The notes below the pieces were generated by a model. It did not search any database and had not been told where the DNA came from. It saw only the letters and a program-made list of their open reading frames with translations. From an uncultured Eubacteriales bacterium (lineage in GTDB: Bacteria > Bacillota > Clostridia > Peptostreptococcales > Anaerovoracaceae), in assembly GCA_902774265.1 (NCBI GenBank), contig CACYHR010000018.1, positions 46,277-110,276 on the forward strand: 64,000 bases of DNA. Reading direction: 5' to 3'. The translations under genes and the position numbers were made by a program. The stretch's first letter is position 1, and the number at the start of each line of letters is the position of its first letter. Positions 1 to 64,000 of this stretch are shown one piece after another.

Positions 1-2
1 CA

Positions 3-620
3 TGGGAAAAGGCATACGGCGATTCATATGAGGACCTTGAATATACATATGAAGTGATAGACGATCCCGAAGCTCTTCCTGAAAAAGCATATTCTTCCAA
101 ATCAACGGACAGACTTACGAGCGTTTTATATACCATCAGCAATGATATATATAAATATGAAGAGACTGATAAGATACCCGAGAACAGGGAACCTGGTGAT
201 ACCTGCGGACTCAACTGTACTCTCGATCTGAAGGCAGACAATAAGAGTTTTGACATCCGAATCATGACTCAGGGCTACAATGCAGCATATATCAGGAAGA
301 TACAGGATGAAAACAGACTGATAAGCGAACTGTACGACTGCGGATACAAAACAAGATATACCGTACCGCGTTTTCTGAACACCAGAGATTCGCTTATCAG
401 AATACTGCTCAACACATATACCAAACTGAACAACGTCAGTACAGCCAGCACACTGCTGAATATAGATTCGGATAACTATTTCACTCCATGTTCATATCTG
501 CAGGCAATCAACAAAAAAGCCGATATAGTACACGCAAGACTTAACAAGGACAATTCAGTTACTCTTACGAACAGCATTCTCTGCTATATCAGAACTAAAG
601 GCAACCTGCTCTCACTGTAG
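3..620 (+). CDS. 3' part of an unrecognised protein gene, cut by the window edge
   Basis: The reading frame is open from base 3 to the TAG at 618-620, so the GTG at 54 is probably not the true start and the gene begins outside the window. About 205 residues are visible. They are soluble-looking, with no membrane segment or signal, and include short runs such as TCGLNCTLDL and NIDSDNYFTPCSYL with a few scattered cysteines. I do not recognise the family. The next gene is in the same orientation but 129 bases downstream with its own strong ribosome binding site, so there is no sign of translational coupling. Confidence 0.6.
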   Translation, partial: WEKAYGDSYEDLEYTYEVIDDPEALPEKAYSSKSTDRLTSVLYTISNDIYKYEETDKIPENREPGDTCGLNCTLDLKADNKSFDIRIMTQGYNAAYIRKIQDENRLISELYDCGYKTRYTVPRFLNTRDSLIRILLNTYTKLNNVSTASTLLNIDSDNYFTPCSYLQAINKKADIVHARLNKDNSVTLTNSILCYIRTKGNLLSL

Positions 621-643
621 CGCATAAACGCAGTGATATGCTA

Positions 644-685
644 TAATTAGATGCTTATAAACTTTAATTAGATGCTTATAAACTT
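644..685. repeat. perfect 21-bp tandem duplication upstream of PBP1A
   Basis: Two head-to-tail copies of a 21-bp AT-rich unit (644-664 and 665-685) that begins TAATTAGATGC and ends AAACTT. Each copy contains a TTATAAA-like stretch, so the duplication could duplicate a promoter -10-like element in front of the PBP1A gene. The repeat itself is directly seen; a regulatory role is inference. Confidence 0.85.
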
Positions 686-749
686 TTAAGTTTTTTATCT
701 GAAATTACGGTCAGCGCCGTCTTTTCGGAATACACAGGAGGATCGATAA

Positions 750-3700
750 ATGAGATCGGACAGAGATAAAAGAACTGACAGCGAAAAAGAAATAGATGAT
801 TTTCTGAGTCAGTTTGAGACCCCTGTTGATGAATTATCTGCTGATATCAATTCATATCTTGATGAGGATATTACTGACGGATCATCCCCGGATAAGAGCT
901 TTTTGTGGGTAGACCACCCTGATGATATAAAATCCATCAGACAAAAAGAGATTAAGCAGAGAGCTAAAAGTGCGTCACACGGTGCAGGACCGGTTTCGCA
1001 GCAGACCGTGCCGGCGGATCCTGATGCAGATTTTCCGTCAGAAGGAAGGCGTGCTTCACATGCGGTTCAGCCGCCGGAAGGCAGACACGCCGCACATGCG
1101 GTTCAGCCGCCGGAAGGCAGACACGCCGCACATGCGGTTCAGCCGCCGGAAGACAAACACGCCGCACATGCGGTTCAGTCTCCGGAAGGCAAACACGCTG
1201 CTCATACAGCTCAGGACGGAAATCTTATAGCAGCAGCGGGTGCGGCAGTTTCGGAACAGCTTAGACCTGTAACAAAGTACGATGCTGCAGCAGATGAAGG
1301 ATCTGCTCCTTCCCTTCAGCAGAATATGCAGCCTGAATCCAGACATGAGCCTGCAACGGTCAAGTCCAGATCAGTGGGCAAGGTTACCACCTCGTCATAC
1401 AAAGCCGGAAAAGAAGTAAAAAAGCGTGTCAGAAAAGCCTCGGGCAAGGTAAAGAAAAGCACTTTCATATCTACTGCAGCTGCAGGCAAAATGCTTTCGA
1501 AAATCAAAAAGGTAAACAGAAAAAAGCTGAACGAAAAGCTTTTCCTCAAACCTAATCCGAAATTTGATCCATCTCAGCCTGTCGGCAGAGGCAACAAGCC
1601 TAATAAGATAAGCATCAAAAAGCTTTTCCTCGATCTGGTCGGTGTCGGAATGCTCTGTGTGCTGGGATTCCTCATTTTTGCCCTGAGCTGCATCGCTACA
1701 GCGCCAAAATATGATTTTAAGGATGTTTATTCTGTAGTTGATACATCATCTATAATCTATGATGATGAAGGTGAACAGGTAGACAGTGTATTCTACACAC
1801 AGAACCGTAAGGTTATAAAATACGACGATATGCCGGAGAATCTCATCAATTCTTTTATTGCGATCGAAGATAAGACATTCTGGAAACACCATGGTTTCAA
1901 CTGGACACGAATGATAGGCGCTATCCTTTCCTCCTTTACCGGTCACGGCAGGATAAGCGGTACGAGTACGATCACTCAGCAGCTGTCACGTAATGTCTAC
2001 CTTGCAGACATCAAGAGCCAGCGAAGCATCAAGCGTAAGATACTCGAAATGTATTATGCGGCCAGACTGGAACATGCTCTCAGCAAAGAGGAAATAATAG
2101 AAGCTTATCTGAATACGATATACCTCGGACACGGCTGCTACGGTGTCAATGCAGCAGCAAAGACTTATTTCTCGAAGAGCGTCAAAAAGCTGAATCTCGA
2201 ACAGTGCGCCGCACTTGCCGCCCTTCCGCAGGCTCCTGAGGACTATGCTCTGCTCAAATTTGCCGATGACGTAGGAACTACCGCCGAAGATTCCGAGATC
2301 GTTGCAAGAGAACCGGATACTATCGTAACAAATGATACATCGAGAAACCGCCGCGACCTCACTCTCAGGCTCATGCTTGATCAGGGGTATATCACGCAGG
2401 AGGAATATGATGACAATGTCGATAAATCCGTGAATTCCTTTATCAAACCGACTATTACCACGGGAAACGGCAATTACTCATATTATCATGAATACCTTGT
2501 GGATACGGTCATACATGATCTTATGAAGGAATTCGATATGGAATATGAAGATGCCGAAAGAATGGTTTATACCAGAGGGCTCAGGATATACTCTACTATG
2601 GACAGTCAGGCTCAGAATGTTGTAGCAGAGGAATTCCAGGACGCATCCAACTTCCCTTCCCTGACCGCATTATACAATACGGACTATGACGGGAACATGC
2701 TCAACAACGACGGAGATATAGCCCTTTACAAGTATGACAATGATTTTGACGAAGACGGAGATTTCACTCTCGACGATGACGAGGTCGATTTTAACGATGA
2801 CGGATCTGTAACCATACTCAAGGACAAAAAGCTTTATATTTATGAGACACAGGTCGGAGACGGAACGGATTACAGTCTGGAGTTCAAGGACTACTACAGA
2901 GTGGTAGATGACAAGCTCTATTCCATACAGGGAGGATATATCAATATTCCTTCGACATACAAATCCCTTGACGGAGACGGCAATCTGGTAGTTTCCGCTC
3001 AGTATTTTGAAGATTACGGCGACTCAGCAAAGAAAACCGACGACGGGATCGTTTTCAAAAAGGATTCATACTCTCTCTCTTCTATGACACTGCAGCCTCA
3101 GGGAGCGATGGTTATAGTTGAGAACGGAACGGGCAAAGTAAAGGCGATGGTCGGAGGTAGAGCCTTCAAGGGACAGAAACTGCTCAACAGAGCGCTCAAT
3201 GCCCGCCAGCCGGGATCCTCCATCAAGCCTCTCGCCGTATACGGTGCAGCCCTGCAGAAGAGCTACGAGCTTGCCGAAAAAGGTGAGAAATGGAATTTCA
3301 TCAATTTTGAGATAGACAGACAGGGCACCAGAGGCTGGGGAGATTATGTAACCGTTCATTCCTCTATCGAGGATGAGAGAACATATATCGAAGACAGATA
3401 CTGGCCGAACAACTATTCCAGAACATTTACCGGAAAGAACACTTTCAAGACAGCTATACAGAAATCGATAAACACATGTGCCGTTAAGCTGCAGCTGCAG
3501 ATAGGAAATGAATTCTCGATGAATCAGCTCGAAAAATTCGGTATCACTACGGCAATCGATGATGAGAGCAAAGAGGCTAATGATATGAACCCTGCCGCAC
3601 TTGCACTCGGTGCTATGTGCGAAGGTGTAAAGCCACTTGAAATGGCTCTTGCCTACGCGGCCTTCCCTGCTGGCGGTCAGGTCAACTCAGCTATCTGCTA

Positions 3701-4445
3701 CACTAAGGTCGAAGACAGAAACGGTGATATTCTTCTCAAGGGAGAATCCGAAGCTACTGAGGCTATAAACGAAGGTGTTGCCTTCATCATGACAGATGTG
3801 CTTCAGTCAGTAGTAAAAGCCAATGGATATATTCATCTTGATGATGTACAGCCGGGAGGCAAAACCGGTACTACAAATGACAAATACGATCTGTGGTTCG
3901 ACGGATTCACACCATCATATGCGGCATCACTCTGGATTGGTACCGATATGAATGTAGAAATGAACGCCGAATCATTCCAGACTGCTCAGTTCTGGGGAAA
4001 GATAATGAACCAGATTCCTAAGGCTCTCGAAGGTTCATATCCTAAGCAGCCGTCCAATGTAATATCAAGGTATGGTGAATACTTCACAGAAGGCACTGAG
4101 ACCGGACTCACCTCCTGGAGCAGCGAAGATGAAAGGAAAAAGCGTATCGCTGCCGCCCGTCAGAAATGGCAGGCCGAGAGAAAGAACCATAAGGTATGGG
4201 TCGAGGAAAAAGGCCACTACGAAACAAGAGTAGTCTCACCGGAAACATATAAAACAGAGACATATGAAGAGGAAGAAGAATATATCGATGAAGACGGTGA
4301 AATCAGAACAAGAAAAGTCACTAAAGAACGTCAGGTGATCGATAAACCGGCTGTTACCGAAAAGGTATGGGTAGTCGACAAGAAAGCCCACTGGGAATAT
4401 GAAAAAGGCTGGCGTGACGGAGACTTCCACTATAACGGAAACTGA
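750..4445 (+). CDS. class A penicillin-binding protein (PBP1A-type transglycosylase/transpeptidase)
   Basis: Bifunctional peptidoglycan synthase acting on the outer face of the membrane: it polymerises lipid II glycan chains and cross-links stem peptides. The start is ATG 750 with AGGAGG at 736-741. The first ~290 residues are cytoplasmic, basic and low complexity, and hold a 12-residue repeat (residues 104-151). One membrane segment follows (about 294-316). The GT51 domain shows AIEDKTFWKHHG with the catalytic Glu373, and TSTITQQL. The transpeptidase domain has SSIK (Ser823 to Lys826), SIN and KTGTT. Between the two domains an acidic insert contains an EF-hand-like loop, D665 to D676. The C-terminus carries a repetitive charged tail with GHYE and HWEYEKGW. 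At 1231 residues it is long for the family, because of the N-terminal, linker and C-terminal additions. It is probably monocistronic, with a terminator directly after it. Confidence 0.95.
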   Translation: MRSDRDKRTDSEKEIDDFLSQFETPVDELSADINSYLDEDITDGSSPDKSFLWVDHPDDIKSIRQKEIKQRAKSASHGAGPVSQQTVPADPDADFPSEGRRASHAVQPPEGRHAAHAVQPPEGRHAAHAVQPPEDKHAAHAVQSPEGKHAAHTAQDGNLIAAAGAAVSEQLRPVTKYDAAADEGSAPSLQQNMQPESRHEPATVKSRSVGKVTTSSYKAGKEVKKRVRKASGKVKKSTFISTAAAGKMLSKIKKVNRKKLNEKLFLKPNPKFDPSQPVGRGNKPNKISIKKLFLDLVGVGMLCVLGFLIFALSCIATAPKYDFKDVYSVVDTSSIIYDDEGEQVDSVFYTQNRKVIKYDDMPENLINSFIAIEDKTFWKHHGFNWTRMIGAILSSFTGHGRISGTSTITQQLSRNVYLADIKSQRSIKRKILEMYYAARLEHALSKEEIIEAYLNTIYLGHGCYGVNAAAKTYFSKSVKKLNLEQCAALAALPQAPEDYALLKFADDVGTTAEDSEIVAREPDTIVTNDTSRNRRDLTLRLMLDQGYITQEEYDDNVDKSVNSFIKPTITTGNGNYSYYHEYLVDTVIHDLMKEFDMEYEDAERMVYTRGLRIYSTMDSQAQNVVAEEFQDASNFPSLTALYNTDYDGNMLNNDGDIALYKYDNDFDEDGDFTLDDDEVDFNDDGSVTILKDKKLYIYETQVGDGTDYSLEFKDYYRVVDDKLYSIQGGYINIPSTYKSLDGDGNLVVSAQYFEDYGDSAKKTDDGIVFKKDSYSLSSMTLQPQGAMVIVENGTGKVKAMVGGRAFKGQKLLNRALNARQPGSSIKPLAVYGAALQKSYELAEKGEKWNFINFEIDRQGTRGWGDYVTVHSSIEDERTYIEDRYWPNNYSRTFTGKNTFKTAIQKSINTCAVKLQLQIGNEFSMNQLEKFGITTAIDDESKEANDMNPAALALGAMCEGVKPLEMALAYAAFPAGGQVNSAICYTKVEDRNGDILLKGESEATEAINEGVAFIMTDVLQSVVKANGYIHLDDVQPGGKTGTTNDKYDLWFDGFTPSYAASLWIGTDMNVEMNAESFQTAQFWGKIMNQIPKALEGSYPKQPSNVISRYGEYFTEGTETGLTSWSSEDERKKRIAAARQKWQAERKNHKVWVEEKGHYETRVVSPETYKTETYEEEEEYIDEDGEIRTRKVTKERQVIDKPAVTEKVWVVDKKAHWEYEKGWRDGDFHYNGN
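1059..1202 (+). repeat. four tandem 36-bp units within the PBP1A gene
   Basis: Starting at 1059, 1095, 1131 and 1167, four 36-bp units encode the 12-residue motif HAVQPPEGRHAA with small changes (EDK, SPEGK). A decayed fifth unit follows at 1203. They lie in the cytoplasmic N-terminal region. The near identity of units two and three at DNA level suggests recent expansion or slippage. Confidence 0.9.
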
Positions 4446-4464
4446 TATGACCGAATGATACTGA

Positions 4465-4493
4465 AGCGGCGGGAAACGCTCCCGCCGCTTTTT
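4465..4493 (+). terminator. rho-independent terminator after PBP1A
   Basis: GCGGCGGG (4466-4473) pairs perfectly with CCCGCCGC (4481-4488) around a 7-base loop and is followed by TTTTT. It ends 20 bases after the PBP1A stop and precedes the promoter of the next gene. Confidence 0.9.
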
Positions 4494-4563
4494 GTGTCCA
4501 CAACCGACTTTTTGTATGTATTTTTGTGTGAATTATGTAGATTTTGTGATAGTTTTATTCATA

Positions 4564-4592
4564 TTGACATCACATTTGCTTAATAGTAAAAT
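4564..4592 (+). promoter_or_regulatory. sigma-70-type promoter of the NSS symporter gene
   Basis: TTGACA at 4564-4569, a 17-base spacer, then TAAAAT at 4587-4592. It lies 50 bases before the ATG at 4642 and just after the PBP1A terminator, so the symporter is probably transcribed alone. Confidence 0.8.
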
Positions 4593-4641
4593 TACTTCGT
4601 GGTTAAGCGTAATACGCTATTTTTCAAGGAGGTATTTTATT

Positions 4642-6027
4642 ATGGAACAAAGTAAAGGTCAATTTAATTCGAATTTCGGATTCCTTATGGCCGCACTTGG
4701 ATCCGCAGTAGGTCTTGGAAACCTCTGGTCCTTCCCTTACAAGATGGGACTCGGCGGTGGATTCGCATTCCTGCTTATCTACGTCATCCTGCTTGTAACT
4801 GTAGGTTATCCTCTGATTCTTTCCGAGATCGCTATCGGACGTAAATCTCAGAAAGCTGCTATCGAAGCTTATTATGAGATTCACCCTGCATTCAAGTTCA
4901 ACGGTGTACTGCAGACTGCCGTACCGTTCTTCCTGATCGCATTCTACTGCACATTCGGTGGATACATCATGAAGTATCTGGTTTATTCAATCATGGCATT
5001 CGGCGGTAAAGAAGTTGATCCTGGTGCATTCTTCGAAGCTTCCCTGCTCAGCAACGGCGGAGCTGCAATGATTTGGATGGTAATCTTCCTGGTACTGACA
5101 ATTCTCATCGTACTCGGCGGAGTATCCGGCGGTATCGAAAAGTTCTGCAAGGTCGCTATGCCTGCACTCTTCGTAATGCTGATCGTTATCGTAATCAGAT
5201 CCTGCACACTGCCTGGATCAGGCGAAGGTCTTGCATTCCTGTTCAAGCCTCACTTCGACGGCATGAACTCCGCAAAGGGATTCTTCGACACAATGAAGCT
5301 GGCCGGCGGACAGATGTTCTTCTCACTGTCACTCGCTTCGGGATGCCTCATTGCTTACGGTTCATATCTGGATAAGAAAGAGAACCTCGAAAAGGACGCT
5401 GTATTTATTGCTGTTGGTGACTCCATCGCTGCTATCCTTGCCGGTATGGCTATCATGCCTGCTTGCACAGCTTACGGAATCGAGCCTGGTGCTGGTCCTG
5501 GACTCCTGTTCATCTCCATGCAGACAGTATTCAACAACCTCGCTGGCGGTAAATTCTTCGGATTCCTCTTCTGGCTGCTCGTATTCTTCGCAGCTCTGTC
5601 ATCATCTATCGGTATGATGGAAGGCGGAATCTCAGCTATCCTCGACAACAGGATCAAGGCTGGTAAATCTGCTAACAGATTCGCAGTTACAATGATCATG
5701 GGTGCCTGGGCTCTTATCGGTAACTCACTGACAACTCTTGACTGCCTCGGCGCAGCTGACACAGTTGCATGGTTCCACCTGCTCGGACAGCCTGACGTAC
5801 TGGACGTTTGGGATGCTCTTGCTGAAGGTATCCTGATGCCTCTCACAGGTCTGATCATGGCTATCCTGATTGGCTGGGTTGTTCCACACTATGTTGATGA
5901 TGAGATCGAAAAAGGATCCAACTTCAAATCAAAAGGATTCTTTGATTTCTGCATCAAATGGCTCGGACCTATCTTCATGGTTCTGATCGTTTACGGACAG
6001 CTCACATCATTCTGGGGTGGCAAGTAA
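4642..6027 (+). CDS. sodium-dependent transporter, neurotransmitter:sodium symporter (NSS/SNF) family
   Basis: Integral membrane protein that should couple Na+ entry to uptake of an amino acid or related amine. The open frame extends further upstream, but ATG 4642 is preceded by AAGGAGG (4626-4632) and gives the typical family N-terminus; the product is 461 residues. Segment one carries the family signature GLGNLWSFPY at residues 24-33, whose Asn27 matches the sodium-site asparagine of LeuT. Eleven to twelve hydrophobic segments follow, with Gly-rich unwound helices as in other bacterial NSS proteins. The codon choice is strongly biased to a few codons compared with neighbouring genes, suggesting high expression. 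The substrate cannot be told from the sequence; tryptophan, tyrosine and other hydrophobic amino acids are known for bacterial members. Confidence 0.93.
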   Translation: MEQSKGQFNSNFGFLMAALGSAVGLGNLWSFPYKMGLGGGFAFLLIYVILLVTVGYPLILSEIAIGRKSQKAAIEAYYEIHPAFKFNGVLQTAVPFFLIAFYCTFGGYIMKYLVYSIMAFGGKEVDPGAFFEASLLSNGGAAMIWMVIFLVLTILIVLGGVSGGIEKFCKVAMPALFVMLIVIVIRSCTLPGSGEGLAFLFKPHFDGMNSAKGFFDTMKLAGGQMFFSLSLASGCLIAYGSYLDKKENLEKDAVFIAVGDSIAAILAGMAIMPACTAYGIEPGAGPGLLFISMQTVFNNLAGGKFFGFLFWLLVFFAALSSSIGMMEGGISAILDNRIKAGKSANRFAVTMIMGAWALIGNSLTTLDCLGAADTVAWFHLLGQPDVLDVWDALAEGILMPLTGLIMAILIGWVVPHYVDDEIEKGSNFKSKGFFDFCIKWLGPIFMVLIVYGQLTSFWGGK

Positions 6028-6064
6028 TCCAACATAGGTATTGGGGAAAAAATAAAACAACCAC

Positions 6065-6101
6065 AATAAATCCCGGTGATCACTCACCGGGTATTTATTT
6101 T
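6065..6101. terminator. bidirectional terminator between convergent genes
   Basis: CCCGGTGA (6072-6079) pairs with TCACCGGG (6084-6091). The stem is extended by flanking A and T runs, so U-tracts exist on both strands. It sits between the symporter (+) and the DUF1097-like gene (-), which converge here. Confidence 0.85.
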
Positions 6102-6107
6102 GCCATA

Positions 6108-6599
6108 TTACTTTTTGCTGTTCCACAGGCGGTGTATCCTGTCGAGCAGCACTCCTACATAATACACTCCCACCAGCATCGCTATTCCGATCTGTACAGC
6201 CAGATTGAGTCTCGGTGTTGTCGTATCGAGATTCATTGTCAGCATCCCTATCGCCCATCCTGCGAGCCATGACGGCATATGGAAAATATCCGGCAGCAGG
6301 TTTGATATTATGACCGCAAGGAATCCGAATACGGCCAGCGTACAAAACAGCGTCAGATCGGCGTTAAACGGCGTATGCGTCATTATACTTCCTGACAGCA
6401 GCGCCCATATATCCCCTGCCAGATATCCCAGAGCGATCTTATGAGCATCTTCAAACTTATTTCCGTTTGTGCCGTATATTCCGGCTGCAATAAGAGCGAT
6501 CGGACCGACGCTGTTCCCGAGATAAGGGCTTGCGACTGCCCATATTGGCGGCATCACCGCGATCAGTACGCCGAGCGTTATTATTTCTTTCTTATTCAT
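6108..6599 (-). CDS. small multi-pass membrane protein, DUF1097-like
   Basis: A hydrophobic protein of 163 residues when started at ATG 6599 (MNKKEII), which has GGGGAA a few bases upstream; the frame also allows an ATG at 6641. About five membrane segments are visible, with short loops such as PYLGNSVGP and NLDTTTPRLN. Composition and spacing resemble the DUF1097 (YcdZ-type) family, whose function is unknown. It is the last gene of the - strand run that starts with the permease at 13413, but a terminator-like hairpin separates it from the beta-propeller gene upstream, so it may be transcribed separately or by read-through. DUF1097 membership is a judgement by eye. Confidence 0.6.
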   Translation of the reverse strand: MNKKEIITLGVLIAVMPPIWAVASPYLGNSVGPIALIAAGIYGTNGNKFEDAHKIALGYLAGDIWALLSGSIMTHTPFNADLTLFCTLAVFGFLAVIISNLLPDIFHMPSWLAGWAIGMLTMNLDTTTPRLNLAVQIGIAMLVGVYYVGVLLDRIHRLWNSKK

Positions 6600-6671
6600 T
6601 TTTTCCCCGTTAATTATTAATATAATCAGCTTTGAATCCAATCCGCTATAAATAGCTGATTTACTATACTG

Positions 6672-6729
6672 AAAAAGCCCACCTGCTCCTGATCTTACAG
6701 TCTGTAAGCGAGAACGTGAATGGGCTTTT
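6672..6729 (-). terminator. two-stem terminator-like hairpin after the LVIVD gene
   Basis: On the - strand AAAAGCCCA (6729-6721) pairs with TGGGCTTTTT (6681-6672) and gives a terminal U-run. Inside the loop is a second perfect stem, CTTACAG/CTGTAAG (6694-6708). Those inner arms equal the tips of the repeated intergenic element found at 9191 and 13608, which is unusual for a plain terminator. Confidence 0.65.
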
Positions 6730-6788
6730 ACAATGCTTAAACAAATGCTATTGCGATGAGCTGATCACTGCCCGTTAGAAGCCGGAAA

Positions 6789-8180
6789 TCAGTCCTCATA
6801 TGTCTTGCGAAGGATGTAGAATCCGTCGCTGTTAGCATCGATAATGATGTTTCCCCTGTCGTCTACTACTACATCCTCTGTCATGGCCATCATCGGTCCA
6901 GGGAACGGGAAGCACTTCTTAGTAGGATTCGGCGGGATGAAATATGCCTTTTCCTTGATGTAGAAAGGATCCGATACATCATATATCCTGAGTCCTGCCG
7001 CAAAGTAGCAGTCATAGACTACATCATTTCTCTGCTCAAGCCATGGCTTGTTGCTCATAGGTTCATGAACATTGTGAGGTCCGAAAGGTCCGCCCTTTGA
7101 TCCCTCGGCAAGTCCGTATACATTGAAATTCGGAGCCGGGAAGCCTTCAGGTACTTCCGGATAAGGGAACTCAGCTATCAGCACAGGATTTGTCGGATCG
7201 GAAACATCGACCATATGGAGATTGTTCATCGCCTGTGCCTGGGTAACAACTCCGTCCTTGATAAATCCGAATCTCTCACCTTCATTAGTCACTACTACGA
7301 GATCTCTGCCAACGAGAGGCAGTGCGGTATGTGTTCTCGCACCTGCGAGTCTGCTTGAGAATGCAGGCATGAATTTGAGGTTTCCGAGAGCCTTAGGCCT
7401 TGTTATCTCCGAAATATCGAGTACATAGAGGCCGTCGCCGCAGTATCCGCAGTAAACCTTATCTCCTACTACGAACGGAGGGCCGTGCAGCCATCCTTTG
7501 TCCATGAAGTTTGGATTATGCGGTGCGGAGTGATCTATCTCTCTGCCCGGAACACCGTAGACATACTGATGAGGAGCCCACCAGCGGCCGACTTCAACAG
7601 GATTCGATGGATCTGCAATGCTGACTATCCTGTAGATAAGGCCTTCGAATTCATCGGCCTCGGATGACAGATGAACATAATCACCGCCGTTATACATGAA
7701 TCTGTGAACTCCCATCGAATACGGAACTCCGCAGTCCCAGTATCCCAGATACTCAGGATTCTCAGGATCGTTCTTGAGGTCATAGATCATAATTCCCTGC
7801 AGACTCTTCATCTTGGCACGGTCTCCGACCAGAACACTCGGGCCGCTTCCGGATGTAAGAGCAAAGATCAGCTTGTCGTCAGCAATCTGCAGTTTTGGTA
7901 TTGAAGTTGTAGGATATTCGTCTATATCGAACGGGAGCCATTTCTTGATAAAAACAGGATTCCTCGGATCCGTGACATCGCTTATCATGATGCCTACACC
8001 GTCAGGACCGGCGGCAAAACATGCTCCGTAAAGCAGATATCTGCCGGCCTCGGTGCGGTACAGACCCATCTGGAACATACCGCATGTCCCGTCCATATCG
8101 CAGTATGAGAGCACCTCAAGGTTCTTTATATAACCATCATTGCCCTCACCCTTCGAGTAAAAATATTTTCCTTTGCCCAT
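6789..8180 (-). CDS. LVIVD-repeat beta-propeller protein
   Basis: A protein of 463 residues with no signal peptide or membrane segment. At least five repeats of the form (V/I)xDVSDPxNPVxI are present, for example ISDVTDPRNPVFI, VSIADPSNPVEVG, LDISEITRPK, VDVSDPTNPVLI and YDVSDPFYIKE. This is the LVIVD signature of cytosolic or periplasmic beta-propellers distantly related to selenium-binding protein. Several His-rich loops (GVHRF, DHSAPHNP, GPHNVHEP, RTHTALP) sit between blades and could bind a metal, as in SBP56/methanethiol oxidase. The start ATG 8180 has AAGGAG seven bases upstream. It follows the EthD-like gene by 37 bases, so the two are probably co-transcribed. The reaction, if any, is unknown; a structural or substrate-binding role is equally possible. 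Confidence 0.75.
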   Translation of the reverse strand: MGKGKYFYSKGEGNDGYIKNLEVLSYCDMDGTCGMFQMGLYRTEAGRYLLYGACFAAGPDGVGIMISDVTDPRNPVFIKKWLPFDIDEYPTTSIPKLQIADDKLIFALTSGSGPSVLVGDRAKMKSLQGIMIYDLKNDPENPEYLGYWDCGVPYSMGVHRFMYNGGDYVHLSSEADEFEGLIYRIVSIADPSNPVEVGRWWAPHQYVYGVPGREIDHSAPHNPNFMDKGWLHGPPFVVGDKVYCGYCGDGLYVLDISEITRPKALGNLKFMPAFSSRLAGARTHTALPLVGRDLVVVTNEGERFGFIKDGVVTQAQAMNNLHMVDVSDPTNPVLIAEFPYPEVPEGFPAPNFNVYGLAEGSKGGPFGPHNVHEPMSNKPWLEQRNDVVYDCYFAAGLRIYDVSDPFYIKEKAYFIPPNPTKKCFPFPGPMMAMTEDVVVDDRGNIIIDANSDGFYILRKTYED

Positions 8181-8217
8181 TATTGTCTCCTTGTTTTGTC
8201 AGTTACATAGAGGCTTG

Positions 8218-9093
8218 TTATCTCATTGTGATATAACCGTGATACTGGTTCAGATTGTCCGATCTTGCATAATCCGAAAGGAAGATGCCGCTGATGCCGT
8301 ATGATTTCTTGAGATACGGGAAATCATCGGTCTTTGCCCATGCAGGCTTAGTGCATTTCTCAGCTGCTGCGGCAATAGCGTCGCACCATGCTGTCTGGCA
8401 CTCGAACCACATTTCTACTACGCGGTCGAAATCGCAGCCGTTGACTTCTTTTTTGATATTGCTCGTAACGCAGCGTGTGCAGCCGTCATGAGCATAGATA
8501 GCAGGCAGGAACTCTTCCTTGAGCCACTTATCGCCTTCTTCTCTGCTTACGCCTTCAGGATATTTGACCATGAACTGCCATCTGTAGTTAGGTCCGTCCT
8601 CAACTGTGCGGCCTTCGCCCTTGAAATCTTCTTCCCACCATACAGGAACGAACGCGAAGATGAAAGGAACTGTTCCCATCGATTCGTCACCCTTAGTGGA
8701 TCTTGCGTCATCACCCTCGATGTTTACCTCTTCGGATTTGTCGATACCGTGGGAATGACCTGTATCAGGGATATTGTTCTGCCATACAAGTACATCTGTA
8801 GGGAAATACTCTGTCAGAATCTTGTGATGATCTTTTGCGAATCCGACATCATTAGGATTTGCAAGCCAGTAATGCTCTGTCATCTGCATCCTTACGGTTC
8901 CGAATCTCTCTCCGCCCGGAGGAGTCGGCAGTGCAGGATAGAAAGCATACTTGCTTACATATGGTCCGAACTGCGAGATGCTGTCAGGAACATGATATCT
9001 GTAAAGCCAGTTCTCCAGCTTGATCCTGTAATCCTCGTGAGCGAGGTCTACATAAATAAGACTTCTTACCGGATAAAATTCAGGTCTGTTCAT
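8218..9093 (-). CDS. two-domain dimeric alpha/beta barrel protein (EthD-like), function unknown
   Basis: Soluble, 291 residues, start ATG 9093 with AAGGAG upstream. The two halves appear to be diverged copies of a ferredoxin-like fold: the first has YRIKLENWLYRYHVPDSI followed by SKYAFYPALP, and the second has GDKWLKEEFLPAIYAHDG followed by CTRCVTS. The pattern of a short helix with HxPD/LPAIxxH followed by a strand recalls EthD and related stress-responsive barrel proteins. A His-rich loop, TGHSHG, lies between them. Neighbours are an LVIVD propeller downstream and, beyond a repeated intergenic element, an iron-sulfur flavoprotein upstream. EthD-like proteins often accompany oxidative or reductive degradation enzymes, but no reaction can be assigned here. 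The family call is tentative. Confidence 0.6.
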   Translation of the reverse strand: MNRPEFYPVRSLIYVDLAHEDYRIKLENWLYRYHVPDSISQFGPYVSKYAFYPALPTPPGGERFGTVRMQMTEHYWLANPNDVGFAKDHHKILTEYFPTDVLVWQNNIPDTGHSHGIDKSEEVNIEGDDARSTKGDESMGTVPFIFAFVPVWWEEDFKGEGRTVEDGPNYRWQFMVKYPEGVSREEGDKWLKEEFLPAIYAHDGCTRCVTSNIKKEVNGCDFDRVVEMWFECQTAWCDAIAAAAEKCTKPAWAKTDDFPYLKKSYGISGIFLSDYARSDNLNQYHGYITMR

Positions 9094-9190
9094 ATTACAC
9101 TCCTTATATTATAAATCTTAGAATTAACAATTAAGTCCTTAATCTGTGCGTTTTCCGAGTTGCAATCCACAATAGATCATATACTCTTAA

Positions 9191-9376
9191 ACTGTAAGGC
9201 AGCGACAGACAGAGAATCTGGAGGAACCGCTAAGAGTGCTGCGAGAAGGCTGCAGGCGAGCGGCTAAGGACCGGCCGTCGCAAGCGAAGGTCAGACTAGG
9301 TCCTCCGCGAGGCAAAGCCGACGAGCTTAGCACTCTCGGTGACGGAAGCCTTCTCTGGATGGCACTGCCTTACAGT
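9191..9376. repeat. structured intergenic repeat element, copy 1 (186 bp)
   Basis: The element is bounded by a perfect 12-bp inverted repeat, ACTGTAAGGCAG (9191-9202) and CTGCCTTACAGT (9365-9376). It is almost identical to a second copy at 13608-13778, differing by a 15-base insertion (AAGCGAAGGTCAGAC, 9282-9296) and a few substitutions. Internal complementary blocks include GAGAAGGCT with AGCCTTCTC, GGACC with GGTCC, GCTAAG with CTTAGC, and AGAGTGCT with AGCACTCT. Some of these are mutually exclusive. No ORF is conserved in it. It lies between the flavoprotein gene and the EthD-like gene. It may be a MITE-like or REP-like mobile palindrome or a structured RNA. Confidence 0.85.
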
Positions 9377-9392
9377 CTATGAATGTAGGCAG

Positions 9393-9428
9393 AAAGAGCG
9401 GGCAGGATCGCCGATCCTCCCGCCCTTT
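9393..9428 (-). terminator. terminator-like hairpin after the flavoprotein gene
   Basis: On the - strand AAAG-GCGGG-GGATC pairs with GATCCT-CCCGC-CTTT with two single-base interruptions around a GGC loop. It ends in CTTTC rather than a long U-run. It lies 70 bases beyond the flavoprotein stop and before the repeat element, so it could end that transcript. Confidence 0.6.
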
Positions 9429-9496
9429 CCTTACGTCATATCAATTATTGTGTTTACGGTCAATGGCCGAATTGCAGCCCGCTATTGCAGCTTGTT

Positions 9497-10474
9497 TTAT
9501 TCTCCCTTTGAAGGGGATGGTGTAGGAGCGATCACGTTGGTGTAATGCTCTTTTCTTGCCTTGAATTCAGGATCCTTGAAGAGGTTCATGAGTCTGCCCT
9601 CGTTCTGGAAGATGTCCTCGCCGTGCAGTGCCTTGCCGGACAGGATATCGTGAGCGTGATGCTCTGTAGCAGGATCGAACTTGAATACCATAGCTCCGTC
9701 TTCTACTACCAGCTCGCCGCGGAGTCCGCAGAGCTCGCACTCAGCCTGTGTTGTTCCAGGGAAGATGTAGAAGGCATTACCGTGGCAGTGAGGGCATGCG
9801 CCTCTCTTGCCCTTCCAGAGATCGACATTCTCAGATCCCATGATCATAAGGTTGTTGTCAATGATGTACTGAGCTGCCTCTACGAGGTTGCGTGCCATCT
9901 CTTTTGTTCTCTCGATCTTGTCGTCCTGCATGATGACATCCTTGCACCATGAGAAATAATCATTGTCGATTACCTTCCAGCCAGGGCTCATTGCGAGCAT
10001 AGCGTGGTCTGTCTCTGTTCTTACTGCCCAGTCGGAACCGCCGATTGCCAGGAAGGAAATAGCCTTCTGTCTGAAATACTTCATATCCAGAGGCTCTTTG
10101 CCCTCAGCGATCTGCTTTTCTCTGAGCCCGAGCAGCATTCCCGTATCGTGTCCCGGCCCCATTCTGTCTGTGATGATATGGAAGAGTCCGGATCCGCCTG
10201 ATTCATAGATAGGGTCAACGATGAATACGCCGTCAGCATCTACCATCTTCTCATAGAGAGCTTTGTAATCGTCCTTTCTTGTGCAAATCATGCCCTTTCC
10301 CATTACGAGACCTCTTGAGCATGCTACGCATCCCGTACATGTCTGGATATCCCAGTCAAAGAGATGGATAAATTCGATCTCTGCACCCAGCTTCTGACAC
10401 TCTTCAAGAGCGACACGGCACATAGTATCGTTGTTTCCGTTTTTTGTTCCCAGTGAAATTCCCAGAATCTTCAT
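9497..10474 (-). CDS. iron-sulfur flavoprotein, NADPH-dependent FMN reductase/flavodoxin-fold family
   Basis: Predicted electron-transfer or reductase enzyme, 325 residues, cytoplasmic. The N-terminus MKILGISLGTKNGNND is the FMN-phosphate-binding start of the flavodoxin-like fold. A Cys cluster follows, TCTGCVACSRG then C about 11 residues later, matching the [4Fe-4S]-binding segment of iron-sulfur flavoproteins. A central insertion includes DRMGPGHDTGM and GGSDWAVRTETDHA. The C-terminal third has a CPHCHG...CELCG zinc-ribbon-like pair, then a tail rich in His and acidic residues. The zinc ribbon makes it longer than typical ISF proteins of about 190-250 residues. The start ATG 10474 has AGGAGGAG upstream. 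It lies in the LysR-linked cluster and is the best candidate there for a redox catalyst. Confidence 0.82.
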   Translation of the reverse strand: MKILGISLGTKNGNNDTMCRVALEECQKLGAEIEFIHLFDWDIQTCTGCVACSRGLVMGKGMICTRKDDYKALYEKMVDADGVFIVDPIYESGGSGLFHIITDRMGPGHDTGMLLGLREKQIAEGKEPLDMKYFRQKAISFLAIGGSDWAVRTETDHAMLAMSPGWKVIDNDYFSWCKDVIMQDDKIERTKEMARNLVEAAQYIIDNNLMIMGSENVDLWKGKRGACPHCHGNAFYIFPGTTQAECELCGLRGELVVEDGAMVFKFDPATEHHAHDILSGKALHGEDIFQNEGRLMNLFKDPEFKARKEHYTNVIAPTPSPSKGE

Positions 10475-10516
10475 TACTTTCTCCTCCTGTTGTTAAACAT
10501 TCAACATCTACAATTC

Positions 10517-10577
10517 CAGACGCCGGTAAAAATGTGCCTCAGCGGGCGATTTCTGGAGATGCAATGCCCGGCGTCTG
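10517..10577. other. perfect 10-bp inverted repeat with a 41-base loop
   Basis: CAGACGCCGG (10517-10526) and CCGGCGTCTG (10568-10577) are perfectly complementary. They lie between the small membrane protein gene and the flavoprotein gene, in what would be the flavoprotein leader. No U-run follows on either strand, so it is not a standard terminator. It could be a leader structure or a protein-binding site. Confidence 0.6.
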
Positions 10578-10693
10578 TCCGCGGCGCTGCATGCTCCGTT
10601 TCGTAATGTGTTGTATACCTGCAGTTAAGTATATTTTACCATCGCAGATATGATGTATTTAATTGTTTTTTATAGCCGGATGATTATATTTTC

Positions 10694-11161
10694 TTACTTT
10701 CCCGGATGCTCTTCAGGTTCGTTGCAGATAGATCTTGACAGTTTGTCAGCAACTGGGTTCCAGACGAAAGCTACGATGAACGAAGCTATATAGCATGGGA
10801 TAAATCCGCCAAGGCATGCCTTCCAGAACTCGCTCATTGGAGCGTGAGCTGTAACTATAACGCCGAAAAATGTCATAACCAGATCAAGAACGATAGTAAA
10901 TACCAGAGCGATAACAGCATTTACGAGCAGTCCGAACTTAAGTGTATTAGGCTCTGCATGCTTCATAGCAAATCCAACGCCCCATTTGCCGATCGGCAGG
11001 AAGTTCAGTATGAATGTAACCACATAAGCCAGAATACAGCTTGGTATAAAAGCCTGGAGCGAAAGGTTTCCGCCAAGTGCGAGCGCTACAAGTGTAAGAA
11101 CGATACACAGAGGCAGGTCCATGATCAGAGCATAAACAGCTGTAAGTTTTTTGCTTTTCAT
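10694..11161 (-). CDS. small integral membrane protein, possibly DUF2798-like
   Basis: 155 residues from ATG 11161 (MKSKKLTAVY), chosen because AAGGGAG lies just upstream; the frame is open to an ATG at 11206. Four hydrophobic segments are seen: one near the N-terminus, then QAFIPSCILAYVVTFILNF, a segment around VNAVIALVFTIVLDLVM, and one near CYIASFIVAFVW. The C-terminal tail is polar (CNEPEEHPGK). The spacing is reminiscent of the DUF2798 family, which has no known function, but I am not sure. It lies directly downstream of the LysR gene, with two dyad-symmetric sequences in the 180-base gap, so it is a likely target of that regulator. Confidence 0.6.
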   Translation of the reverse strand: MKSKKLTAVYALIMDLPLCIVLTLVALALGGNLSLQAFIPSCILAYVVTFILNFLPIGKWGVGFAMKHAEPNTLKFGLLVNAVIALVFTIVLDLVMTFFGVIVTAHAPMSEFWKACLGGFIPCYIASFIVAFVWNPVADKLSRSICNEPEEHPGK

Positions 11162-11227
11162 AATAATTTCTCTCCCTTCATATACAGAGGATATGTTTCT
11201 TAGCAATTTTTGTTAAAAAACAAACAA

Positions 11228-11257
11228 GTATCTTGGTTATATTGTAACCAATGATAC
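11228..11257. promoter_or_regulatory. long dyad, probable LysR-type regulator site
   Basis: GTATC-TT-GGTTA-TATTG-TAACC-AAT-GATAC forms two nested perfect arms (GTATC/GATAC and TTGGTTA/TAACCAA). It sits about 67 bases upstream of the start of the small membrane protein gene and just downstream of the LysR gene. The shape fits a T-N11-A-type LysR box. Binding is inferred. Confidence 0.6.
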
Positions 11258-11290
11258 CTGATTTGTATAATTGCTAATAAACATATGATC

Positions 11291-11308
11291 TATAACCATA
11301 TAGTTATA
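11291..11308. promoter_or_regulatory. second short dyad downstream of the LysR gene
   Basis: TATAAC and GTTATA arms separated by six bases, TATAAC-CATATA-GTTATA. It lies about 35 bases from the long dyad and 34 bases beyond the LysR stop. It could be a second regulator half-site region or simply AT-rich chance symmetry. Confidence 0.35.
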
Positions 11309-11341
11309 AACGTTGAATTTCAAGGCTTCCAGGCTCTATAA

Positions 11342-12244
11342 CTATGTATTGCCATGTTTTTTATGCTCATCAATAATCTCTGCAATAATATCTTCAAGAG
11401 CCATCACCTGCTCGCTCCTCTTGGTGCGCATCCTGGCTATGGATATCGTATCCTTTGCATTGAACGGTATCCAGCACAGATCCGCAGCGCTTTTTGCCCA
11501 GACCCACTCATCAACGATAGCAACGCCCATATTATTTCTGACGCAGGTCACAAGTGATTCGTGGTTCTTTACAAAGCTGAGCTTTGGCACGAAGCCGTAT
11601 GGTCGTGTATACGATGCTATGGCTTCGATGATAAGCTTCTCTTCAATTTCCCACGGAGCCAGGAATTTATCTCTGCTGAAATCCTTGAGCGTTATGCCGT
11701 CTTTGCCGGCAAGGCTGTGCCTGCCCGAAAACATCAGTATCTTGCACACCTCCGCAACATCCCTTATGCTGAACTCCATGAATCTTGAAACGGAATTCTT
11801 CATAGTTACAACCAGATCCATGCTGTCTGTAAAAAGAGACGATGTAAGCTCCTTTATGCCGCAGCAGTTGATGATAACATCGGATTTCGGATACTCCGCC
11901 TTGAATCTCTCCATCATAGGCGGGATTATATCGAAAAGATCCCAGCCCTCGAGGAATCCTACTCTGACCACTCCTTTGGACCTTCCGAGCAGCTGCTCTG
12001 CCTCATACTTGGTATTCAGCAGCTCAGCCTTATACCTGCTGAAAAAATCAAAATAAAGTTTCCCCACTTCTGTGAGCTCGGTCTTCTGATTATTCCTGAC
12101 AAAGAGCTTTGCTCCCAGCTCTTTTTCGAGCGAGGATATCTGCTTTGAGATCGCAGGCTGAGACACATACAGCTCTTCGGCTGTCCTGCTGAAACTCAGA
12201 TTCGTCGCAACCGCCATAAAATAATCTATCTGCAGGTCATTCAT
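11342..12244 (-). CDS. LysR-family transcriptional regulator
   Basis: DNA-binding regulator of 300 residues from ATG 12244 (MNDLQIDYF), preceded by AAGGT; an in-frame ATG at 12268 is less likely. Residues 1-60 form the winged helix-turn-helix, with the family signature FSRTAEELYVSQPAISKQIS. A two-lobed periplasmic-binding-protein-like effector domain follows (from about residue 90, GVVRVGFLEGW). It lies between the permease gene upstream and the membrane protein/flavoprotein/propeller genes downstream, all in the same direction. This suggests it controls that cluster in response to a small molecule. The dyad at 11228-11257 is the likely operator. Confidence 0.9.
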   Translation of the reverse strand: MNDLQIDYFMAVATNLSFSRTAEELYVSQPAISKQISSLEKELGAKLFVRNNQKTELTEVGKLYFDFFSRYKAELLNTKYEAEQLLGRSKGVVRVGFLEGWDLFDIIPPMMERFKAEYPKSDVIINCCGIKELTSSLFTDSMDLVVTMKNSVSRFMEFSIRDVAEVCKILMFSGRHSLAGKDGITLKDFSRDKFLAPWEIEEKLIIEAIASYTRPYGFVPKLSFVKNHESLVTCVRNNMGVAIVDEWVWAKSAADLCWIPFNAKDTISIARMRTKRSEQVMALEDIIAEIIDEHKKHGNT

Positions 12245-12336
12245 CTTACTTACCTTTTGCCGGAACAAACAATCACAACATTAGTTACCGGGCTCCATGC
12301 GTTCTGACTGCCGCACAGCCAAACTTATATTACAGT

Positions 12337-13413
12337 CTAAAATCCGCCGAGGAACGCGATAGCGTATTTCAATACGATGCCGGATACCATTCCTATAAAC
12401 GGATCCGAGAAGCTCGTTACGATGATAACGCATCCGCCGACGACAGGATCCTCTGAGAGAGCCGATGCCGCATCAGACGGGAATACCGCAAATGCGCCGA
12501 GCGTGAACAGGAAGCCGGAAATGGTTTCTGCCGGGATATACTTAGCGATCTTTGTGATCGTCTTTGTCAGGAATATAGCCGATACTATAGCTGCAAGCAG
12601 CACACCGGAAAGCAGAGGATGCGGAGCTGCAGCAGTACCGCTGATAATAGCCTCGACCGGGCCGCCGCCGAAGAACGAGCTTGCCGAGTCAGCCAGACCG
12701 GAATAAACTGTGATTGCATCTACATTTGCCTTATCGCCTGCAATTCCCGCAGTGATGGTAGCATATGCAATATTACCGCCGATCTGCAGAGTGCAGACAG
12801 CCAGAACGCTTCGTACTATATGCGGATTTACGGTAAGCTTGAGAGGAATGAATTTTTCCTTGCTCATATCGACTTCAAGCGTACTGCCGCTGTCGCCTGT
12901 CACCTTTGCTCTGATCAGATGGGCGATCGTGCTGAGTATAACAGAAACAGCGATAGTCCAGATCAGATCGTTCGTAGCAAAATAAACTATCAGAGCCGAT
13001 GCCATGGATACGCCGGAAACCAGTCTGTTCTGCTTGATCATGTCAAATCCGGCTTTCGCCAGCATCAGTCCGACACCTGCCAGCATCGCGCTCAGAATGC
13101 ACGGACCGATGAAATCCATCGTCTTGGTCAGCACACCGCACATACCCATAATAGCCATTACGATGCCGCTGTAGAATATGATGTTCAGCCTTTCGTTACG
13201 GTCCTTACTGATCGTACCTGCAAGCACAATACTCTCAGCCTGCAGCGATATAGGCGCGATCTGATGTGTGAGCACCATACCGAATCCGCCGACTATAAAA
13301 CCGAGAGCTGTCGGAAATGCGGCAAAACCGTACGACAAAGAGAACATTGCCATAGGGATCGCATTGAACACAACAGCGATGGCAGCAAAAATATCTTTTA
13401 AGTATAAAGCCAT
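12337..13413 (-). CDS. putative permease, NCS2 (xanthine/uracil/guanine) related
   Basis: Hydrophobic protein of 358 residues with about ten to eleven membrane segments. The start ATG 13413 has a strong GGGAGGGGG site upstream. The stretch SFFGGGPVEAIISGTAAAP resembles the conserved helix-8/10 region of AzgA-type and other NCS2 permeases, and GFGMVLTHQIAPIS resembles their first half. It is shorter than the usual 420-460 residues, with the N-terminal segments compact, so the relationship is distant. It is the first gene of the LysR-linked - strand run and may import the compound sensed or processed by the cluster. The substrate is unknown. Confidence 0.65.
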   Translation of the reverse strand: MALYLKDIFAAIAVVFNAIPMAMFSLSYGFAAFPTALGFIVGGFGMVLTHQIAPISLQAESIVLAGTISKDRNERLNIIFYSGIVMAIMGMCGVLTKTMDFIGPCILSAMLAGVGLMLAKAGFDMIKQNRLVSGVSMASALIVYFATNDLIWTIAVSVILSTIAHLIRAKVTGDSGSTLEVDMSKEKFIPLKLTVNPHIVRSVLAVCTLQIGGNIAYATITAGIAGDKANVDAITVYSGLADSASSFFGGGPVEAIISGTAAAPHPLLSGVLLAAIVSAIFLTKTITKIAKYIPAETISGFLFTLGAFAVFPSDAASALSEDPVVGGCVIIVTSFSDPFIGMVSGIVLKYAIAFLGGF

Positions 13414-13517
13414 ACTACCCCCTCCCTTCTTACCGGATATAACAAGCTTAGCTTTTTTATGTTATCAAAATTGTAGCACAATCTTTACCCGAATTACACA
13501 AAATAAACCAATAATTA

Positions 13518-13548
13518 TTGCAACTTTCCAGCATCTGTGTAGTATAAT
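13518..13548 (+). promoter_or_regulatory. possible promoter reading towards coaBC
   Basis: TATAAT at 13543-13548 with TTGCAA 19 bases upstream (13518-13523). An 8-bp inverted repeat, CAGCATCT/AGATGCTG (13529-13572), surrounds the -10 box. If used, the transcript would carry the second repeat element (13608-13778) in the coaBC leader. The -35 match and spacing are weak. Confidence 0.35.
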
Positions 13549-13607
13549 AACTAATTACATTTTTAGATGCTGCAGGATGGGTAATTCTGATATTCATCCA
13601 TTCACTG

Positions 13608-13778
13608 ACTGTAAGGCAGCGACAGACAGAGAATTTGGAGGAACCGCTAAGAGTGCTGCGAGAAGGCTGCAGGCGAGCGGCTAAGGACCGGCCGTCGCTA
13701 GGTCCTCCGCGAGGCAAAGCCGACGAGCTTAGCACTCTCGGTGACGGAAGCCTTCTCTGGATGGCGCGCCCTTACAGT
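13608..13778. repeat. structured intergenic repeat element, copy 2 (171 bp)
   Basis: Second copy of the element at 9191-9376, beginning ACTGTAAGGCAG and ending CCTTACAGT. It lacks the 15-base insertion of copy 1 and its right arm has GCGCGCC where copy 1 has GCACTGCC, so the terminal repeat is partly eroded. Both copies are followed by TCTATGA. It lies between the divergent permease and coaBC genes, 82 bases before the coaBC start. The 446-base gap from 13414 to 13859 otherwise holds only the possible promoter. Confidence 0.85.
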
Positions 13779-13859
13779 CTATGACAGATGATAAGCAGAG
13801 TATTTCACACTCAGTTTCATTATGAATAAAGCCGTATAGTAAACACCGGAGGTAATGAA

Positions 13860-15065
13860 GTGTTAAAAGATAAGACCATAGTACTCGGAGTTACCGGCGG
13901 GATCGCAGCTTATAAGGCGGCTGCACTCGCAAGCTCACTCAAAAAACAGCATGCCGATGTACATATCGTGATGACAGAGCACGCGACAGAATTCATTTCC
14001 CCTCTCACTTTCGAAACTCTGACAAACAACAGATGCACTGTAGGGATGTTCGACAGGCACTTCGAATACGATGTGAAGCATATCTCTCTTGCGAAATCGG
14101 CTGATCTCATGATTGTCGCACCTGCAACGGCCAATTTCATAGCAAAAGCTGCATGCGGCATCGCGGACGATATGCTCACTACGGTTTTTCTTGCCTGCAG
14201 AGCGCCTAAGCTGGTCGTTCCGGCTATGAATACTGCCATGTATGAAAATCCTGCTACTCTGGAAAATCTTGAGACACTCAGGAGCCGCGGCATTGAGATC
14301 ATCGAGCCGGCAACAGGACTGCTCGCATGCGGTGACGAGGGCAAGGGCAAAATGCCGGAGCCTGAACTCCTGCTGCAGCACATTCTGAACGAAGCCGCAT
14401 GCGACAAGGATATGGCCGGTCTTAAAGTGCTCGTAACAGCCGGGCCGACGCAGGAAGCAATCGATCCGGTCCGCTATATCACCAATCATTCCAGCGGCAA
14501 AATGGGCTACGCCATGGCAAGAATATGCAGGATGAGAGGCGCAGATGTCACCCTTGTCAGCGGCCAGGTAAGCCTAGATTCCCCTGTCGGCGTAAATCTA
14601 ATAAGCGTCCGCAGTTCTCAGGAAATGCATGACGCAGTGATCGAACACGCCGCGGATGCCGACATGGTATTCAAGGCAGCTGCTGTCGCCGACTACACAC
14701 CTGTAACTACGGCTGACAGCAAGATCAAAAAATCAGACAGTGATATGTCCATCCCGCTCAAGCGCACAGCTGACATACTCGGCGACATAGCTAAGATCAG
14801 AAATGATTCACAGATCATCTGCGGCTTCTCCATGGAAACAGATAATCTTATAGAGAACTCACGCGGCAAGCTCGAACGCAAGAGCCTCGATATGATCTGT
14901 GCAAACAGCCTCAGAACCGAAGGTGCAGGATTCAAAGGTGATACCAATGTCATAACTATCATCACAGAGGACAGCACCATAGAGCTGGGAAAACTCTCTA
15001 AATTAGAAACAGCCCGGCGCATTACGGATATAGCGCTCGGACTGTATAATGACAAAAACAATTAA
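13860..15065 (+). CDS. coaBC: bifunctional phosphopantothenoylcysteine decarboxylase/phosphopantothenate-cysteine ligase
   Basis: Coenzyme A synthesis: joins 4'-phosphopantothenate to cysteine and decarboxylates the product to 4'-phosphopantetheine. The start is GTG 13860 with GGAGG at 13848-13852; an ATG five bases earlier opens only a four-codon frame. The N-terminal half is the flavin-dependent decarboxylase: GVTGGIAAYK at the start, KHISLAKSADLMIVAPAT containing the active-site His, and PAMNTAMYENP, the substrate-clamp motif. The C-terminal half is the synthetase: TAGPTQEAIDPVRYITNHSSG, AAAVADYTP and KIKK. The length of 401 residues is standard. It is a single gene between a structured repeat and a convergent PAP2 gene. 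Confidence 0.97.
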   Translation: MLKDKTIVLGVTGGIAAYKAAALASSLKKQHADVHIVMTEHATEFISPLTFETLTNNRCTVGMFDRHFEYDVKHISLAKSADLMIVAPATANFIAKAACGIADDMLTTVFLACRAPKLVVPAMNTAMYENPATLENLETLRSRGIEIIEPATGLLACGDEGKGKMPEPELLLQHILNEAACDKDMAGLKVLVTAGPTQEAIDPVRYITNHSSGKMGYAMARICRMRGADVTLVSGQVSLDSPVGVNLISVRSSQEMHDAVIEHAADADMVFKAAAVADYTPVTTADSKIKKSDSDMSIPLKRTADILGDIAKIRNDSQIICGFSMETDNLIENSRGKLERKSLDMICANSLRTEGAGFKGDTNVITIITEDSTIELGKLSKLETARRITDIALGLYNDKNN

Positions 15066-15142
15066 TAATCGGTAAGGAGTAATCGATACGGCGGGGCCGG
15101 GAACCGGCTTATCGCAGGTACACAGCATCAGTGCTGCCGACA

Positions 15143-15877
15143 TCAGTGCTTGGTCCTGTAGCCGTTGATGACCCTGTCCCTTTCACTGATCTTAGGCCTG
15201 TTTCCTGAATCCGGAGGCAGGCTTTTTTTATTCGCAGAATTATCTGCAGCGCCGGCCGAGAATGCAAAAATCAACGCCATGCTGAGCAGTATGCCTCCAA
15301 TAATATCCGTAAACCAGTGGACGCCGCTGTACAGTCTGCCGCACACGGTGAACAGAGCCGCAGCGATGCAGAACACACGAAGAATGCCGCTGATCGGCCC
15401 GTTGTTTACATATTTGTCGATGATTATGCAGATAGCTATCATAACCGTGATTATAAGCACGGTATGAGATGAAGGAAAAGATGCTTCAGGCTCTGTTTCG
15501 CCCGGCATGATGACCGGTCTGCAATTGATGATGACCTTTTCAAAAAGCGCATAGAATGCGATATCGGCTGCAAAAAGAAAGCCAAGAGACAGTATCTCCC
15601 TGTCGACCTTAAAGAGACTTCTGCGTTTTATAAGCTGTACAAGACCGGCCAGAGCAAACACAAGGCACAGTAGAATAGCGGCATAACCCATATAATCCGT
15701 TATGTCGTACCACATCATATTTACGCCCGTCATATCATGCACGGTCTTATTGATATGTGAAAAGCCTACAACAGTATCATTCGGCCCTATCGCTGCCCTG
15801 TCATAAGTTTTGAGCAGCACTATCAGACCGGCAAACAGTACAAATGAAAGTCCTGATAAGAAAATCTTTTTTTTCAT
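15143..15877 (-). CDS. PAP2-family membrane phosphatase
   Basis: Membrane phosphatase of the phosphatidic acid phosphatase 2 family, 244 residues, probably acting on a lipid phosphate or undecaprenyl pyrophosphate at the outer membrane face. Six hydrophobic segments are seen. The three active-site motifs are recognisable: a K...RP motif as EKVIINCRP, PSSH in EASFPSSHT, and RLYSGVHWFTD, in which the His is the nucleophile. The first motif has one residue fewer than the usual KX6RP. A polar C-terminal tail of about 35 residues follows the last segment. ATG 15877 has GAGGTAA upstream. It converges with coaBC, and no clear terminator separates them. Confidence 0.88.
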   Translation of the reverse strand: MKKKIFLSGLSFVLFAGLIVLLKTYDRAAIGPNDTVVGFSHINKTVHDMTGVNMMWYDITDYMGYAAILLCLVFALAGLVQLIKRRSLFKVDREILSLGFLFAADIAFYALFEKVIINCRPVIMPGETEPEASFPSSHTVLIITVMIAICIIIDKYVNNGPISGILRVFCIAAALFTVCGRLYSGVHWFTDIIGGILLSMALIFAFSAGAADNSANKKSLPPDSGNRPKISERDRVINGYRTKH

Positions 15878-15957
15878 TCCAAATTACCTCGGTATCCTTA
15901 TTCAATCATCTTTATAAACTATATCATTTTTAGGGTATATTGCAATTCCAATTTGAA

Positions 15958-15990
15958 TGAAAAATCCCGCAGGCTGAAGGCGTGCGGGAT
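15958..15990 (-). terminator. terminator of the first GGDEF-EAL gene
   Basis: On the - strand ATCCCGCA (15990-15983) pairs with TGCGGGAT (15971-15964) and is followed by TTTTCA. It lies 33 bases after the stop at 16023. The same stem could also act at the start side of the PAP2 gene, which reads away from it. Confidence 0.85.
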
Positions 15991-16022
15991 AGGCATTTAC
16001 ATCAGAAGCAGTCTTTGAAAAC

Positions 16023-18302
16023 TTATGCAATCCTGTTTTTACAGAATTCCTCGAACTCTTCAAGCGGTATCGGTCTTGAGAAATAGTAGCCCTGGAAGAG
16101 CTTGCATCCCATATCCGAGAGAATCCTGTACTGCCTGTCTGTCTCTACTCCCTCTGTCAGGGACTCGATGCCAAGCTCGTCAGTAAGCGTGATGATGTTG
16201 CGCAGTATCGTACGTGCCTTAGGGTTCTCGTTCGATTTACGCAGGAACATCATATCGATCTTGATCACATCCACCGGCATATCCTTGAGCAGGTTGAGCG
16301 AAGAATAACCGCTGCCGAAATCATCCATCTCAACAATGAATCCGTCTCTCTTGAGGTTTTCGAGCATCCTTACCCTGTTCTCAATATCAGTCATCATTAT
16401 AGTTTCAGTTATCTCTATCCGCAGCATAGAAGGATCTATGTCATATTCACTTGTTATACGGCGTATCTCGGTCTCAACATCCATAAAATAGAAATCCTTT
16501 GGAGAGATATTTACCGAGATAAACATATCTGGGTGTGTGTATTTCCACTCCGAGAGTATCTCACAGGCGCTGCGCCACATGAATTTGTCGAGCTCAACTA
16601 TCATTCCGTTCTGTTCAAATACAGGAATAAACGATATCGGCGGCAGAATACCCTCAACCGGATGTATCCATCGTACCAGAGCCTCGGCGCCAACTACCTT
16701 GCCGTCGGCATTGACCAGCGGCTGGAGATACGGCTTTACCTGCTTTTCTTCAATAGCTGTGAGCAGCTCACTGGAAATCTTCTGATTCCACAAAACCTTC
16801 TTGCGCATATCATCGTCATAGTGAGCGATATGCATCTGATACTGTTCCTTGATAGTCGAAAGAGCAAGACGCGCCCTGTCAAACATAACGGAAACTTCGA
16901 GATACGGATTGCTGACATCATAAACACCGAGATGTATCAGTATATGATGTTCGATATTGCCCTTCTTTACCTTGAAATCAGCCAGCTCACGAGACATTTT
17001 TTCTTCATCAAAATCATCAGTCGGAATACATACGCCGAATGTATCACCTCCGAGACGTCCGTATGCGACAGCCGAAGGCATCGATTCTTTTATCCATTCG
17101 GAAATCATTTTAAGTGCATTATCACCGAATTCAGAACCGAATATATCATTTACGATCTTGAAATCGTTGACATCTACAAATACCAGACTGTATTTGCGTT
17201 CAGGATGAGATGTAACGATATTATGAATGACCTGATAGAGATGAGCGCGGTTGAACAGTCCTGTAAGGCTGTCATGCGCAGCGCTGTATTTTTCCTTCTC
17301 AAGTTCCCTCTGAGCCTCGGTATTATCACGCACGCTCAGGAAACTGCCGGCAAAGCGGCCGTAATCATCCTTTGCGATATGCTTTTCAAGATAGTAGAAT
17401 CTGGCATCTCTGCCCTTGCCGATGATCTGCTGTGTCTGCCACTCTGTACCGTCCATTATGTAATCAGGAAAAATCGAATCAAGCTCTCCCGGCACCATAT
17501 CAAGCCGGCTCTCATCAAGCCCGACCAGATCAAGTGCAGGATCGTTTGCCCATATACATCTGTTCATTGCATCGAAAAAGAACAGCGCTTCAGGCAGCTC
17601 CGACGCTATGCCGGCAAGCATTCTGTCGAGAAGCCGCATAGGACGATAGTAAAGCGAGAAATAGAATACGAGTATGCCGAAGATTCCGAATCCTATCATA
17701 GATGTGTCGATAGGCGTACGGGAGAAAATATAAAATGTTTCCCACAGTCCACCGAATATCATCGATGCAAGAATGATACCGTAACGCTCCATATAGATGC
17801 GCGGAACCCGCAGCAGCTTGATTATAAACACAATAATGATTGCAAGAAATTCTCCGTATACCACGATCCTGTGGAAAGTCTGCCCCGTGAACGGTACCAG
17901 TCTGAAATACGGAAGGCCGTTCACAACAATCTCTTCCAGCTTAAAAGCATGTCCGAATACCGGATTAAGAAGCATCTGTATGATGTCCACCGAAAGGAAA
18001 GTATAGACGACAGATATCGTCAGCTTGTTTTCCCATTTTATCGAACAGTAATCAATAGTGAATTTGATAAGAGTCGCCATGATCAGATCCATACCTATGA
18101 AATAGATATAGCTGCCGATCAGCGCCGGAAGATATGTCGTAGAATTGATGATAATAAGATTGCCGACTATCGGAGGTATTAGAGATAAGAGGAGCATAGA
18201 AAGAGCTCTTCCGATAGTCTTCTTTGATTTGTATGCTCTGTATGCGCATGCTGCAAGCACGAGCACCATAATTAATAAAACGATAAAAATAACGTCTCTC
18301 AT
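16023..18302 (-). CDS. membrane GGDEF-EAL protein with degenerate GGDEF and intact EAL (c-di-GMP phosphodiesterase)
   Basis: About 759 residues. The frame begins at TTG 18317, but ATG 18302 (MRDVIFIV) is the likely start; neither has a clear ribosome binding site. Residues 1-230 hold about seven membrane segments, then a PAS-like domain (LPEALFFFDAMNRCIW). The GGDEF domain reads GRLGGDTFGV (about residue 420), so the catalytic Glu is replaced by Thr and cyclase activity is doubtful. The EAL domain keeps the metal and catalytic motifs EALVRW, NISPKDF, EITETIM, DDFGSGYSSL, IKID and TEGVET. It is therefore expected to hydrolyse c-di-GMP, perhaps regulated by GTP on the dead GGDEF site. It is followed by a terminator. 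Confidence 0.92.
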   Translation of the reverse strand: MRDVIFIVLLIMVLVLAACAYRAYKSKKTIGRALSMLLLSLIPPIVGNLIIINSTTYLPALIGSYIYFIGMDLIMATLIKFTIDYCSIKWENKLTISVVYTFLSVDIIQMLLNPVFGHAFKLEEIVVNGLPYFRLVPFTGQTFHRIVVYGEFLAIIIVFIIKLLRVPRIYMERYGIILASMIFGGLWETFYIFSRTPIDTSMIGFGIFGILVFYFSLYYRPMRLLDRMLAGIASELPEALFFFDAMNRCIWANDPALDLVGLDESRLDMVPGELDSIFPDYIMDGTEWQTQQIIGKGRDARFYYLEKHIAKDDYGRFAGSFLSVRDNTEAQRELEKEKYSAAHDSLTGLFNRAHLYQVIHNIVTSHPERKYSLVFVDVNDFKIVNDIFGSEFGDNALKMISEWIKESMPSAVAYGRLGGDTFGVCIPTDDFDEEKMSRELADFKVKKGNIEHHILIHLGVYDVSNPYLEVSVMFDRARLALSTIKEQYQMHIAHYDDDMRKKVLWNQKISSELLTAIEEKQVKPYLQPLVNADGKVVGAEALVRWIHPVEGILPPISFIPVFEQNGMIVELDKFMWRSACEILSEWKYTHPDMFISVNISPKDFYFMDVETEIRRITSEYDIDPSMLRIEITETIMMTDIENRVRMLENLKRDGFIVEMDDFGSGYSSLNLLKDMPVDVIKIDMMFLRKSNENPKARTILRNIITLTDELGIESLTEGVETDRQYRILSDMGCKLFQGYYFSRPIPLEEFEEFCKNRIA

Positions 18303-18482
18303 AATGATTGATATCAAATCATAACAAAAGAATAAACAAAACCTATAACTATATGAATTATACTACGGTATAGTCAAAATAAACGTCAAATATTATATAT
18401 TTTTGTTTATTAAGCACTGTTATTTTGCCTATTTTTTTTTCCAATAATCAAGCCGGAGCAATACGCCCCGGCTGTCGATCTT

Positions 18483-21400
18483 TTATTCATTGTTGTCTTT
18501 GAGGACTCCAAGCAGGATTTTCTCACCGTCATCCTCATCAAGCATTGTTGCTCTCAGCGTCACAGGAACGTATTCACCATTAAGCAGCAGCCTGTATTTA
18601 TGATTAAAGAATCCTTTTTTCTGGATCTCGCGAATCATGTTTTCTCCGGTCATGACGCGCAGATGTCTCTCCATATCTTCCGGAGCGATAGCTTTAGGAG
18701 CATCCCTTATCACATCACCGAAGAAATCATCACCCTTCTGCGCAAGATCGATAGTTTCGTACTCTGCAGAAGGATTGTACAGCATGTAATTCCCTGTGTA
18801 CGGATCAACAGTATAGAGCACTATGTAGTCAGGCGAAAGAGCAGCTATCCTCTTGAGTGAAGTCCTCTCCTGCCTGATCCGCTTCTCTTCAGCCTGCTGC
18901 TTCATCTGAGCATCTATTATACTGACACCGAGAATCAGACGGTTGCCGCGATGCATCCTGGTGATCTTCATATTCACATACAACGGATCGCCCGTATCGA
19001 TCAGCCGGTACGTCGTCGTAAAGACGCCCTGTTCATCAATCTCACGCAGTACATTTTCACGGGTGAACCATTTAAGGAATTCAGCTCTGTCATCTTCGTA
19101 TATGCGGACCATTGTATCGCGTCTTGCTGATTCAAAGAAATCCGTGCCGTATCGTTCTTTGGAAAGTTCCTCCAAACCGACTGCAGAACTATACTCTATG
19201 TAGTCGTTCGTATCGAGATCTATCACATAGATATTGTAATAGTCTGCGGCAAGTGATCTTGCGATATCTGCATAGGTAGTGCTTTCATCCGGATCGGTTA
19301 TGGACAGTACAGCGATAGCAAAAGCAATACTGCCTGTGACCGGATCAACTGCTATACGGCGCGCAAATGAACGGGCTATCGAACCGTTATCCAGCAGTTC
19401 ATCTATAAAGGTACGGTTTTTGCCATTCTCCAGGCACTCAATGATATTGTTCATGAATTCAGATCCCGGGCCGTCCTTAGGAACAGGATATTCAGTATTA
19501 GGATCAGTGAGATCGAATCCGAATCCGCGCTGCATGAAATCTCTGAAAGCTCTGTTGGTACGTACATACTTTACGCTCCGGTAGTCGTTTCTGACTACCA
19601 TTACGCCCATTGGCACAGTATCAAAAGTATTCTGAACTATGCTTTCGTCTTTATTGGCAAGGAACGAAAGATCGTACAGATTGAACTTACCCATAGTGTC
19701 GTAGTAATCAGACTGACGAGGATCTTCAATACCGTTTTGTACTTCTTCGATATATTTCCTGTGGATCTGATCAAGCGGAACGGGCTTCATGAAAAAGTAT
19801 CCCTGCAGCTTTGTACAGCCTATCTCCCTGAGGAAGCGGGCCTGTTCTCTTGTCTCGACCCCTTCGCATATAGTATTGACGCCGAGAGAGGTCGCCATCT
19901 TCATCAGCTCCGTAAGAATGATCTTTCCGGCCTCACCCTCATCAAGGCGCTTCATAAACGCCATATCGAATTTGATAAGATCGAATGTGATGCTCTGCAG
20001 TACATCGAGCGACGAATATGCGCTTCCGAAATCATCCATCCACACCTGGAATCCCTGTGCGCGGAATCGCTCGATCTGCTCTTTCATATATTCGAAATTG
20101 CTGCCTAAGAGACTTTCCGTTATCTCTATATTTATAAAACTGCGGTCGATTCCTGCCTCATCCACCATGCGGCATATCTCATTGACAAGGTCATAAGCTT
20201 CAAAGTCCGCGCGCGAGAAATTAATCGAGACCGGAACACTGCGTATTCCCTCTTTTTCGTTATTCTTCAGATCTCTGAGCACCAGCTTTACAATACAGAG
20301 GTCCAGCTTATGGATCAGCATGGCTTCTTCAAGGACAGGAATGAACTTGAACGGCATCAGCATGCCGCGCTCCGGATCCTCCCATCGTGCCAGCGCCTCA
20401 AGATTACATACCTTGCCGTTTGTAGAACGCACGATAGGCTGATAATAGACCTTTATCCATCCTTCTTCTATAGCTCTGTCAAGATTGTCTATGATCTCCT
20501 GACGGTTTCTCTCCTCAGTCATCATATCCATATCAAAGAAGGTATAATATGAATTCTTTTGTTTTTTGTTGGCATCCGCGGCAATTCTTGCGCGGTCACA
20601 CGCTGTCCCTATATCTACGGCCTCGATCCTGTTAGGATATACACCGATCCTCAGAGGCAGAGTCTTCCCATCATTAGCATGAACGCAATCCTCTATCACT
20701 GCTTCCAGCCGTTCAGCCAGTCCCTTTTCAGCAGCAAACGCTGCGAAATGGTCTTTGGCAAAGCGGGCGCAGTTTTCACTGCTGAAATGCTTTGCGAGAA
20801 CAGAAGCAACCGAACGAATTAGATTATCACCCTCTCCGAAGCCGTGATAATAATTAAACTGCTTGAGTCCGATCAAATCAAAGAAGATTATAGCCGAATC
20901 GATGTTTTCACGTTTCATATTATTGCAGCCTGCCTCAGCCAGCTCGTAAAAATATGAAATATTAGGCAGACCGGTCATGTAGTCATAATATGTGCCGCGG
21001 TACTGATTCTCCTCAGCGAAAAAGCGGTTAAGCGTCCTGTTAAGAACACTCTCGTAAGAACCGTCTTCAGGCATTAAGCGCCCCTCATGTGCGTACCATG
21101 TCATACAGAGCCTGACACCCGGTTCGGGATAAATACTCTTCCCGTAAGAATGAAGTATGATATAATCCGGGTCTTTTAATGTCCTGGTACGATAAACTAT
21201 ATCGTAAGGAACATCAAATGCAGCAAAACGATATGCAGCATCGGCGACCCTGGTTTTGTCATCCGGATGAGTCGCGCGGTACATATCGTTGTCCATCGCA
21301 ATATAAGCATCCTCAAGAGTTTTGAATCCGAATTCATCGCAAAATCCCTGAGAAAGCGCAATAGTTACTACCCGTTTGTCAAGATACTGATAAATTGCAA

Positions 21401-21488
21401 ACGGAATAGTCATTCCTTCAAATATCGCCTGTGTTCTATCGTCAAATCTGTATTTTTCTTCTGCTGCCATATCTGATTCCCGTAACAT
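18483..21488 (-). CDS. cytoplasmic PAS-GGDEF-EAL-PAS protein with non-catalytic GGDEF
   Basis: 1001 residues from ATG 21488; an ATG at 21470 is an alternative. Order: N-terminal PAS-like domain (to about 130), GGDEF-like domain (about 165-325), EAL domain (about 340-590), then two or three further PAS-like domains to the end. The signature GGDEF is replaced by AKDHF near residue 243, so it cannot be a diguanylate cyclase. The EAL part is well kept: LEALARW, INFSRADF, EITESLL, DDFGSAYSSL, IKFD and CEGVET. It should be a c-di-GMP phosphodiesterase or sensor. The C-terminal tandem PAS modules repeat FTTTYRL and FNHKYRL patterns and suggest sensing of several inputs. No membrane segment is seen. 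It lies 94 bases after the ABC-ATPase fusion gene. Confidence 0.9.
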   Translation of the reverse strand: MLRESDMAAEEKYRFDDRTQAIFEGMTIPFAIYQYLDKRVVTIALSQGFCDEFGFKTLEDAYIAMDNDMYRATHPDDKTRVADAAYRFAAFDVPYDIVYRTRTLKDPDYIILHSYGKSIYPEPGVRLCMTWYAHEGRLMPEDGSYESVLNRTLNRFFAEENQYRGTYYDYMTGLPNISYFYELAEAGCNNMKRENIDSAIIFFDLIGLKQFNYYHGFGEGDNLIRSVASVLAKHFSSENCARFAKDHFAAFAAEKGLAERLEAVIEDCVHANDGKTLPLRIGVYPNRIEAVDIGTACDRARIAADANKKQKNSYYTFFDMDMMTEERNRQEIIDNLDRAIEEGWIKVYYQPIVRSTNGKVCNLEALARWEDPERGMLMPFKFIPVLEEAMLIHKLDLCIVKLVLRDLKNNEKEGIRSVPVSINFSRADFEAYDLVNEICRMVDEAGIDRSFINIEITESLLGSNFEYMKEQIERFRAQGFQVWMDDFGSAYSSLDVLQSITFDLIKFDMAFMKRLDEGEAGKIILTELMKMATSLGVNTICEGVETREQARFLREIGCTKLQGYFFMKPVPLDQIHRKYIEEVQNGIEDPRQSDYYDTMGKFNLYDLSFLANKDESIVQNTFDTVPMGVMVVRNDYRSVKYVRTNRAFRDFMQRGFGFDLTDPNTEYPVPKDGPGSEFMNNIIECLENGKNRTFIDELLDNGSIARSFARRIAVDPVTGSIAFAIAVLSITDPDESTTYADIARSLAADYYNIYVIDLDTNDYIEYSSAVGLEELSKERYGTDFFESARRDTMVRIYEDDRAEFLKWFTRENVLREIDEQGVFTTTYRLIDTGDPLYVNMKITRMHRGNRLILGVSIIDAQMKQQAEEKRIRQERTSLKRIAALSPDYIVLYTVDPYTGNYMLYNPSAEYETIDLAQKGDDFFGDVIRDAPKAIAPEDMERHLRVMTGENMIREIQKKGFFNHKYRLLLNGEYVPVTLRATMLDEDDGEKILLGVLKDNNE

Positions 21489-21582
21489 ATATTAACTGTT
21501 TCCTGCAAAATCCGATTCCCGCAAATACCCTATTGTCTGACCTCGCTGCATAGCTGTGGTACAGGATCATTCAACTTCCACT

Positions 21583-22674
21583 TTATTCTGAAATTTTTAA
21601 TGTGATCCTGTTTGTAAAACCTTCTTCATCTGTTTCATAATAATGCATATCCTGAACCATGCTTCTGAGCAGTCTGTAAGAGAGCTCGTTGTCTGTATCC
21701 GCAGGGTCAAAGCTGTTTCCGTTATACAGAACAGTCATTATTACTATGTTTTCTTCCTCTGAATACTCTGCTGTTACGCTGATATGCGGCTCATCAAGAA
21801 CCGGTAAAATAATCTGCTGCATGAGTTCCTCGAATACAAGCCGTATGCGATACTTGATCTTAGACGGAATATCGCTCTTCATGCAGAAGCGGTCTATTTC
21901 GGATCCGGCAGAAAGGAAATCATAGTCGTGTTCGTCTATGCTCAGCTCAAGCACCTTTAGCCTCTGGATGAATCTCCTTGTCAGCTCCTTCTGCGGATTA
22001 TCAAATATCTGTTCAGGCGATCCGTCTTCATATATGCCGCCCTGATCCATATAAAAGACCCTATTGCAGATCGCACGCGCGAAGTTCATCTCATGTGTTA
22101 CTATCAGCATTGTCTTGCCCGTCTGAGCGAGATCCCTTATAACAGACTGAACCTCTCCGACCATCGCAGGATCGAGGGCGCTCGTCGGCTCATCAAGAAG
22201 TATGACGTCCGGATCCATCGCGAGAGTCCTGGCAATGGCAACACGCTGCCGCTGTCCGCCGGAAAGCTGATCCGGGTACCTGTACTCCCTGCCTGCAAGG
22301 CCAACGCGTTTCAGCAGTTCCAGTCCGGTCTCACGTGCCTCCTTCTTGGATTTCTTAAGGATATCCATTGGAGAGATCATAAGATTTTCTATTACGGTCA
22401 GATGTCCGAACAGGTTGAATGACTGGAACACCATTCCCATTCGCCTTCTGGCGAGAGTAATATCGTATTTTGGTGCAGTAATCTCCACTCCGTCAAAGAT
22501 AATCTGTCCGCCTGTAGGACGCTCGAGCATATTGATGCAGCGGAGCAGCGTAGACTTGCCTGTACCGGACGGACCGATCACCGATATTACATCCCCGTCA
22601 TTTATGACCGCATTGACATCCGCAAGAGGTGTCGCATTTTCGTATTTTTTCTCAAGGTGCTTAAGTTCTATCAT
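21583..22674 (-). CDS. amino-acid-type ABC ATPase fused to a GHKL/anti-sigma-like ATPase fold
   Basis: Residues 1-240 are a complete polar amino acid (GlnQ-type) ABC ATPase: Walker A GPSGTGKST (34-42), Q-loop FQSFNLFG, signature LSGGQ (137-141), Walker B VILLDEP and H-loop VTHE. Residues 245-363 are an added domain that resembles RsbW/histidine-kinase ATPase folds, with RLVFEELMQQ at 278-287 in the N-box position and YNGNSFDPADTDN at 317-329 in the D/G-box position. The usual N-box Asn is replaced by Gln, so kinase activity is uncertain. ATG 22674 has AAGGAGAT nine bases upstream. No permease or binding protein is adjacent; the upstream gene is a small DUF3574-like protein. The fusion is unusual and the added domain's role is inferred. 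Confidence 0.85.
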   Translation of the reverse strand: MIELKHLEKKYENATPLADVNAVINDGDVISVIGPSGTGKSTLLRCINMLERPTGGQIIFDGVEITAPKYDITLARRRMGMVFQSFNLFGHLTVIENLMISPMDILKKSKKEARETGLELLKRVGLAGREYRYPDQLSGGQRQRVAIARTLAMDPDVILLDEPTSALDPAMVGEVQSVIRDLAQTGKTMLIVTHEMNFARAICNRVFYMDQGGIYEDGSPEQIFDNPQKELTRRFIQRLKVLELSIDEHDYDFLSAGSEIDRFCMKSDIPSKIKYRIRLVFEELMQQIILPVLDEPHISVTAEYSEEENIVIMTVLYNGNSFDPADTDNELSYRLLRSMVQDMHYYETDEEGFTNRITLKISE

Positions 22675-22700
22675 TCAGATTCGATCTCCTTAAATTCTGT

Positions 22701-22777
22701 CATTTCAATTCAATCCCCTCAAGTACTATTATTTCGACTCAATCTCCTCAAGTGCTGCTATTTCGACTCAATCTCCT
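22701..22777. repeat. three imperfect 29-30-bp tandem units between two genes
   Basis: Units at 22701, 22731 and 22760 share the core ATTTCGACTCAATCTCCT (with TTCAATTC and CCCCT in the first). On the - strand each unit reads AGGAGATTGAGTCGAAA, so the Shine-Dalgarno-like AGGAGAT is present in several copies. The first transcribed copy encodes the last residues, EIESK, of the DUF3574-like protein, and the others form the gap to the ABC gene. This looks like slippage duplication of a gene end. Confidence 0.75.
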
Positions 22778-23237
22778 GTTCTTCTCCGGAGTAGAACTCT
22801 GTAGTTGTCTGATTCGCCTGAATCAGCACCGAATTTTGTCTGAATGTTCTGATCATTTCATGTGCAGCCTTGTGTATGGTATTCAAATCGGTATCGCTGA
22901 GATATATTACCAAAGTGTATTCCTGATATTCCTTGTCTCCATCGATCCATCTGCCGCTGGCGTCCTGAATGGTATACCCTTCGAAATTCCTATTTAGAAT
23001 CTTTTCCACCTTCTCTAATGACTTTTTAGGTGTATAGACCGACTCATTTGTATCCTTGTCATTTGTACCGAGATACATAACATATTGTATATCAGTCTCT
23101 CCCGAAGCTTCCTGTGCAGTAGCATCGGTCTGTACTGAATCTGAAACCGAAGTATTCATAAACGCAGCCGCCGATAAGATAATCGCCAGAAAACTGACAA
23201 CAAGCGTAACAACATCTAATTTTCTGGACACTCCCAT
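22758..23237 (-). CDS. membrane-anchored DUF3574-like protein
   Basis: 159 residues, start ATG 23237. One N-terminal membrane segment (about residues 11-27, VTLVVSFLAIILSAAAF) is followed by a polar linker and an exported domain of about 100 residues. That domain contains YVMYLGTNDKDTN, then SLEKVEKIL and YTLVIYLSD. The pattern YxxYLGTNDKD recalls the DUF3574 family, whose function is unknown. In this position it could be an accessory or sensor subunit for the ABC-ATPase fusion encoded 83 bases downstream on the same transcript. A promoter candidate lies about 100 bases upstream. Confidence 0.65.
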   Translation of the reverse strand: MGVSRKLDVVTLVVSFLAIILSAAAFMNTSVSDSVQTDATAQEASGETDIQYVMYLGTNDKDTNESVYTPKKSLEKVEKILNRNFEGYTIQDASGRWIDGDKEYQEYTLVIYLSDTDLNTIHKAAHEMIRTFRQNSVLIQANQTTTEFYSGEEQEIESK

Positions 23238-23338
23238 TCCCTCCCCGAAATCAATTCAATCAGAGAATTTGTAAGATGTACAGCAATCGAAAATAAGTTT
23301 TTCCCTGCGGTGAAAAAATCTTATCATCACATGTAGCA

Positions 23339-23367
23339 ATTATAACAGAGCAGGCCCTTCTCAACAA
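23339..23367 (-). promoter_or_regulatory. promoter candidate for the DUF3574/ABC operon
   Basis: On the - strand TATAAT (23344-23339) is preceded at 17 bases by TTGTTG (23367-23362). The -10 box is perfect and the -35 box is weak. It lies about 100 bases before ATG 23237 and just downstream of a terminator hairpin. Confidence 0.5.
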
Positions 23368-23369
23368 GC

Positions 23370-23411
23370 AAAGAGGATGATCACAGTTCAAAAACTGTAA
23401 CCACCCTCTTT
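23370..23411. terminator. terminator hairpin after the BIG2/transglutaminase gene
   Basis: AAAGAGG (23370-23376) pairs with CCTCTTT (23405-23411), with an inner ACAGTT/AACTGT stem. U-rich ends exist in both directions. It lies about 95 bases downstream of the - strand stop at 23506 and separates that gene from the next promoter. Confidence 0.7.
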
Positions 23412-23505
23412 ATTCCTCACGTCACTTATAATGTCATTATGTGCCGCTTGTATGTTTCCGATGCATGAGAGGTCTTTCACGCATATTCTCTACCTAACAG
23501 CACGA

Positions 23506-25158
23506 TCAGCACCCGCAGTCTCTTGGATCCTCCTCCTCGAATGTATAAACATAATTGAATGTCTTATCATAGGTCGGTCCCCAACCTTCGATGTACCTTC
23601 CGTTATACTCACCGTAAGGGAACATCAAGTGATTAAGTGTTCCGTCAGGATTGACCATGTATTCAGGTGATGCACTCTGCTTCGGTTCAAAGGTAAGATC
23701 TCTTCCATGAGTCAGGCACATCCATGAAGGACTTCCTGTATTCCAGTATGTCTCCTTGATCACTTCCCATTCCGCGGCATTTGGTGCATCCTGGCCTCTG
23801 TACTCGGATTCCTTATACATGATTTTTCCGAGAGGCATAGCCGGATCTACCTCAACCCAGCCATAACCCGGCAGATAGAACTCAGCTCTGCAGTTCTGGC
23901 CCGGGACTTCCTGGAGTTTAAGGCCGAATGAATCTCTTGCAGGGATACCTTCTGCATTACAGAGTGCTACAAATATAGAATTGATATCTATGCATGAACC
24001 TGCATCCCTCTGACCGGAAAGAACTGCTACGACATCACCGAGTTCTCTGTTAGGGAGACTCTTGTCACGAGTAATGTTTTCTGCTATCCAGAGATAAATT
24101 GCATGTGCCTTGTCATATACAGTCTTTGCATTTGCATCAGCCACTATCTTATCTGCTGTTTCCTTAACTATACCTTCAGTAAGTGAACCGCTGTATGTAG
24201 TCTCCTGCAGATACTCCGCAAATTTCTCTTTGTCTACTGAACCCTTTTCCTTTGATCTCAGGTCAGTGCTGTGAGAAACAGCTCTCCTGTATACATGGAA
24301 TGAAAGAGTAGCTTTACGGTCTGCAGGTGCAATATCCGGTGCAAACTCTACATAAAACACCTTATCTCTTGAATAGGCTGCACCGGAAACAGGCTTGCTG
24401 ATCTCGGCATGAGTTTTATCCTTATCCGCAACTGTAAATTTTACATTGCTGACTGTCTGATTTTCGTCAGAAATCGGTACAGGAAACCACGCTTTGACAG
24501 CCTTGCCTGCAGGATATTTCGAAGCATTCGACATATCGATAGTTGCAGTAACGACGCCGGCCTTTGCGTCAACTACTTCAAGAACTATAGATGCTGCTAC
24601 ATTTCTGTCAGCTTTTGATCTGGCCGTTATCTTTACAGTACCGATATTGTTCCCGGTAACAAGTCCTCCGGGAGTTACTTCAGCAATAGAATCATCACTC
24701 GATGAGAATGATACTTTATCGCTGGCACTTTCAGGCTTAACTGACAGTACAGAAACATTGCATGTTTCTCCCGGTCCGATTATTTCTTTGCTGCTCATGA
24801 GTTTTATACTCAAAGGAGCGCCTTTTTTAGCAACTACTATTTTGACTTTGCTGCTCTGTTTGCCTGATTTTGCTGTAATATATGCGACCCCGGTTTTCAG
24901 ACCTTTTACTTTTACTGATTTCTTTTTTGATGATGTCAGTTTTACGATCCCTTTACCCTTTGAAACCGACCATTTTACATTCGTATTGGCTTTTAAACTG
25001 ACAGTTTTTCCAACATAAATGTTACTGCTGCCCGGAGTGACTTTAAGCTTAGAAGCTGCATGCACGTTTTCGGTTCCTGCAGCAATCGTTATCAACAGAA
25101 AAATGATAGCTATTGCAACAGAAAATGAACGAACGGCAATTGATTTGCTTAATTGCAT
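23506..25158 (-). CDS. secreted BIG2-repeat protein with transglutaminase-like domain lacking the catalytic His
   Basis: 550 residues from ATG 25158 (MQLSKSIAV), which has AGGAGG just upstream; the longer frame to 25218 is rejected. A signal peptide covers residues 1-35 (cut near VHAAS). Two BIG2-like Ig domains follow, about 37-110 and 115-195 (for example VTPGGLVTGNNIGTVKITA). The C-terminal half is a transglutaminase/protease-like domain: the Cys motif AGSCIDINSIFVAL (Cys389), GIPAR, then CRAEFYLPGYGWVEVDPA. The position normally held by the catalytic His is Arg424, while Asp438 is kept. It may therefore bind rather than cleave or cross-link its target. The protein ends in DCGC. It is probably exposed on the cell surface. 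Confidence 0.85.
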   Translation of the reverse strand: MQLSKSIAVRSFSVAIAIIFLLITIAAGTENVHAASKLKVTPGSSNIYVGKTVSLKANTNVKWSVSKGKGIVKLTSSKKKSVKVKGLKTGVAYITAKSGKQSSKVKIVVAKKGAPLSIKLMSSKEIIGPGETCNVSVLSVKPESASDKVSFSSSDDSIAEVTPGGLVTGNNIGTVKITARSKADRNVAASIVLEVVDAKAGVVTATIDMSNASKYPAGKAVKAWFPVPISDENQTVSNVKFTVADKDKTHAEISKPVSGAAYSRDKVFYVEFAPDIAPADRKATLSFHVYRRAVSHSTDLRSKEKGSVDKEKFAEYLQETTYSGSLTEGIVKETADKIVADANAKTVYDKAHAIYLWIAENITRDKSLPNRELGDVVAVLSGQRDAGSCIDINSIFVALCNAEGIPARDSFGLKLQEVPGQNCRAEFYLPGYGWVEVDPAMPLGKIMYKESEYRGQDAPNAAEWEVIKETYWNTGSPSWMCLTHGRDLTFEPKQSASPEYMVNPDGTLNHLMFPYGEYNGRYIEGWGPTYDKTFNYVYTFEEEDPRDCGC

Positions 25159-25186
25159 GTTATCCTCCTGATTAGTATTAAAGATA

Positions 25187-25237
25187 AGCGCCTGCCGCAT
25201 CTCCGTATGCGGATGCACAGGGAATATGGCAGACGCT
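25187..25237 (-). terminator. terminator between rhodanese and BIG2/transglutaminase genes
   Basis: AGCGCCTGCC (25187-25196) pairs with GGCAGACGCT (25228-25237) with one mismatch, with an inner GCATC/GATGC stem. On the - strand it ends in TTATCTTTAAT. It separates the rhodanese gene from the downstream gene at 25158. Confidence 0.65.
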
Positions 25238-25296
25238 GTTTACTATACTGGATTAGTTCATTAATAATGAAAATTGTCTTACAAATTATTCACATT

Positions 25297-25926
25297 TTAT
25301 TCCTGCAGCAGTACAGTCTTCTCGATTACATACTTATCCGGCTCAACGAGAGCTTTTTCTCTCCAAGCAGAGATTCCACCTGCATAACGATAAACGTTCT
25401 TGAATCCCTTTGATGCGAGATACTTAGCACCTTCGTGTGAACGCTTGCAGCCTACGAATCCGCAGTAAACAACAACAGTCTTCTTCTTATTGACAACCTT
25501 CTTGCCCTTCTTCTTTTCTGTGCAGGCTTTCTTTACAGCACTGAGAAGAGCCTTTTTCTGTTCAGCTGTGAATTTTCCGTTTGCGCCGTTATCTCCGCAC
25601 TCTACGTTGATTGCATCTTTGATGTGGTGATCATTGTACCAAGGTGCATCCATAGTATCAACTACAACCATATTCTTGTTTGCTGCCATCCATCCCTGCA
25701 GTTTTTCAGAACTGACGAGTTTATACTTTCCGCCAGCTACATCACCGTAAAACTCATTTACTAAAGCATCAACGCCAGCCTCGTTTTCAATGCCTTTCTT
25801 AGCTATTGTGTAAACACCGGTAAATGATGACGGATCAACCGGCTCACATACAGCAAATACAGATGTGAACGTACCGAAGACCATTACCAGTCCCAGCAGG
25901 AATGCAATTAAAACATTTTTCTTCAT
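25297..25926 (-). CDS. exported rhodanese-like protein
   Basis: 209 residues with a clear signal peptide (MKKNVLIAFLLGLVMVFGTF, cut near VFAV). The mature part is one rhodanese domain: VVDTMDAPWYNDHHIKDAINV matches the CH2A/hinge region, and VVVYCGFVGCKRSHEGAKYL is the active-site loop with Cys in the catalytic position. RYAGGISAWRE closes the domain. A Lys-rich insertion (KKACTEKKKGKKVVNKKK) precedes the active-site strand. Rhodaneses transfer sulfane sulfur or, in exported forms, handle thiol redox. ATG 25926 has GGAGAGG upstream. It is flanked by terminator-like structures and is probably a single gene. Confidence 0.88.
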   Translation of the reverse strand: MKKNVLIAFLLGLVMVFGTFTSVFAVCEPVDPSSFTGVYTIAKKGIENEAGVDALVNEFYGDVAGGKYKLVSSEKLQGWMAANKNMVVVDTMDAPWYNDHHIKDAINVECGDNGANGKFTAEQKKALLSAVKKACTEKKKGKKVVNKKKTVVVYCGFVGCKRSHEGAKYLASKGFKNVYRYAGGISAWREKALVEPDKYVIEKTVLLQE

Positions 25927-26119
25927 AATAATACCTCTCCTTTACATTAATAAACCTATCTGACATCAACAACATGAATTCCATGTGTTTAACATCAATT
26001 CGATTCTAACAAGAATAAAGTATGCCTTCAATGAAATATGAGGAATAGTTGTATCTGAAATATCTATAAGGTATTATGCATATATAGATAACATCTATAA
26101 TCCTTTAATCTCAATTCTG

Positions 26120-26362
26120 TTATTTATCTTCCTGTCTGCCGGCTTTTGCCTTTAAACGATCTTCCTTACGGGCTTCCACTATCTTATCTACAACATCCTC
26201 TGCAATGCCTTCGCAATGTTCCGCGAGCACTCTTATTGTATATATTAGATGAGAGTTGAATTCATCTACACCATCATAGCTGAATTCATTTGCAATTACC
26301 TGCATTGCCTGAGCATCAGCAATAATATCAGACATTTTTATTTCAAATATATCATTATCCAT
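26120..26362 (-). CDS. small acidic protein of unknown family
   Basis: 80 residues from ATG 26362 (MDNDIFEIK), chosen because AAGGAG sits seven bases upstream; the frame is open to an ATG at 26401. The protein is helical-looking, acidic in the first half and ends in a Lys/Arg-rich tail (EARKEDRLKAKAGRQEDK). No membrane segment or known motif is seen. It lies alone between the rhodanese gene and a diguanylate cyclase gene on the same strand, with gaps of about 190 and 240 bases on either side in which I see no further feature. Confidence 0.6.
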   Translation of the reverse strand: MDNDIFEIKMSDIIADAQAMQVIANEFSYDGVDEFNSHLIYTIRVLAEHCEGIAEDVVDKIVEARKEDRLKAKAGRQEDK

Positions 26363-26598
26363 CCAAGGGCTCCTTCCATAATCATAACGAAAGGTCCTCA
26401 ATACCCTATTTCAAGTATTTGTTACCTTAATGACATATTTTCATCATCCTTTTCCATGCTGCAATGTAATCACCCCATAATCAACATTACTCCTTTCACA
26501 AGATTCCTGTCGGTGATTTCAATATACGGAGAAATGAACTATCGTTCAAGTGAATATTTCCGGACGGCGATCTGCCTTTCATTGACCGTAAGCTGCCG

Positions 26599-28116
26599 TC
26601 ACCTGATTCTGTCTCCCTTCATCTCCCTCTTTCGCAGATACATAGCACGGTCTGCACGGCGGAATGTACTTTCAGGAGTATCATCTATATCAGCATTGTA
26701 TCGTACAAATCCGATAGAAGCGGACACTCTCTCCCATGGCTGCAGGTCCTTGTTCTCAGCAATATCAGACAGTATGCTGTTAAATTCGGAAATCAGTTCA
26801 TCTATATGCTCCAGATCGTGGTCTTTCAGAATTACTGTAAATTCATCTCCTCCGATACGATATACCGGCGAATGAACAAAGACATTGCATACGATTTTGC
26901 AAACTTCTTTGATTGCGATATCACCTTTCTCATGACCGAATGAATCATTGACCTTCTTGAGATCGTTCATATCGATGACCGCCACACCGAACTCCGTTAT
27001 ATTGTCTTCCGCTCCTACTGAGTTCACGTCGGAAATACCGGCTGCTTTAGCACTTGCAGCCTTAGCCAGAGCCTGCTCGAGCATATGAATGTCATTATTA
27101 TATGCATGCTTGCTTCGAACACCGGTCAGAGCATCTTTCAGAGCCAGATCGCTCATCTTGCTGACTTCCTGTCTGGATTCGGTGAGCTCATTGGTCGTCC
27201 GCAGGAGATTGAAGATTTTATCGTTAAGGTCTTTTTCCATCTGCTTCATCGATTCAGACAAAGTCTCGATCTCATCATGCGAATGTATATCCAGCTCTGC
27301 GAAATTGTTATGTGAAATAACATCGTCATCATCGCTGTAGTCCTGGGCTGCCTGAGAAAGCTTATTGATCGGCCGTACCAGTGACATATTAACCACAATG
27401 ACGGAAAAAATGACGACCAGGCCTATCATCAGTATCTGAAAACCTACCAGTATCGAAAACATCCTTGCACGCGTTGAAGCTATGTCTTCCATGGCGATAT
27501 CCACCATCGCAAATCCGACAACTGCACCTGTCTTGTCATAAACAGGCGTACCGGTTGTAGCCAGATAGCCGTACTCCTCAGTATCAGTCGTGTAAGTCGG
27601 GAATCCGACAGTCAGATCAGTCAGAACTTTGCGATTCTCCTCATATATCGGATCCATGCAGCCTATAGGGCAGGCGTCTTCATCAGCAGCATCCACCAGA
27701 TAAATGAATTTTTCTGTCTCCTGATCTACAAAGCATGTATAAATACAATCCACATCATTCACATTCTGAATCTCGCGCAGCTGAGACATTACAGTCTTAT
27801 AGTCTTCTGTCTCTGCTAACGGTTCGAAATGAGAAAGATACTCATAAAACTCATCAGAACCCCAGTCATCGCTGGTAATGCGCTCCTCCGGAGGAATCGA
27901 ATCATAAATCTTCTTTGTTGAGGCCTGAAGTCTACCCAATGCCTCCGCATCCACAACAGACGCCACAGTACGCGATATGCTTGACGATGATTCTTCGTAA
28001 TTGACGCGTACGATATCTGAAACAGCTTTGATACTGACGAAAATTGAAACAATGCTCAGAAGCAAAGCAATAACAATAATCATCACTACTGTTTTTTGTC
28101 TCAATGAATGACGCAT
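26599..28116 (-). CDS. membrane sensor diguanylate cyclase (Cache-HAMP-GGDEF)
   Basis: 505 residues. Two membrane segments (about 10-32 and 222-245) enclose an extracytoplasmic sensor of about 185 residues with Cache-like features (YGYLATTGTPVYDKTGAVVGFAMVDI, positions 181-206). HAMP and a short coiled coil follow, then GGDEF with the intact site YRIGGDEFTVIL near residue 419 and the substrate-site DMNDLKKVND. No RxxD inhibitory site is seen at the usual place before GGDEF, so product inhibition may be absent. It should make c-di-GMP in response to an external ligand. ATG 28116 has AAAGGAGG upstream. It is the only gene here with an intact cyclase site, beside two EAL proteins and an HD-GYP protein. 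Confidence 0.93.
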   Translation of the reverse strand: MRHSLRQKTVVMIIVIALLLSIVSIFVSIKAVSDIVRVNYEESSSSISRTVASVVDAEALGRLQASTKKIYDSIPPEERITSDDWGSDEFYEYLSHFEPLAETEDYKTVMSQLREIQNVNDVDCIYTCFVDQETEKFIYLVDAADEDACPIGCMDPIYEENRKVLTDLTVGFPTYTTDTEEYGYLATTGTPVYDKTGAVVGFAMVDIAMEDIASTRARMFSILVGFQILMIGLVVIFSVIVVNMSLVRPINKLSQAAQDYSDDDDVISHNNFAELDIHSHDEIETLSESMKQMEKDLNDKIFNLLRTTNELTESRQEVSKMSDLALKDALTGVRSKHAYNNDIHMLEQALAKAASAKAAGISDVNSVGAEDNITEFGVAVIDMNDLKKVNDSFGHEKGDIAIKEVCKIVCNVFVHSPVYRIGGDEFTVILKDHDLEHIDELISEFNSILSDIAENKDLQPWERVSASIGFVRYNADIDDTPESTFRRADRAMYLRKREMKGDRIR

Positions 28117-28185
28117 ACAGCCAACCTCCTTTGATCTTTACAGATCACTTATACAATACCCTTTACTCTATATATGCCGTTCCTG

Positions 28186-30990
28186 CTATTCAGTTGATTT
28201 CAGAGATTCCGTCATGCTGATATTCCTGAGCCGCATCTGCATCGCAAGATTCACAAGGAAAGCAAACACAAATGTCAGTGCAACAGAATTTATCACATCA
28301 GCAAAATTCATTCTTGCTTCAAAATATAACATTTTCATTGCCACCTTGTCGAATACAAAATCGAGCAGCCATTTCCCGAGAGGCACCCCGACCGCAGCAG
28401 CTATCGCAGTCATAAACATGTTTTCTCTGAAAACATACTGCGATACCTCGAGCGGATAGAATCCCAGCACCTTGATCGTCGCTATTTCACGTATTCTCTC
28501 GGTAATATTAATATTTGTAAGGTTATAAATAACAACAAATGCAAGCAGCGCCGCAGACAGTATTATGACATAAGTCACAAGATCGAGGCTCTGCATCATA
28601 TCCGAAATGCTGCTTCGTACATCCAGATTGACAGTTACCGCAGAAGTATCATCGTAGTTTGCTGCAGCAACAGCGGATCCGCGTATCATCTCTTCACTGA
28701 TTTCGTCCTGATCCGCGCCGTCATTCGTCAGACTGACAAGAGCAGATCTGATCTCCGGCTTAGTATCGAACACCTTCTCATAAGTTTCTTTACTTATATA
28801 AAAAGTATCGTACATATAATTATCACATATGCCCGAGACAGTTACATCCCCTTCTCTGCCTCCGGCTCTTATCCTGATCTTGTCTCCCTGTCCTATCCCG
28901 TATTCGCGGCTGATATTCTTTACTATCACTACCTCGCCGGTGCCCGGATAATCAATAACCTTTTCGCCCTGATGCAAATCTATAAATCTTCCGAAGCCTT
29001 TTTCATCAGCCGCAATACATGTAACATCCGCTTCTTCACCACTCTGCAGCAGAGTCACTTCATCCTGATGCACGAACATTATTTCATCCGCTGCCGTACC
29101 AGCCTCTTTACTCATGTATCCTGCAAAGTCCTGCTGCATGCTTTCGCTCATATCCTTATTAAAAATGACTCTGTAATCAAACAGCAGAATCTCGTCAAAC
29201 TGGTGATCGGCTACATCGGCTACAGTCGTCCCCAATCCGTTTCCGGCGACCAGCAGAGCAGTGCAGCCGCTCACGCCGGCGACCATCATGAAAAAGCGCT
29301 TTTTATCCCGAAAAACATTACGAAACGATACTTTATACAGAAAGCTGATGCGATCCCACAGCGGTGTTATCCTTTCAAGCAATATGCGTTTGCCGGCAGG
29401 CGGCGTCTTAGGCCTGATGAGTTCAGAAGGCGCCGACAGGAAATCACGTGCAACTGATACCCATGTCGCACCCGCAGTGCATATGAGTGCGCATATAAGA
29501 GACAAAAAGCCAAGCTTCGCGTCGAATACATACTCAAGCTGACTGGAAAAATCGTAGCTGATCCCGTAGGCACGCCAGATGACAAACGGGAACAATATGC
29601 AGCCTGTGTAAAAGCCGCTGACAGCACCGAGAAATGCAGCGCTGCCCGAATAAAACATGTATTTGCAGAGTATCGAAGAATTTCTGTAACCGAGCGCTCT
29701 GAGAATCCCGATCTGTGATCTCTGCTCATCGATCATGCGCGTCATCGTCGTCATGCATACAAGCGCTGCGATCACGAAGAAAAACACCGGAAAAACCTTT
29801 GCGATATTGCTCACTATATCCGCGTTGTTATCGAACGAAGTATAACCGGGGTCCTGATAAACGGACACAGCATAGGATTCACCTGTCTCATCCCCGTCAT
29901 CCCCTTCATCCCCTTCATCCCCGTCAATATCACTCTGCATATACTCAAGCATTTTCCCGGCATCGGCAATCTTCTTCTCTGTATCGATGAGTTCCCGGTA
30001 TGTATCTTCTTTTTCCCTGCTGAGAGGTGTGCTGCCGCCCACACTGCCGTCATGCACAGAGCTGCTGCTGTTCAGTCTTGAGTCTATATCGGCCAGCTTT
30101 CTTTTTGCATACGTCTTTTCGGCTCTGTATACAGGAATAGTAAAAATGCTGAGAAATCCGCCTACCGGATTCGAAAGCTTTTCTTTTACCTCTGACTCTA
30201 CTGCATCGCGCCGCGCGGCAGTTATTCGTTCAGCCAGCTCATCCATCCTGTCCTGAGCAGCGTCGATCATATCGGATTTTTCTTCGGTAAAATATTCTTC
30301 GCTGCCGTCAAGCGTCAGATATAGCCGTGTATAGTAATCTGCATCAAAAGCATCTACGTTCAAGTAGAAATATGAATTCAGACTGCCGCTTCCTATCTCA
30401 GTGGTTCCGCGCTGATAATCGAGAAACAGCGGAGAATTTACAGTGCCGACTACAGTGAATTCCCGTCCCCGGAAATTCGCAAGTTTATCCTCGTCATTGC
30501 TTTCAGAAAGTACGATCCTGTCTCTTACACTGAATCCGTTGCCTTCCATGCTGTAATCATCAGCAACACATTCATCTTCATTTTCAGGCATCCGTCCGGT
30601 TAACAGCTCAAGAGTGTTGATATGTTCAGGCAGTGAAATAGCTCTGAGAGCAAGCTCATCGGGCTTATCGCTGCCGCCGTTATTGTCCGGTATGTCATCT
30701 CCGGCCTCTCTGTATGCCATTACATCGATCTGAACCGAACCTTCGGCATCTGATACTCCTGCCTCAGCCTTAGCTATGCTCACGCTCTCATCATCTATCC
30801 CGTACGATGAAGCGATCATATAGTCATACATACAGTGCTCAACAAGATATTTACCGGCTGTCTTTGTCATATCAGCCTTGCATATCTTAAGCCCCGAAAA
30901 AAATCCCACACCAAGCGCAACGATCGCAAAGATCGCGAGATACCTCGTAATCGATGTGCGTATTTCCCTTAATGTGGATCTGATTATCAT
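28186..30990 (-). CDS. large FtsX-type ABC transporter permease
   Basis: 934 residues. The N-terminus TLREIRTSITRYLAIFAIV starts the first membrane segment. A large extracytoplasmic domain follows to about 400, then a first FtsX block of membrane segments (about 400-545, with RSQIGILRALGYRNSSI), a second extracytoplasmic domain, and a final block (about 805-925, with RIREIATIKVLGFYP). This is the duplicated FtsX arrangement of exporters and lipid/peptide extractors of Gram-positive bacteria. An acidic low-complexity run (GDEGDEGDDGDETGES) lies in the first outer domain. The MacB-like ATPase is encoded 60 bases upstream, and they should form one transporter. The substrate is unknown. Confidence 0.92.
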   Translation of the reverse strand: MIIRSTLREIRTSITRYLAIFAIVALGVGFFSGLKICKADMTKTAGKYLVEHCMYDYMIASSYGIDDESVSIAKAEAGVSDAEGSVQIDVMAYREAGDDIPDNNGGSDKPDELALRAISLPEHINTLELLTGRMPENEDECVADDYSMEGNGFSVRDRIVLSESNDEDKLANFRGREFTVVGTVNSPLFLDYQRGTTEIGSGSLNSYFYLNVDAFDADYYTRLYLTLDGSEEYFTEEKSDMIDAAQDRMDELAERITAARRDAVESEVKEKLSNPVGGFLSIFTIPVYRAEKTYAKRKLADIDSRLNSSSSVHDGSVGGSTPLSREKEDTYRELIDTEKKIADAGKMLEYMQSDIDGDEGDEGDDGDETGESYAVSVYQDPGYTSFDNNADIVSNIAKVFPVFFFVIAALVCMTTMTRMIDEQRSQIGILRALGYRNSSILCKYMFYSGSAAFLGAVSGFYTGCILFPFVIWRAYGISYDFSSQLEYVFDAKLGFLSLICALICTAGATWVSVARDFLSAPSELIRPKTPPAGKRILLERITPLWDRISFLYKVSFRNVFRDKKRFFMMVAGVSGCTALLVAGNGLGTTVADVADHQFDEILLFDYRVIFNKDMSESMQQDFAGYMSKEAGTAADEIMFVHQDEVTLLQSGEEADVTCIAADEKGFGRFIDLHQGEKVIDYPGTGEVVIVKNISREYGIGQGDKIRIRAGGREGDVTVSGICDNYMYDTFYISKETYEKVFDTKPEIRSALVSLTNDGADQDEISEEMIRGSAVAAANYDDTSAVTVNLDVRSSISDMMQSLDLVTYVIILSAALLAFVVIYNLTNINITERIREIATIKVLGFYPLEVSQYVFRENMFMTAIAAAVGVPLGKWLLDFVFDKVAMKMLYFEARMNFADVINSVALTFVFAFLVNLAMQMRLRNISMTESLKSTE
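29888..29923. repeat. four 9-bp tandem units in the FtsX gene
   Basis: TCATCCCC(G/T) is repeated four times and encodes the GDE/GDD acidic run in the outer domain. The unit length keeps the frame, so copy number could vary without breaking the gene. Confidence 0.8.
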
Positions 30991-31050
30991 TTCAGCTTAT
31001 TCAAACACAATCAACTCATTTCCGGCTATCCGGCGGCCTTTTGACATCTT

Positions 31051-31779
31051 CTACCATTCTATGTCAGATACCGGCACCGGATTCGGATTGACTGTCACTT
31101 CACGGACCCGGCCGCTCCTTACGCTGATGACCCTGTCAGCCATAGGTGTAATCGCCCTGTTGTGAGTAATAATAATTACTGTCGTCCCCATCAGCCTGGC
31201 CTGATCCTGAAGAAGCTGCAGTATCTGCTTGCCCGTAATGTAATCGAGCGCTCCTGTCGGCTCATCACAGAGGAGCAGCTTGGGATTCTTGGCAAGAGCT
31301 CTTGCTATCGCTACCCTCTGCTGTTCGCCGCCCGAAAGCTGGCCCGGAAAGTTTTTCATCCTGTCCCCGAGCCCGACAGCCCTGAGTGTTTCCGCCGGAT
31401 CGAGAGGTTCTCTGCATATCTGCGTCGCAAGCGAAACATTCTCGAGTGCTGTAAGATTCTGCACCAGATTGTAAAACTGAAAAACGAATCCGATATCGTT
31501 TCTGCGGTATCCGGTCAGCTCTCGCGGGCTCAGACCGCTGATCTCCTTTCCATCCAGAACCACCCGGCCGCTTGTCAGAGTATCCATGCCGCCGAGTATA
31601 TTCAGCAAAGTCGTCTTTCCTGCTCCCGATTCACCGACAATGACTGCAAGCTCACCCTTTTTTACGCTAAAAGAAGCGTCCGCAAGCGCCTCTATGTCGA
31701 TTTCTCCGACATGATAGACTTTACGGACATTCTTCATCATTATATATGCATCTTCGTTAAGCATAATATCATCAGTCAT
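31051..31779 (-). CDS. MacB/LolD-type ABC transporter ATP-binding protein
   Basis: 242 residues with Walker [11 protein letters not shown]-loop [11 protein letters not shown], signature [15 protein letters not shown], Walker [13 protein letters not shown] and an H-loop ITHN. The DEPTGALD form and the dimer partner downstream (an FtsX permease) place it in the MacB/LolD/FtsE class of exporters. Its ATG at 31779 overlaps the stop of the HD-GYP gene by eight bases (ATGACTGA), so translation is coupled. The order HD-GYP, ATPase, permease suggests the transporter and c-di-GMP breakdown are made together. Confidence 0.94.
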
Positions 31780-33139
31780 CGAATCTGATCTCGCCGTTTT
31801 TCAGCAGTTTGAGCATGACATCAGCGATCTTCGGATCGAACTGCGTTCCTTTGTTGTTTTCAAGCTCATTCAGTATATCCTCTTTTGTGAGCCTGTTTCT
31901 GTATACCCTGTTAGTATTCATTGCATCAAATGAATCCGCGACACATATCATCCTTGCAATCAGAGGGATTTCCTCGCCGGCTTTTCCTGAAGGATAACCT
32001 CTGCCGTCATATCTCTCGTGATGATATGTTGCTCCTTCGCCTGCGTTTTCAAGGCTCTTGAAGCTGCTCAGGATCTCGCCGCCGCGCACGGTATGGGACT
32101 TGATTATCTCAAATTCCTCATCTGTCAGCTTGCCCGGCTTTCCGAGAATATTGTCAGGAACGCCGATCTTGCCGCAGTCATGCAGCAGAGCTATATAATA
32201 TATGCGGTCAAGCTCTTCTCCTTCAAATCCCATTTCCTTTGCAATGTGCCTCGTATAGATCGCGACACGCTTGGAATGACCGTTTGTATAAGGATCCTTT
32301 GCATCGATGAATCCGGTAAATGTTTCTATCGATTCATTGATGATCTCATTATCGCGCTCATGACGCTCATTATACTTCCTGATTCTTGAAGAAATGATCA
32401 GCTCTACGATGACACCGATCAGCCAGAGCGCAAGAGCTGTCAGAGAAATCCAGTACAAAGGCTCGCTTGTCAGCAGTCTGTGGAATGAGTATTCAAGCTC
32501 CACCGTTGAATTGCTTATATCTTTTCCTATTGCTGTATAAAGGATAAAGCCCGGAGTTGTTGCCTCTAAAGGCTCGATCGGCACCTCCATAGCATTAATG
32601 GATGAGCTTGGAGTGTAAATCAGATAATCACCCTTATTCATGGTGATAAGATTTTCTCCGTCAACCGTAAATGTTTTCAGATCATAATCTTCCGGCTTGA
32701 ATTCACGCAGATCCGGAACGGTGGCAACGACTTCACCGCCCTTTATCTTCTGGTGGATTTCAACAGAACCGTTCCAGCCTGATGAGAGGAAAACCTGGCG
32801 GTAAAATACCATCTTGAACTTAAAATCCTTTACCGTGTCCTTAGTATTATTTGTGACAGTGAAATCATAAGTGTATGCCTGAAAATTATGCTCAGTCAGC
32901 CCTTCGTTATTAAAGTCGAATACTTTCGTCCACGTACTGTCCCTCGGAACGCCCACGATCGATACTTCCTCAGATGATGCGCTCTCAGGATTAAAAAGCT
33001 TATCACCTGCAAACATTTTTCGATGCTTAGCATTGTTGTAGGCATTGGTTTTAATCACGCTGGCTCCGAGACAAGCCAGCGCCAGAATGAGCGTAACGAC
33101 AAAAATTATATTCCTTTTTTTATTATCACTATTCAGCAT
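31772..33139 (-). CDS. membrane HD-GYP phosphodiesterase with CBM2-like outer domain
   Basis: 455 residues, start ATG 33139 with AGGAAGGA upstream. The N-terminal membrane segment (about 9-28) is followed by an extracytoplasmic domain, about 50-230, with beta-sandwich-like sequence (YDFTVTNNTKDTVKDF, SGWNGSVEIHQ) that recalls carbohydrate-binding family 2 folds. A second membrane segment (about 237-256) leads to the cytoplasmic HD-GYP domain. Motifs are intact: HSKRVAIYTRH, LLHDCGKIGVPD, HHERYDGRGYPSG and DSFDAMN. It should hydrolyse c-di-GMP or a related dinucleotide. It is the first gene of a three-gene unit with an ABC exporter. The CBM2 likeness is tentative. Confidence 0.9.
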   Translation of the reverse strand: MLNSDNKKRNIIFVVTLILALACLGASVIKTNAYNNAKHRKMFAGDKLFNPESASSEEVSIVGVPRDSTWTKVFDFNNEGLTEHNFQAYTYDFTVTNNTKDTVKDFKFKMVFYRQVFLSSGWNGSVEIHQKIKGGEVVATVPDLREFKPEDYDLKTFTVDGENLITMNKGDYLIYTPSSSINAMEVPIEPLEATTPGFILYTAIGKDISNSTVELEYSFHRLLTSEPLYWISLTALALWLIGVIVELIISSRIRKYNERHERDNEIINESIETFTGFIDAKDPYTNGHSKRVAIYTRHIAKEMGFEGEELDRIYYIALLHDCGKIGVPDNILGKPGKLTDEEFEIIKSHTVRGGEILSSFKSLENAGEGATYHHERYDGRGYPSGKAGEEIPLIARMICVADSFDAMNTNRVYRNRLTKEDILNELENNKGTQFDPKIADVMLKLLKNGEIRFDD

Positions 33140-33465
33140 TATGATACGATTCCTTCCTGTAGTTTCCTATCTGATGCATATATGCCAAACCCCGGTAAAG
33201 ACACTTTTATGCCGATATGCCATAACATAACAAAGGCGCGCATCGGCAAGTCTGCCAGTCTGTTTCAATTTGTATTATAATACCATAAGTTATTTGATTA
33301 TGCTGAATATAATCCAAAAAAATCATGCCCGCTGTATCGGCCGAATATTTACAATTCAATCCACGGCAGGTTCATGGAGGCAGGCAGGCCGAAACAGTCA
33401 TACACATTTGAGCGCAGTTCCGATATATGATATATTATTGACGATCAGAAAAAACGGAGGAAATT
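33140..33465. other. intergenic region between divergent HD-GYP and glutaminase genes
   Basis: 326 bases without a gene. It holds a 7-bp inverted repeat, TGCCGAT/ATCGGCA (33210-33248), and a 12-bp perfect palindrome, GTATTATAATAC (33272-33283), that presents a TATAAT-like box on both strands. I found no good -35 box for either direction. Promoters for both flanking genes must lie here. Confidence 0.5.
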
Positions 33466-34467
33466 ATGCACTCAACATTCGAAAGAGGACGGCCTATGTA
33501 CCCGTCCAAAGAAGATATAAAAACAACTTTCACCGAAGCATATGAAAACGGTCTTGAGTTTACTAAGGACGGCGCCGTTGCAGACTACATTCCGGAGTTA
33601 TCTAAAGCGGATCCGAATGCTTTTGGCATATACATGATGTCGGGAGACGGAGACAGCATTTCAATTGGCGATACTGAGACCCGTTTTACAATTCAGTCAA
33701 TCTCAAAGGTTATAAATCTGGCAATAAGTCTCAAGTACAGAGGCTTCAGGGATACTTTTTCTCATGTTATGATGGAACCTTCCGGTGATGCTTTTAACTC
33801 CATACTCAAACTCGATACAAGGAGCAACCTTCCGTTCAATCCAATGATAAACGCAGGTGCTATACAGACCGTCAGTCTGCTCGCTGATGACTTCAGCTTT
33901 GAAGAGATGCTGGGATTTGCAAGAGATTTTTGTATAGATCCGGACATCACACTTGATGAGGATGTATACAGAAGTGAATCTAAGACCGGCGACAGGAATC
34001 GCGCCATTTCATATCTTCTCAAGAGTAAAGATGTACTGCAGTCAGATCCGGAACGCACTATCGATCTGTATTTTAAGATGTGCTCACTGTCTGTCACGGC
34101 AAAATCACTTGCCGGACTCGGCATTATCATTGCAAATTCAGGTATGAATCCGTTTAACGGAAAGCACCTTATCGCACCCGATTATGTCCGTACTATCAGA
34201 AGCATCATGTTCACATGCGGAATGTATGATTTCTCAGGTGAATACGGCGTGCGTGTCGGCGTGCCGTCCAAGAGCGGCGTCGGCGGCGGTCTGTGCTGTG
34301 CTGCCAAAGGTCCTAATGTAAAAGAAGGACATCCTGTTCCTATGGGCATCGGTCTCTACGGACCGGCCCTCGATCAGTTTGGTAACAGTATTGCCTCGGT
34401 CAAGGCCATGGAACATATTTCCCACAGACTCAGAATGCACGTATTCGACTACCGCCCCTTCGATTGA
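33466..34467 (+). CDS. glsA: glutaminase
   Basis: Hydrolyses L-glutamine to glutamate and ammonia in the cytoplasm. 333 residues; ATG 33466 has GGAGG five bases upstream, and a second in-frame ATG at residue 11 also has a GAGGA nearby. The serine-dependent beta-lactamase-like fold is shown by FTIQSISKV, with the SxxK nucleophile pair, then FNPMINAGAI, ESKTGDRNRA and GVPSKSGVGGG, all typical of the GlsA family. Length is close to the usual 300-310 plus a short N-terminal extension. It is divergent from the HD-GYP gene and convergent with the CPBP protease gene. In gut bacteria the enzyme can support acid resistance. Confidence 0.96.
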   Translation: MHSTFERGRPMYPSKEDIKTTFTEAYENGLEFTKDGAVADYIPELSKADPNAFGIYMMSGDGDSISIGDTETRFTIQSISKVINLAISLKYRGFRDTFSHVMMEPSGDAFNSILKLDTRSNLPFNPMINAGAIQTVSLLADDFSFEEMLGFARDFCIDPDITLDEDVYRSESKTGDRNRAISYLLKSKDVLQSDPERTIDLYFKMCSLSVTAKSLAGLGIIIANSGMNPFNGKHLIAPDYVRTIRSIMFTCGMYDFSGEYGVRVGVPSKSGVGGGLCCAAKGPNVKEGHPVPMGIGLYGPALDQFGNSIASVKAMEHISHRLRMHVFDYRPFD

Positions 34468-34478
34468 TCCATAATAAA

Positions 34479-34524
34479 GACTTCCGTCCGGGCGGCCTCT
34501 TTTCAGGCGTTTCGGACGGAAGTC
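34479..34524 (-). terminator. hairpin between convergent glsA and CPBP protease genes
   Basis: GACTTCCGTCCG (34479-34490) pairs perfectly with CGGACGGAAGTC (34513-34524) across a 22-base loop. On the - strand it is followed by TTTATT, fitting a terminator for the protease gene. On the + strand the T-rich stretch comes only 20 bases later, so termination of glsA here is less sure. Confidence 0.7.
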
Positions 34525-34558
34525 GATTCTCAGTAAAGTCTTATTTTTTTTGCAGAAA

Positions 34559-35650
34559 TCAGATTGGCTGCGGACCGAGAGGATCCTTTCGCGGTGTGAC
34601 CTTAGTCTCAAACAGCTCATGCGCTCGTCCTGCGCGTTTCGCAAGCAGCACGCACGCCACACACACAAGAGCATCCACAACCAAAGAAGGAACAGCTCCC
34701 TCTACTCCGAACGGAACACTGTACACAAGAGAGCTCCGTGCCGTTGCGGCATCCAGGCCGAAAACGGATACTTCTGACACCAGGCCGCTGTTAGGAAGAC
34801 CGAAGAGATAATTCTGGGTGAAATTCCATGCAGTATGAATTCCTGCCGGGAACCAGATATTACCGGCATACCACTTAGACATAGCGAACATCAGACCGCC
34901 AACGCATATCTCAACGACTGCAAACACCGTTACACCCGGATTCATGGCATGCAGCATACCGAAGAATACGGAGCTTACCAGAATAGCAACCCACAGCGGA
35001 TACCTCACGTTTATGCGTTCATACATAAATCCGCGTACCCACAGTTCCTCACTCGCACTCTGTATGAATACACATATCAGCGCAAAGCAGTATAAAGGTA
35101 TCTGAGAAACGGCAAAATTCAGGAACAGATGGATGTCACCGTTCAGAATCGCACACAGAATGCAGCTGCCGTTCATCAGAAACCCGACCAGCAGTCCGCA
35201 GAGCAGCAGCTTAAGACTCCGCAGTTTATCCTGCGAAAAGAAACTGCGGAAAACAAAGCGGTTTCTTTTCGTGACCGCGGTATATATTATCGCCCCGAGG
35301 AACGTCGGCAAAGTTGCCAGATAGTAAAATATAGTAAACTTCGTGGCGTTCCTCATATACTCCGTCCTGACAATCTTATCGACCAGCGATAAAAAGATGT
35401 CAGCCTCGAATATAATCCCCATCATTGAAAAAACTAAAACATACCAGAAGACAGTAACCAGAATGATCCAGATAATCGAATCATGATAATCAAATCTTTT
35501 CTTCTTTCTGACAACAGGCTGCTCTTCTGCAATCATGCTGTCTGCATTTTGATTATCTGCAGTGATTTCTTCGTCCTTATTCACATTATTCACAGTATTT
35601 ATATCCATAATCATTTTATCCAATCTGCCATCAGAGCTAAAACCATTCAT
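34559..35650 (-). CDS. CPBP-family intramembrane metalloprotease
   Basis: 363 residues, eight or so membrane segments after a polar N-terminal region of about 50 residues. The ATG at 35650 lacks a clear ribosome binding site. The abortive-infection/CAAX-like protease motifs are complete: EELWVRGFMYER (EExxxR, about residue 201), FFGMLHAMN (FxxxH) and AGIHTAWNF (HxxxN). Family members cleave prenylated proteins in eukaryotes, and bacterial ones act in bacteriocin immunity, lantibiotic processing or membrane signalling. No peptide or bacteriocin gene is seen nearby, so the substrate is unknown. It converges with glsA. Confidence 0.9.
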   Translation of the reverse strand: MNGFSSDGRLDKMIMDINTVNNVNKDEEITADNQNADSMIAEEQPVVRKKKRFDYHDSIIWIILVTVFWYVLVFSMMGIIFEADIFLSLVDKIVRTEYMRNATKFTIFYYLATLPTFLGAIIYTAVTKRNRFVFRSFFSQDKLRSLKLLLCGLLVGFLMNGSCILCAILNGDIHLFLNFAVSQIPLYCFALICVFIQSASEELWVRGFMYERINVRYPLWVAILVSSVFFGMLHAMNPGVTVFAVVEICVGGLMFAMSKWYAGNIWFPAGIHTAWNFTQNYLFGLPNSGLVSEVSVFGLDAATARSSLVYSVPFGVEGAVPSLVVDALVCVACVLLAKRAGRAHELFETKVTPRKDPLGPQPI

Positions 35651-35753
35651 TGACGACCATACTGCAATACATCGATCTCATTAGAAGTCGAAACAGTCTT
35701 TTATGAGAACAAATATCATTCGTATCAGATACATTTATTTGTGATCAGTCAAA

Positions 35754-36266
35754 TCAGATATATGTAACTGTCTCAGACAGAGGTTTCCTTGAGTCATGAT
35801 TAGGAAGCGGTCCTGCTCCCTCAGCTGCATATCCGAGATCCATCAACATCAGTATCTCTTCATTCTCAGGCAGTCCGAGCTCCTTAGCCGTGAGTTCCGG
35901 ATCGAGGAAATTTAGCCAGCAGCTGTCAACTCCTTCATCAGCTGCAGCGAGTATCATGTGAGTAGCTACTATAGAAGCATCCTCAACGCCTGAATCCCTC
36001 TTCTCGCCCGGATATGTGAAAACATTTGTCCTATCGAACGCCACAGCAACTACTGTCGGCGCATTGTAGCGGCAAGGCGTAACTGCATCTACCTTTGCGA
36101 GCATCTCATCCGACTGTATCACATAAATATGCTGTTCCTGCAGATTCTTGGCAGTAGGAGCCAGCCTTCCTGCCTCCAGTATCGCCTGCAACTTCTCAGG
36201 CTCCACCTGACGGTCAGAAAACTTCTTGCACGAATAACGTCTCTTAACAACTTCTTTGAATTCCAT
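35754..36266 (-). CDS. nitroreductase-family flavoprotein
   Basis: 170 residues, start ATG 36266 with AAGGGGGGA upstream. The N-terminal pattern RRYSCKKFSDRQV and LEAGRLAPTAKNLQEQHIYV are the FMN-contact segments of the family. Later, DASIVATHMILAAADEGVDSCWL and FLDPELTAKELGLPENEEILMLMDLGY complete it. Members use NAD(P)H to reduce nitro, quinone or enone compounds as dimers. This is a short, single-domain form typical of clostridia. It follows the AAA-ATPase gene by 23 bases on the same strand, so the two may be co-transcribed, although a functional link is not evident. Confidence 0.9.
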   Translation of the reverse strand: MEFKEVVKRRYSCKKFSDRQVEPEKLQAILEAGRLAPTAKNLQEQHIYVIQSDEMLAKVDAVTPCRYNAPTVVAVAFDRTNVFTYPGEKRDSGVEDASIVATHMILAAADEGVDSCWLNFLDPELTAKELGLPENEEILMLMDLGYAAEGAGPLPNHDSRKPLSETVTYI

Positions 36267-36289
36267 AGTTTAAATCCCCCCTTCTAATT

Positions 36290-37879
36290 CTATACAGTTC
36301 CTTCGTATAAAAGTTTATCCCCTATATGTACAGGCCTTACTCCTGTCTCCTTCTTTTTGTTGAAATTGAAGCTCAGCATATATCCGGTGTTCAGGCCGAA
36401 ATAGTCCAGATATTCGCAGATCTGTCTTTCGCCATCCGCATTATACCTGTCACCACGCCAGATCTTTAGCTCGATAATGTACTGCTGACCCAAATAATCT
36501 ATGATCACATCCGTACGTCTCTGATCTCTGGTCTGCGCCTCAATATAATAATTGCCGGTCCCATTGATGATAGGCTTCAAATACAATAGGAATAACTCTC
36601 TTCCATCCTTTTCTCTGAATTTATCCACAAGCGGGCCGCAGACCTCTGTATATGTTTTGATAAAATGATCCATGATCAATGGTACATCAAGAACACAGTC
36701 ATGTATAAAAATACTACGTCCTAAATCTCCGTTTCGGCCGAAAACATTATCCTTAAAATCAGCATCTGAAAGGAAAAGATTGTACAGCAATGTTTCAAAA
36801 ATACGATTTGAAACAGCTATGACGCCGCCTTCATTCACTATGAACCCATACATCTCCATCTGCAGAATAGACTCCTGCATCGGATTATATGTGATTCGGG
36901 TACCCTCCATCAGAACGCTATAAAGAGCATCTCTGAGCTCCGGATAGTTGATAAGCTTTACGGTCAGTGACTCAAAAAGAGTATTCTTTTCAGTAAGAAT
37001 CAGCTTTATCGCTTCATCAAAGCCATCTTTAGTCCACGCTTTTGAGAGGCCAAATCCGTTTACCACCTCGCTGTCTATCAGTTGGCAGATCCTGCTGACA
37101 AGAAACGGATAACCATTCGTATATTCCCTGATCTTTTTGGCAATTGCCTCTGTGTCCATGCCTGAATGATGGTCTTTTTCATATTCATCTAGCATTCCTC
37201 TGATACCGGACTCAGACAGGCTCATATCGATATCAAAATCCGCGGCTATATTCCACGGACTATTGACCTTATGCCGGTCTTCATCCCTGATCCTGTTTTT
37301 AAGATGCTTAATATCAGTCACTCCGGAGAGAATAACAGACTGGAAAGCCGGTGTTCCATCCGATTCACGAGCAATATATCCATCCCTGAGCAGGCCCAGA
37401 AAGTCCAGAAATACCTGATTATTTGTCGCAGAATCCACTTCATCGATGATCAGAACGATTCGCTTATCCTCACGACTGATCCATCTGCGGAATGTCCTGT
37501 ACAGCTCATCCATTCTGACTTTTGCAGGATCCTGCTCACAGTACATTTCAAAAGCCTCTATAACCTTTTCAGATATCTTTACTCCGAAGAACTCACTCTG
37601 GTCAAGGATCAACCTGGAAAAAGTCTGTACAAACTCTCCTTCAGTCCGAAACCCTGAACTTGTAATACCTTCAAAACTCAAACCCAAAACCAGATAGTCC
37701 TTTTGAAGTTCCTGCTGAAGAGCCTTAAGTGTAGTTGTCTTCCCATACTGCCTGGCCCGGTTTATCGTAAAATACTTGCCGGCATCAACAAGCTTCCGTA
37801 TCTCCTTCACCCGCCCGGAGAGATCAACCATATAATGTTTTGACGGTACACAAACCGCTGTAGTATTAAAAACCTTCAT
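36290..37879 (-). CDS. AAA-like ATPase with C-terminal PD-(D/E)XK nuclease-type domain
   Basis: 529 residues from ATG 37879 (MKVFNTTAVC), chosen because GGGAGGG lies nine bases upstream. The N-terminal AAA-ATPase_like domain (PF09820 type) has a P-loop written as NRARQYGKTTTL (about 38-50), Walker B RIVLIIDEVDSATNN and a sensor-like VILSGVTD. The C-terminal DUF1703 type domain has RTDVIIDYLGQQYIIELK, the D...ExK core of restriction-like nucleases. This family is often present in many copies in gut anaerobes, and its function is unproven; defence or mobile-element control is suspected. Only this copy is in the window. Confidence 0.88.
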   Translation of the reverse strand: MKVFNTTAVCVPSKHYMVDLSGRVKEIRKLVDAGKYFTINRARQYGKTTTLKALQQELQKDYLVLGLSFEGITSSGFRTEGEFVQTFSRLILDQSEFFGVKISEKVIEAFEMYCEQDPAKVRMDELYRTFRRWISREDKRIVLIIDEVDSATNNQVFLDFLGLLRDGYIARESDGTPAFQSVILSGVTDIKHLKNRIRDEDRHKVNSPWNIAADFDIDMSLSESGIRGMLDEYEKDHHSGMDTEAIAKKIREYTNGYPFLVSRICQLIDSEVVNGFGLSKAWTKDGFDEAIKLILTEKNTLFESLTVKLINYPELRDALYSVLMEGTRITYNPMQESILQMEMYGFIVNEGGVIAVSNRIFETLLYNLFLSDADFKDNVFGRNGDLGRSIFIHDCVLDVPLIMDHFIKTYTEVCGPLVDKFREKDGRELFLLYLKPIINGTGNYYIEAQTRDQRRTDVIIDYLGQQYIIELKIWRGDRYNADGERQICEYLDYFGLNTGYMLSFNFNKKKETGVRPVHIGDKLLYEGTV

Positions 37880-38045
37880 CTGATCATCCCTCCCGGATGT
37901 TACAAACAATCAAATACTAGTATTCTCCACTCAATGTTTACTGATTACTATCGCCGCAAATCAGCAAAACAATTATCATCCGCTTTTAATAACACCTTAA
38001 CATGTGTCAAGAATTATACCATAATTGAAATACGAACAACATAAA

Positions 38046-38077
38046 AGAAAAAGACGGTCTCCGAAGTCCTTCGGGAC
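38046..38077 (-). terminator. terminator of the bile salt hydrolase gene
   Basis: On the - strand GTCCCGAAGG pairs with CTTCGGAGAC with one bulge, followed by GTCTTTTTCTTTTA. The stem starts five bases after the stop codon, so it should end the transcript directly. Confidence 0.75.
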
Positions 38078-38081
38078 AGCA

Positions 38082-39056
38082 TTAGTTTTGTTCGTATATC
38101 TGTTCTTCTGTAATCAACGGATAGCGTGCCAGGGAGCTTCCGTTCAGATCCTCCCTGTGCATATCTACTTTGGAGATCCGGTGATTATCATAACAGTTGT
38201 AATATTGCACTCCGGTGCGTGTATTGTAGCATGAAGTGTAGATAGTTATCTCATATTTATTGTCACCGAGATTGCAGAGTCCGCGCTGCTGCGCCACAGA
38301 TTCAAGGATGTGGAAAAACTGGCTGACGCTTGACATTTCATCATCAGCGGACAGAGAGTTCATTTTAGTGAAAGCGACTTTTGCGAACCTTGACTGCGAT
38401 GAAAGGTCTCCCGGCAGACCCATTCCGCCCATGCCTCTGCTGTATGCATCCAGTTCCAGGCCGGAGCCGAAGCTGTTCTCCGGGGTATCTGTTCTGAGAT
38501 GTCTGTAGTTATTAAGGCTGAACAGCTGCTTATCAAACGGGGGATTGTTAGTCAATACACCTACCGGGTTATCATAAACCTTAAGGCCCTCTCTGACAGA
38601 CTCGACAGTAATGACCTCATCGCTATCAGCGATTATCCAGTGAAGCGGCGAAAGAGGCAGTTTCTCACTGAACGATATATTCACGAGATTGATTTTCTCA
38701 ACCAATCTGCGAGCTTCTTTCACGCTGCTGCACTGACCGAGAATCCATGGTATAAATTCAAACGGAGTTATATTATCCTTCTCCTGATCTTCTTCAAAAT
38801 AATGCGCATTCCCTTCAAAATTAAGGCCGGCCATTCCAAGCCCTTTCTCGTTTACAGCCTCATAGTAAAGAGGATAATCCTGCGCAACGAAAGCTGTTCC
38901 GATCATAGCAAAATGACTGCTGACTGATCCCTTCCTCCTGAAATCAAACGGATAATTTCTCGGAGTGACCACAACCTCTTCCCCATATGAAAACTCATAG
39001 TCAAATGTTCTTCCGAAGTAAAAATCCTTAGTTTTATAAGTTGCTGCTGTACACAT
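38082..39056 (-). CDS. bsh: choloylglycine hydrolase (bile salt hydrolase type)
   Basis: N-terminal nucleophile hydrolase that cleaves glycine- or taurine-conjugated bile salts; 324 residues, no signal peptide. After removal of Met1, Cys2 is the nucleophile (MCTAATY). Other active-site residues match those of the Clostridium perfringens enzyme: Arg16 and Asp19 in FGRTFDY, Asn79 in AGLNF, Asn170 in GVLTNNPPF and Arg223 in SSQSRFAKVAF. GMGLPGDLSS matches the loop typical of BSH rather than penicillin V acylase. It is a single gene with its own terminator. Its presence points to a gut habitat. Penicillin acylase activity cannot be excluded by sequence alone. Confidence 0.93.
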   Translation of the reverse strand: MCTAATYKTKDFYFGRTFDYEFSYGEEVVVTPRNYPFDFRRKGSVSSHFAMIGTAFVAQDYPLYYEAVNEKGLGMAGLNFEGNAHYFEEDQEKDNITPFEFIPWILGQCSSVKEARRLVEKINLVNISFSEKLPLSPLHWIIADSDEVITVESVREGLKVYDNPVGVLTNNPPFDKQLFSLNNYRHLRTDTPENSFGSGLELDAYSRGMGGMGLPGDLSSQSRFAKVAFTKMNSLSADDEMSSVSQFFHILESVAQQRGLCNLGDNKYEITIYTSCYNTRTGVQYYNCYDNHRISKVDMHREDLNGSSLARYPLITEEQIYEQN

Positions 39057-39083
39057 TCTTCACACCTCATATCTCATTATTTC

Positions 39084-39115
39084 GCAGTTTTCCTGCGCGA
39101 ACAGCACGAATTCCT
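39084..39115. repeat. short intergenic hairpin repeat, copy 1
   Basis: A 32-base sequence (GCAGTTTTCCTGCGCGAACA...) that recurs at 57370-57400 with one gap and a few changes. Its first part forms a small stem, CGCAG/CTGCG. It lies about 30 bases upstream of the bile salt hydrolase start. Confidence 0.55.
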
Positions 39116-39172
39116 CATCCCCATATCCTCGAAATAACTGCGGATGATCCTGTCTTCTCCACACAAACAGTT

Positions 39173-40861
39173 TTACTCTGAATATCTTATTCCGAAATAC
39201 TTCATACACAGCATTGTTACATCGTCAAACTGCGGTGCATCCTGCACGAATGAAGCGAGAGCCTCATGCATCTGCTCATCTATTATCCGCGGCTCCGTGT
39301 CCGGAGTCCGGTTCAGTGCATCCAGCAGACGATCCTTTCCGAACATCTCCCCATCAGCATTATTCGCTTCTGACACACCATCAGTATACATATATATCGT
39401 ATCTCCCGGCTGCAGAGTGAATGTGCCCGGCCGGAACTTGACTCTTTTGCTCGCAGCCAGCGGTGCTCCATGAGCGCCTTCCTCTATTTCGAAATTTCCG
39501 CCCTTCCTTCGGACTACAGGATATTCATGTCCGGAGTTTACATAGGTCACTTCACCGGTGGATATTGTCAGTATGCCCATCCAGGCTGTGACGAATTTCT
39601 TCGCCTTATTTATCTCAAGCAGTTTAAGATTTACATTAGAGAAAACTTCGGCCGGATCCTGTCCGCTCGACTGTGTCTGGTTTTTGATAAGTGTTTTGGC
39701 AATGACCATGAACAGTGCCGCCGAGATTCCCTTTCCGGATACATCTCCGATCACAATAGCAAGGTGATCCTCATCTATCAGGAAGAAATCATACAGATCA
39801 CCCCCGACTTCCCTGGCCGGAATCATGGATGCATAGATATCGAACTCTGTACGTTCCGGGAAAGCCGGGAAGTCCTTTGGAAGTGTCCCTTCCTGTATCC
39901 TTGTGGCGATCATCAGCTCAGCGCCCATTCTCTCCTTCTCCGCCGTGATTTGGCGAAGTCTGAGCATAGTGTCTCTGAAATCCGTCTCCATTTCGGACAT
40001 GCTGCGCCACAGCTCTTCTATCTCATCTGAAGTCCTGATCCCAAGCGGTTCGAAGATGTATGGCGCATCATCCTGCTGATCCACCTTGTCAAGCGCCGTG
40101 TATTCGCGCGCAGCGCCTGCCAGAGACATAAGGTGGGAAATGATATGTCGTCTCAGCAGCCTTGCGGAAACAAAGGCAAGCAGGAGAACCAGAATCACGG
40201 CTGCCGGCAGCAGCACTTTCAGAAAGCGCAGAGTCCGCCCGAGGAAATCGTTCAGATCCAGATCCATTATAGCATAACCGATCTGCTTTCCCTCCGTATC
40301 ATAAATGGGTTCGTAATCCGTCCCTACCCAGCCGTACTCATCCTCATGGGTAATATGAAGACGCCATGAGGAATCTTCTATAACTTCGATTACACTGAGA
40401 TCCGCTTCCAGCCACTGTCCCGGCAGGTAAGCCCATTCCTTAGTATCACCATCTATGACATAAACGACAGCATCCCGCGAACGGTCCGTGAATATATAAG
40501 AAACATTCTTCTGTTCCGTACCCTCACGGCACTTTGCAAGTATTTCCCTTGCCTCGTAGAATTCATCATCTATAAGCGGATAACATATCTTCACAAACTC
40601 ATCGGATGTGGGATCGGAGCGTACCTCCTCAGGTATGCTCTCATAGACCTTCTTAGTCTCACGGAAAATCTTTTCCAGATATTCCTGATTCTCCAGAAGC
40701 AGTGTATAGTTGATCAGATGTCTGGATTCATTCTTATAATTACGCAGCGAAGAATAACCGTAAAGCGCAAGCCCTGTTCCGCTGCCAAGCAGGATCAGGA
40801 TGAGCGATACGATCAGTATCACCATGAAGGTCTTGGTTTTAAGGGATATCTGCTTATTCAT
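39173..40861 (-). CDS. membrane sensor PP2C/SpoIIE-type phosphatase (RsbU-like)
   Basis: 562 residues. Two membrane segments (about 11-34 and 214-232) flank an outer sensor domain with Cache-like sequence (DEYGWVGTDYEPIYDTEG, GYAIMDLDL). A HAMP-like linker and coiled coil follow. The C-terminal SpoIIE/PP2C domain carries the metal-site motifs PAREVGGDLYDFF (about 346-358), IGDVSGKGISAALFM (about 371-385), NSGHEYPVV, MYTDGVSEA and FDDVTMLC. It should dephosphorylate a STAS-domain antagonist, most likely the one encoded just upstream (gap of 17 bases). It is the last gene of the surface-protein operon. The likely job is to report an external signal to a partner-switching pathway. Confidence 0.92.
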   Translation of the reverse strand: MNKQISLKTKTFMVILIVSLILILLGSGTGLALYGYSSLRNYKNESRHLINYTLLLENQEYLEKIFRETKKVYESIPEEVRSDPTSDEFVKICYPLIDDEFYEAREILAKCREGTEQKNVSYIFTDRSRDAVVYVIDGDTKEWAYLPGQWLEADLSVIEVIEDSSWRLHITHEDEYGWVGTDYEPIYDTEGKQIGYAIMDLDLNDFLGRTLRFLKVLLPAAVILVLLLAFVSARLLRRHIISHLMSLAGAAREYTALDKVDQQDDAPYIFEPLGIRTSDEIEELWRSMSEMETDFRDTMLRLRQITAEKERMGAELMIATRIQEGTLPKDFPAFPERTEFDIYASMIPAREVGGDLYDFFLIDEDHLAIVIGDVSGKGISAALFMVIAKTLIKNQTQSSGQDPAEVFSNVNLKLLEINKAKKFVTAWMGILTISTGEVTYVNSGHEYPVVRRKGGNFEIEEGAHGAPLAASKRVKFRPGTFTLQPGDTIYMYTDGVSEANNADGEMFGKDRLLDALNRTPDTEPRIIDEQMHEALASFVQDAPQFDDVTMLCMKYFGIRYSE

Positions 40862-40878
40862 CTACCTGCAATCCGTAT

Positions 40879-41187
40879 TTACATTTCGGCATCCACCAGC
40901 TCATCAAACCCCGTCATCATGAATATATCCTTCACGGTCTCGTTGATATTGATCACTTTCACATCCGGGAGATCTTTTCCCTCCATGTATTGCTGAGCTG
41001 ACAGGATGACGCCGAGACCTGCTGATGAAATATAGTCCACATTTTTTACATCAAGTGTCAGTGACTTCGCATTCGGCAGGACAGATTCAAGCTCTTTATC
41101 TAACTTCGCAAATGTAATCGCATCGATCTTTCCTTCGGCCATTACGATAATATTTCCGTTATCTTCTATTATTTTTGTAGTTAACAT
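40879..41187 (-). CDS. STAS-domain anti-sigma-factor antagonist (SpoIIAA/RsbV-like)
   Basis: 102 residues, a single STAS domain. The conserved loop DYISSAGLGVI (51-61) holds the expected phosphorylation site, Ser54 or Ser55. LTLDVKNV and VININETV complete the fold. ATG 41187 has AGGAG eight bases upstream, and the gap to the gene before it is 14 bases. Unphosphorylated STAS proteins release an anti-sigma or other client by binding a GHKL kinase. The phosphatase is the next gene, but no stand-alone RsbW-like kinase gene is in the run. The only kinase-like fold in the window is the one fused to the ABC ATPase at 21583-22674. Confidence 0.92.
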   Translation of the reverse strand: MLTTKIIEDNGNIIVMAEGKIDAITFAKLDKELESVLPNAKSLTLDVKNVDYISSAGLGVILSAQQYMEGKDLPDVKVININETVKDIFMMTGFDELVDAEM

Positions 41188-41201
41188 GTGCAGATCTCCT
41201 G

Positions 41202-44200
41202 TTATTTATTCAACACGAGGTCGCCCAAATCAGTCCGGTCAGTCGTATAACCGCCTGTTATGGCTCCCTCTGGTTTTATGTAGTTATCATTACGATGAAC
41301 GAAAACGTGGATCCTGGAGTCCGTGATATGCATTTCTTCGGTGTCATCCCAGGCTACGCCGCCGTAATTGAGGTCAATCGGCACCTTATCTGTTGTAAGC
41401 AGATTCTCCCATCTGTTTTCCGCGACATCTTTTGGCACTCTGTCATATTGGGCAGCAGCGACAGATGTTATATATGACGCATCTTCCTGATTCTTGTCAT
41501 TGATCAGCGCTGTCGTCTGATACAGATACATCGGTTCTTTATCACTCAGACTGGTCTTGCTGACAAGTGTATATTTGTTGCCGTCAACTTTGATCGATCT
41601 CTGCGGATCATCGCCCTGATACACATACAGATCCTTAATGGCAAGTTCCATATAGTATTTGGTGCGTTTAGTCTTCGTGAACTCAGGATCATATTTGCTG
41701 TATCCCAGGTATACGCACGGAGACTTTTTCATTCCCTTGCTGAGATCGAGCGGAAGACAGTAAACTGCGCCCTGCGACAGAAGATCAGCCTGCGCTGCAC
41801 TATTGCTCCAGCCTGTACCGACATAGAAGGTATCTATCCCGAGGAGGTTTTCTGCTGTGTTCACATGCATGAACAGAGCTTCATTCTTATCTCCGTAAGG
41901 AGTAACGAGCTGTTCATCTTCGAGCACATTGCCGTAACGGTCGGTCTGTTTAGTGGTGTCACCTTTATCGACAGTCAGCACAGTAGCCATGCCGGACTCG
42001 AATACAGATTCACTTACATTGATATCTGTGATCGGTGCTGCGGCAGGACTTGCCCCTGCGCTTGTCGAAGTATACAGATAATACTTACGTCCGTTCGGCG
42101 ATGTTACCGGAGTAGCCTTTGATCCGGACAGATTCTTCACAAGACTATATGTAGCACCGCTGACTTTGATGGTATCTTTCGGAGATCCCTCGTCATCTGC
42201 CGTTTTCTTTATTATGCCGTGGATGGCTTTCCTCGGATCATTAGTATATGATACACCCAGATACGCCGCTTTCGCCGGATATTTGTTTGTACCGTATCCG
42301 TTAAACTCGTCTGCAGCATTATACCACGCTTCAGACGGATTTACTTCAAGATTCCGGTTGATTATCCCGCCTGAGGACTGAGAAAGCAGAGTGATATAGC
42401 ACAGATCATCTGCCAGCATGTCACCAGCCGCGCGTTCTTCTTCTTTCCGATCTGAGTCAGGACTGTACGCTGCAAGAGACAGCGACGCTATGTATTTTCC
42501 CTTTTCAGGAGCCGTACCCCTGATATACAGATATGTCTTGCTGCACTTATTTGCTTTTGGAGAGAAAAAGTACGACATTCTGATTGGATTCTTTTCATAC
42601 GGGAACTTGAAGTCACGCACTGATGTAAAGCCTGAAGGAGCATCCCCTCCGCTCAGCAGAATATCTTTTACCGTAAGAGGCTCGCATCCCTTCTTTACTC
42701 CCGATACATAGAGCGCCTTAGGCTGCCAGTTTACTGCATCCCATTTTACACCCGGAAGAGAGTTATCCTCAGTCTGCCCGAAATAACGATTTGCCCGACC
42801 CTGTTCTACAAGGAAATCGTTAAATACGCTCTGCTCTTTGTGATACATAAACTTTTTTCTTCCATCGCCCGACAAACTGCCGTCAATGGTCTCGTCCTGT
42901 ATAAACACAGTTGATACAGAATATCCCGTCTCGCTTGCGTCTCCTGAGCCGGATTCAGTCATCGCGGTTATAGTCGGCAAAAAGTACATCATCTTCGGGG
43001 TTCCGGTATAAAGCTTTATATCGTAGATCGCCCGTTTCGGATCATGCGTTGTCGTATAGCAAAGATATGTGCGGAAGTCTTCGATTTCAATAGTAGCTGT
43101 GCGGCCCATGGCAGCCACGCTTTCTTTCCATACCTTGCCCTTTGTCAGATCGGCACTTAACATTACTCCTCCGAGCCTCTCTGCAAAATCTTCAAGTGAA
43201 TATCCGCTCTCTTTTGCATCTCTTCCCGCAACAAAGAACAGACCTGATATGTATTCTTTTCCTTTCGCATCGGCATCTGACGGAGTGAAGAATATGTATC
43301 TGCTCTTGTCCCATCTGGTATTGTCACTAATTTGATCGAAATTATATGCAGGACCGCCAAGATAGCATACAGGCTCGCTTTCCTTTTTTGCTTCAGAAAT
43401 ACTGTCCAGCACCTGCAGTCTGTCCGCACGGATAGGAGAGCCGGCGCTTTCATCTTTAGTGTAGCATATAGAGTTCTCACGTGCGTCGTAGCCCGCTGCA
43501 GTATATTTAACATTTCCGTACATCACAGCCTGGCTTGTAGACTTCGTCCTCACCATGCGTATATCCGTGACTGCAGCGTCTTTGTTTTTGGTTACAGTAT
43601 AGCCAAGATATGTATACATCTTTTTTGTCACAGTGCCGAATATGTTTTCATCGCCTGTAGAAGGAGACAGGTTGACATCTATTGTCTTGTAGCCCTTCTT
43701 GGTCAGGTTGAGCTTTGCTTCTGTTTCATTGTCGGCACAGGAAAGATACAGCGTCGATATATAGCCGTCGGGCATATCGAGCTCCTGATTTTCAGATTCC
43801 TGATCATCCTCCCCATCGCGGACAGCAGTCGTATTTGCTTTGGTGCCCGGTGATGAATAGAACAGATATATCTGACTTGCGTCCGAATTTTTCACATTGG
43901 CATTCAGGTTAGCTGCATATATCTCATCAAAGTTTCTTACCGGAGCATAGCCCTCCGGATTTACGGAATTTCCAACCTGTACGATAAATGCCGATTTGTC
44001 TTCAGGCACGGTTATCGGTCTGCCGGATTCTGTATTTTTAGAGTAGTACAGCGCATTCCACTGCTTTCCGTTATATGCGTTGACATCGCCCTTCCCGTCC
44101 GGGTCCCGTATCAGGTCGTATCTCAGCAGCCCGTTGCTTCCCGACAGATTATCATCAGTGCTGAGATCCATCGCGATCTCAGGTATTGCCGTGTAATCAA

Positions 44201-46019
44201 GCTCATCGCATTCAGGTTTAAATGTCTCATATAACCAGACTATCACCATTATGACAATGGCTACAATCAGCACTATCGTGGTAATCGCGGTCAGTACTGC
44301 AGCTACTTTTCCCATACATGCAAACACCATGTATGTAGTGAAGTGCTGGCAGTACCAGAGAGCTGCATCAGTCGCAACTGCCTGCACAATAGCGTTCGGA
44401 ATCATTAAAAGCGCCACAACACCTCCCGCTATCTTAGAAGCGGTCTGTGCTATTGATGAAACATTCTCAAGCACCTGTATAACCTTGTTTCGCTTGACCA
44501 TGTTATCGGCTGTATTTTTAATATTTGTATAACGCTGCGCATCGCCTGTCACTGCGACCGTTTTGCTGAACATATCCTGATCGACGCCCGACCATACGGA
44601 TATAACATCCTTTCCTTCCAGTTCACGACATGCAGCTTTTGCTTCCTTCAGTTTTTTATTCAGTTCGCCTTCCTGTGATGAGAGGTCGAACAGATAAAAT
44701 GCGGAGCTGCAGATACCCGTAAGTTCAGTTGTAATGATCTGGCCATTTGTCATCGCAGCAGTCAGAGGGTAGAGCTGTCTAAGTTCTTTCTTATCAGCCA
44801 GTTTCAGACATCCCATATCTACCAGCCAGTCTCCCAGCTGAATCTCATCGCTGTATCTGAACTGATTGAGCATGTCATGCGCGAGGACGTAAATCGAATC
44901 AGTCCCCTTTTCATTCATTTCTTCAGCTGTGGCCTCATCCGGAGAAATCTCGGGAATCTCACCACCGTTGCTTTCTGCGCGGACTATCGCAGTCTGATAC
45001 TTTGTCGCATAGTCCTGAATTACTGTTACAAGGCGTTCGGTATCATCAAGATACTTTTTGTCAAGTTCCGCGTAAGGATCTCTGCGCGGCTCTTCCTCAT
45101 CCTCTTCAGGTTCCGCAGATTCCGGCGTAGTTAAAACCTCTTCAGGCTCCGTAGTCTCTGCATCTTCTGCAGGATTTTCTGTTACTTCAGGATTTTCCGG
45201 CTCTTCAGGATTATTATTCACTTCCGGCGATTCAGGATCTGTGACATCCTCCGGATTTTCATTCACTTCTTCATTTGCTTTTTTGTTCCGCTTATCATCC
45301 TGATCATCTTCGAACTTCTCTCTTAATCCGTATACCCGTGAAGCCCATGTATTGTCAGGATCGTCTGAAACGCCGAGAGTAAGCTGTCCCAGTATCGTTG
45401 TTGTCACTACCGCAGTAGATTGCAGGAAAAGCTTCTTCAGAGTCTTCTGATCGACGGAACCGCCGACAAAATAATCGCCAAGCAGCTTCCCGGTCTCAGG
45501 AATCGTGAACAGATTAAGATAATCCCTTGCGATCTCAGCGTTGCGGCTCCCCTTGTCCAGCCTGTCCGCAAATTCATTTATTGTCGCATACTCATCAGCA
45601 ATAAATCCGTCGAGCTGCGGGTACTGACGTTCAACCAGCTCATAATAATTGATAGTGCTGAAGCCGGATGTCATCTGCATCATGCGGACATCTGTTACCG
45701 CCTGGTCGGCGTCTTTGGTTGTCTGATATCCGAGGATCACCGATCCTCCTTCCGCACCTGTATTAAGATCTCCATCCACAGGGATGTATCCGTCCTTCGT
45801 ACACATCTCCTTCGCTTCCTGCGGAGTATCTGCGGTATACATCCTTACATCACTCACATACTCTGTCTGCGGCGCCTTTGACTCAGCCAGGATCTGAATG
45901 ACAGGTCCATAATGCAGTAAAACCATGGTAAAGACAAGCAGGAAAGCCACTGCGGCAAAAAGGTTTCGGTTCTTTCTGTTAAATAATCTCCCGAATGGTA
46001 TAGATTTAAGCGTCTTCAT
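41202..46019 (-). CDS. giant membrane-tethered multi-repeat surface protein, unknown family
   Basis: 1605 residues. An N-terminal membrane segment (about 19-45) is followed by a first repeat-like module (about 52-120), a Glu/Pro/Asn-rich linker (about 240-325), a helical region, then two hydrophobic stretches (about 530-548 and 563-600). Residues from about 640 to the end are five or so modules of roughly 190-200 residues. Each has a YI(S/A)xLxL start, GYxxIDxDL, YLGYxxTxDxxxAI(T/Y)DI, then a weaker second half with ALYYS and a P-x-GY step. YLGYTVTKNKDAAVTDIRM and YLCYTTTHDPKRAIYDIKL show the repeat. The pattern resembles beta-prism (MABP-type) repeats, but that is a guess. The ATG overlaps the beta-helix gene by 14 bases, so the two are translationally coupled. 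Confidence 0.8.
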   Translation of the reverse strand: MKTLKSIPFGRLFNRKNRNLFAAVAFLLVFTMVLLHYGPVIQILAESKAPQTEYVSDVRMYTADTPQEAKEMCTKDGYIPVDGDLNTGAEGGSVILGYQTTKDADQAVTDVRMMQMTSGFSTINYYELVERQYPQLDGFIADEYATINEFADRLDKGSRNAEIARDYLNLFTIPETGKLLGDYFVGGSVDQKTLKKLFLQSTAVVTTTILGQLTLGVSDDPDNTWASRVYGLREKFEDDQDDKRNKKANEEVNENPEDVTDPESPEVNNNPEEPENPEVTENPAEDAETTEPEEVLTTPESAEPEEDEEEPRRDPYAELDKKYLDDTERLVTVIQDYATKYQTAIVRAESNGGEIPEISPDEATAEEMNEKGTDSIYVLAHDMLNQFRYSDEIQLGDWLVDMGCLKLADKKELRQLYPLTAAMTNGQIITTELTGICSSAFYLFDLSSQEGELNKKLKEAKAACRELEGKDVISVWSGVDQDMFSKTVAVTGDAQRYTNIKNTADNMVKRNKVIQVLENVSSIAQTASKIAGGVVALLMIPNAIVQAVATDAALWYCQHFTTYMVFACMGKVAAVLTAITTIVLIVAIVIMVIVWLYETFKPECDELDYTAIPEIAMDLSTDDNLSGSNGLLRYDLIRDPDGKGDVNAYNGKQWNALYYSKNTESGRPITVPEDKSAFIVQVGNSVNPEGYAPVRNFDEIYAANLNANVKNSDASQIYLFYSSPGTKANTTAVRDGEDDQESENQELDMPDGYISTLYLSCADNETEAKLNLTKKGYKTIDVNLSPSTGDENIFGTVTKKMYTYLGYTVTKNKDAAVTDIRMVRTKSTSQAVMYGNVKYTAAGYDARENSICYTKDESAGSPIRADRLQVLDSISEAKKESEPVCYLGGPAYNFDQISDNTRWDKSRYIFFTPSDADAKGKEYISGLFFVAGRDAKESGYSLEDFAERLGGVMLSADLTKGKVWKESVAAMGRTATIEIEDFRTYLCYTTTHDPKRAIYDIKLYTGTPKMMYFLPTITAMTESGSGDASETGYSVSTVFIQDETIDGSLSGDGRKKFMYHKEQSVFNDFLVEQGRANRYFGQTEDNSLPGVKWDAVNWQPKALYVSGVKKGCEPLTVKDILLSGGDAPSGFTSVRDFKFPYEKNPIRMSYFFSPKANKCSKTYLYIRGTAPEKGKYIASLSLAAYSPDSDRKEEERAAGDMLADDLCYITLLSQSSGGIINRNLEVNPSEAWYNAADEFNGYGTNKYPAKAAYLGVSYTNDPRKAIHGIIKKTADDEGSPKDTIKVSGATYSLVKNLSGSKATPVTSPNGRKYYLYTSTSAGASPAAAPITDINVSESVFESGMATVLTVDKGDTTKQTDRYGNVLEDEQLVTPYGDKNEALFMHVNTAENLLGIDTFYVGTGWSNSAAQADLLSQGAVYCLPLDLSKGMKKSPCVYLGYSKYDPEFTKTKRTKYYMELAIKDLYVYQGDDPQRSIKVDGNKYTLVSKTSLSDKEPMYLYQTTALINDKNQEDASYITSVAAAQYDRVPKDVAENRWENLLTTDKVPIDLNYGGVAWDDTEEMHITDSRIHVFVHRNDNYIKPEGAITGGYTTDRTDLGDLVLNK

Positions 46020-48114
46020 CTGTCCCGGCTGCCTCCTTCCTGCGTTTCATGTATATCAATATGCATATCACTGCAGCCAGAATTATCAGCCCCGCAATGA
46101 TTATTATGATAGAAGCATTTTCGGAAATAACGGACGCGACAAGAGGCGTCATTACGACATGTAAATTCTCAGTTCTGATAGTTCTGCCGGACTTGTCAGG
46201 ATGTATATATTTCATAGCGTTAAATACACTGACATTCTTCGCAATCGTCACTTTGCCTGATGTTGTCGAGCTGACGCCGACGTACGAGCCGTCATACAGC
46301 CCTCCGCTGTATATCATGGCCGTTGATGCCATACCGTCCTGCAGCGACAGATTACTGGTCCCTTCGGAAGATTTGTTATTACGGATGACCATCTTCCCCG
46401 CCATTTCAATATCTTTCAGCGAATCGACATAGATGCCGCCGCCGTCTTCGCCGGTTGCGGTATTATCGGTGATCGATGTGTTCAGGAAATATACTTTGAT
46501 GGAGTTAAGATAGAAAGCGCCGCCCTCCCCTGCTTTGTTTTCTTTGAATGTACAGTTTTGAAAGGTAGTCGGAGCTACAGCACCGGCTGCTGCATCATCG
46601 ATTGTATAGACCGCTCCGCCGCAATCACCGGATTCACAGTTCCGGAATTTATGTTTTATGAACTGCTGCGAAGTGTCGCCGCCGTTACGGGTAACCAGAT
46701 AGACGCCTCCGCCATCGTCTGCCGCATAACATCCGTTCCACTCACAGTCGGTCATCTTGAGCCAGCCGGCCTGATAATACATCCCGCCGCCGTAATCCTC
46801 GGCTCTGCACTGCCGGATGGTGCTTCCTTTGATTCCCAGCTGATATTCTGACTCATCATAGATGCCGCCGCCGTCTTCAGCCTTGCAGTTTTTTATATCC
46901 ATCCCGTCCGCATTCATCCCGGACTCTTTTGTCATAAAGATCCCGCCGCCGAAATCATCAGCGTCGCAGTCTAAGATTGTAATATTTTTAACCTCGGCAA
47001 ATGCGTCTCCGTCAAGAACAATACCGCCGCCGTTTTCATCTGAGTCGCAGTCATCGATCGTAACGTCTTTGAGCTCGGCTTTTGCGGCTTCCGTAAGGAA
47101 TATGCCGCCGCCGTTCTCTTCTGCATCGCAGTAGTTGATCTTAGTGCCGTCAAGCCTGAGATCGCCCTTGCAGTAGATCGCTCCGCCGTTTTCATCTGTA
47201 TCGCAGTTTGAAATCGTACAGCCGTTAATGCTCAGCGATCCGCCGGTGTCGACATAGATGCCGCCGCCGTCATTATCTGACAATCCGTTTATCAGTACGC
47301 CTCCCTTGATCTTTGTGCTGTTTTTGCGGTCACTCTTTGAGTCAATGATATTAAGACCGGCGCCCCTATTCACATAGAACAGCCGGCCGTCAAAAGTACT
47401 CTTTCTGCCGGCATTCTCTCCCTTGATGGCATAACCATTGAGGTCAAGAGTTATATTATCTGTTTTGACCTCTATAGGAGCTGTCAGCTCGACATCAGAC
47501 ATCAGTCTGATAGTTTGTTTGCTGTCTTTATCAGCCTCTTTGAATGCCGATGCGAGGGACTCCATTTCACGTTCAAACCCTGTATCCTCGTCAATAAGAC
47601 TCATGATCGGCACCTCCGGAAGAACAAAGATGCGCCAGGTTGCAGATGAATTGAATGGAGATGACCACGCCGAGTATTCTTCCTCCATGACAACATTGTT
47701 CTGGAAGATGTATCTTACCTTACCTGACTGATTACGCACAGTCATTCCGCCGCCGAAGTCCATATAAAACTCAAGCTGAAATGGTCTTGCGAACGATTCA
47801 TTAAGGTCGATAGATATCTTGTCACCCTTCGACATATCATCTTTAATGTCCAGGATCTTCGTATGAGATTTCCCGTTTTTGTCGTAGTATAAAATCCAGA
47901 ATTCCGCTCTATTCCATCCGTTCGCGTGTGAATCGGTAGTAATCTCAAACACACAGCGGTTAAAAGTATCACTGTACAGCACGATCGCATCTGATCTGCT
48001 GATAAAACATGAAACAAAAAGCAGACACAGTAAAACCGCGGGCATCAGACGCATGAATATGACACGCGTCAAACCCGGACCTGATTTCCTATATTTGTCT
48101 GAGGTCTTCTTCAT
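46006..48114 (-). CDS. membrane-anchored right-handed beta-helix surface protein
   Basis: 702 residues; ATG 48114 has AGGAGG seven bases upstream. Signal or anchor segment at about 16-40. After a non-repetitive N-terminal domain (to about 200), residues 200-590 are about twelve beta-helix coils with the motif C/N-x-A/S-E/D-(D/E)-x-GG(G/A)I(Y/F), for example CDSDENGGGIVLDGDA and CKAEDGGGIYDES. The GG(G/A)I pattern is that of polymorphic outer membrane protein and pectate-lyase-like helices. A C-terminal membrane segment (about 665-690) with a basic stop-transfer tail (MKRRKEA) anchors it. Cys residues recur once per coil. It is probably an adhesin or scaffold exposed outside and is coupled to the giant repeat protein encoded next. 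Confidence 0.88.
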   Translation of the reverse strand: MKKTSDKYRKSGPGLTRVIFMRLMPAVLLCLLFVSCFISRSDAIVLYSDTFNRCVFEITTDSHANGWNRAEFWILYYDKNGKSHTKILDIKDDMSKGDKISIDLNESFARPFQLEFYMDFGGGMTVRNQSGKVRYIFQNNVVMEEEYSAWSSPFNSSATWRIFVLPEVPIMSLIDEDTGFEREMESLASAFKEADKDSKQTIRLMSDVELTAPIEVKTDNITLDLNGYAIKGENAGRKSTFDGRLFYVNRGAGLNIIDSKSDRKNSTKIKGGVLINGLSDNDGGGIYVDTGGSLSINGCTISNCDTDENGGAIYCKGDLRLDGTKINYCDAEENGGGIFLTEAAKAELKDVTIDDCDSDENGGGIVLDGDAFAEVKNITILDCDADDFGGGIFMTKESGMNADGMDIKNCKAEDGGGIYDESEYQLGIKGSTIRQCRAEDYGGGMYYQAGWLKMTDCEWNGCYAADDGGGVYLVTRNGGDTSQQFIKHKFRNCESGDCGGAVYTIDDAAAGAVAPTTFQNCTFKENKAGEGGAFYLNSIKVYFLNTSITDNTATGEDGGGIYVDSLKDIEMAGKMVIRNNKSSEGTSNLSLQDGMASTAMIYSGGLYDGSYVGVSSTTSGKVTIAKNVSVFNAMKYIHPDKSGRTIRTENLHVVMTPLVASVISENASIIIIIAGLIILAAVICILIYMKRRKEAAGTDEDA

Positions 48115-48235
48115 GCGGAACCTCCTATGTGTCTTAGCGGGGAAAGTTGTCCATGTATATTAAAGATGCTGAAGAGTGCAGTACTCTGTCTCATGCGTAC
48201 AGTATGCGTATAGCATGTGTATACTATGAATGAGA

Positions 48236-48883
48236 TCAGGAAGCAGATGAACTCTTGCGTATGCGTATGAGAGCTATAACTATCGGAATATATGTCAGTG
48301 TAGGCATGATTGCCCCGGCATATCTGTAATCAGACTGGATCAGAGTGTTATAAATCGAATGGTATACGACAGCCATGGAATATAGCGCGAAAGTGCCGCA
48401 TATAACAAGCTTTCTGTGGATTTTGATCAGCGATATACCCATACCTACCATTGTCGTGCATAGGCTGTGGAGCAATCCGGCACCGAGCGTGCGGATAAGC
48501 GCCCATATATAATTTACATGTCCGTCAACAAGAATAGTCTTTACCAGAATAGTTGAATTCTCCATGAGTGCAAAGCCGAGCCCTGTTACAAAAGCTATAG
48601 TAAGCAGCTCTTCACGTTCACGCGAAATAAAAGCCGCAAACAGAACGACCGGTATCATCTTGATCAGTTCTTCGGTCATCGGCGTAATATTTGTCGTAAA
48701 ATAGTAAAGCGAAAGCCCGAGCCATTCATTGATCAGCCCGTCCAGTTCGCTTATGAACAGGCAGCAGCTCATCCCTATTATGATAAACAGAAGGATGACG
48801 CGGGATTCTTTGCGAACGACAGGAATACCCAGAAGGAACGGAAGTGTGAAACAAATATATACGATATACGCTATGCTCTCCAT
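48236..48883 (-). CDS. PrsW-family intramembrane metalloprotease
   Basis: 215 residues, about seven membrane segments. Motifs of the PrsW family are present: TEELIKMIPV (EExxK, Glu71-Glu72), GFALMENS (Glu108-Asn109) and LLHSLCTTMVGMGI (His139). In Bacillus subtilis PrsW makes the first cut in the anti-sigma factor RsiW. Here no anti-sigma gene is adjacent, but the gene is inside an operon of surface proteins with membrane anchors, any of which could be the substrate. ATG 48883 has AGGAGG nine bases upstream and overlaps the end of the preceding gene by 13 bases. The gap to the beta-helix gene downstream is 121 bases. Confidence 0.85.
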   Translation of the reverse strand: MESIAYIVYICFTLPFLLGIPVVRKESRVILLFIIIGMSCCLFISELDGLINEWLGLSLYYFTTNITPMTEELIKMIPVVLFAAFISREREELLTIAFVTGLGFALMENSTILVKTILVDGHVNYIWALIRTLGAGLLHSLCTTMVGMGISLIKIHRKLVICGTFALYSMAVVYHSIYNTLIQSDYRYAGAIMPTLTYIPIVIALIRIRKSSSAS

Positions 48884-49542
48884 TTATTCATCCCTCCTAC
48901 CAGTACAGGCATCAGCAGAAGGCTGATCACATACATCGGAATATATACGACTGCCCATGCAGGCAGAAAAGTGACATTATAGCACCACAGAATATTCTCC
49001 ACCATCAGGCAGGCAGACATGATAAATGACAGAATATGGAACGGCTTGAATGATTTGAGTATCCCCATATAGCGATTCGGTATGATGGTATGTTTATAGT
49101 CATAATATGACGTCGCCCCAAGGAAAAGCACCTCTATTGCGCACGGGATTCTGAGGCTGGGATGCGCCGGGGAAAAAACTATGATCACTGCTCCGAGTAT
49201 GAACAGTAATGGCGCAAAATATGCTTTGCGGCGATACTTGGTCAGCATCTGCGACTTGTCATCGACCAGCGAATCGAAGGTGCCGTAGTTTGCAGAAAAA
49301 ATAAACAGGGAGTAGCCTATGAATCCGAGAATACTGACCTGGAACAGATCAGGCAGATCCCCTTCAACTATGATTTCCACGATACTGGAAAGGCGCGCAA
49401 GAAAAAGACAGCCCATAGCGCAGCCTACCATCTTGAGATATATCGATCTCCTGATTCTGAATACTCTGATCAGTGCATAGATAAACCCCGCAAGAGCGCA
49501 TAAACACAAAAGACCATTTCCGATTATATCAACAGAAAACAA
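48871..49542 (-). CDS. multi-pass membrane protein of unknown function
   Basis: 223 residues with six to seven hydrophobic segments. The start is TTG 49542, supported by GGGAGG seven bases upstream and no better in-frame ATG. A polar central loop (GTFDSLVDDKSQMLTKYRRK) separates segments three and four. I do not recognise the family; the shape recalls 7TM intracellular-signalling receptors but is short and has no output domain. Its end overlaps the PrsW-type protease gene, so the two are likely partners, perhaps as protease and regulator. It follows the giant adhesin gene by 77 bases. Confidence 0.7.
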   Translation of the reverse strand: MFSVDIIGNGLLCLCALAGFIYALIRVFRIRRSIYLKMVGCAMGCLFLARLSSIVEIIVEGDLPDLFQVSILGFIGYSLFIFSANYGTFDSLVDDKSQMLTKYRRKAYFAPLLFILGAVIIVFSPAHPSLRIPCAIEVLFLGATSYYDYKHTIIPNRYMGILKSFKPFHILSFIMSACLMVENILWCYNVTFLPAWAVVYIPMYVISLLLMPVLVGGMNKWRA

Positions 49543-49619
49543 GCAAAAGCCTCCCTGTAATTAATTCATGCGGCAATTGTACAGTAAAAATATTAGCATA
49601 CATTCTTAGACCGGTCAAA

Positions 49620-52600
49620 CTACCTGACCTTTGTCCTGATCGTCTTATATACGCCATTCTGGGCATAGGCATACACATAACACGTGCCCTTTGTCTTTGC
49701 CTTTATCACGCCCTTACTGCTGACGGTCGCGATATCGGTATCTGAAGACTCATACCTCAATCCGACATACTTCTTTATCCTGAGCTTACTGCTGTTTTTG
49801 ACCGCTTTAGCTTTCAGCTTAAGAGTCCTGCCCGCCCGCAGCTTCGCGGCATTTCTGAGAACTGACTTGTTCACCTTTACGCTCTTATAATTGCCGGTTT
49901 TTCCTCCCTTTGAAGCTGTGTATATCGATTTTGACGTGAATATGACCTTATTGTCATTGTCAGCGGCAACAATGACGAACTTGTACATCGTTCCCTTTCT
50001 GATTTTTTTGCCGCTGAGCTTAGTGATCTTTTTCGAAGTAGCGCCGCCTTTAAGCTCTGCGATCTTCTTCATCTGCGAACTGCTTCCGCAGCGGCTGCCA
50101 TAGATAAGATACTTTGATGCGCCCTTCACTCCTGACCATTTCAATGTCACAGACTTTGAAGTCTGTTTAGTGCTTCTGAATTTAAGCTGAGCAAAGCTCG
50201 ATCCCTTCGGCTCTTCATTTGCTTTCAATGCGGTGATTTCCTCTTCAGCTGTTTCAAGCGAGGCGCCCGGTCCTGAACCGCCTTCTCCTCCGTCGGACGG
50301 TTTAAGTTTAGGAATTTCTCTTGTCTCAACATGTGCTTCATTCTCTTTGCATACACGGGCCTCTGTTCCCTCCTCGTATTCCGTCGGAGGAGTCGTAACA
50401 GTCCATTCGCCCCATACATGAGAATCAGGATCGACAGGTATTACGACACGTTCAGGTGTCCCCAGTACTTTGCCGCAGTTAATGCATCTTGTAGTCAGAT
50501 TATATCCGCCTACACTGCTGCATGTAGCCTTTGTTACATCACCTTCATTTGCAGGAGTCCCTCTCTTATGCCCTCTTGCAGGAATATAAATATCTTTCAT
50601 GGACACCGGAGTCTTGCCTGCTTCATCAGCGAACCATCCCCCGCAGTCCTGACATTCATAGTATGTCTTCCTACCGAAATGCTCGCATTCCGCGTCACTT
50701 CCTTCGATCAGTTTCATATTATGAACATGCTCGCCCGGCACAAGTTTAGGGATCACGCGCTGATCCTTGTGGTTTCCGTTCCTCTTGCAGAATCTTTCCT
50801 CCAGACCGGTTTCAGTTTCTGTAGCCTGTTCCTTTACAGTCCAACCACCCCAGTCATGTCCGATCGGTTCAATATCCGACATATTACTTGTTTTTGTTGT
50901 AAAAGCCTTATTGGTGAAGCTTGCCGTATATTCCGTAATACCCGCTTCTTCACATGTCGCTTGCTTTGTTACCTTCGATGTTGTATTGACAGTTTCGGTC
51001 TCAACATGAGCCGGATCACGTCTGCATACGCGTTTTGCAGTCACCGTTTTGCAGTCAGCAGCCCATTCGTATGTGGCTTCTCCCCAGTTATGCACATGCC
51101 ATACAGCCCTGAGTGTAAAATGCTTTTTCACCGGTTTACTGAAGTCATAGAAATCATCTTCACCTTCGATCTTCCAGCCTTCAAAAACACTGCCTGCTTT
51201 TACAGGGTCATCAGGCTTGCTGAGAGTCTCGCCTTTTTTCACTGTCCTGGACCCTATCTCAGATCCGCCGTCAGTATTGAATGTCACAGTGAATTCATTC
51301 GGCTCGGACAGCATTACTTCGCCATCACCGGCGAGCATTAAATCATACGATTTGTCATCGCTGCTGAAGTATTTTGCCGGAGCGTTGCTGCCCATCTTTG
51401 ATTTATAGCCTGCAGTGAAAACTCCGCCGGAGCTCTTTGTAACTCCTATGTCCGCATCCTCTTTCAGGACGCCGTCGATGGTGATCTTCCTGCTGCCGCT
51501 GCTGTCGCTGCTGCTCTCCAGGCACAGATTGTAAGCCAGCTTGCCTTTGGTGTTGTTTCTGATGACCGGAGCACCAGAAACATTCATCGTTCCTGCTTTA
51601 ACGAATACTCCGCCGCCTTCGTTCTTCTCAATATCTCCACCTCTCATATCGAAGCTGCCTTGATCAGTGATATACACGCCTGCTCCGTCCTCAGCCTCGT
51701 TAACATTTCTGATATATCCGCCCGTCATTTTGAATGAAGCAGTATTGCAGACATCCACAGCGCCGCCGCAGTTTTCCAGTGCAGTATTTCTGCCGAACTC
51801 GCCGCCGCTCATTTCGAAGCTGCCGCTGTACGCGCAGACTCCGCCGCCGCTGAACTTAGCGGTATTGCCGTAAATATTGCCGCCGCTTATTTCAAAGCTG
51901 CTTCCGCCGTTTATGAATACCGCTCCGCCGCAGCCCTTTGCTGCAGCTCCGCCGCTTTGACTTTCTTCGCCGGCATCTCCGGTAACAGCCTTATTGCCCT
52001 TTAATTGACCGCCTGTCATGATAAATGATGCAGAACGCTCCAGGTATACAGCGCTTCCGCAGGCACTCGAATTACCACGGATCTCTCCGCCTTCCATGCT
52101 GAAGTATCCGTTATCTCCGACATATACGCCTGCCCCGTTGCTTTCCGGATTTTTGAATCCGCTGATTTCACCGGACTTCATCGTGAAAGCTCCGCCGTTT
52201 GATACTTCTACTCCTATCCCCGTATCCGCGCCGCTGATAACAGCGCCATTAAGCACGAGTTCCGCGAGATTCGTTACGGTGATACAGGTCGAATCTTTTG
52301 AAATGATCCTGCCCGGACTGCTCGTTTTGCTGTCTTTAATCGTGAGATTATAATTGCCGTCAAGTATGACTGCGCCCTTGATCTCAGAGCCATCCAGGGT
52401 GATGCCGTCAAGATCAAGGGTGACGCCATTAGCCCTGACTGCAAGAGGCTTATCTCCTTTTTTCGCCCTGAAAGTATCTGAATCCACGCGATAATCACTT
52501 GCCTTAACTACAGCTCCGGCTTTTGCGTCATAAAGTTTCTGCTGCAGACACTGCCAGTCAGATTTGTATACGGCTATAAATGCAATGTCTTTTTCAACTT

Positions 52601-54683
52601 TGATCTTATCTCCGGGATAAAAGTATTCGTCACCATCGCTGCCGGTGAGCTTCCAGCACAGGAAGTGCTTGCCTGCCGGAATCCCCCTTTCCAGGGCCGG
52701 CGGCAATTCAGGCATCGTATATTCAGCGCCATACTGCAAAGTCTGCCCTCCATGCTCTCCTCCGGGCATTCCCGGCAGTCCCGGCTGATTTCTTAAGTCA
52801 ACAAATACACTCTCGCCGCGCCACTGCGCAATAATGCTTATGCTGTCATCTATGGTTATTTTGTCCCCCGGCTTGTATAAGGTATCATCATTGCCGATCT
52901 TCCAGCCGGTGAACTGCTTGTGTTCTATCTCAAAATCGCATTCCGGGAATTTATATTCAGCCCCCTTCGCTATTTCCAGATATTTGAGCCCGCTCGTAGC
53001 ATCCATGCTTGGAGCGATAGTAACGGTCCTCCTGTCCGACCATATCGCTTTTATTGTTACATCCTGTTTAAGAGCAAGAAATACCGATTCGGCAGGCAGG
53101 ATCTTTCCGTCCATCTCCCATCCTAATAACATCTTTTTCCGGCTCGGAGGATCGACCACTTCAGCATCAGGCAGATGGAATTTATGATCTTTGTCCGCTT
53201 CATTGACCTGACTCAGTCCATAGCCGCATATGCTGCATGCAGATGATCCTGTAGCCGGATATTTATGAGATTCCGTCGGATAATTACTATAACCGCAGTA
53301 ATCACATTTCTGTTTATGTGTTGTTTCTGTTTTCTCGTAAAATTTATCGGGATGGTTGCAGACCTCAATGCGGGCACTGTAATTGTCCCGGCATGCACTT
53401 TCGCGTTCGCCCGCCGGATATGTTTTGGTGAAATTATCACTGCTGCGTCCGGCCTGTACCTTCATGTTGCCGGCTATGTCCAGTCTGTTATTATCTCTGT
53501 CGTTTTTGCCGGCACCGATCGCGCGCCATCCGCCTGATGCGACCACTACACCGCCGCCGATATATACATTGGCGCCTTCACCGCCTCCGCCCAGCAGGCC
53601 TTCTCTTCCGCCTCCTATGCCGGCCGCGCCGTCGCCGCCTGTTGCAGTCACAGTGCCGCTGTTGATCGTTACATGTCCGTCATCAGCATTACCTTTGTTT
53701 CCGCCTCCTATGCCGGCCGCGCCGTCACCGCCTGTCGCGCTGATGATTCCGCCGTTAATGATAACAGATCCTTCAAGGTCCTCGTCTTCACCGCCTATAC
53801 CGGCATCCTCGGAGGAGCTTGCGACAAGTCTGCCTCTTTTGCCTTTCTGACCCCAGATCGTCAGACTTCCGCCTTCACCGATATGGATACCGTCAGTTGC
53901 GGTGAACGTGCAATCATCCGGAAGGATCAGGTCGACATCTCCCGATACATTTACATGGCCGAATCGGGTATTATCAACTATTGTGTACCAGCCGCTGCCC
54001 ATATTCTGATCTGCAAGACGACAATCCGCTGTTTCCTCCTTGCTGTCATGTGTCGTATCTATATAATTTGTCCTGATACAGGCGCTTGCATGTTTAAGAA
54101 AAATCTCATTTCCATATTCTATGCATCCGGATTTCACCAGACTGTCCCATCTTTCCTGACTGCCCCTGAAGTACACGGTCTGCAAATTGCCGCAGCCGGA
54201 AAAAGCTTCGCGTTCTATCTTTTCCAATCCGGACGGAAGCACGACTGACTTCACTCCGCTGTTTATAAAGGCGCGTTCTTCAATTTCGGTAACGCTGTTC
54301 CCTATAATAACGCTTTTAATACTCCCGCTGTTCTTGAAAGCCCACATGCCAACATTTGTGATACCGTCTTCTATCACTATTCTGTCTATGCTTCCGTATC
54401 TTGCCCAGACAGGATTAAAATGCTCCCCATAATAACCGCCCATGTATCCTCTTCCGGAAATGGTCAGTGTACGCTCGTTAGTCAGCTGGTTTTCGGTCAG
54501 CGTCCATCTGACAGAAAAACTATCAGTACGATCACCGTCACCGCAGAATCCGTCAGCGATCACGTATTCATCTTCATCATACGCAAACACCGTCGTCGGC
54601 ATCACCACAGGCATCATGATGAACATGACGAACATGACGCTGATTGCAATCAATATGGTAAACAGATTTTTTTTAATACTCAT
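49620..54683 (-). CDS. giant secreted mosaic adhesin (LRR, beta-helix, InlB-type repeats, Fn3, BIG2)
   Basis: 1687 residues from ATG 54683 (MSIKKNLFTIL), with AAGGG upstream; a GTG at 54692 is less likely. The signal peptide ends near VFAYD. Modules in order: BspA-type leucine-rich repeats (about 95-195, for example SVTEIEERAFINSG), Gly-rich beta-helix turns with repeated GDGAAGIGGG (about 290-400), three InlB-type beta-grasp repeats ending FTGWKI-like (about 520-715), a second beta-helix with SFEMSGGEFGRN-type coils (about 790-1110), another InlB-type repeat, four Cys-containing HxWGxWT modules (about 1195-1460), an Fn3-like domain (about 1505-1590) and a C-terminal BIG2-like domain. There is no LPXTG anchor. 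It is likely a host- or matrix-binding protein and is first in the surface operon. Confidence 0.9.
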   Translation of the reverse strand: MSIKKNLFTILIAISVMFVMFIMMPVVMPTTVFAYDEDEYVIADGFCGDGDRTDSFSVRWTLTENQLTNERTLTISGRGYMGGYYGEHFNPVWARYGSIDRIVIEDGITNVGMWAFKNSGSIKSVIIGNSVTEIEERAFINSGVKSVVLPSGLEKIEREAFSGCGNLQTVYFRGSQERWDSLVKSGCIEYGNEIFLKHASACIRTNYIDTTHDSKEETADCRLADQNMGSGWYTIVDNTRFGHVNVSGDVDLILPDDCTFTATDGIHIGEGGSLTIWGQKGKRGRLVASSSEDAGIGGEDEDLEGSVIINGGIISATGGDGAAGIGGGNKGNADDGHVTINSGTVTATGGDGAAGIGGGREGLLGGGGEGANVYIGGGVVVASGGWRAIGAGKNDRDNNRLDIAGNMKVQAGRSSDNFTKTYPAGERESACRDNYSARIEVCNHPDKFYEKTETTHKQKCDYCGYSNYPTESHKYPATGSSACSICGYGLSQVNEADKDHKFHLPDAEVVDPPSRKKMLLGWEMDGKILPAESVFLALKQDVTIKAIWSDRRTVTIAPSMDATSGLKYLEIAKGAEYKFPECDFEIEHKQFTGWKIGNDDTLYKPGDKITIDDSISIIAQWRGESVFVDLRNQPGLPGMPGGEHGGQTLQYGAEYTMPELPPALERGIPAGKHFLCWKLTGSDGDEYFYPGDKIKVEKDIAFIAVYKSDWQCLQQKLYDAKAGAVVKASDYRVDSDTFRAKKGDKPLAVRANGVTLDLDGITLDGSEIKGAVILDGNYNLTIKDSKTSSPGRIISKDSTCITVTNLAELVLNGAVISGADTGIGVEVSNGGAFTMKSGEISGFKNPESNGAGVYVGDNGYFSMEGGEIRGNSSACGSAVYLERSASFIMTGGQLKGNKAVTGDAGEESQSGGAAAKGCGGAVFINGGSSFEISGGNIYGNTAKFSGGGVCAYSGSFEMSGGEFGRNTALENCGGAVDVCNTASFKMTGGYIRNVNEAEDGAGVYITDQGSFDMRGGDIEKNEGGGVFVKAGTMNVSGAPVIRNNTKGKLAYNLCLESSSDSSGSRKITIDGVLKEDADIGVTKSSGGVFTAGYKSKMGSNAPAKYFSSDDKSYDLMLAGDGEVMLSEPNEFTVTFNTDGGSEIGSRTVKKGETLSKPDDPVKAGSVFEGWKIEGEDDFYDFSKPVKKHFTLRAVWHVHNWGEATYEWAADCKTVTAKRVCRRDPAHVETETVNTTSKVTKQATCEEAGITEYTASFTNKAFTTKTSNMSDIEPIGHDWGGWTVKEQATETETGLEERFCKRNGNHKDQRVIPKLVPGEHVHNMKLIEGSDAECEHFGRKTYYECQDCGGWFADEAGKTPVSMKDIYIPARGHKRGTPANEGDVTKATCSSVGGYNLTTRCINCGKVLGTPERVVIPVDPDSHVWGEWTVTTPPTEYEEGTEARVCKENEAHVETREIPKLKPSDGGEGGSGPGASLETAEEEITALKANEEPKGSSFAQLKFRSTKQTSKSVTLKWSGVKGASKYLIYGSRCGSSSQMKKIAELKGGATSKKITKLSGKKIRKGTMYKFVIVAADNDNKVIFTSKSIYTASKGGKTGNYKSVKVNKSVLRNAAKLRAGRTLKLKAKAVKNSSKLRIKKYVGLRYESSDTDIATVSSKGVIKAKTKGTCYVYAYAQNGVYKTIRTKVR

Positions 54684-54794
54684 AATAATCACCCTTTATT
54701 TCGGAAGCAGTTGCCGTAATTAAATCTGCATTATCCATCTATATCATCCGGATCTGCAGGAACTTCATCTCTAATACTACCCTCTGATGCAGCA

Positions 54795-54823
54795 ATTATA
54801 CATTCCTGCAGGCTTTCATACAA
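54795..54823 (-). promoter_or_regulatory. promoter candidate for the adhesin operon
   Basis: On the - strand TATAAT (54800-54795) is preceded at 17 bases by TTGTAT (54823-54818). It lies about 110 bases before ATG 54683 and would drive the seven-gene run ending at 39173. The -10 box is perfect and the -35 box is a half match. Confidence 0.5.
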
Positions 54824-55010
54824 CCGATACAGCAGTATAAGCCTATATCTTATTTCTGCAATTCAGCACTCGGCATTCATGCAAAGGCCGCTGTCACGAT
54901 GTGGTTCCTGCAGATTCTCTGCCTGTCGCTTCCTTGTAATACAGTCATCGCCGGGCGACAGAAGCCTGTCGCTAGCTTATCGATAGTTACACAAAAGATT
55001 TGCAAAATAA

Positions 55011-55170
55011 TTCGCCATGATGTTCGGTTCAGCAACATTTACCATGAGCAACATAAGAGTTTTCACATTGTATGGCGAAAATTGCATTCTGTACTATTGA
55101 CAGCAACTCTCTGCATCTGTTAATATATCTCCAATTTATAACAAATAAATTGTTCTCATTTTATGTTGCT
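55011..55170. promoter_or_regulatory. array of repeated and inverted boxes around the HTH-dehydrogenase promoter
   Basis: AGCAACATTT (55031-55040) and AGCAACATAA (55047-55056) are direct repeats 16 bases apart. TTATGTTGCT (55161-55170) is the exact inverse of the second. TTCGCCAT (55011-55018) and ATGGCGAA (55072-55079) form a perfect dyad around the direct repeats. CAATTTAT/ATAAATTG (55132-55152) is a further dyad downstream of the promoter. The set brackets the promoter at 55097-55126 on both sides and ends 18 bases before the gene. The encoded protein has an XRE DNA-binding domain, so autoregulation is a natural inference. Confidence 0.6.
55097..55126 (+). promoter_or_regulatory. promoter of the HTH-dehydrogenase fusion gene
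   Basis: TTGACA at 55097-55102 and TAATAT at 55121-55126 with an 18-base spacer and an extended -10 TG (55118-55119). The leader before the start at 55188 is about 55 bases. The 500-base gap from 54684 to 55187 otherwise holds the divergent adhesin promoter and GCCTGTCGCT/GCGACAG repeats around 54920-54975. Confidence 0.75.
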
Positions 55171-55187
55171 GTTAATAACACTTTTCA

Positions 55188-56705
55188 ATGAAAGGATCTA
55201 CTGCTTTGAAGAAATTATCACTTAAATTACTTGCCGAGACAGTTGTCTCTGCGCGCAAGTCAAAAAATATTACTCAGGTTCAATTATCTAAAGAGACAGG
55301 GATCAACAGATCCATATTATCACGGCTGGAGTCAGAGGACTATATGCCTTCTGTCGATCAGTTACAGGCACTTTCAGAAGTGCTGGGTTTTGATACAGCC
55401 TCCCTTTTTATCGATCCTGACAGCACATCCGATGATGCCCCGCTCGGTACATATAACATCGCAGTCGCGGGAATGGGTTATGTGGGACTGTCCCTGGCCG
55501 TTTTGCTTTCTCAGCACAACAATGTAACAGTTGTTGATATTATTCCGGAGAAAGTTGAAAAGCTGAACAACTACATTTCTCCGATAAGGGATGAATACAT
55601 CGAAAAATACCTGGCGGAAGCAAAAGCCGGTGAACGTGTTCTGAACCTCACCGCCACAACAGATGGATATAATGCATATCGTTCCGCAGACTATATCATT
55701 ATTGCGGCTCCGACGAATTACGATCCGAAATCAAATTATTTCGATTGCTCGGCAGTTGAATCCGTAATAGAGACTGTACTGAAATCAAATGAAGATTCCG
55801 GCAGTCATCCGACCATAGTGATCAAATCCACCGTACCTGTCGGATTTACAGAATCGGTTCGAAAAAAATTCGGCGTAGACAACATTCTGTTCAGCCCGGA
55901 ATTTCTGCGTGAATCCAAGGCTCTCTACGACAATCTGTATCCGAGCAGAATTATCGTCGGCTGCAATGAGGCCACTTCAGATAAGGCCCGGACTTTTGCC
56001 GCATTGCTCAGGCAAAGCGCAATAAAGAATAATATAACCACCCTTTTCATGGGATACACAGAGGCAGAGGCCACGAAGCTTTTTGTCAATACCTACCTCG
56101 CACTGAGAGTTTCATACTTCAACGAGCTTGACACCTATGCCGAGCTTAAGGAACTGAATACAGCCTCGATAATCAAAGGCGTATGTCTGGATCCTCGCGT
56201 AGGCGATTTTTATAATAATCCATCATTCGGATACGGCGGCTACTGTCTGCCTAAGGATACGAAGCAGCTGCTAGCAAACTACAATAATGTACCGCAGAAT
56301 ATGATGTCTGCAATAGTTGACAGCAATCGTACCCGCAAAGACTTTATCGCAGACAGAGTTCTTCAGATGGCCGGCTACTATAGCTATTCTGATAATGACT
56401 ATGAACAGTCAAGGGAAAAAGAAGTTGTGATCGGAGTTTACCGGTTGACAATGAAGAGTAATTCCGACAACTTCCGTCAGTCATCAATTCAGGGAATCAT
56501 GAAGAGAATAAAAGCGAAGGGTGCTACCATAGTCATCTACGAGCCGACTCTTGAAAACGGAAGCACATTCTTCGGCAGCAAGGTCGTTAATGACCTGAAT
56601 TTATTCAAGGAAATGTGCGGATGCATTATCGCAAACAGATACGATTCAGTTCTTGATGATGTAGAAGACAAAGTATATACACGTGACCTGTTCAGGCGCG
56701 ATTAA
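55188..56705 (+). CDS. UDP-glucose/GDP-mannose dehydrogenase with N-terminal XRE helix-turn-helix
   Basis: 505 residues from ATG 55188, which has no ribosome binding site; TTG 55206 (reading MKKLSLK) is preceded by AAAGGA and may be the true start. Residues about 15-70 are an XRE/Cro [23 protein letters not shown] then [15 protein letters not shown]. The dehydrogenase follows: Rossmann motif [14 protein letters not shown] (95-108), NAD-site [21 protein letters not shown] and the catalytic Cys353 in [10 protein letters not shown]. It should oxidise a UDP-hexose (such as UDP-glucose or UDP-ManNAc) to the uronic acid for capsule or surface polysaccharide. The fusion to a DNA-binding domain is unusual; it may let the enzyme sense NAD or UDP-sugar and control its own promoter. 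No other sugar genes are adjacent. Confidence 0.93.
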
Positions 56706-56734
56706 TATAAAGATTAAGACTATGATTAATTCCT

Positions 56735-56768
56735 CGCCGATGTCATTATTTTGGCATCGGCGTTTGGG
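56735..56768 (+). terminator. terminator after the HTH-dehydrogenase gene
   Basis: CGCCGATG (56735-56742) pairs with CATCGGCG (56755-56762) and is followed by TTTGGG. The U-run is short but the stem is perfect and lies 30 bases after the stop. Confidence 0.7.
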
Positions 56769-56789
56769 TATTATTCATTGCTGCAATCC

Positions 56790-57323
56790 TCAGTATCTGA
56801 CAGAAAATCTTCTGTGGGTTTTTTCGTATTCAAGCTTGTCAAGTGTCTTCGGAGGCTTGCTTTCTGCAGGGATTCCAAGTGAAAGTATCCCTACTATCCT
56901 GTATCGTTCAGGAAGCGAAAGGATGCTGCGCGCATTTTCCTCTGCGTCGATCCCGTCTGCAGACTGTCTCATATGAAGCTGTATCCAGCAAGAACCCAGG
57001 CCCTGATCTGCGGCCATGAGGTGCATATAAGTCAGTGCGATCGAGGAATCCTCTATCCATGTGTCCGCTTTATCCGGATCAGCAGCCACAACTACAGCAG
57101 CTGCGGATTCCTCGAGCATAGCTGCACCGGCTTTCTTTACCGACGCCAGTTTCTTCAGGATTTCTTTGTCTGTAACTGCATAGAACTCGCAGGGTCTGCG
57201 GTCCATGCTCGTAGGCGCAAGAAGTCCCGCCTGCAGAACTTTATCGAGCTTCTCTTCCGGGATCTTTTCATCCGTATATCTGCGTATGCTCCGCCTCTTT
57301 AACATCACTTCCATCAGTTCCAT
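56790..57323 (-). CDS. nitroreductase-family flavoprotein
   Basis: 177 residues, start ATG 57323. FMN-binding pattern RRSIRRYTDEKIPEEKL and LLAPTSMDRRPCEFYAV at the N-terminus, then EDSSIALTYMHLMAADQGLGSCW and the C-terminal GILSLGIPAE. It is similar in size to the nitroreductase at 35754 but clearly diverged. It lies next to a broken third nitroreductase (57484-58083), suggesting a local duplication or an inherited cluster. The substrate is unknown; quinones and nitroaromatics are usual for the family. It converges with the HTH-dehydrogenase gene. Confidence 0.9.
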   Translation of the reverse strand: MELMEVMLKRRSIRRYTDEKIPEEKLDKVLQAGLLAPTSMDRRPCEFYAVTDKEILKKLASVKKAGAAMLEESAAAVVVAADPDKADTWIEDSSIALTYMHLMAADQGLGSCWIQLHMRQSADGIDAEENARSILSLPERYRIVGILSLGIPAESKPPKTLDKLEYEKTHRRFSVRY

Positions 57324-57369
57324 ATCAACACTTTTCCTTTCAATCTACTGACCATACAACACTTATTAT

Positions 57370-57400
57370 GCAGTTTCCTGCGCGAACAGAACGTATTCCT
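57370..57400. repeat. short intergenic hairpin repeat, copy 2
   Basis: Matches 39084-39115 at about 28 of 32 positions (GCAGTTTCCTGCGCGAACA...). On the - strand it reads GCAGGAAACTGC, a stem with a GAAA loop. It lies about 47 bases upstream of the nitroreductase start at 57323, a placement like that of copy 1 before the bile salt hydrolase gene. Confidence 0.55.
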
Positions 57401-57483
57401 GCATTCCACTCAGTTTCACCATGTCTCACTACATATAACGTCTTACTACATAAAACCGGTAAATACTTTTCACATACGGGTTT

Positions 57484-58083
57484 TCATCTGATCCAGCTGA
57501 TGTTCTCTTCGCGGAGATCATGCGCTTCCTTCTGATCAGTTGCATACCCGAGAGAAAGAGCTATTACGAAATCGTATCCGTCAGGGCATCCGAGTCTGGC
57601 TCTCAGCTCATCAGCCTTTTCTCCTGTGAATGCCGGGCGCGGGAGTCCGAGTATAACGCTTCCCACGCCGAGGCTTTCCGCTGCAAGCGCCATATTCTCC
57701 ACTGCGATCCCGCAGTCCACATGCGACCAGTAGAAATCTTTTTCAACGAATTATGAAGATTACCGTAGGTGCGTAGTAGAAAATCTGAAAATCCGGATCT
57801 TTGAAGCGCGGGCTTCCGGTTTCACGGGTCATGTTTTCTGCCGCTTCATCATGAACTTCCTGTATGAGATCTGCATCCTGTACAACAGAGAAATGCCATG
57901 GCTGTCTGTTCCTTGCGCTCGGTGCTTCAAGTCCTGCTTTCAGTATAGCCGAAAGAACATCCTCCGGCAGCTGATCCTTCTTATATACTCTGTGCGATCT
58001 GCGGTTTGATATTGCCTGTACATTATCAATTCTGTAGATTTTAGCGTATTCGAGTTTCTGATCGCTTGCATGGCAGCTTCCAT
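57484..58083 (-). pseudogene. frameshifted nitroreductase
   Basis: Homology to nitroreductases runs through three frames. ATG 58083, with AGGAG seven bases upstream, opens a frame that must shift near 58050-58063 to reach QKLEYAKIYRIDNVQAISNR and GLEAPSARNRQPWHFSVV. That frame ends at a TGA (57745-57743) just after APTVIFIIR. The rest continues one base over as VEKDFYWSHVDCGIAVENMA to the stop at 57484. Two separate shifts make sequencing error less likely than true decay, though a draft assembly error is possible. The start overlaps the downstream side of the amidase gene by a gap of only ten bases, so it was probably the last gene of that operon. Confidence 0.8.
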
Positions 58084-58093
58084 TGCAGCGCTC

Positions 58094-60631
58094 CTAACGC
58101 ACGACGATCTTAATAGTCTTCGTCTTAGCCTTGCGGTTCTTATTCGCTTTGGATTTGGCTGTCACATAGATGGTGCACTTACTGATTTTCTTATTCAGGG
58201 TGAGCTTACCGGTATTGCTGTTGACTTTGACCCTGGACTTCTGGCCGTTAGTGACTTTTCTGACTGAGAATCGGACTTTGGAAGAGCCCTTTGTAAGCTT
58301 GCTTACTTTGATCTTATTCCCGGACACTTTCACCTTGAAGCTGGTTTTGCCTTTGACGATAGTGAAGTTTGCCGCTTTGCTGCCGGTGAAATTGGCGCCG
58401 GCAGGTGTGATCAGGACGCCGGCCGTGCCGACGTTCAGGTTATCGCTGTACGCGACATTGTAATCCTGATCCTGAACAAGTGTGAGCCCCGCGAAATGGA
58501 TTTTTACAGCGGGAGTGCATTTATTCCCGGTGTATTCATACTGTGTCCTGCTCAGAGTCAGCTCGGCTTTTGAGAGATCGATGCCTGAGGTCCTGAGCGC
58601 GGCAATTGTTTTGTCGTAGGCTTTTGCGAGGTCATAAGCCGCATCGTAGACTGCATACGGATCGGATCTGTCGACAGAAGCGGCTCTGTCGTAGGCCTTC
58701 TCCATCAGCCGCACCTTCCCTTCGGGTTTGCTTCCGAAGGCAGCATAATCGATACTGTAGACCTCGTCCATCAGCGCTTCCAGATAAGCATTGAGGTGAT
58801 CGTCCTTAAGAGCAGGCGTGGTCTCGGGCATCTGACGGATGTCCGGTCCGGCCTGCTGTTCGTAGGCATAGGCGATCTGCATCAGAGTTTTTTCGTCTCC
58901 GAATTTACCGACAACATGCATCCCGAGAGGCATTGGATTCGGACAAGTCTCATCTGTTTCAGAAAAGCCCATAGGGATCACCATGTCCGGGCATCCGTAG
59001 AACACCCCGAACAGATACGCGTTCTGATTGTTAAACGTACTCACGCCCTGATTGATCTGCTGCCAGGCGTCGAAATAATCATCATAATCATGCGCTGCAA
59101 CGTCCGTGTTCACCAGGAATATGATCGCATCCACATTTTTCTGTTTCATCACCTTGCTAAAGGCGGCTCTGGCGGGCAGAGCCGTGTCCCAGATCTTGTA
59201 TCGCTTATACCCGTTTATTTCCAATGTGTATGGATTTGTTGTTTCTTCGAAAGAATCCGCGTATTTTTCGATATCCGTCGGATCATCCGACAGATTCGTA
59301 TAGTCGATCCCGTATTTCCCGGTGGAAACAAGTTCTTTCAAAGTCTTATACGGCGCATTGTCGCCATGCTCATAGAGATAGCGGTTCATATCGTATTCTA
59401 TCGTGTCTGAAAAACTGTACCAGAAGAAGTCCATAAATGCGTCATTAAGAACATCATCCGAAAGTACATCTGACATATCCACCAGTGAGGCGCCGGCTTT
59501 TCTGAGATCCGCTCTGGTACGCCTGATGATCTGTGCAACCTTGGTATCCGGATCTTTCACTTCATATTTGTCGGTACCGTCATCATTTTTACCGATTATT
59601 TTCTTATTGACAAACGATGATTCAAGATAACCGATTCGCTTGCCTTTGAGGCCGACCGCCGAAAGATATTTTGTGTAGCCGTCCGCAACGAGGCCGTCCG
59701 CGTCCGCTTCCTGTGTATAATCATCGTTTGGGTCGGTGCCGGCCATCGTCTCCAGAGCCAGTGCCATATCTTCGGCGGTTCTGGCCATTGGACCGGTGGT
59801 ATCCTTGAACCCTGTCAGCGGAATGATACCGTCAATGGACGTCAGGCCTTTGGACGGTCTGATCCCGTACAGGTTGCACGAAGAGGACGGGTTTCGGATA
59901 GAACCGCCGGTGTCTGTACCGAATCCGATCGTCGCAAAATTGGCTGCCACGGCGACGGCGGTACCTCCGGAGGAGCCTGCCGGTGATCTCGTCACATCAT
60001 AAGGATTGTGCGTGTTGCCCCCAATCAGAGAATGGGAATCCCACGCGCTGCTGGCAAATTCAGAGAGATTTGCCTTCGCAATGACGACGGCACCTGCCGC
60101 CTTCAGTTTTTTTACGGTGAAGGCGTCTTTCTCTGAGATGAAATCTGCCAATGCGAGCGAGCCGCCGGTGGTGGCAGTCCCCGTCACATCATAATTGTCC
60201 TTAACAACGATCGGGATACCGTGGAGCGGCCCCCGGACCTTTCCGGCCGCTCTTTCTTCGTCAAGCGCCCGCGCCTCTTTGAGAGCATTTGGATTGATAC
60301 TGATAACAGAGTTCAGTTTTTTCTTTTTGTCGTATGTCCGGATCCTGTCGATGTACATCTGCACCAGCTGCTCTGATGTGACGTTGCCCTTTTTCATCTC
60401 ATCCGACAGACTCGCAACGGTTGCATCCATGATGTCGATGGTTGTAAACAGATCCTCCAGCTGAGCGACCGCTGTCTTTTCATGATCAAATTCATAGGAT
60501 GCTTCCGCGGCGGCTGCGTAGATGAACAAACCTCCACCGTCACTAAGCATCATAACGACGGACACGATCACTGCCATACCCGCATATATTACCCTTTTGA
60601 CCAATGCAGACTCTCTTATTCTATCAATCAT
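58094..60631 (-). CDS. exported amidase-signature hydrolase with C-terminal MBG/BIG2-like domains
   Basis: 845 residues. A signal or anchor segment spans about 12-42 (VIYAGMAVIVSVVMMLS). The amidase-signature domain (about 65-590) has the Ser-cisSer-Lys triad: Lys144 in PIVVKDNYD, the Ser pair at 220-221 in AGSSGGTAVAVAAN and Ser244 in GTDTGGSIRNP. Family members hydrolyse amides or transfer ammonia; GatA is the housekeeping form, but the export signal and the lack of GatB/C here argue for a secreted amidase. After a helical linker, an MBG/YDG-like repeat (LTLSRTQYEYTGN...) and a BIG2-like basic domain follow to the end. ATG 60631 has GGGGGAT upstream and lies 24 bases after the radical SAM gene. 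The substrate is unknown. Confidence 0.9.
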   Translation of the reverse strand: MIDRIRESALVKRVIYAGMAVIVSVVMMLSDGGGLFIYAAAAEASYEFDHEKTAVAQLEDLFTTIDIMDATVASLSDEMKKGNVTSEQLVQMYIDRIRTYDKKKKLNSVISINPNALKEARALDEERAAGKVRGPLHGIPIVVKDNYDVTGTATTGGSLALADFISEKDAFTVKKLKAAGAVVIAKANLSEFASSAWDSHSLIGGNTHNPYDVTRSPAGSSGGTAVAVAANFATIGFGTDTGGSIRNPSSSCNLYGIRPSKGLTSIDGIIPLTGFKDTTGPMARTAEDMALALETMAGTDPNDDYTQEADADGLVADGYTKYLSAVGLKGKRIGYLESSFVNKKIIGKNDDGTDKYEVKDPDTKVAQIIRRTRADLRKAGASLVDMSDVLSDDVLNDAFMDFFWYSFSDTIEYDMNRYLYEHGDNAPYKTLKELVSTGKYGIDYTNLSDDPTDIEKYADSFEETTNPYTLEINGYKRYKIWDTALPARAAFSKVMKQKNVDAIIFLVNTDVAAHDYDDYFDAWQQINQGVSTFNNQNAYLFGVFYGCPDMVIPMGFSETDETCPNPMPLGMHVVGKFGDEKTLMQIAYAYEQQAGPDIRQMPETTPALKDDHLNAYLEALMDEVYSIDYAAFGSKPEGKVRLMEKAYDRAASVDRSDPYAVYDAAYDLAKAYDKTIAALRTSGIDLSKAELTLSRTQYEYTGNKCTPAVKIHFAGLTLVQDQDYNVAYSDNLNVGTAGVLITPAGANFTGSKAANFTIVKGKTSFKVKVSGNKIKVSKLTKGSSKVRFSVRKVTNGQKSRVKVNSNTGKLTLNKKISKCTIYVTAKSKANKNRKAKTKTIKIVVR

Positions 60632-60655
60632 ACTGTATCCCCCATTCTCTCAGCG

Positions 60656-61516
60656 TCAGCAGTTGCCTGTATATACATATTTCAGCTGTTCGCGGGCTAT
60701 ATCCGCAAGCCGGTAAATCTTTCTCACATCTGTCGCTGCTCTGTCTGTCATGTGAAATCTCGGGAAAAATCTTGAAATGTGAAGAGGTATTTCGCTGCCT
60801 GTTATCTTGCCGCTCCCGTCCCTGAGGCCGGCGATCCATGCGGTCATCTCCCGCATTTCCTCCTCACTGTCGTTTTCGCCCGGTACAATAAGAGTCGTGA
60901 GTTCAACATGGCAGCATTTGACTGCCTCCTCTATAAAAGTCAGCACCATTTCGCGGCAGCCTCCGAGCACCTCATTGTAATACCGGTCGCTGAATCCCTT
61001 GAGATCTATGTTCATTGCATCTATATACGGCGCCAGTTCTCTGAGCACATCTGTCTCCGCGGTCCCGTTAGTGACGATCACATTCAGCATACCCTTTTCG
61101 TGTGACAGCTTTGAACTGTCTCTTATATACTCCCAACCTATCAGCGGCTCGTTGTACGTAAACGCTATCCCGATGTTTCCCCGGTTCTTAAGTGAGAATG
61201 CAGTATCTGCGAGTTCCTCCGGACTGATATATTCAGCCCTGTCCGCAAATCCGAACGCCTCATCCGACCACGATATCTGATAATTCTGGCAGAACGGGCA
61301 TCTCAAATTGCAGCCGTAGCTCCCGGCTGAGAGTATCATGGAGCCGGGATGGAAACGTGCCAGCGGTTTCTTTTCGACAGGATCGAGAGCAAGCGAAGTG
61401 AGCCTGCCGTAATTTGCGGCCGTCACCCTGTCGTCCCTGCAGGTCCTCGCGCCGCAAAAGCCCCTTCCTCCCTCGGGTATTTCACAATGTCTGAAACATA
61501 CTTCGCATCTTGCCAT
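60656..61516 (-). CDS. amrS: AmmeMemoRadiSam system radical SAM enzyme
   Basis: 286 residues with an N-terminal Cys motif region (CEVCFRHCEIPEGGRGFCGAR) and the radical SAM cluster CNLRCPFC (Cys69, Cys73, Cys76). GNIGIAFTYNEPLIGWEY and MNIDLKGF match the pyruvate-formate-lyase-activating-enzyme-like family called AmrS. It is encoded one base after the AMMECR1-containing gene (TGATATG), the standard genomic pairing of this system. The reaction is not established; a radical modification assisted by the AMMECR1 and Memo proteins is presumed. Confidence 0.95.
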   Translation of the reverse strand: MARCEVCFRHCEIPEGGRGFCGARTCRDDRVTAANYGRLTSLALDPVEKKPLARFHPGSMILSAGSYGCNLRCPFCQNYQISWSDEAFGFADRAEYISPEELADTAFSLKNRGNIGIAFTYNEPLIGWEYIRDSSKLSHEKGMLNVIVTNGTAETDVLRELAPYIDAMNIDLKGFSDRYYNEVLGGCREMVLTFIEEAVKCCHVELTTLIVPGENDSEEEMREMTAWIAGLRDGSGKITGSEIPLHISRFFPRFHMTDRAATDVRKIYRLADIAREQLKYVYTGNC

Positions 61517-61517
61517 A

Positions 61518-62960
61518 TCAGTAGTGCCTTATTACCTCAAATCTCTGCAGACTGTATTTCTCAAAGCCTCGTATTCCGGCCTTCTGTTTTGCTATCTCAA
61601 TCTGCTTATCAACAGTATCCACTCCTTCCAGATCAGGGAGGAGCAGGCCGCGCTTCCTGCCGGATGTAACTATAACTCCGTAACGCTTCACATCAAGCTG
61701 TTCTTTACTGTCTATGTCCTCAGCTTCTCTGAGAACATCAACACTGATGTAGAGCCATTTTAATTCATCCGGCTGTATTGCGGGGAATCTCGGATCGCGG
61801 GTCGCCGCGCTCACTGCATTATCTATTATCTCCTGTGCGATGCAGTCTGTCACCGGACTTATCGTACCGATACAGCCTCTCAGTTCACCGTGTTTATGGA
61901 TCGATACGAATGCCCCGGCTCTCTTTTCAAGCATCTCACGTGGAAGATCATCAGGAATGCTTATTCGTCTTCTGTCTCTTACATAGCTTTCAACAGATGC
62001 TCTTGCAAGCCTAACATATGCGTCCGATGCCGCACGCTTTTTCTCCAGCTCCTTTTCTGCTTTTTCAAGATGCAAATCCAGGAAATGCCTGCTCTCATCA
62101 GCTCCGACTGTACCGGCCGGATTGGTCATATCGGCTATACCGGCCGTAACGGTCGGATAAAAGGTGCATATCCCGTAGCCGACGCCCGTCACGTCCTGAT
62201 GCGACAGACGTTCGGCGCGCACCACGGTACCGTCGAACGCACCGGCCATTATCACAAATGACCGGTGGCCGCATTCTGCGGCTCTGTCGCAGAATCCGCT
62301 GTCAAAATCCAGGAGCTCTCCGAAAGCCGCACGACCCATAACATCCATTATTTTTTCATCATATTCCGGACCTTCAGGCGCAAATCCATATGGCCCGTAT
62401 TCCTGCAGTTTATGCGAAAGATCCCCGCTTGCAATAATCACAATACGTCTGCCGCATTTCTCCGCAGCTTCCCTGATCGCCATACCCATTCTGTAATGCT
62501 CTTCCAGAGGCAGTCCGGACAATCCAATCCTGACTATCTTCCCCGCCGTGTATCTGCGGCGGATGAACCATAGCGGGACCATAGTGCCGTGATCAAGCGA
62601 ACTGTCGCGCTCACCCTCAGTACCGGCAGAAATCTTTTCCCTTTCACAAATACGGCACAGCATATCTGTAAGTTCGGTATCATATTCTTCCTTAAAGCTC
62701 ACCTGCGGCGCCCCGAACCTACTGAAGCTGCCCTTCGCTCCCTTTCCCGGCGAAATATGGAAATAATCCGCATACATAATCGAATGCGGGCTCGTGATAA
62801 TTATCGTCTCAGGTTCCAGAGCCGCTATCTCATCCGCAACACGTTCATACGCACATATCGTCTCTTCTATCTGTTTTTCGCTTCCTCTGCCTACATCCGG
62901 CACTATCATAGGCGGATGCGGCACCATAAACCCCGCAAGCATCACATTTCTCTCTTCCAT
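61518..62960 (-). CDS. fused LigB/Memo-type and AMMECR1 protein of the AmmeMemoRadiSam system
   Basis: 480 residues. Residues 1-270 are an extradiol-dioxygenase (LigB/Memo) fold: GFMVPHPPMIVPDVG with the metal-binding His pair, SPHSIMYADYF, DHGTMVPLWF, IASGDLSHKL and GHRSF. Residues about 300-480 are AMMECR1: FVSIHKHGELRGCIGT (near residue 360), DPRFPAI and the end LQRFEVIRHY. Both partners that are often separate genes (AmrA, AmrB) are thus in one chain, next to the radical SAM enzyme. ATG 62960 has GGAGGTGAGG upstream. The fused form is common in clostridia. The metal and substrate are unknown. Confidence 0.94.
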   Translation of the reverse strand: MEERNVMLAGFMVPHPPMIVPDVGRGSEKQIEETICAYERVADEIAALEPETIIITSPHSIMYADYFHISPGKGAKGSFSRFGAPQVSFKEEYDTELTDMLCRICEREKISAGTEGERDSSLDHGTMVPLWFIRRRYTAGKIVRIGLSGLPLEEHYRMGMAIREAAEKCGRRIVIIASGDLSHKLQEYGPYGFAPEGPEYDEKIMDVMGRAAFGELLDFDSGFCDRAAECGHRSFVIMAGAFDGTVVRAERLSHQDVTGVGYGICTFYPTVTAGIADMTNPAGTVGADESRHFLDLHLEKAEKELEKKRAASDAYVRLARASVESYVRDRRRISIPDDLPREMLEKRAGAFVSIHKHGELRGCIGTISPVTDCIAQEIIDNAVSAATRDPRFPAIQPDELKWLYISVDVLREAEDIDSKEQLDVKRYGVIVTSGRKRGLLLPDLEGVDTVDKQIEIAKQKAGIRGFEKYSLQRFEVIRHY

Positions 62961-62980
62961 ATATCCTCACCTCCACCTCT

Positions 62981-63214
62981 TTATTTCGTCATCCTCTTGC
63001 CATCAGTTCGCTGCGGCAGATATGGCAGCAACGCGTTCAGCACCGGTACGTATCCGTCACCATACATATGCATCCCGTCGATAGTGTACTCTATCCTGAG
63101 CTCACCATTCTCGTCAGTGATTCCTCACATAACCTGCGACCTATCTTTCGGTACCTGTTTCGGAAGGATATCTATGATCCGGTATTCAGTATTCAGCAAC
63201 TCATCTATGTCCAT
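62981..63214 (-). pseudogene. remnant of a small gene with in-frame TGA, SGNH-hydrolase-like tail
   Basis: ATG 63214 opens MDIDELLNTEYRIIDILPKQ and continues to a TGA at 63127-63125 (codon 30). The same frame then resumes without another stop as GITDENGELRIEYTIDGMHM, YGDGYVPVLNALLPYL and ends at TAA 62981. The tail matches the C-terminal DGxHxxxxGY...LLPYL block of SGNH/GDSL esterases, but the catalytic Ser block is missing. The simplest reading is an internal deletion plus a nonsense mutation. The N-terminal piece is not recognised. It lies 20 bases upstream of the AMMECR1 gene. Confidence 0.65.
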
Positions 63215-63250
63215 TTATGACAACCTCGTATCATCATAGGTTCTCCCGTC

Positions 63251-63868
63251 TCACCGTGCGTTCATCAGTATTCTCTTCTGCAGTTTTCTCATTACAAAGG
63301 CCAGCAGCCATGTCACTATGCATATACCGATGAATATCAATATGCCCACGGGGTATCCCCATGCCAGAAACCAGTACCAGTCGCCGTTTTCCGGTCCGTT
63401 TACTACGCAATTCGATATATAAAATACGCCGTATAAAAGCGTTGGTATGACCGCAATGTTGTTATCTCTCAGCGTATACTCTCTTTCCGAAAGAAATACT
63501 ATTTCCGCAAATGCTGCGATCGGTATCAGCAGATGGTAGAACATATTTGCTCCTATGAACATCATACCATATCCATACAACGGCCCCAGAAATGCCATGA
63601 TCGTAGTAAATGTCAGCATGACAGAAACAGCTGCTATGAATTTGAATCGCTCCGCCCTGTCCCGCATCGCTGCATCAGCATTCCCGCTAAGCAGCCATAC
63701 GACAGAAGCAATGCCTTCCATAAGATTTGATAGCACAGTGAAAAACTTAAGGTTGCCTATACCGTTCTTTAAAAATATCCCCTCTCTGCCAAAAGTCATC
63801 CATATCCATGCAGCAAAAGCAGTAATGGCTATAACGATATTAACGATTCTTCTGATCCTGTGCCTCAT
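63251..63868 (-). CDS. Pr6Pr-family multi-pass membrane protein
   Basis: 205 residues, six membrane segments with short loops. The conserved stretch GNLKFFTVLSNLMEG after the first segment, the HLL in YHLLIPIAAF and the final AWGYPVGILIF fit the Pr6Pr (FAR-17a/AIG1-like) bacterial family, of unknown function. ATG 63868 lacks a strong ribosome binding site. It is upstream of the small decayed gene and in the same direction as the AmmeMemoRadiSam genes; a shared transcript is possible, with a gap of about 36 bases to the pseudogene. Confidence 0.8.
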   Translation of the reverse strand: MRHRIRRIVNIVIAITAFAAWIWMTFGREGIFLKNGIGNLKFFTVLSNLMEGIASVVWLLSGNADAAMRDRAERFKFIAAVSVMLTFTTIMAFLGPLYGYGMMFIGANMFYHLLIPIAAFAEIVFLSEREYTLRDNNIAVIPTLLYGVFYISNCVVNGPENGDWYWFLAWGYPVGILIFIGICIVTWLLAFVMRKLQKRILMNAR

Positions 63869-63915
63869 ATATGTACTTTACCTGAATTCCGATTTTTATC
63901 TTATATTGGCGAGAA

Positions 63916-63941
63916 GACCCCGTCCTCTGCAGGGCGGGGAT
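63916..63941. mobile_element. hairpin resembling an IS200/IS605-type element end
   Basis: CCCCGTCCT (63918-63926) pairs with AGGGCGGGG (63931-63939), nine pairs with one G-U, followed by ATGAATCGCC. This sequence and fold are like the right-end hairpin (and TnpB guide-RNA scaffold tail) of many IS200/IS605 elements. No transposase or TnpB gene is in the window; it would have to lie beyond 64000 or be lost. Confidence 0.4.
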
Positions 63942-64000
63942 GAATCGCCTCTTACATATATACAAGTCCGCAGTTCTTTCTTAGTATCTTGCAGTCTCTT

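Follow-up and report, generated by a model that had tools for sequence, protein, structure and literature searches.

The locus described here raises the question of whether seven closely packed genes for surface proteins, an intramembrane protease and parts of a partner switch form one dedicated system or a collection of separable parts. It is located in a stretch of 64,000 nucleotides from an uncultured Eubacteriales bacterium of the family Anaerovoracaceae, which we refer to as a whole as the window. In an initial annotation, the seven genes were regarded as one unit in which the protease or the phosphatase reports the state of the surface proteins to the cell. The identities of the genes and their common orientation were confirmed in our analysis, but the single dedicated unit was not, and we consider the locus to be probably a lineage-specific surface-protein operon carrying two portable signalling cassettes rather than one seven-part machine. 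The mechanism proposed below for each cassette is what we infer from gene order and motifs.

Gene content and transcription of the locus

The ORF list contained seven co-oriented ORFs on the minus strand in the order first described. They are given here in their order of transcription, together with a promoter-like site and the next gene downstream:

49620..54692, minus strand: giant secreted mosaic adhesin, 1690 aa (ORF; signal helix 13–31; LRR_5, Flg_new)
49590..49618, minus strand: promoter-like site TTGACC-17-TAATAT in the adhesin/7TM gap, with TG before the second hexamer; weak
48871..49542, minus strand: 7TM-like membrane protein, 223 aa, TTG start (ORF; near-constant upstream partner of PrsW)
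48236..48883, minus strand: PrsW-type intramembrane protease, 215 aa (PF13367, 3.1e-18; motif residues)
46006..48114, minus strand: right-handed beta-helix surface protein, 702 aa (PF13229, 8.9e-30; N-terminal signal, C-terminal TM anchor)
41202..46019, minus strand: 1605-aa repeat protein (ORF; signal helix; no known family)
40879..41187, minus strand: single-domain STAS protein, 102 aa (PF01740, 1.8e-11; TIGR00377, 1.8e-15)
39173..40861, minus strand: membrane-anchored SpoIIE/PPM phosphatase, 562 aa (PF07228, 4.7e-48; helices; motifs)
38082..39056, minus strand: choloylglycine-hydrolase-family (CBAH) gene (PF02275, 1.1e-99; possible eighth member)

Recomputing the junctions reproduced every length of the initial annotation, with gaps of 17 bp between the phosphatase and STAS genes, 14 bp between the STAS gene and the 1605-aa ORF, 121 bp between the beta-helix and PrsW genes and 77 bp between the 7TM and adhesin genes, and with overlaps of 14 bp (1605-aa/beta-helix) and 13 bp (PrsW/7TM). 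The end of the module, formerly set at 54683, corresponds to an internal ATG, but the longest frame of the adhesin begins at a GTG at 54692. Pfam matches above the cut-off were obtained for five of the seven proteins (SpoIIE, STAS, PrsW, Beta_helix and the adhesin). A foreign base composition of the operon was also considered, and the G+C content of its genes (41–49% vs. 46% for the window) revealed nothing striking.

With regard to transcription, a TATAAT was found at 54800–54795 upstream of the adhesin gene, near position 54790, from which a single transcript had been suggested. An extended -10 promoter-like site was also detected between the adhesin and 7TM genes, within their 77-bp gap, so that a single seven-gene transcript is not assured, though the number of promoter-like sites in the region was barely above that in shuffled sequences (32 found vs. 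27.9 expected, sd 6.4). At the other end, the CBAH-family gene follows the phosphatase gene on the same strand after 116 bp, and since no terminator-like site was called in this gap, it is a possible eighth member of the operon. The internal promoter-like site, the gaps of 77 and 121 bp and the separability of the cassettes in other genomes (see below) would all fit chance neighbours, i.e., two or more independent transcripts lying side by side and functionally unlinked. Against this, the STAS, phosphatase and 1605-aa genes are packed at distances of 14–17 bp, all seven genes share a single strand and promoter-like sites hardly exceed the shuffles; altogether, we regard chance neighbours as somewhat unlikely. 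In the operon that we favour, the surface genes may be under shared control.

The phosphatase–STAS pair and its candidate kinases

The phosphatase displays a TM helix, a region between two helices that is presumed to be the sensor, a second TM helix and the catalytic domain. Its family match and the intact motifs GGD, GDVSGKG, TDGV and FDD, also present in alignments to PDB sequences, identify it as a SpoIIE/PPM phosphatase; we take these motifs to have metal-binding and catalytic roles. In the alignment of the STAS protein to 1sbo and 6m36, S55 was placed at the serine of RsbV (PDB 6m36) and TM1442, presumably the phosphoserine position of RsbV/SpoIIAA, and S55 is thus a candidate phosphorylation site of a partner switch.

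No HATPase_c_2 match, as would indicate a kinase in the operon, was found on the contig of the window (C18). The genome as a whole revealed 11 such matches, of which those on C11 and C27 lie in short frames of their own, as well as 15 SpoIIE matches, 12 of them strong, and five STAS matches. The kinase gene on C11 precedes an NHLP exporter, and its product matches RsbW in the PDB (6.6e-6), and the one on C27 is flanked by a STAS gene on one side and a gene for a STAS-APH fusion on the other. The initial annotation had assumed that the absent kinase is supplied from elsewhere, and encoding in trans is indeed the best explanation, with solo RsbW-like candidates at hand on C11 and C27, though the window's STAS protein is linked to them by family only.

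In a set of 20 phosphatase loci from relatives, our ORF picker found the phosphatase gene in 19 (it was missed in L098). A separate kinase gene adjoined it in one locus, a STAS gene was located within four ORFs in nine, and STAS proteins of about 390–417 aa, like the STAS-APH protein of C27, were encoded beside some of the phosphatases. The picker was a simple one of our own that takes the longest frames first, so that starts on the fetched loci may be misplaced and overlapped genes hidden. Like RsbU/RsbV/RsbW and SpoIIE/SpoIIAA/SpoIIAB, the window combines a membrane phosphatase with a single-domain STAS protein carrying the serine, and RsbW-like kinases are present in the genome. Unlike in RsbU/V/W, the operon has no kinase gene, and in relatives, 10 of the 19 phosphatases found end in a kinase domain of their own (38–55% identical to the kinases of C11 and C27). 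We propose that this cassette is an input arm of a genome-wide partner-switching network. The membrane phosphatase would sense a signal from outside and dephosphorylate the STAS protein at Ser55, and signalling would then proceed by binding of the dephosphorylated STAS protein to an RsbW-like kinase in trans (C11 or C27), possibly one shared with the other phosphatases of the genome.

Searches in related genomes, in which orthology was called by identity and coverage without trees, indicated that the seven genes do not stay together around STAS–SpoIIE pairs. Among 346 genomes of the family, 144 had a match to the phosphatase, with at most four candidates scored per genome, so that absence is no proof. 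Within the candidates scored, two close relatives were identified outside the window's own genome, namely in G041 and G294. The G294 protein is 70% identical over residues 2–310, its frame ending at 335 aa. In G041, a member of the same genus, a full-length phosphatase with 70% identity is encoded after a STAS gene, and its 13-kb contig harbored no ORF matching the window's adhesin, beta-helix, 1605-aa, 7TM or PrsW proteins. Since the STAS protein of G041 is only 35% identical to that of the window (47% to that of C25), it is the kind of pair that recurs, not the exact STAS protein. Two further phosphatases of the window's own genome have other surroundings. On C25, a phosphatase with 61% identity and a 102-aa STAS protein (39%) follow an NHLP exporter and a Nif11-type precursor, and on C53, a 48% identical phosphatase is located among three small genes like the Nif11-type precursor of C25, with a LanM-like gene that scored below the threshold of its family; an adhesin-like frame lies at a distance of about 9 kb from this phosphatase.

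Conservation of the module as a whole was likewise rejected on the side of the surface genes. Of 47 genomes of the genus, that of the window alone yielded the 1605-aa protein at full length, and in the family it was found so in one of 247 genomes, where at most two candidates per genome were scored and absence is again no proof. A SpoIIE gene near PrsW occurred in two of 26 places searched, the window and C51, both of this genome, so that an association of SpoIIE with the 7TM–PrsW pair is not a general rule. Large secreted proteins encoded on the same strand were more frequent beside phosphatase genes in the fetched loci of this genome (5/19 vs. 26/350 for other genes, p 0.015), but one of the five resembles a hybrid histidine kinase by eye, which leaves four, and the enrichment was not significant in the loci of relatives (2/24 vs. 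10/266, p 0.26); a general enrichment of surface genes by phosphatases was therefore discarded.

These data bear on the initial proposal, according to which the seven genes form a dedicated unit and the cell is informed of the state of the surface proteins by PrsW or the phosphatase. The tight co-oriented packing, the secreted neighbours of phosphatases in this genome and the adhesin-like frame at C53 are consistent with it. It is contradicted by the phosphatase–STAS pairs of G041, without homologs of the surface genes, and of C25, behind a peptide exporter, and also by the single full-length 1605-aa protein, the absence of SpoIIE near the 24 PrsW places searched in other genomes and the lack of a significant surface-gene enrichment in relatives. 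We thus judge it highly unlikely, and an operon with two portable cassettes agrees better with the separate occurrence of the phosphatase–STAS pair.

The 7TM–PrsW pair and neighbouring ECF sigma genes

Cleavage of anti-sigma factors is the known role of PrsW proteases, but little is understood of how these enzymes are activated. The window's protease matched PF13367 with 66.5 bits (cut-off 23.5) and carries the motif residues EE 71–72, E108-N109, H139 and H175, which are common to the PrsW protein of C51; we take the conserved glutamates and histidines to be catalytic. The 7TM protein could not be assigned to a known family, since no match above the cut-off was obtained; among 21 members, four Pfam families gave one sub-cut-off match each.

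Its position, on the other hand, is nearly constant. We examined 39 PrsW places, comprising 34 of 52 matches in 296 genomes of the family (the best 30, three more and C51, with 18 left out) and five loci on contigs of public genomes. In 38 of these, a 7TM gene lies directly upstream of PrsW on the same strand, its stop codon falling between -16 and +2 nt relative to where the PrsW match begins; the one exception is a Flavobacteriales contig among the five public loci. For the 7TM model, 22 sequences from 21 of the 39 places had been used, and among the 18 places outside its training, some of which may be near relatives of the training genomes, 17 had the 7TM gene upstream of PrsW. A reverse search with the 7TM alignment in 341 genomes across the class yielded 13 matches, which are distributed over 11 genomes, so that the family is uncommon at this level. 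PrsW followed all 12 free-standing matches, two from this genome and ten new ones, three of the latter being partial frames. The thirteenth match comes from C73 of this genome, where the 7TM domain is part of a fusion with dCache and HD domains, as expected of a signal-input domain. Seven other families of the class also have genomes with the pair. Over 45 places, 7TM and PrsW distances correlated with r 0.90 (0/2000 permutations as high), as co-inheritance predicts, with a contribution of shared species history. As a control, the best-scoring PrsW gene of this genome, on C6, had no 7TM neighbour. No description of such a pair was found in the literature searched, which comprised listings, the starts of abstracts and a part of PMC3482391.

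According to the PrsW sequences, the window belongs to a clade with G135, G110, G103, G295 and G195, whose PrsW proteins are 37–42% identical to the window's. At order level, no members beyond G110 and G103 were found (three of 393 genomes including the window's own, E ≤ 1e-28). The 7TM proteins of this clade and of the other places are related according to hhalign (96.6%), but distantly, their similarity being weak. The profile of the other clade found two of the six members of the window's clade (3e-7 and 0.006), not including the window's own, and the reciprocal profile gave four entries of the other clade below 0.01, two of which are the same gene. Among 366 ORFs from loci of this genome, only 7TM genes matched the 7TM profiles.

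The two groups differ in their ECF sigma genes; of the 39 places, the 26 that had longer flanks were searched for these. Outside the window's clade, 19 of 20 places had an ECF sigma gene on the same strand within 6 kb, though eight of the nine sequences in the ECF model came from these places on which it was scored. In 18 of them the gene is located at -1292 to -1685 bp and in one downstream (G282, +978), and G289, the sole place without it, has only 1.1 kb of upstream sequence. Within the window's clade, none of the six places had an ECF sigma gene under the same limits, with less than 1 kb of upstream sequence in G135. Thus, the window shares with the ECF-type loci a 7TM gene directly before PrsW, overlapping it by 13 nt, but not the sigma gene that would make it an ECF/anti-sigma/PrsW locus. 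In the new places from the reverse search, with flanks of 1.5 kb, an ECF gene was seen in five of ten. The window's clade, without the sigma half, is rare. A small membrane protein of about 100–125 aa is often encoded between the ECF and 7TM genes, and frequently a second one is encoded downstream of PrsW, ahead of a large secreted protein; such a protein near the pair would be a natural anti-sigma candidate.

The closest known enzyme is PrsW of Bacillus subtilis (sigma-W/RsiW), the site-1 protease in a case of regulated intramembrane proteolysis. The window's protease belongs to the same family and possesses the glutamate and histidine residues, and most of the examined relatives of its pair adjoin an ECF sigma gene; unlike in B. 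subtilis, PrsW is here accompanied almost constantly by a 7TM gene, and no ECF sigma gene adjoins it in the window's clade. We suggest that in this first cassette, the 7TM protein may form a complex with the PrsW protein encoded directly after it and act as its membrane sensor or regulator. At ECF loci, PrsW would cut the small membrane protein, i.e., the candidate anti-sigma factor, and thereby free the sigma factor; in the window's clade, it might act on a neighbouring anchored surface protein or on an anti-sigma factor encoded elsewhere. The latter could be, e.g., the small membrane protein of C51, where an ECF sigma gene, a gene for a 113-aa membrane protein, a 7TM gene and PrsW lie together. 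However, C51 already has a 7TM–PrsW pair of its own and the two PrsW proteins are only 27% identical, and we consider such a service in trans quite unlikely. The main interest of the locus lies in the 7TM–PrsW pair and in the sigma-less clade that holds the window. With its gene before PrsW nearly everywhere examined, the 7TM protein is a concrete and testable sensor candidate; the repeated finding of ECF sigma, 7TM and PrsW genes in this order near large secreted proteins suggests a recurrent way of controlling large surface proteins, and the sigma-less clade raises the question of whether PrsW can act directly on surface proteins.

Surface proteins and candidate substrates of PrsW

That protease and surface proteins belong together, a narrower part of the initial proposal, was better supported than the dedicated unit, with secreted proteins enriched near the conserved 7TM–PrsW pair. 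With secreted and anchored proteins assigned by a simple criterion of hydrophobicity, 29 of 70 ORFs near the pair vs. 17 of 132 far from it encode secreted proteins (Fisher, 8e-6). An N-terminal signal, a C-terminal helix and a basic tail were found together in four of the 70 near and none of the 132 far ORFs, with p 0.014 as a guide only, since this definition was drawn up after three of the four cases had been seen. The four anchored neighbours are the window's beta-helix protein, a 288-aa protein of G295, a 694-aa PI-PLC-like protein of G195 and a 1677-aa collagen-repeat protein from Erysipelotrichaceae (L137), whose locus has an ECF gene. When the search was extended to 699 ORFs of 200 aa or more from three groups of loci, a 249-aa protein of L150 encoded about 7 kb from PrsW was flagged as well, together with two PrsW proteins that are false positives owing to their multiple helices.

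In the window, the best candidate substrate of PrsW would be the beta-helix protein, which revealed helices at 18–36 (N-terminal signal) and 669–687 (C-terminal), followed by a basic tail. Rhombosortases and exosortases are intramembrane enzymes that process C-terminally anchored proteins, and as in these systems, the gene of an intramembrane enzyme here lies beside that of a protein with a C-terminal TM anchor; the enzyme, however, is of a different family. It is possible, which we put forward tentatively, that the 7TM–PrsW pair of the window's clade processes C-terminally anchored neighbours at the membrane without a sigma factor. The anchored beta-helix gene adjoins PrsW, in G295 and G195 the genes immediately preceding the pair encode anchored proteins with signal, C-terminal helix and basic tail, the anchored proteins are confined to the near set and the clade is without ECF genes. 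The counter-evidence is that the definition was post hoc with four cases, one of them in the ECF-bearing locus L137, that G103 and G110 of the same clade have no anchored neighbour of PrsW, the sequence of G135 showing only genes downstream of the pair, and that the known client of PrsW is the anti-sigma factor RsiW (PMC3482391). In the same paper, PrsW is also proposed to process surface or exported proteins, being fused to the processed protein in polymorphic toxins. The window's PrsW would resemble these systems in such a processing role, and differs from the fusions described there in being encoded by a separate gene with a 7TM partner.

Taken further, 7TM and PrsW could be an undescribed two-protein intramembrane protease in which a seven-helix sensor, the one that also occurs in fusions with dCache and HD domains, gates PrsW. 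Ancestrally it would release an ECF sigma factor controlling surface proteins, and in the window's clade, after loss of this factor, it would have turned into a sheddase that releases anchored surface proteins in a regulated manner; this extended reading we consider unlikely. The more modest one, a portable 7TM–PrsW cassette in a lineage-specific surface-protein operon, leaves room for either kind of substrate.

The two remaining surface proteins are both large. The adhesin revealed Pfam matches to LRR_5 (PF13306, 4e-15) and Flg_new (1.1e-12), and one to Big_2 below the cut-off (0.0012). It thus combines, after a signal helix at 13–31, BspA-type LRR, the Listeria-Bacteroides repeat and a weak Big_2 domain, and with LRR_5 repeats in a secreted protein, it can be classed as a BspA-type LRR adhesin.

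The 1605-aa protein possesses a signal helix and further hydrophobic helices at about 522–604. It gave no Pfam match above the cut-off, and its best match to PDB sequences had an E value of 0.6. Recurring stretches were seen by eye, and a resemblance of these repeats to MABP/beta-prism proteins was considered; no such match was obtained in Pfam (five segments) or among PDB sequences. The first 193 or so residues were matched by three partial matches on C1, C8 and C92 of the same genome, and no PrsW was noted beside these genes in the sequence fetched. The three paralogs of this first domain are 744–757 aa long and escaped flagging as anchored by the script, and each of them ends in a hydrophobic stretch followed by a basic tail.

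Partner-switching loci in G000 and its relatives

A STAS protein of ~390-417 aa recurs as a neighbour of the phosphatase and resembles a protein encoded on contig C27 of the window's own genome, G000 (loci L089, L093, L095, L096, L097 and L103; L017 8984-11094; positions after an L number, here and below, are those within that locus). The second half of the C27 protein is an APH-type phosphotransferase, and the phosphatase in these loci is often fused to its own kinase. The output of these loci may be a small-molecule kinase rather than a sigma factor.

On contig C25 of G000 (54001-74000; L053 287-11387), genes for a Nif11-type precursor, a YcaO-type protein and an NHLP exporter were followed by a SpoIIE phosphatase and a STAS gene, while an NHLP exporter was also detected downstream of the solo kinase on contig C11 (L016 5068-5484). 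Peptide export and partner switching seem to be linked in G000. In the related genome G294, a relative of the window phosphatase (L088 10729-11736; 70% over residues 2-310) has a frame ending at 335 aa, and no STAS gene was found beside it.

Relatives of the surface and membrane proteins

Searches of the 1605-aa protein (window 41202-46019) against Pfam and PDB sequences resulted in no match; its recurring stretches are reminiscent of beta-prism/MABP repeats. Its N-terminal domain has three closely similar paralogs of 744-757 aa (L014 8308-10542, L015 115-2370 and L013 123-2396), two of them near contig ends, all terminating in a hydrophobic stretch and a basic tail.

The 7TM family of PrsW partners was also identified elsewhere in G000. 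Contig C51 (L049 4074-6391) revealed the order ECF sigma factor, 113-aa membrane protein, 7TM protein and PrsW, surrounded by large secreted proteins; this contig begins with part of a phosphatase. On contig C73, dCache and HD domains are fused to the 7TM domain in a frame reaching the end of the fetched stretch (L174 1-2121).

Operon flanks and possible operators

The operon is flanked by two genes:

38082-39056, same strand as the phosphatase gene and 116 bp downstream of it: choloylglycine-hydrolase-family gene
55188-56705, divergent from the operon: UDP-glucose/GDP-mannose dehydrogenase carrying a helix-turn-helix domain at its N-terminus

By eye, short similar stretches were spotted in the 121-bp gap (window 48115-48235), as was an inverted repeat, GGTCA...TGACC, adjoining the end of the adhesin gene (window 49603-49619); both are possible operators.
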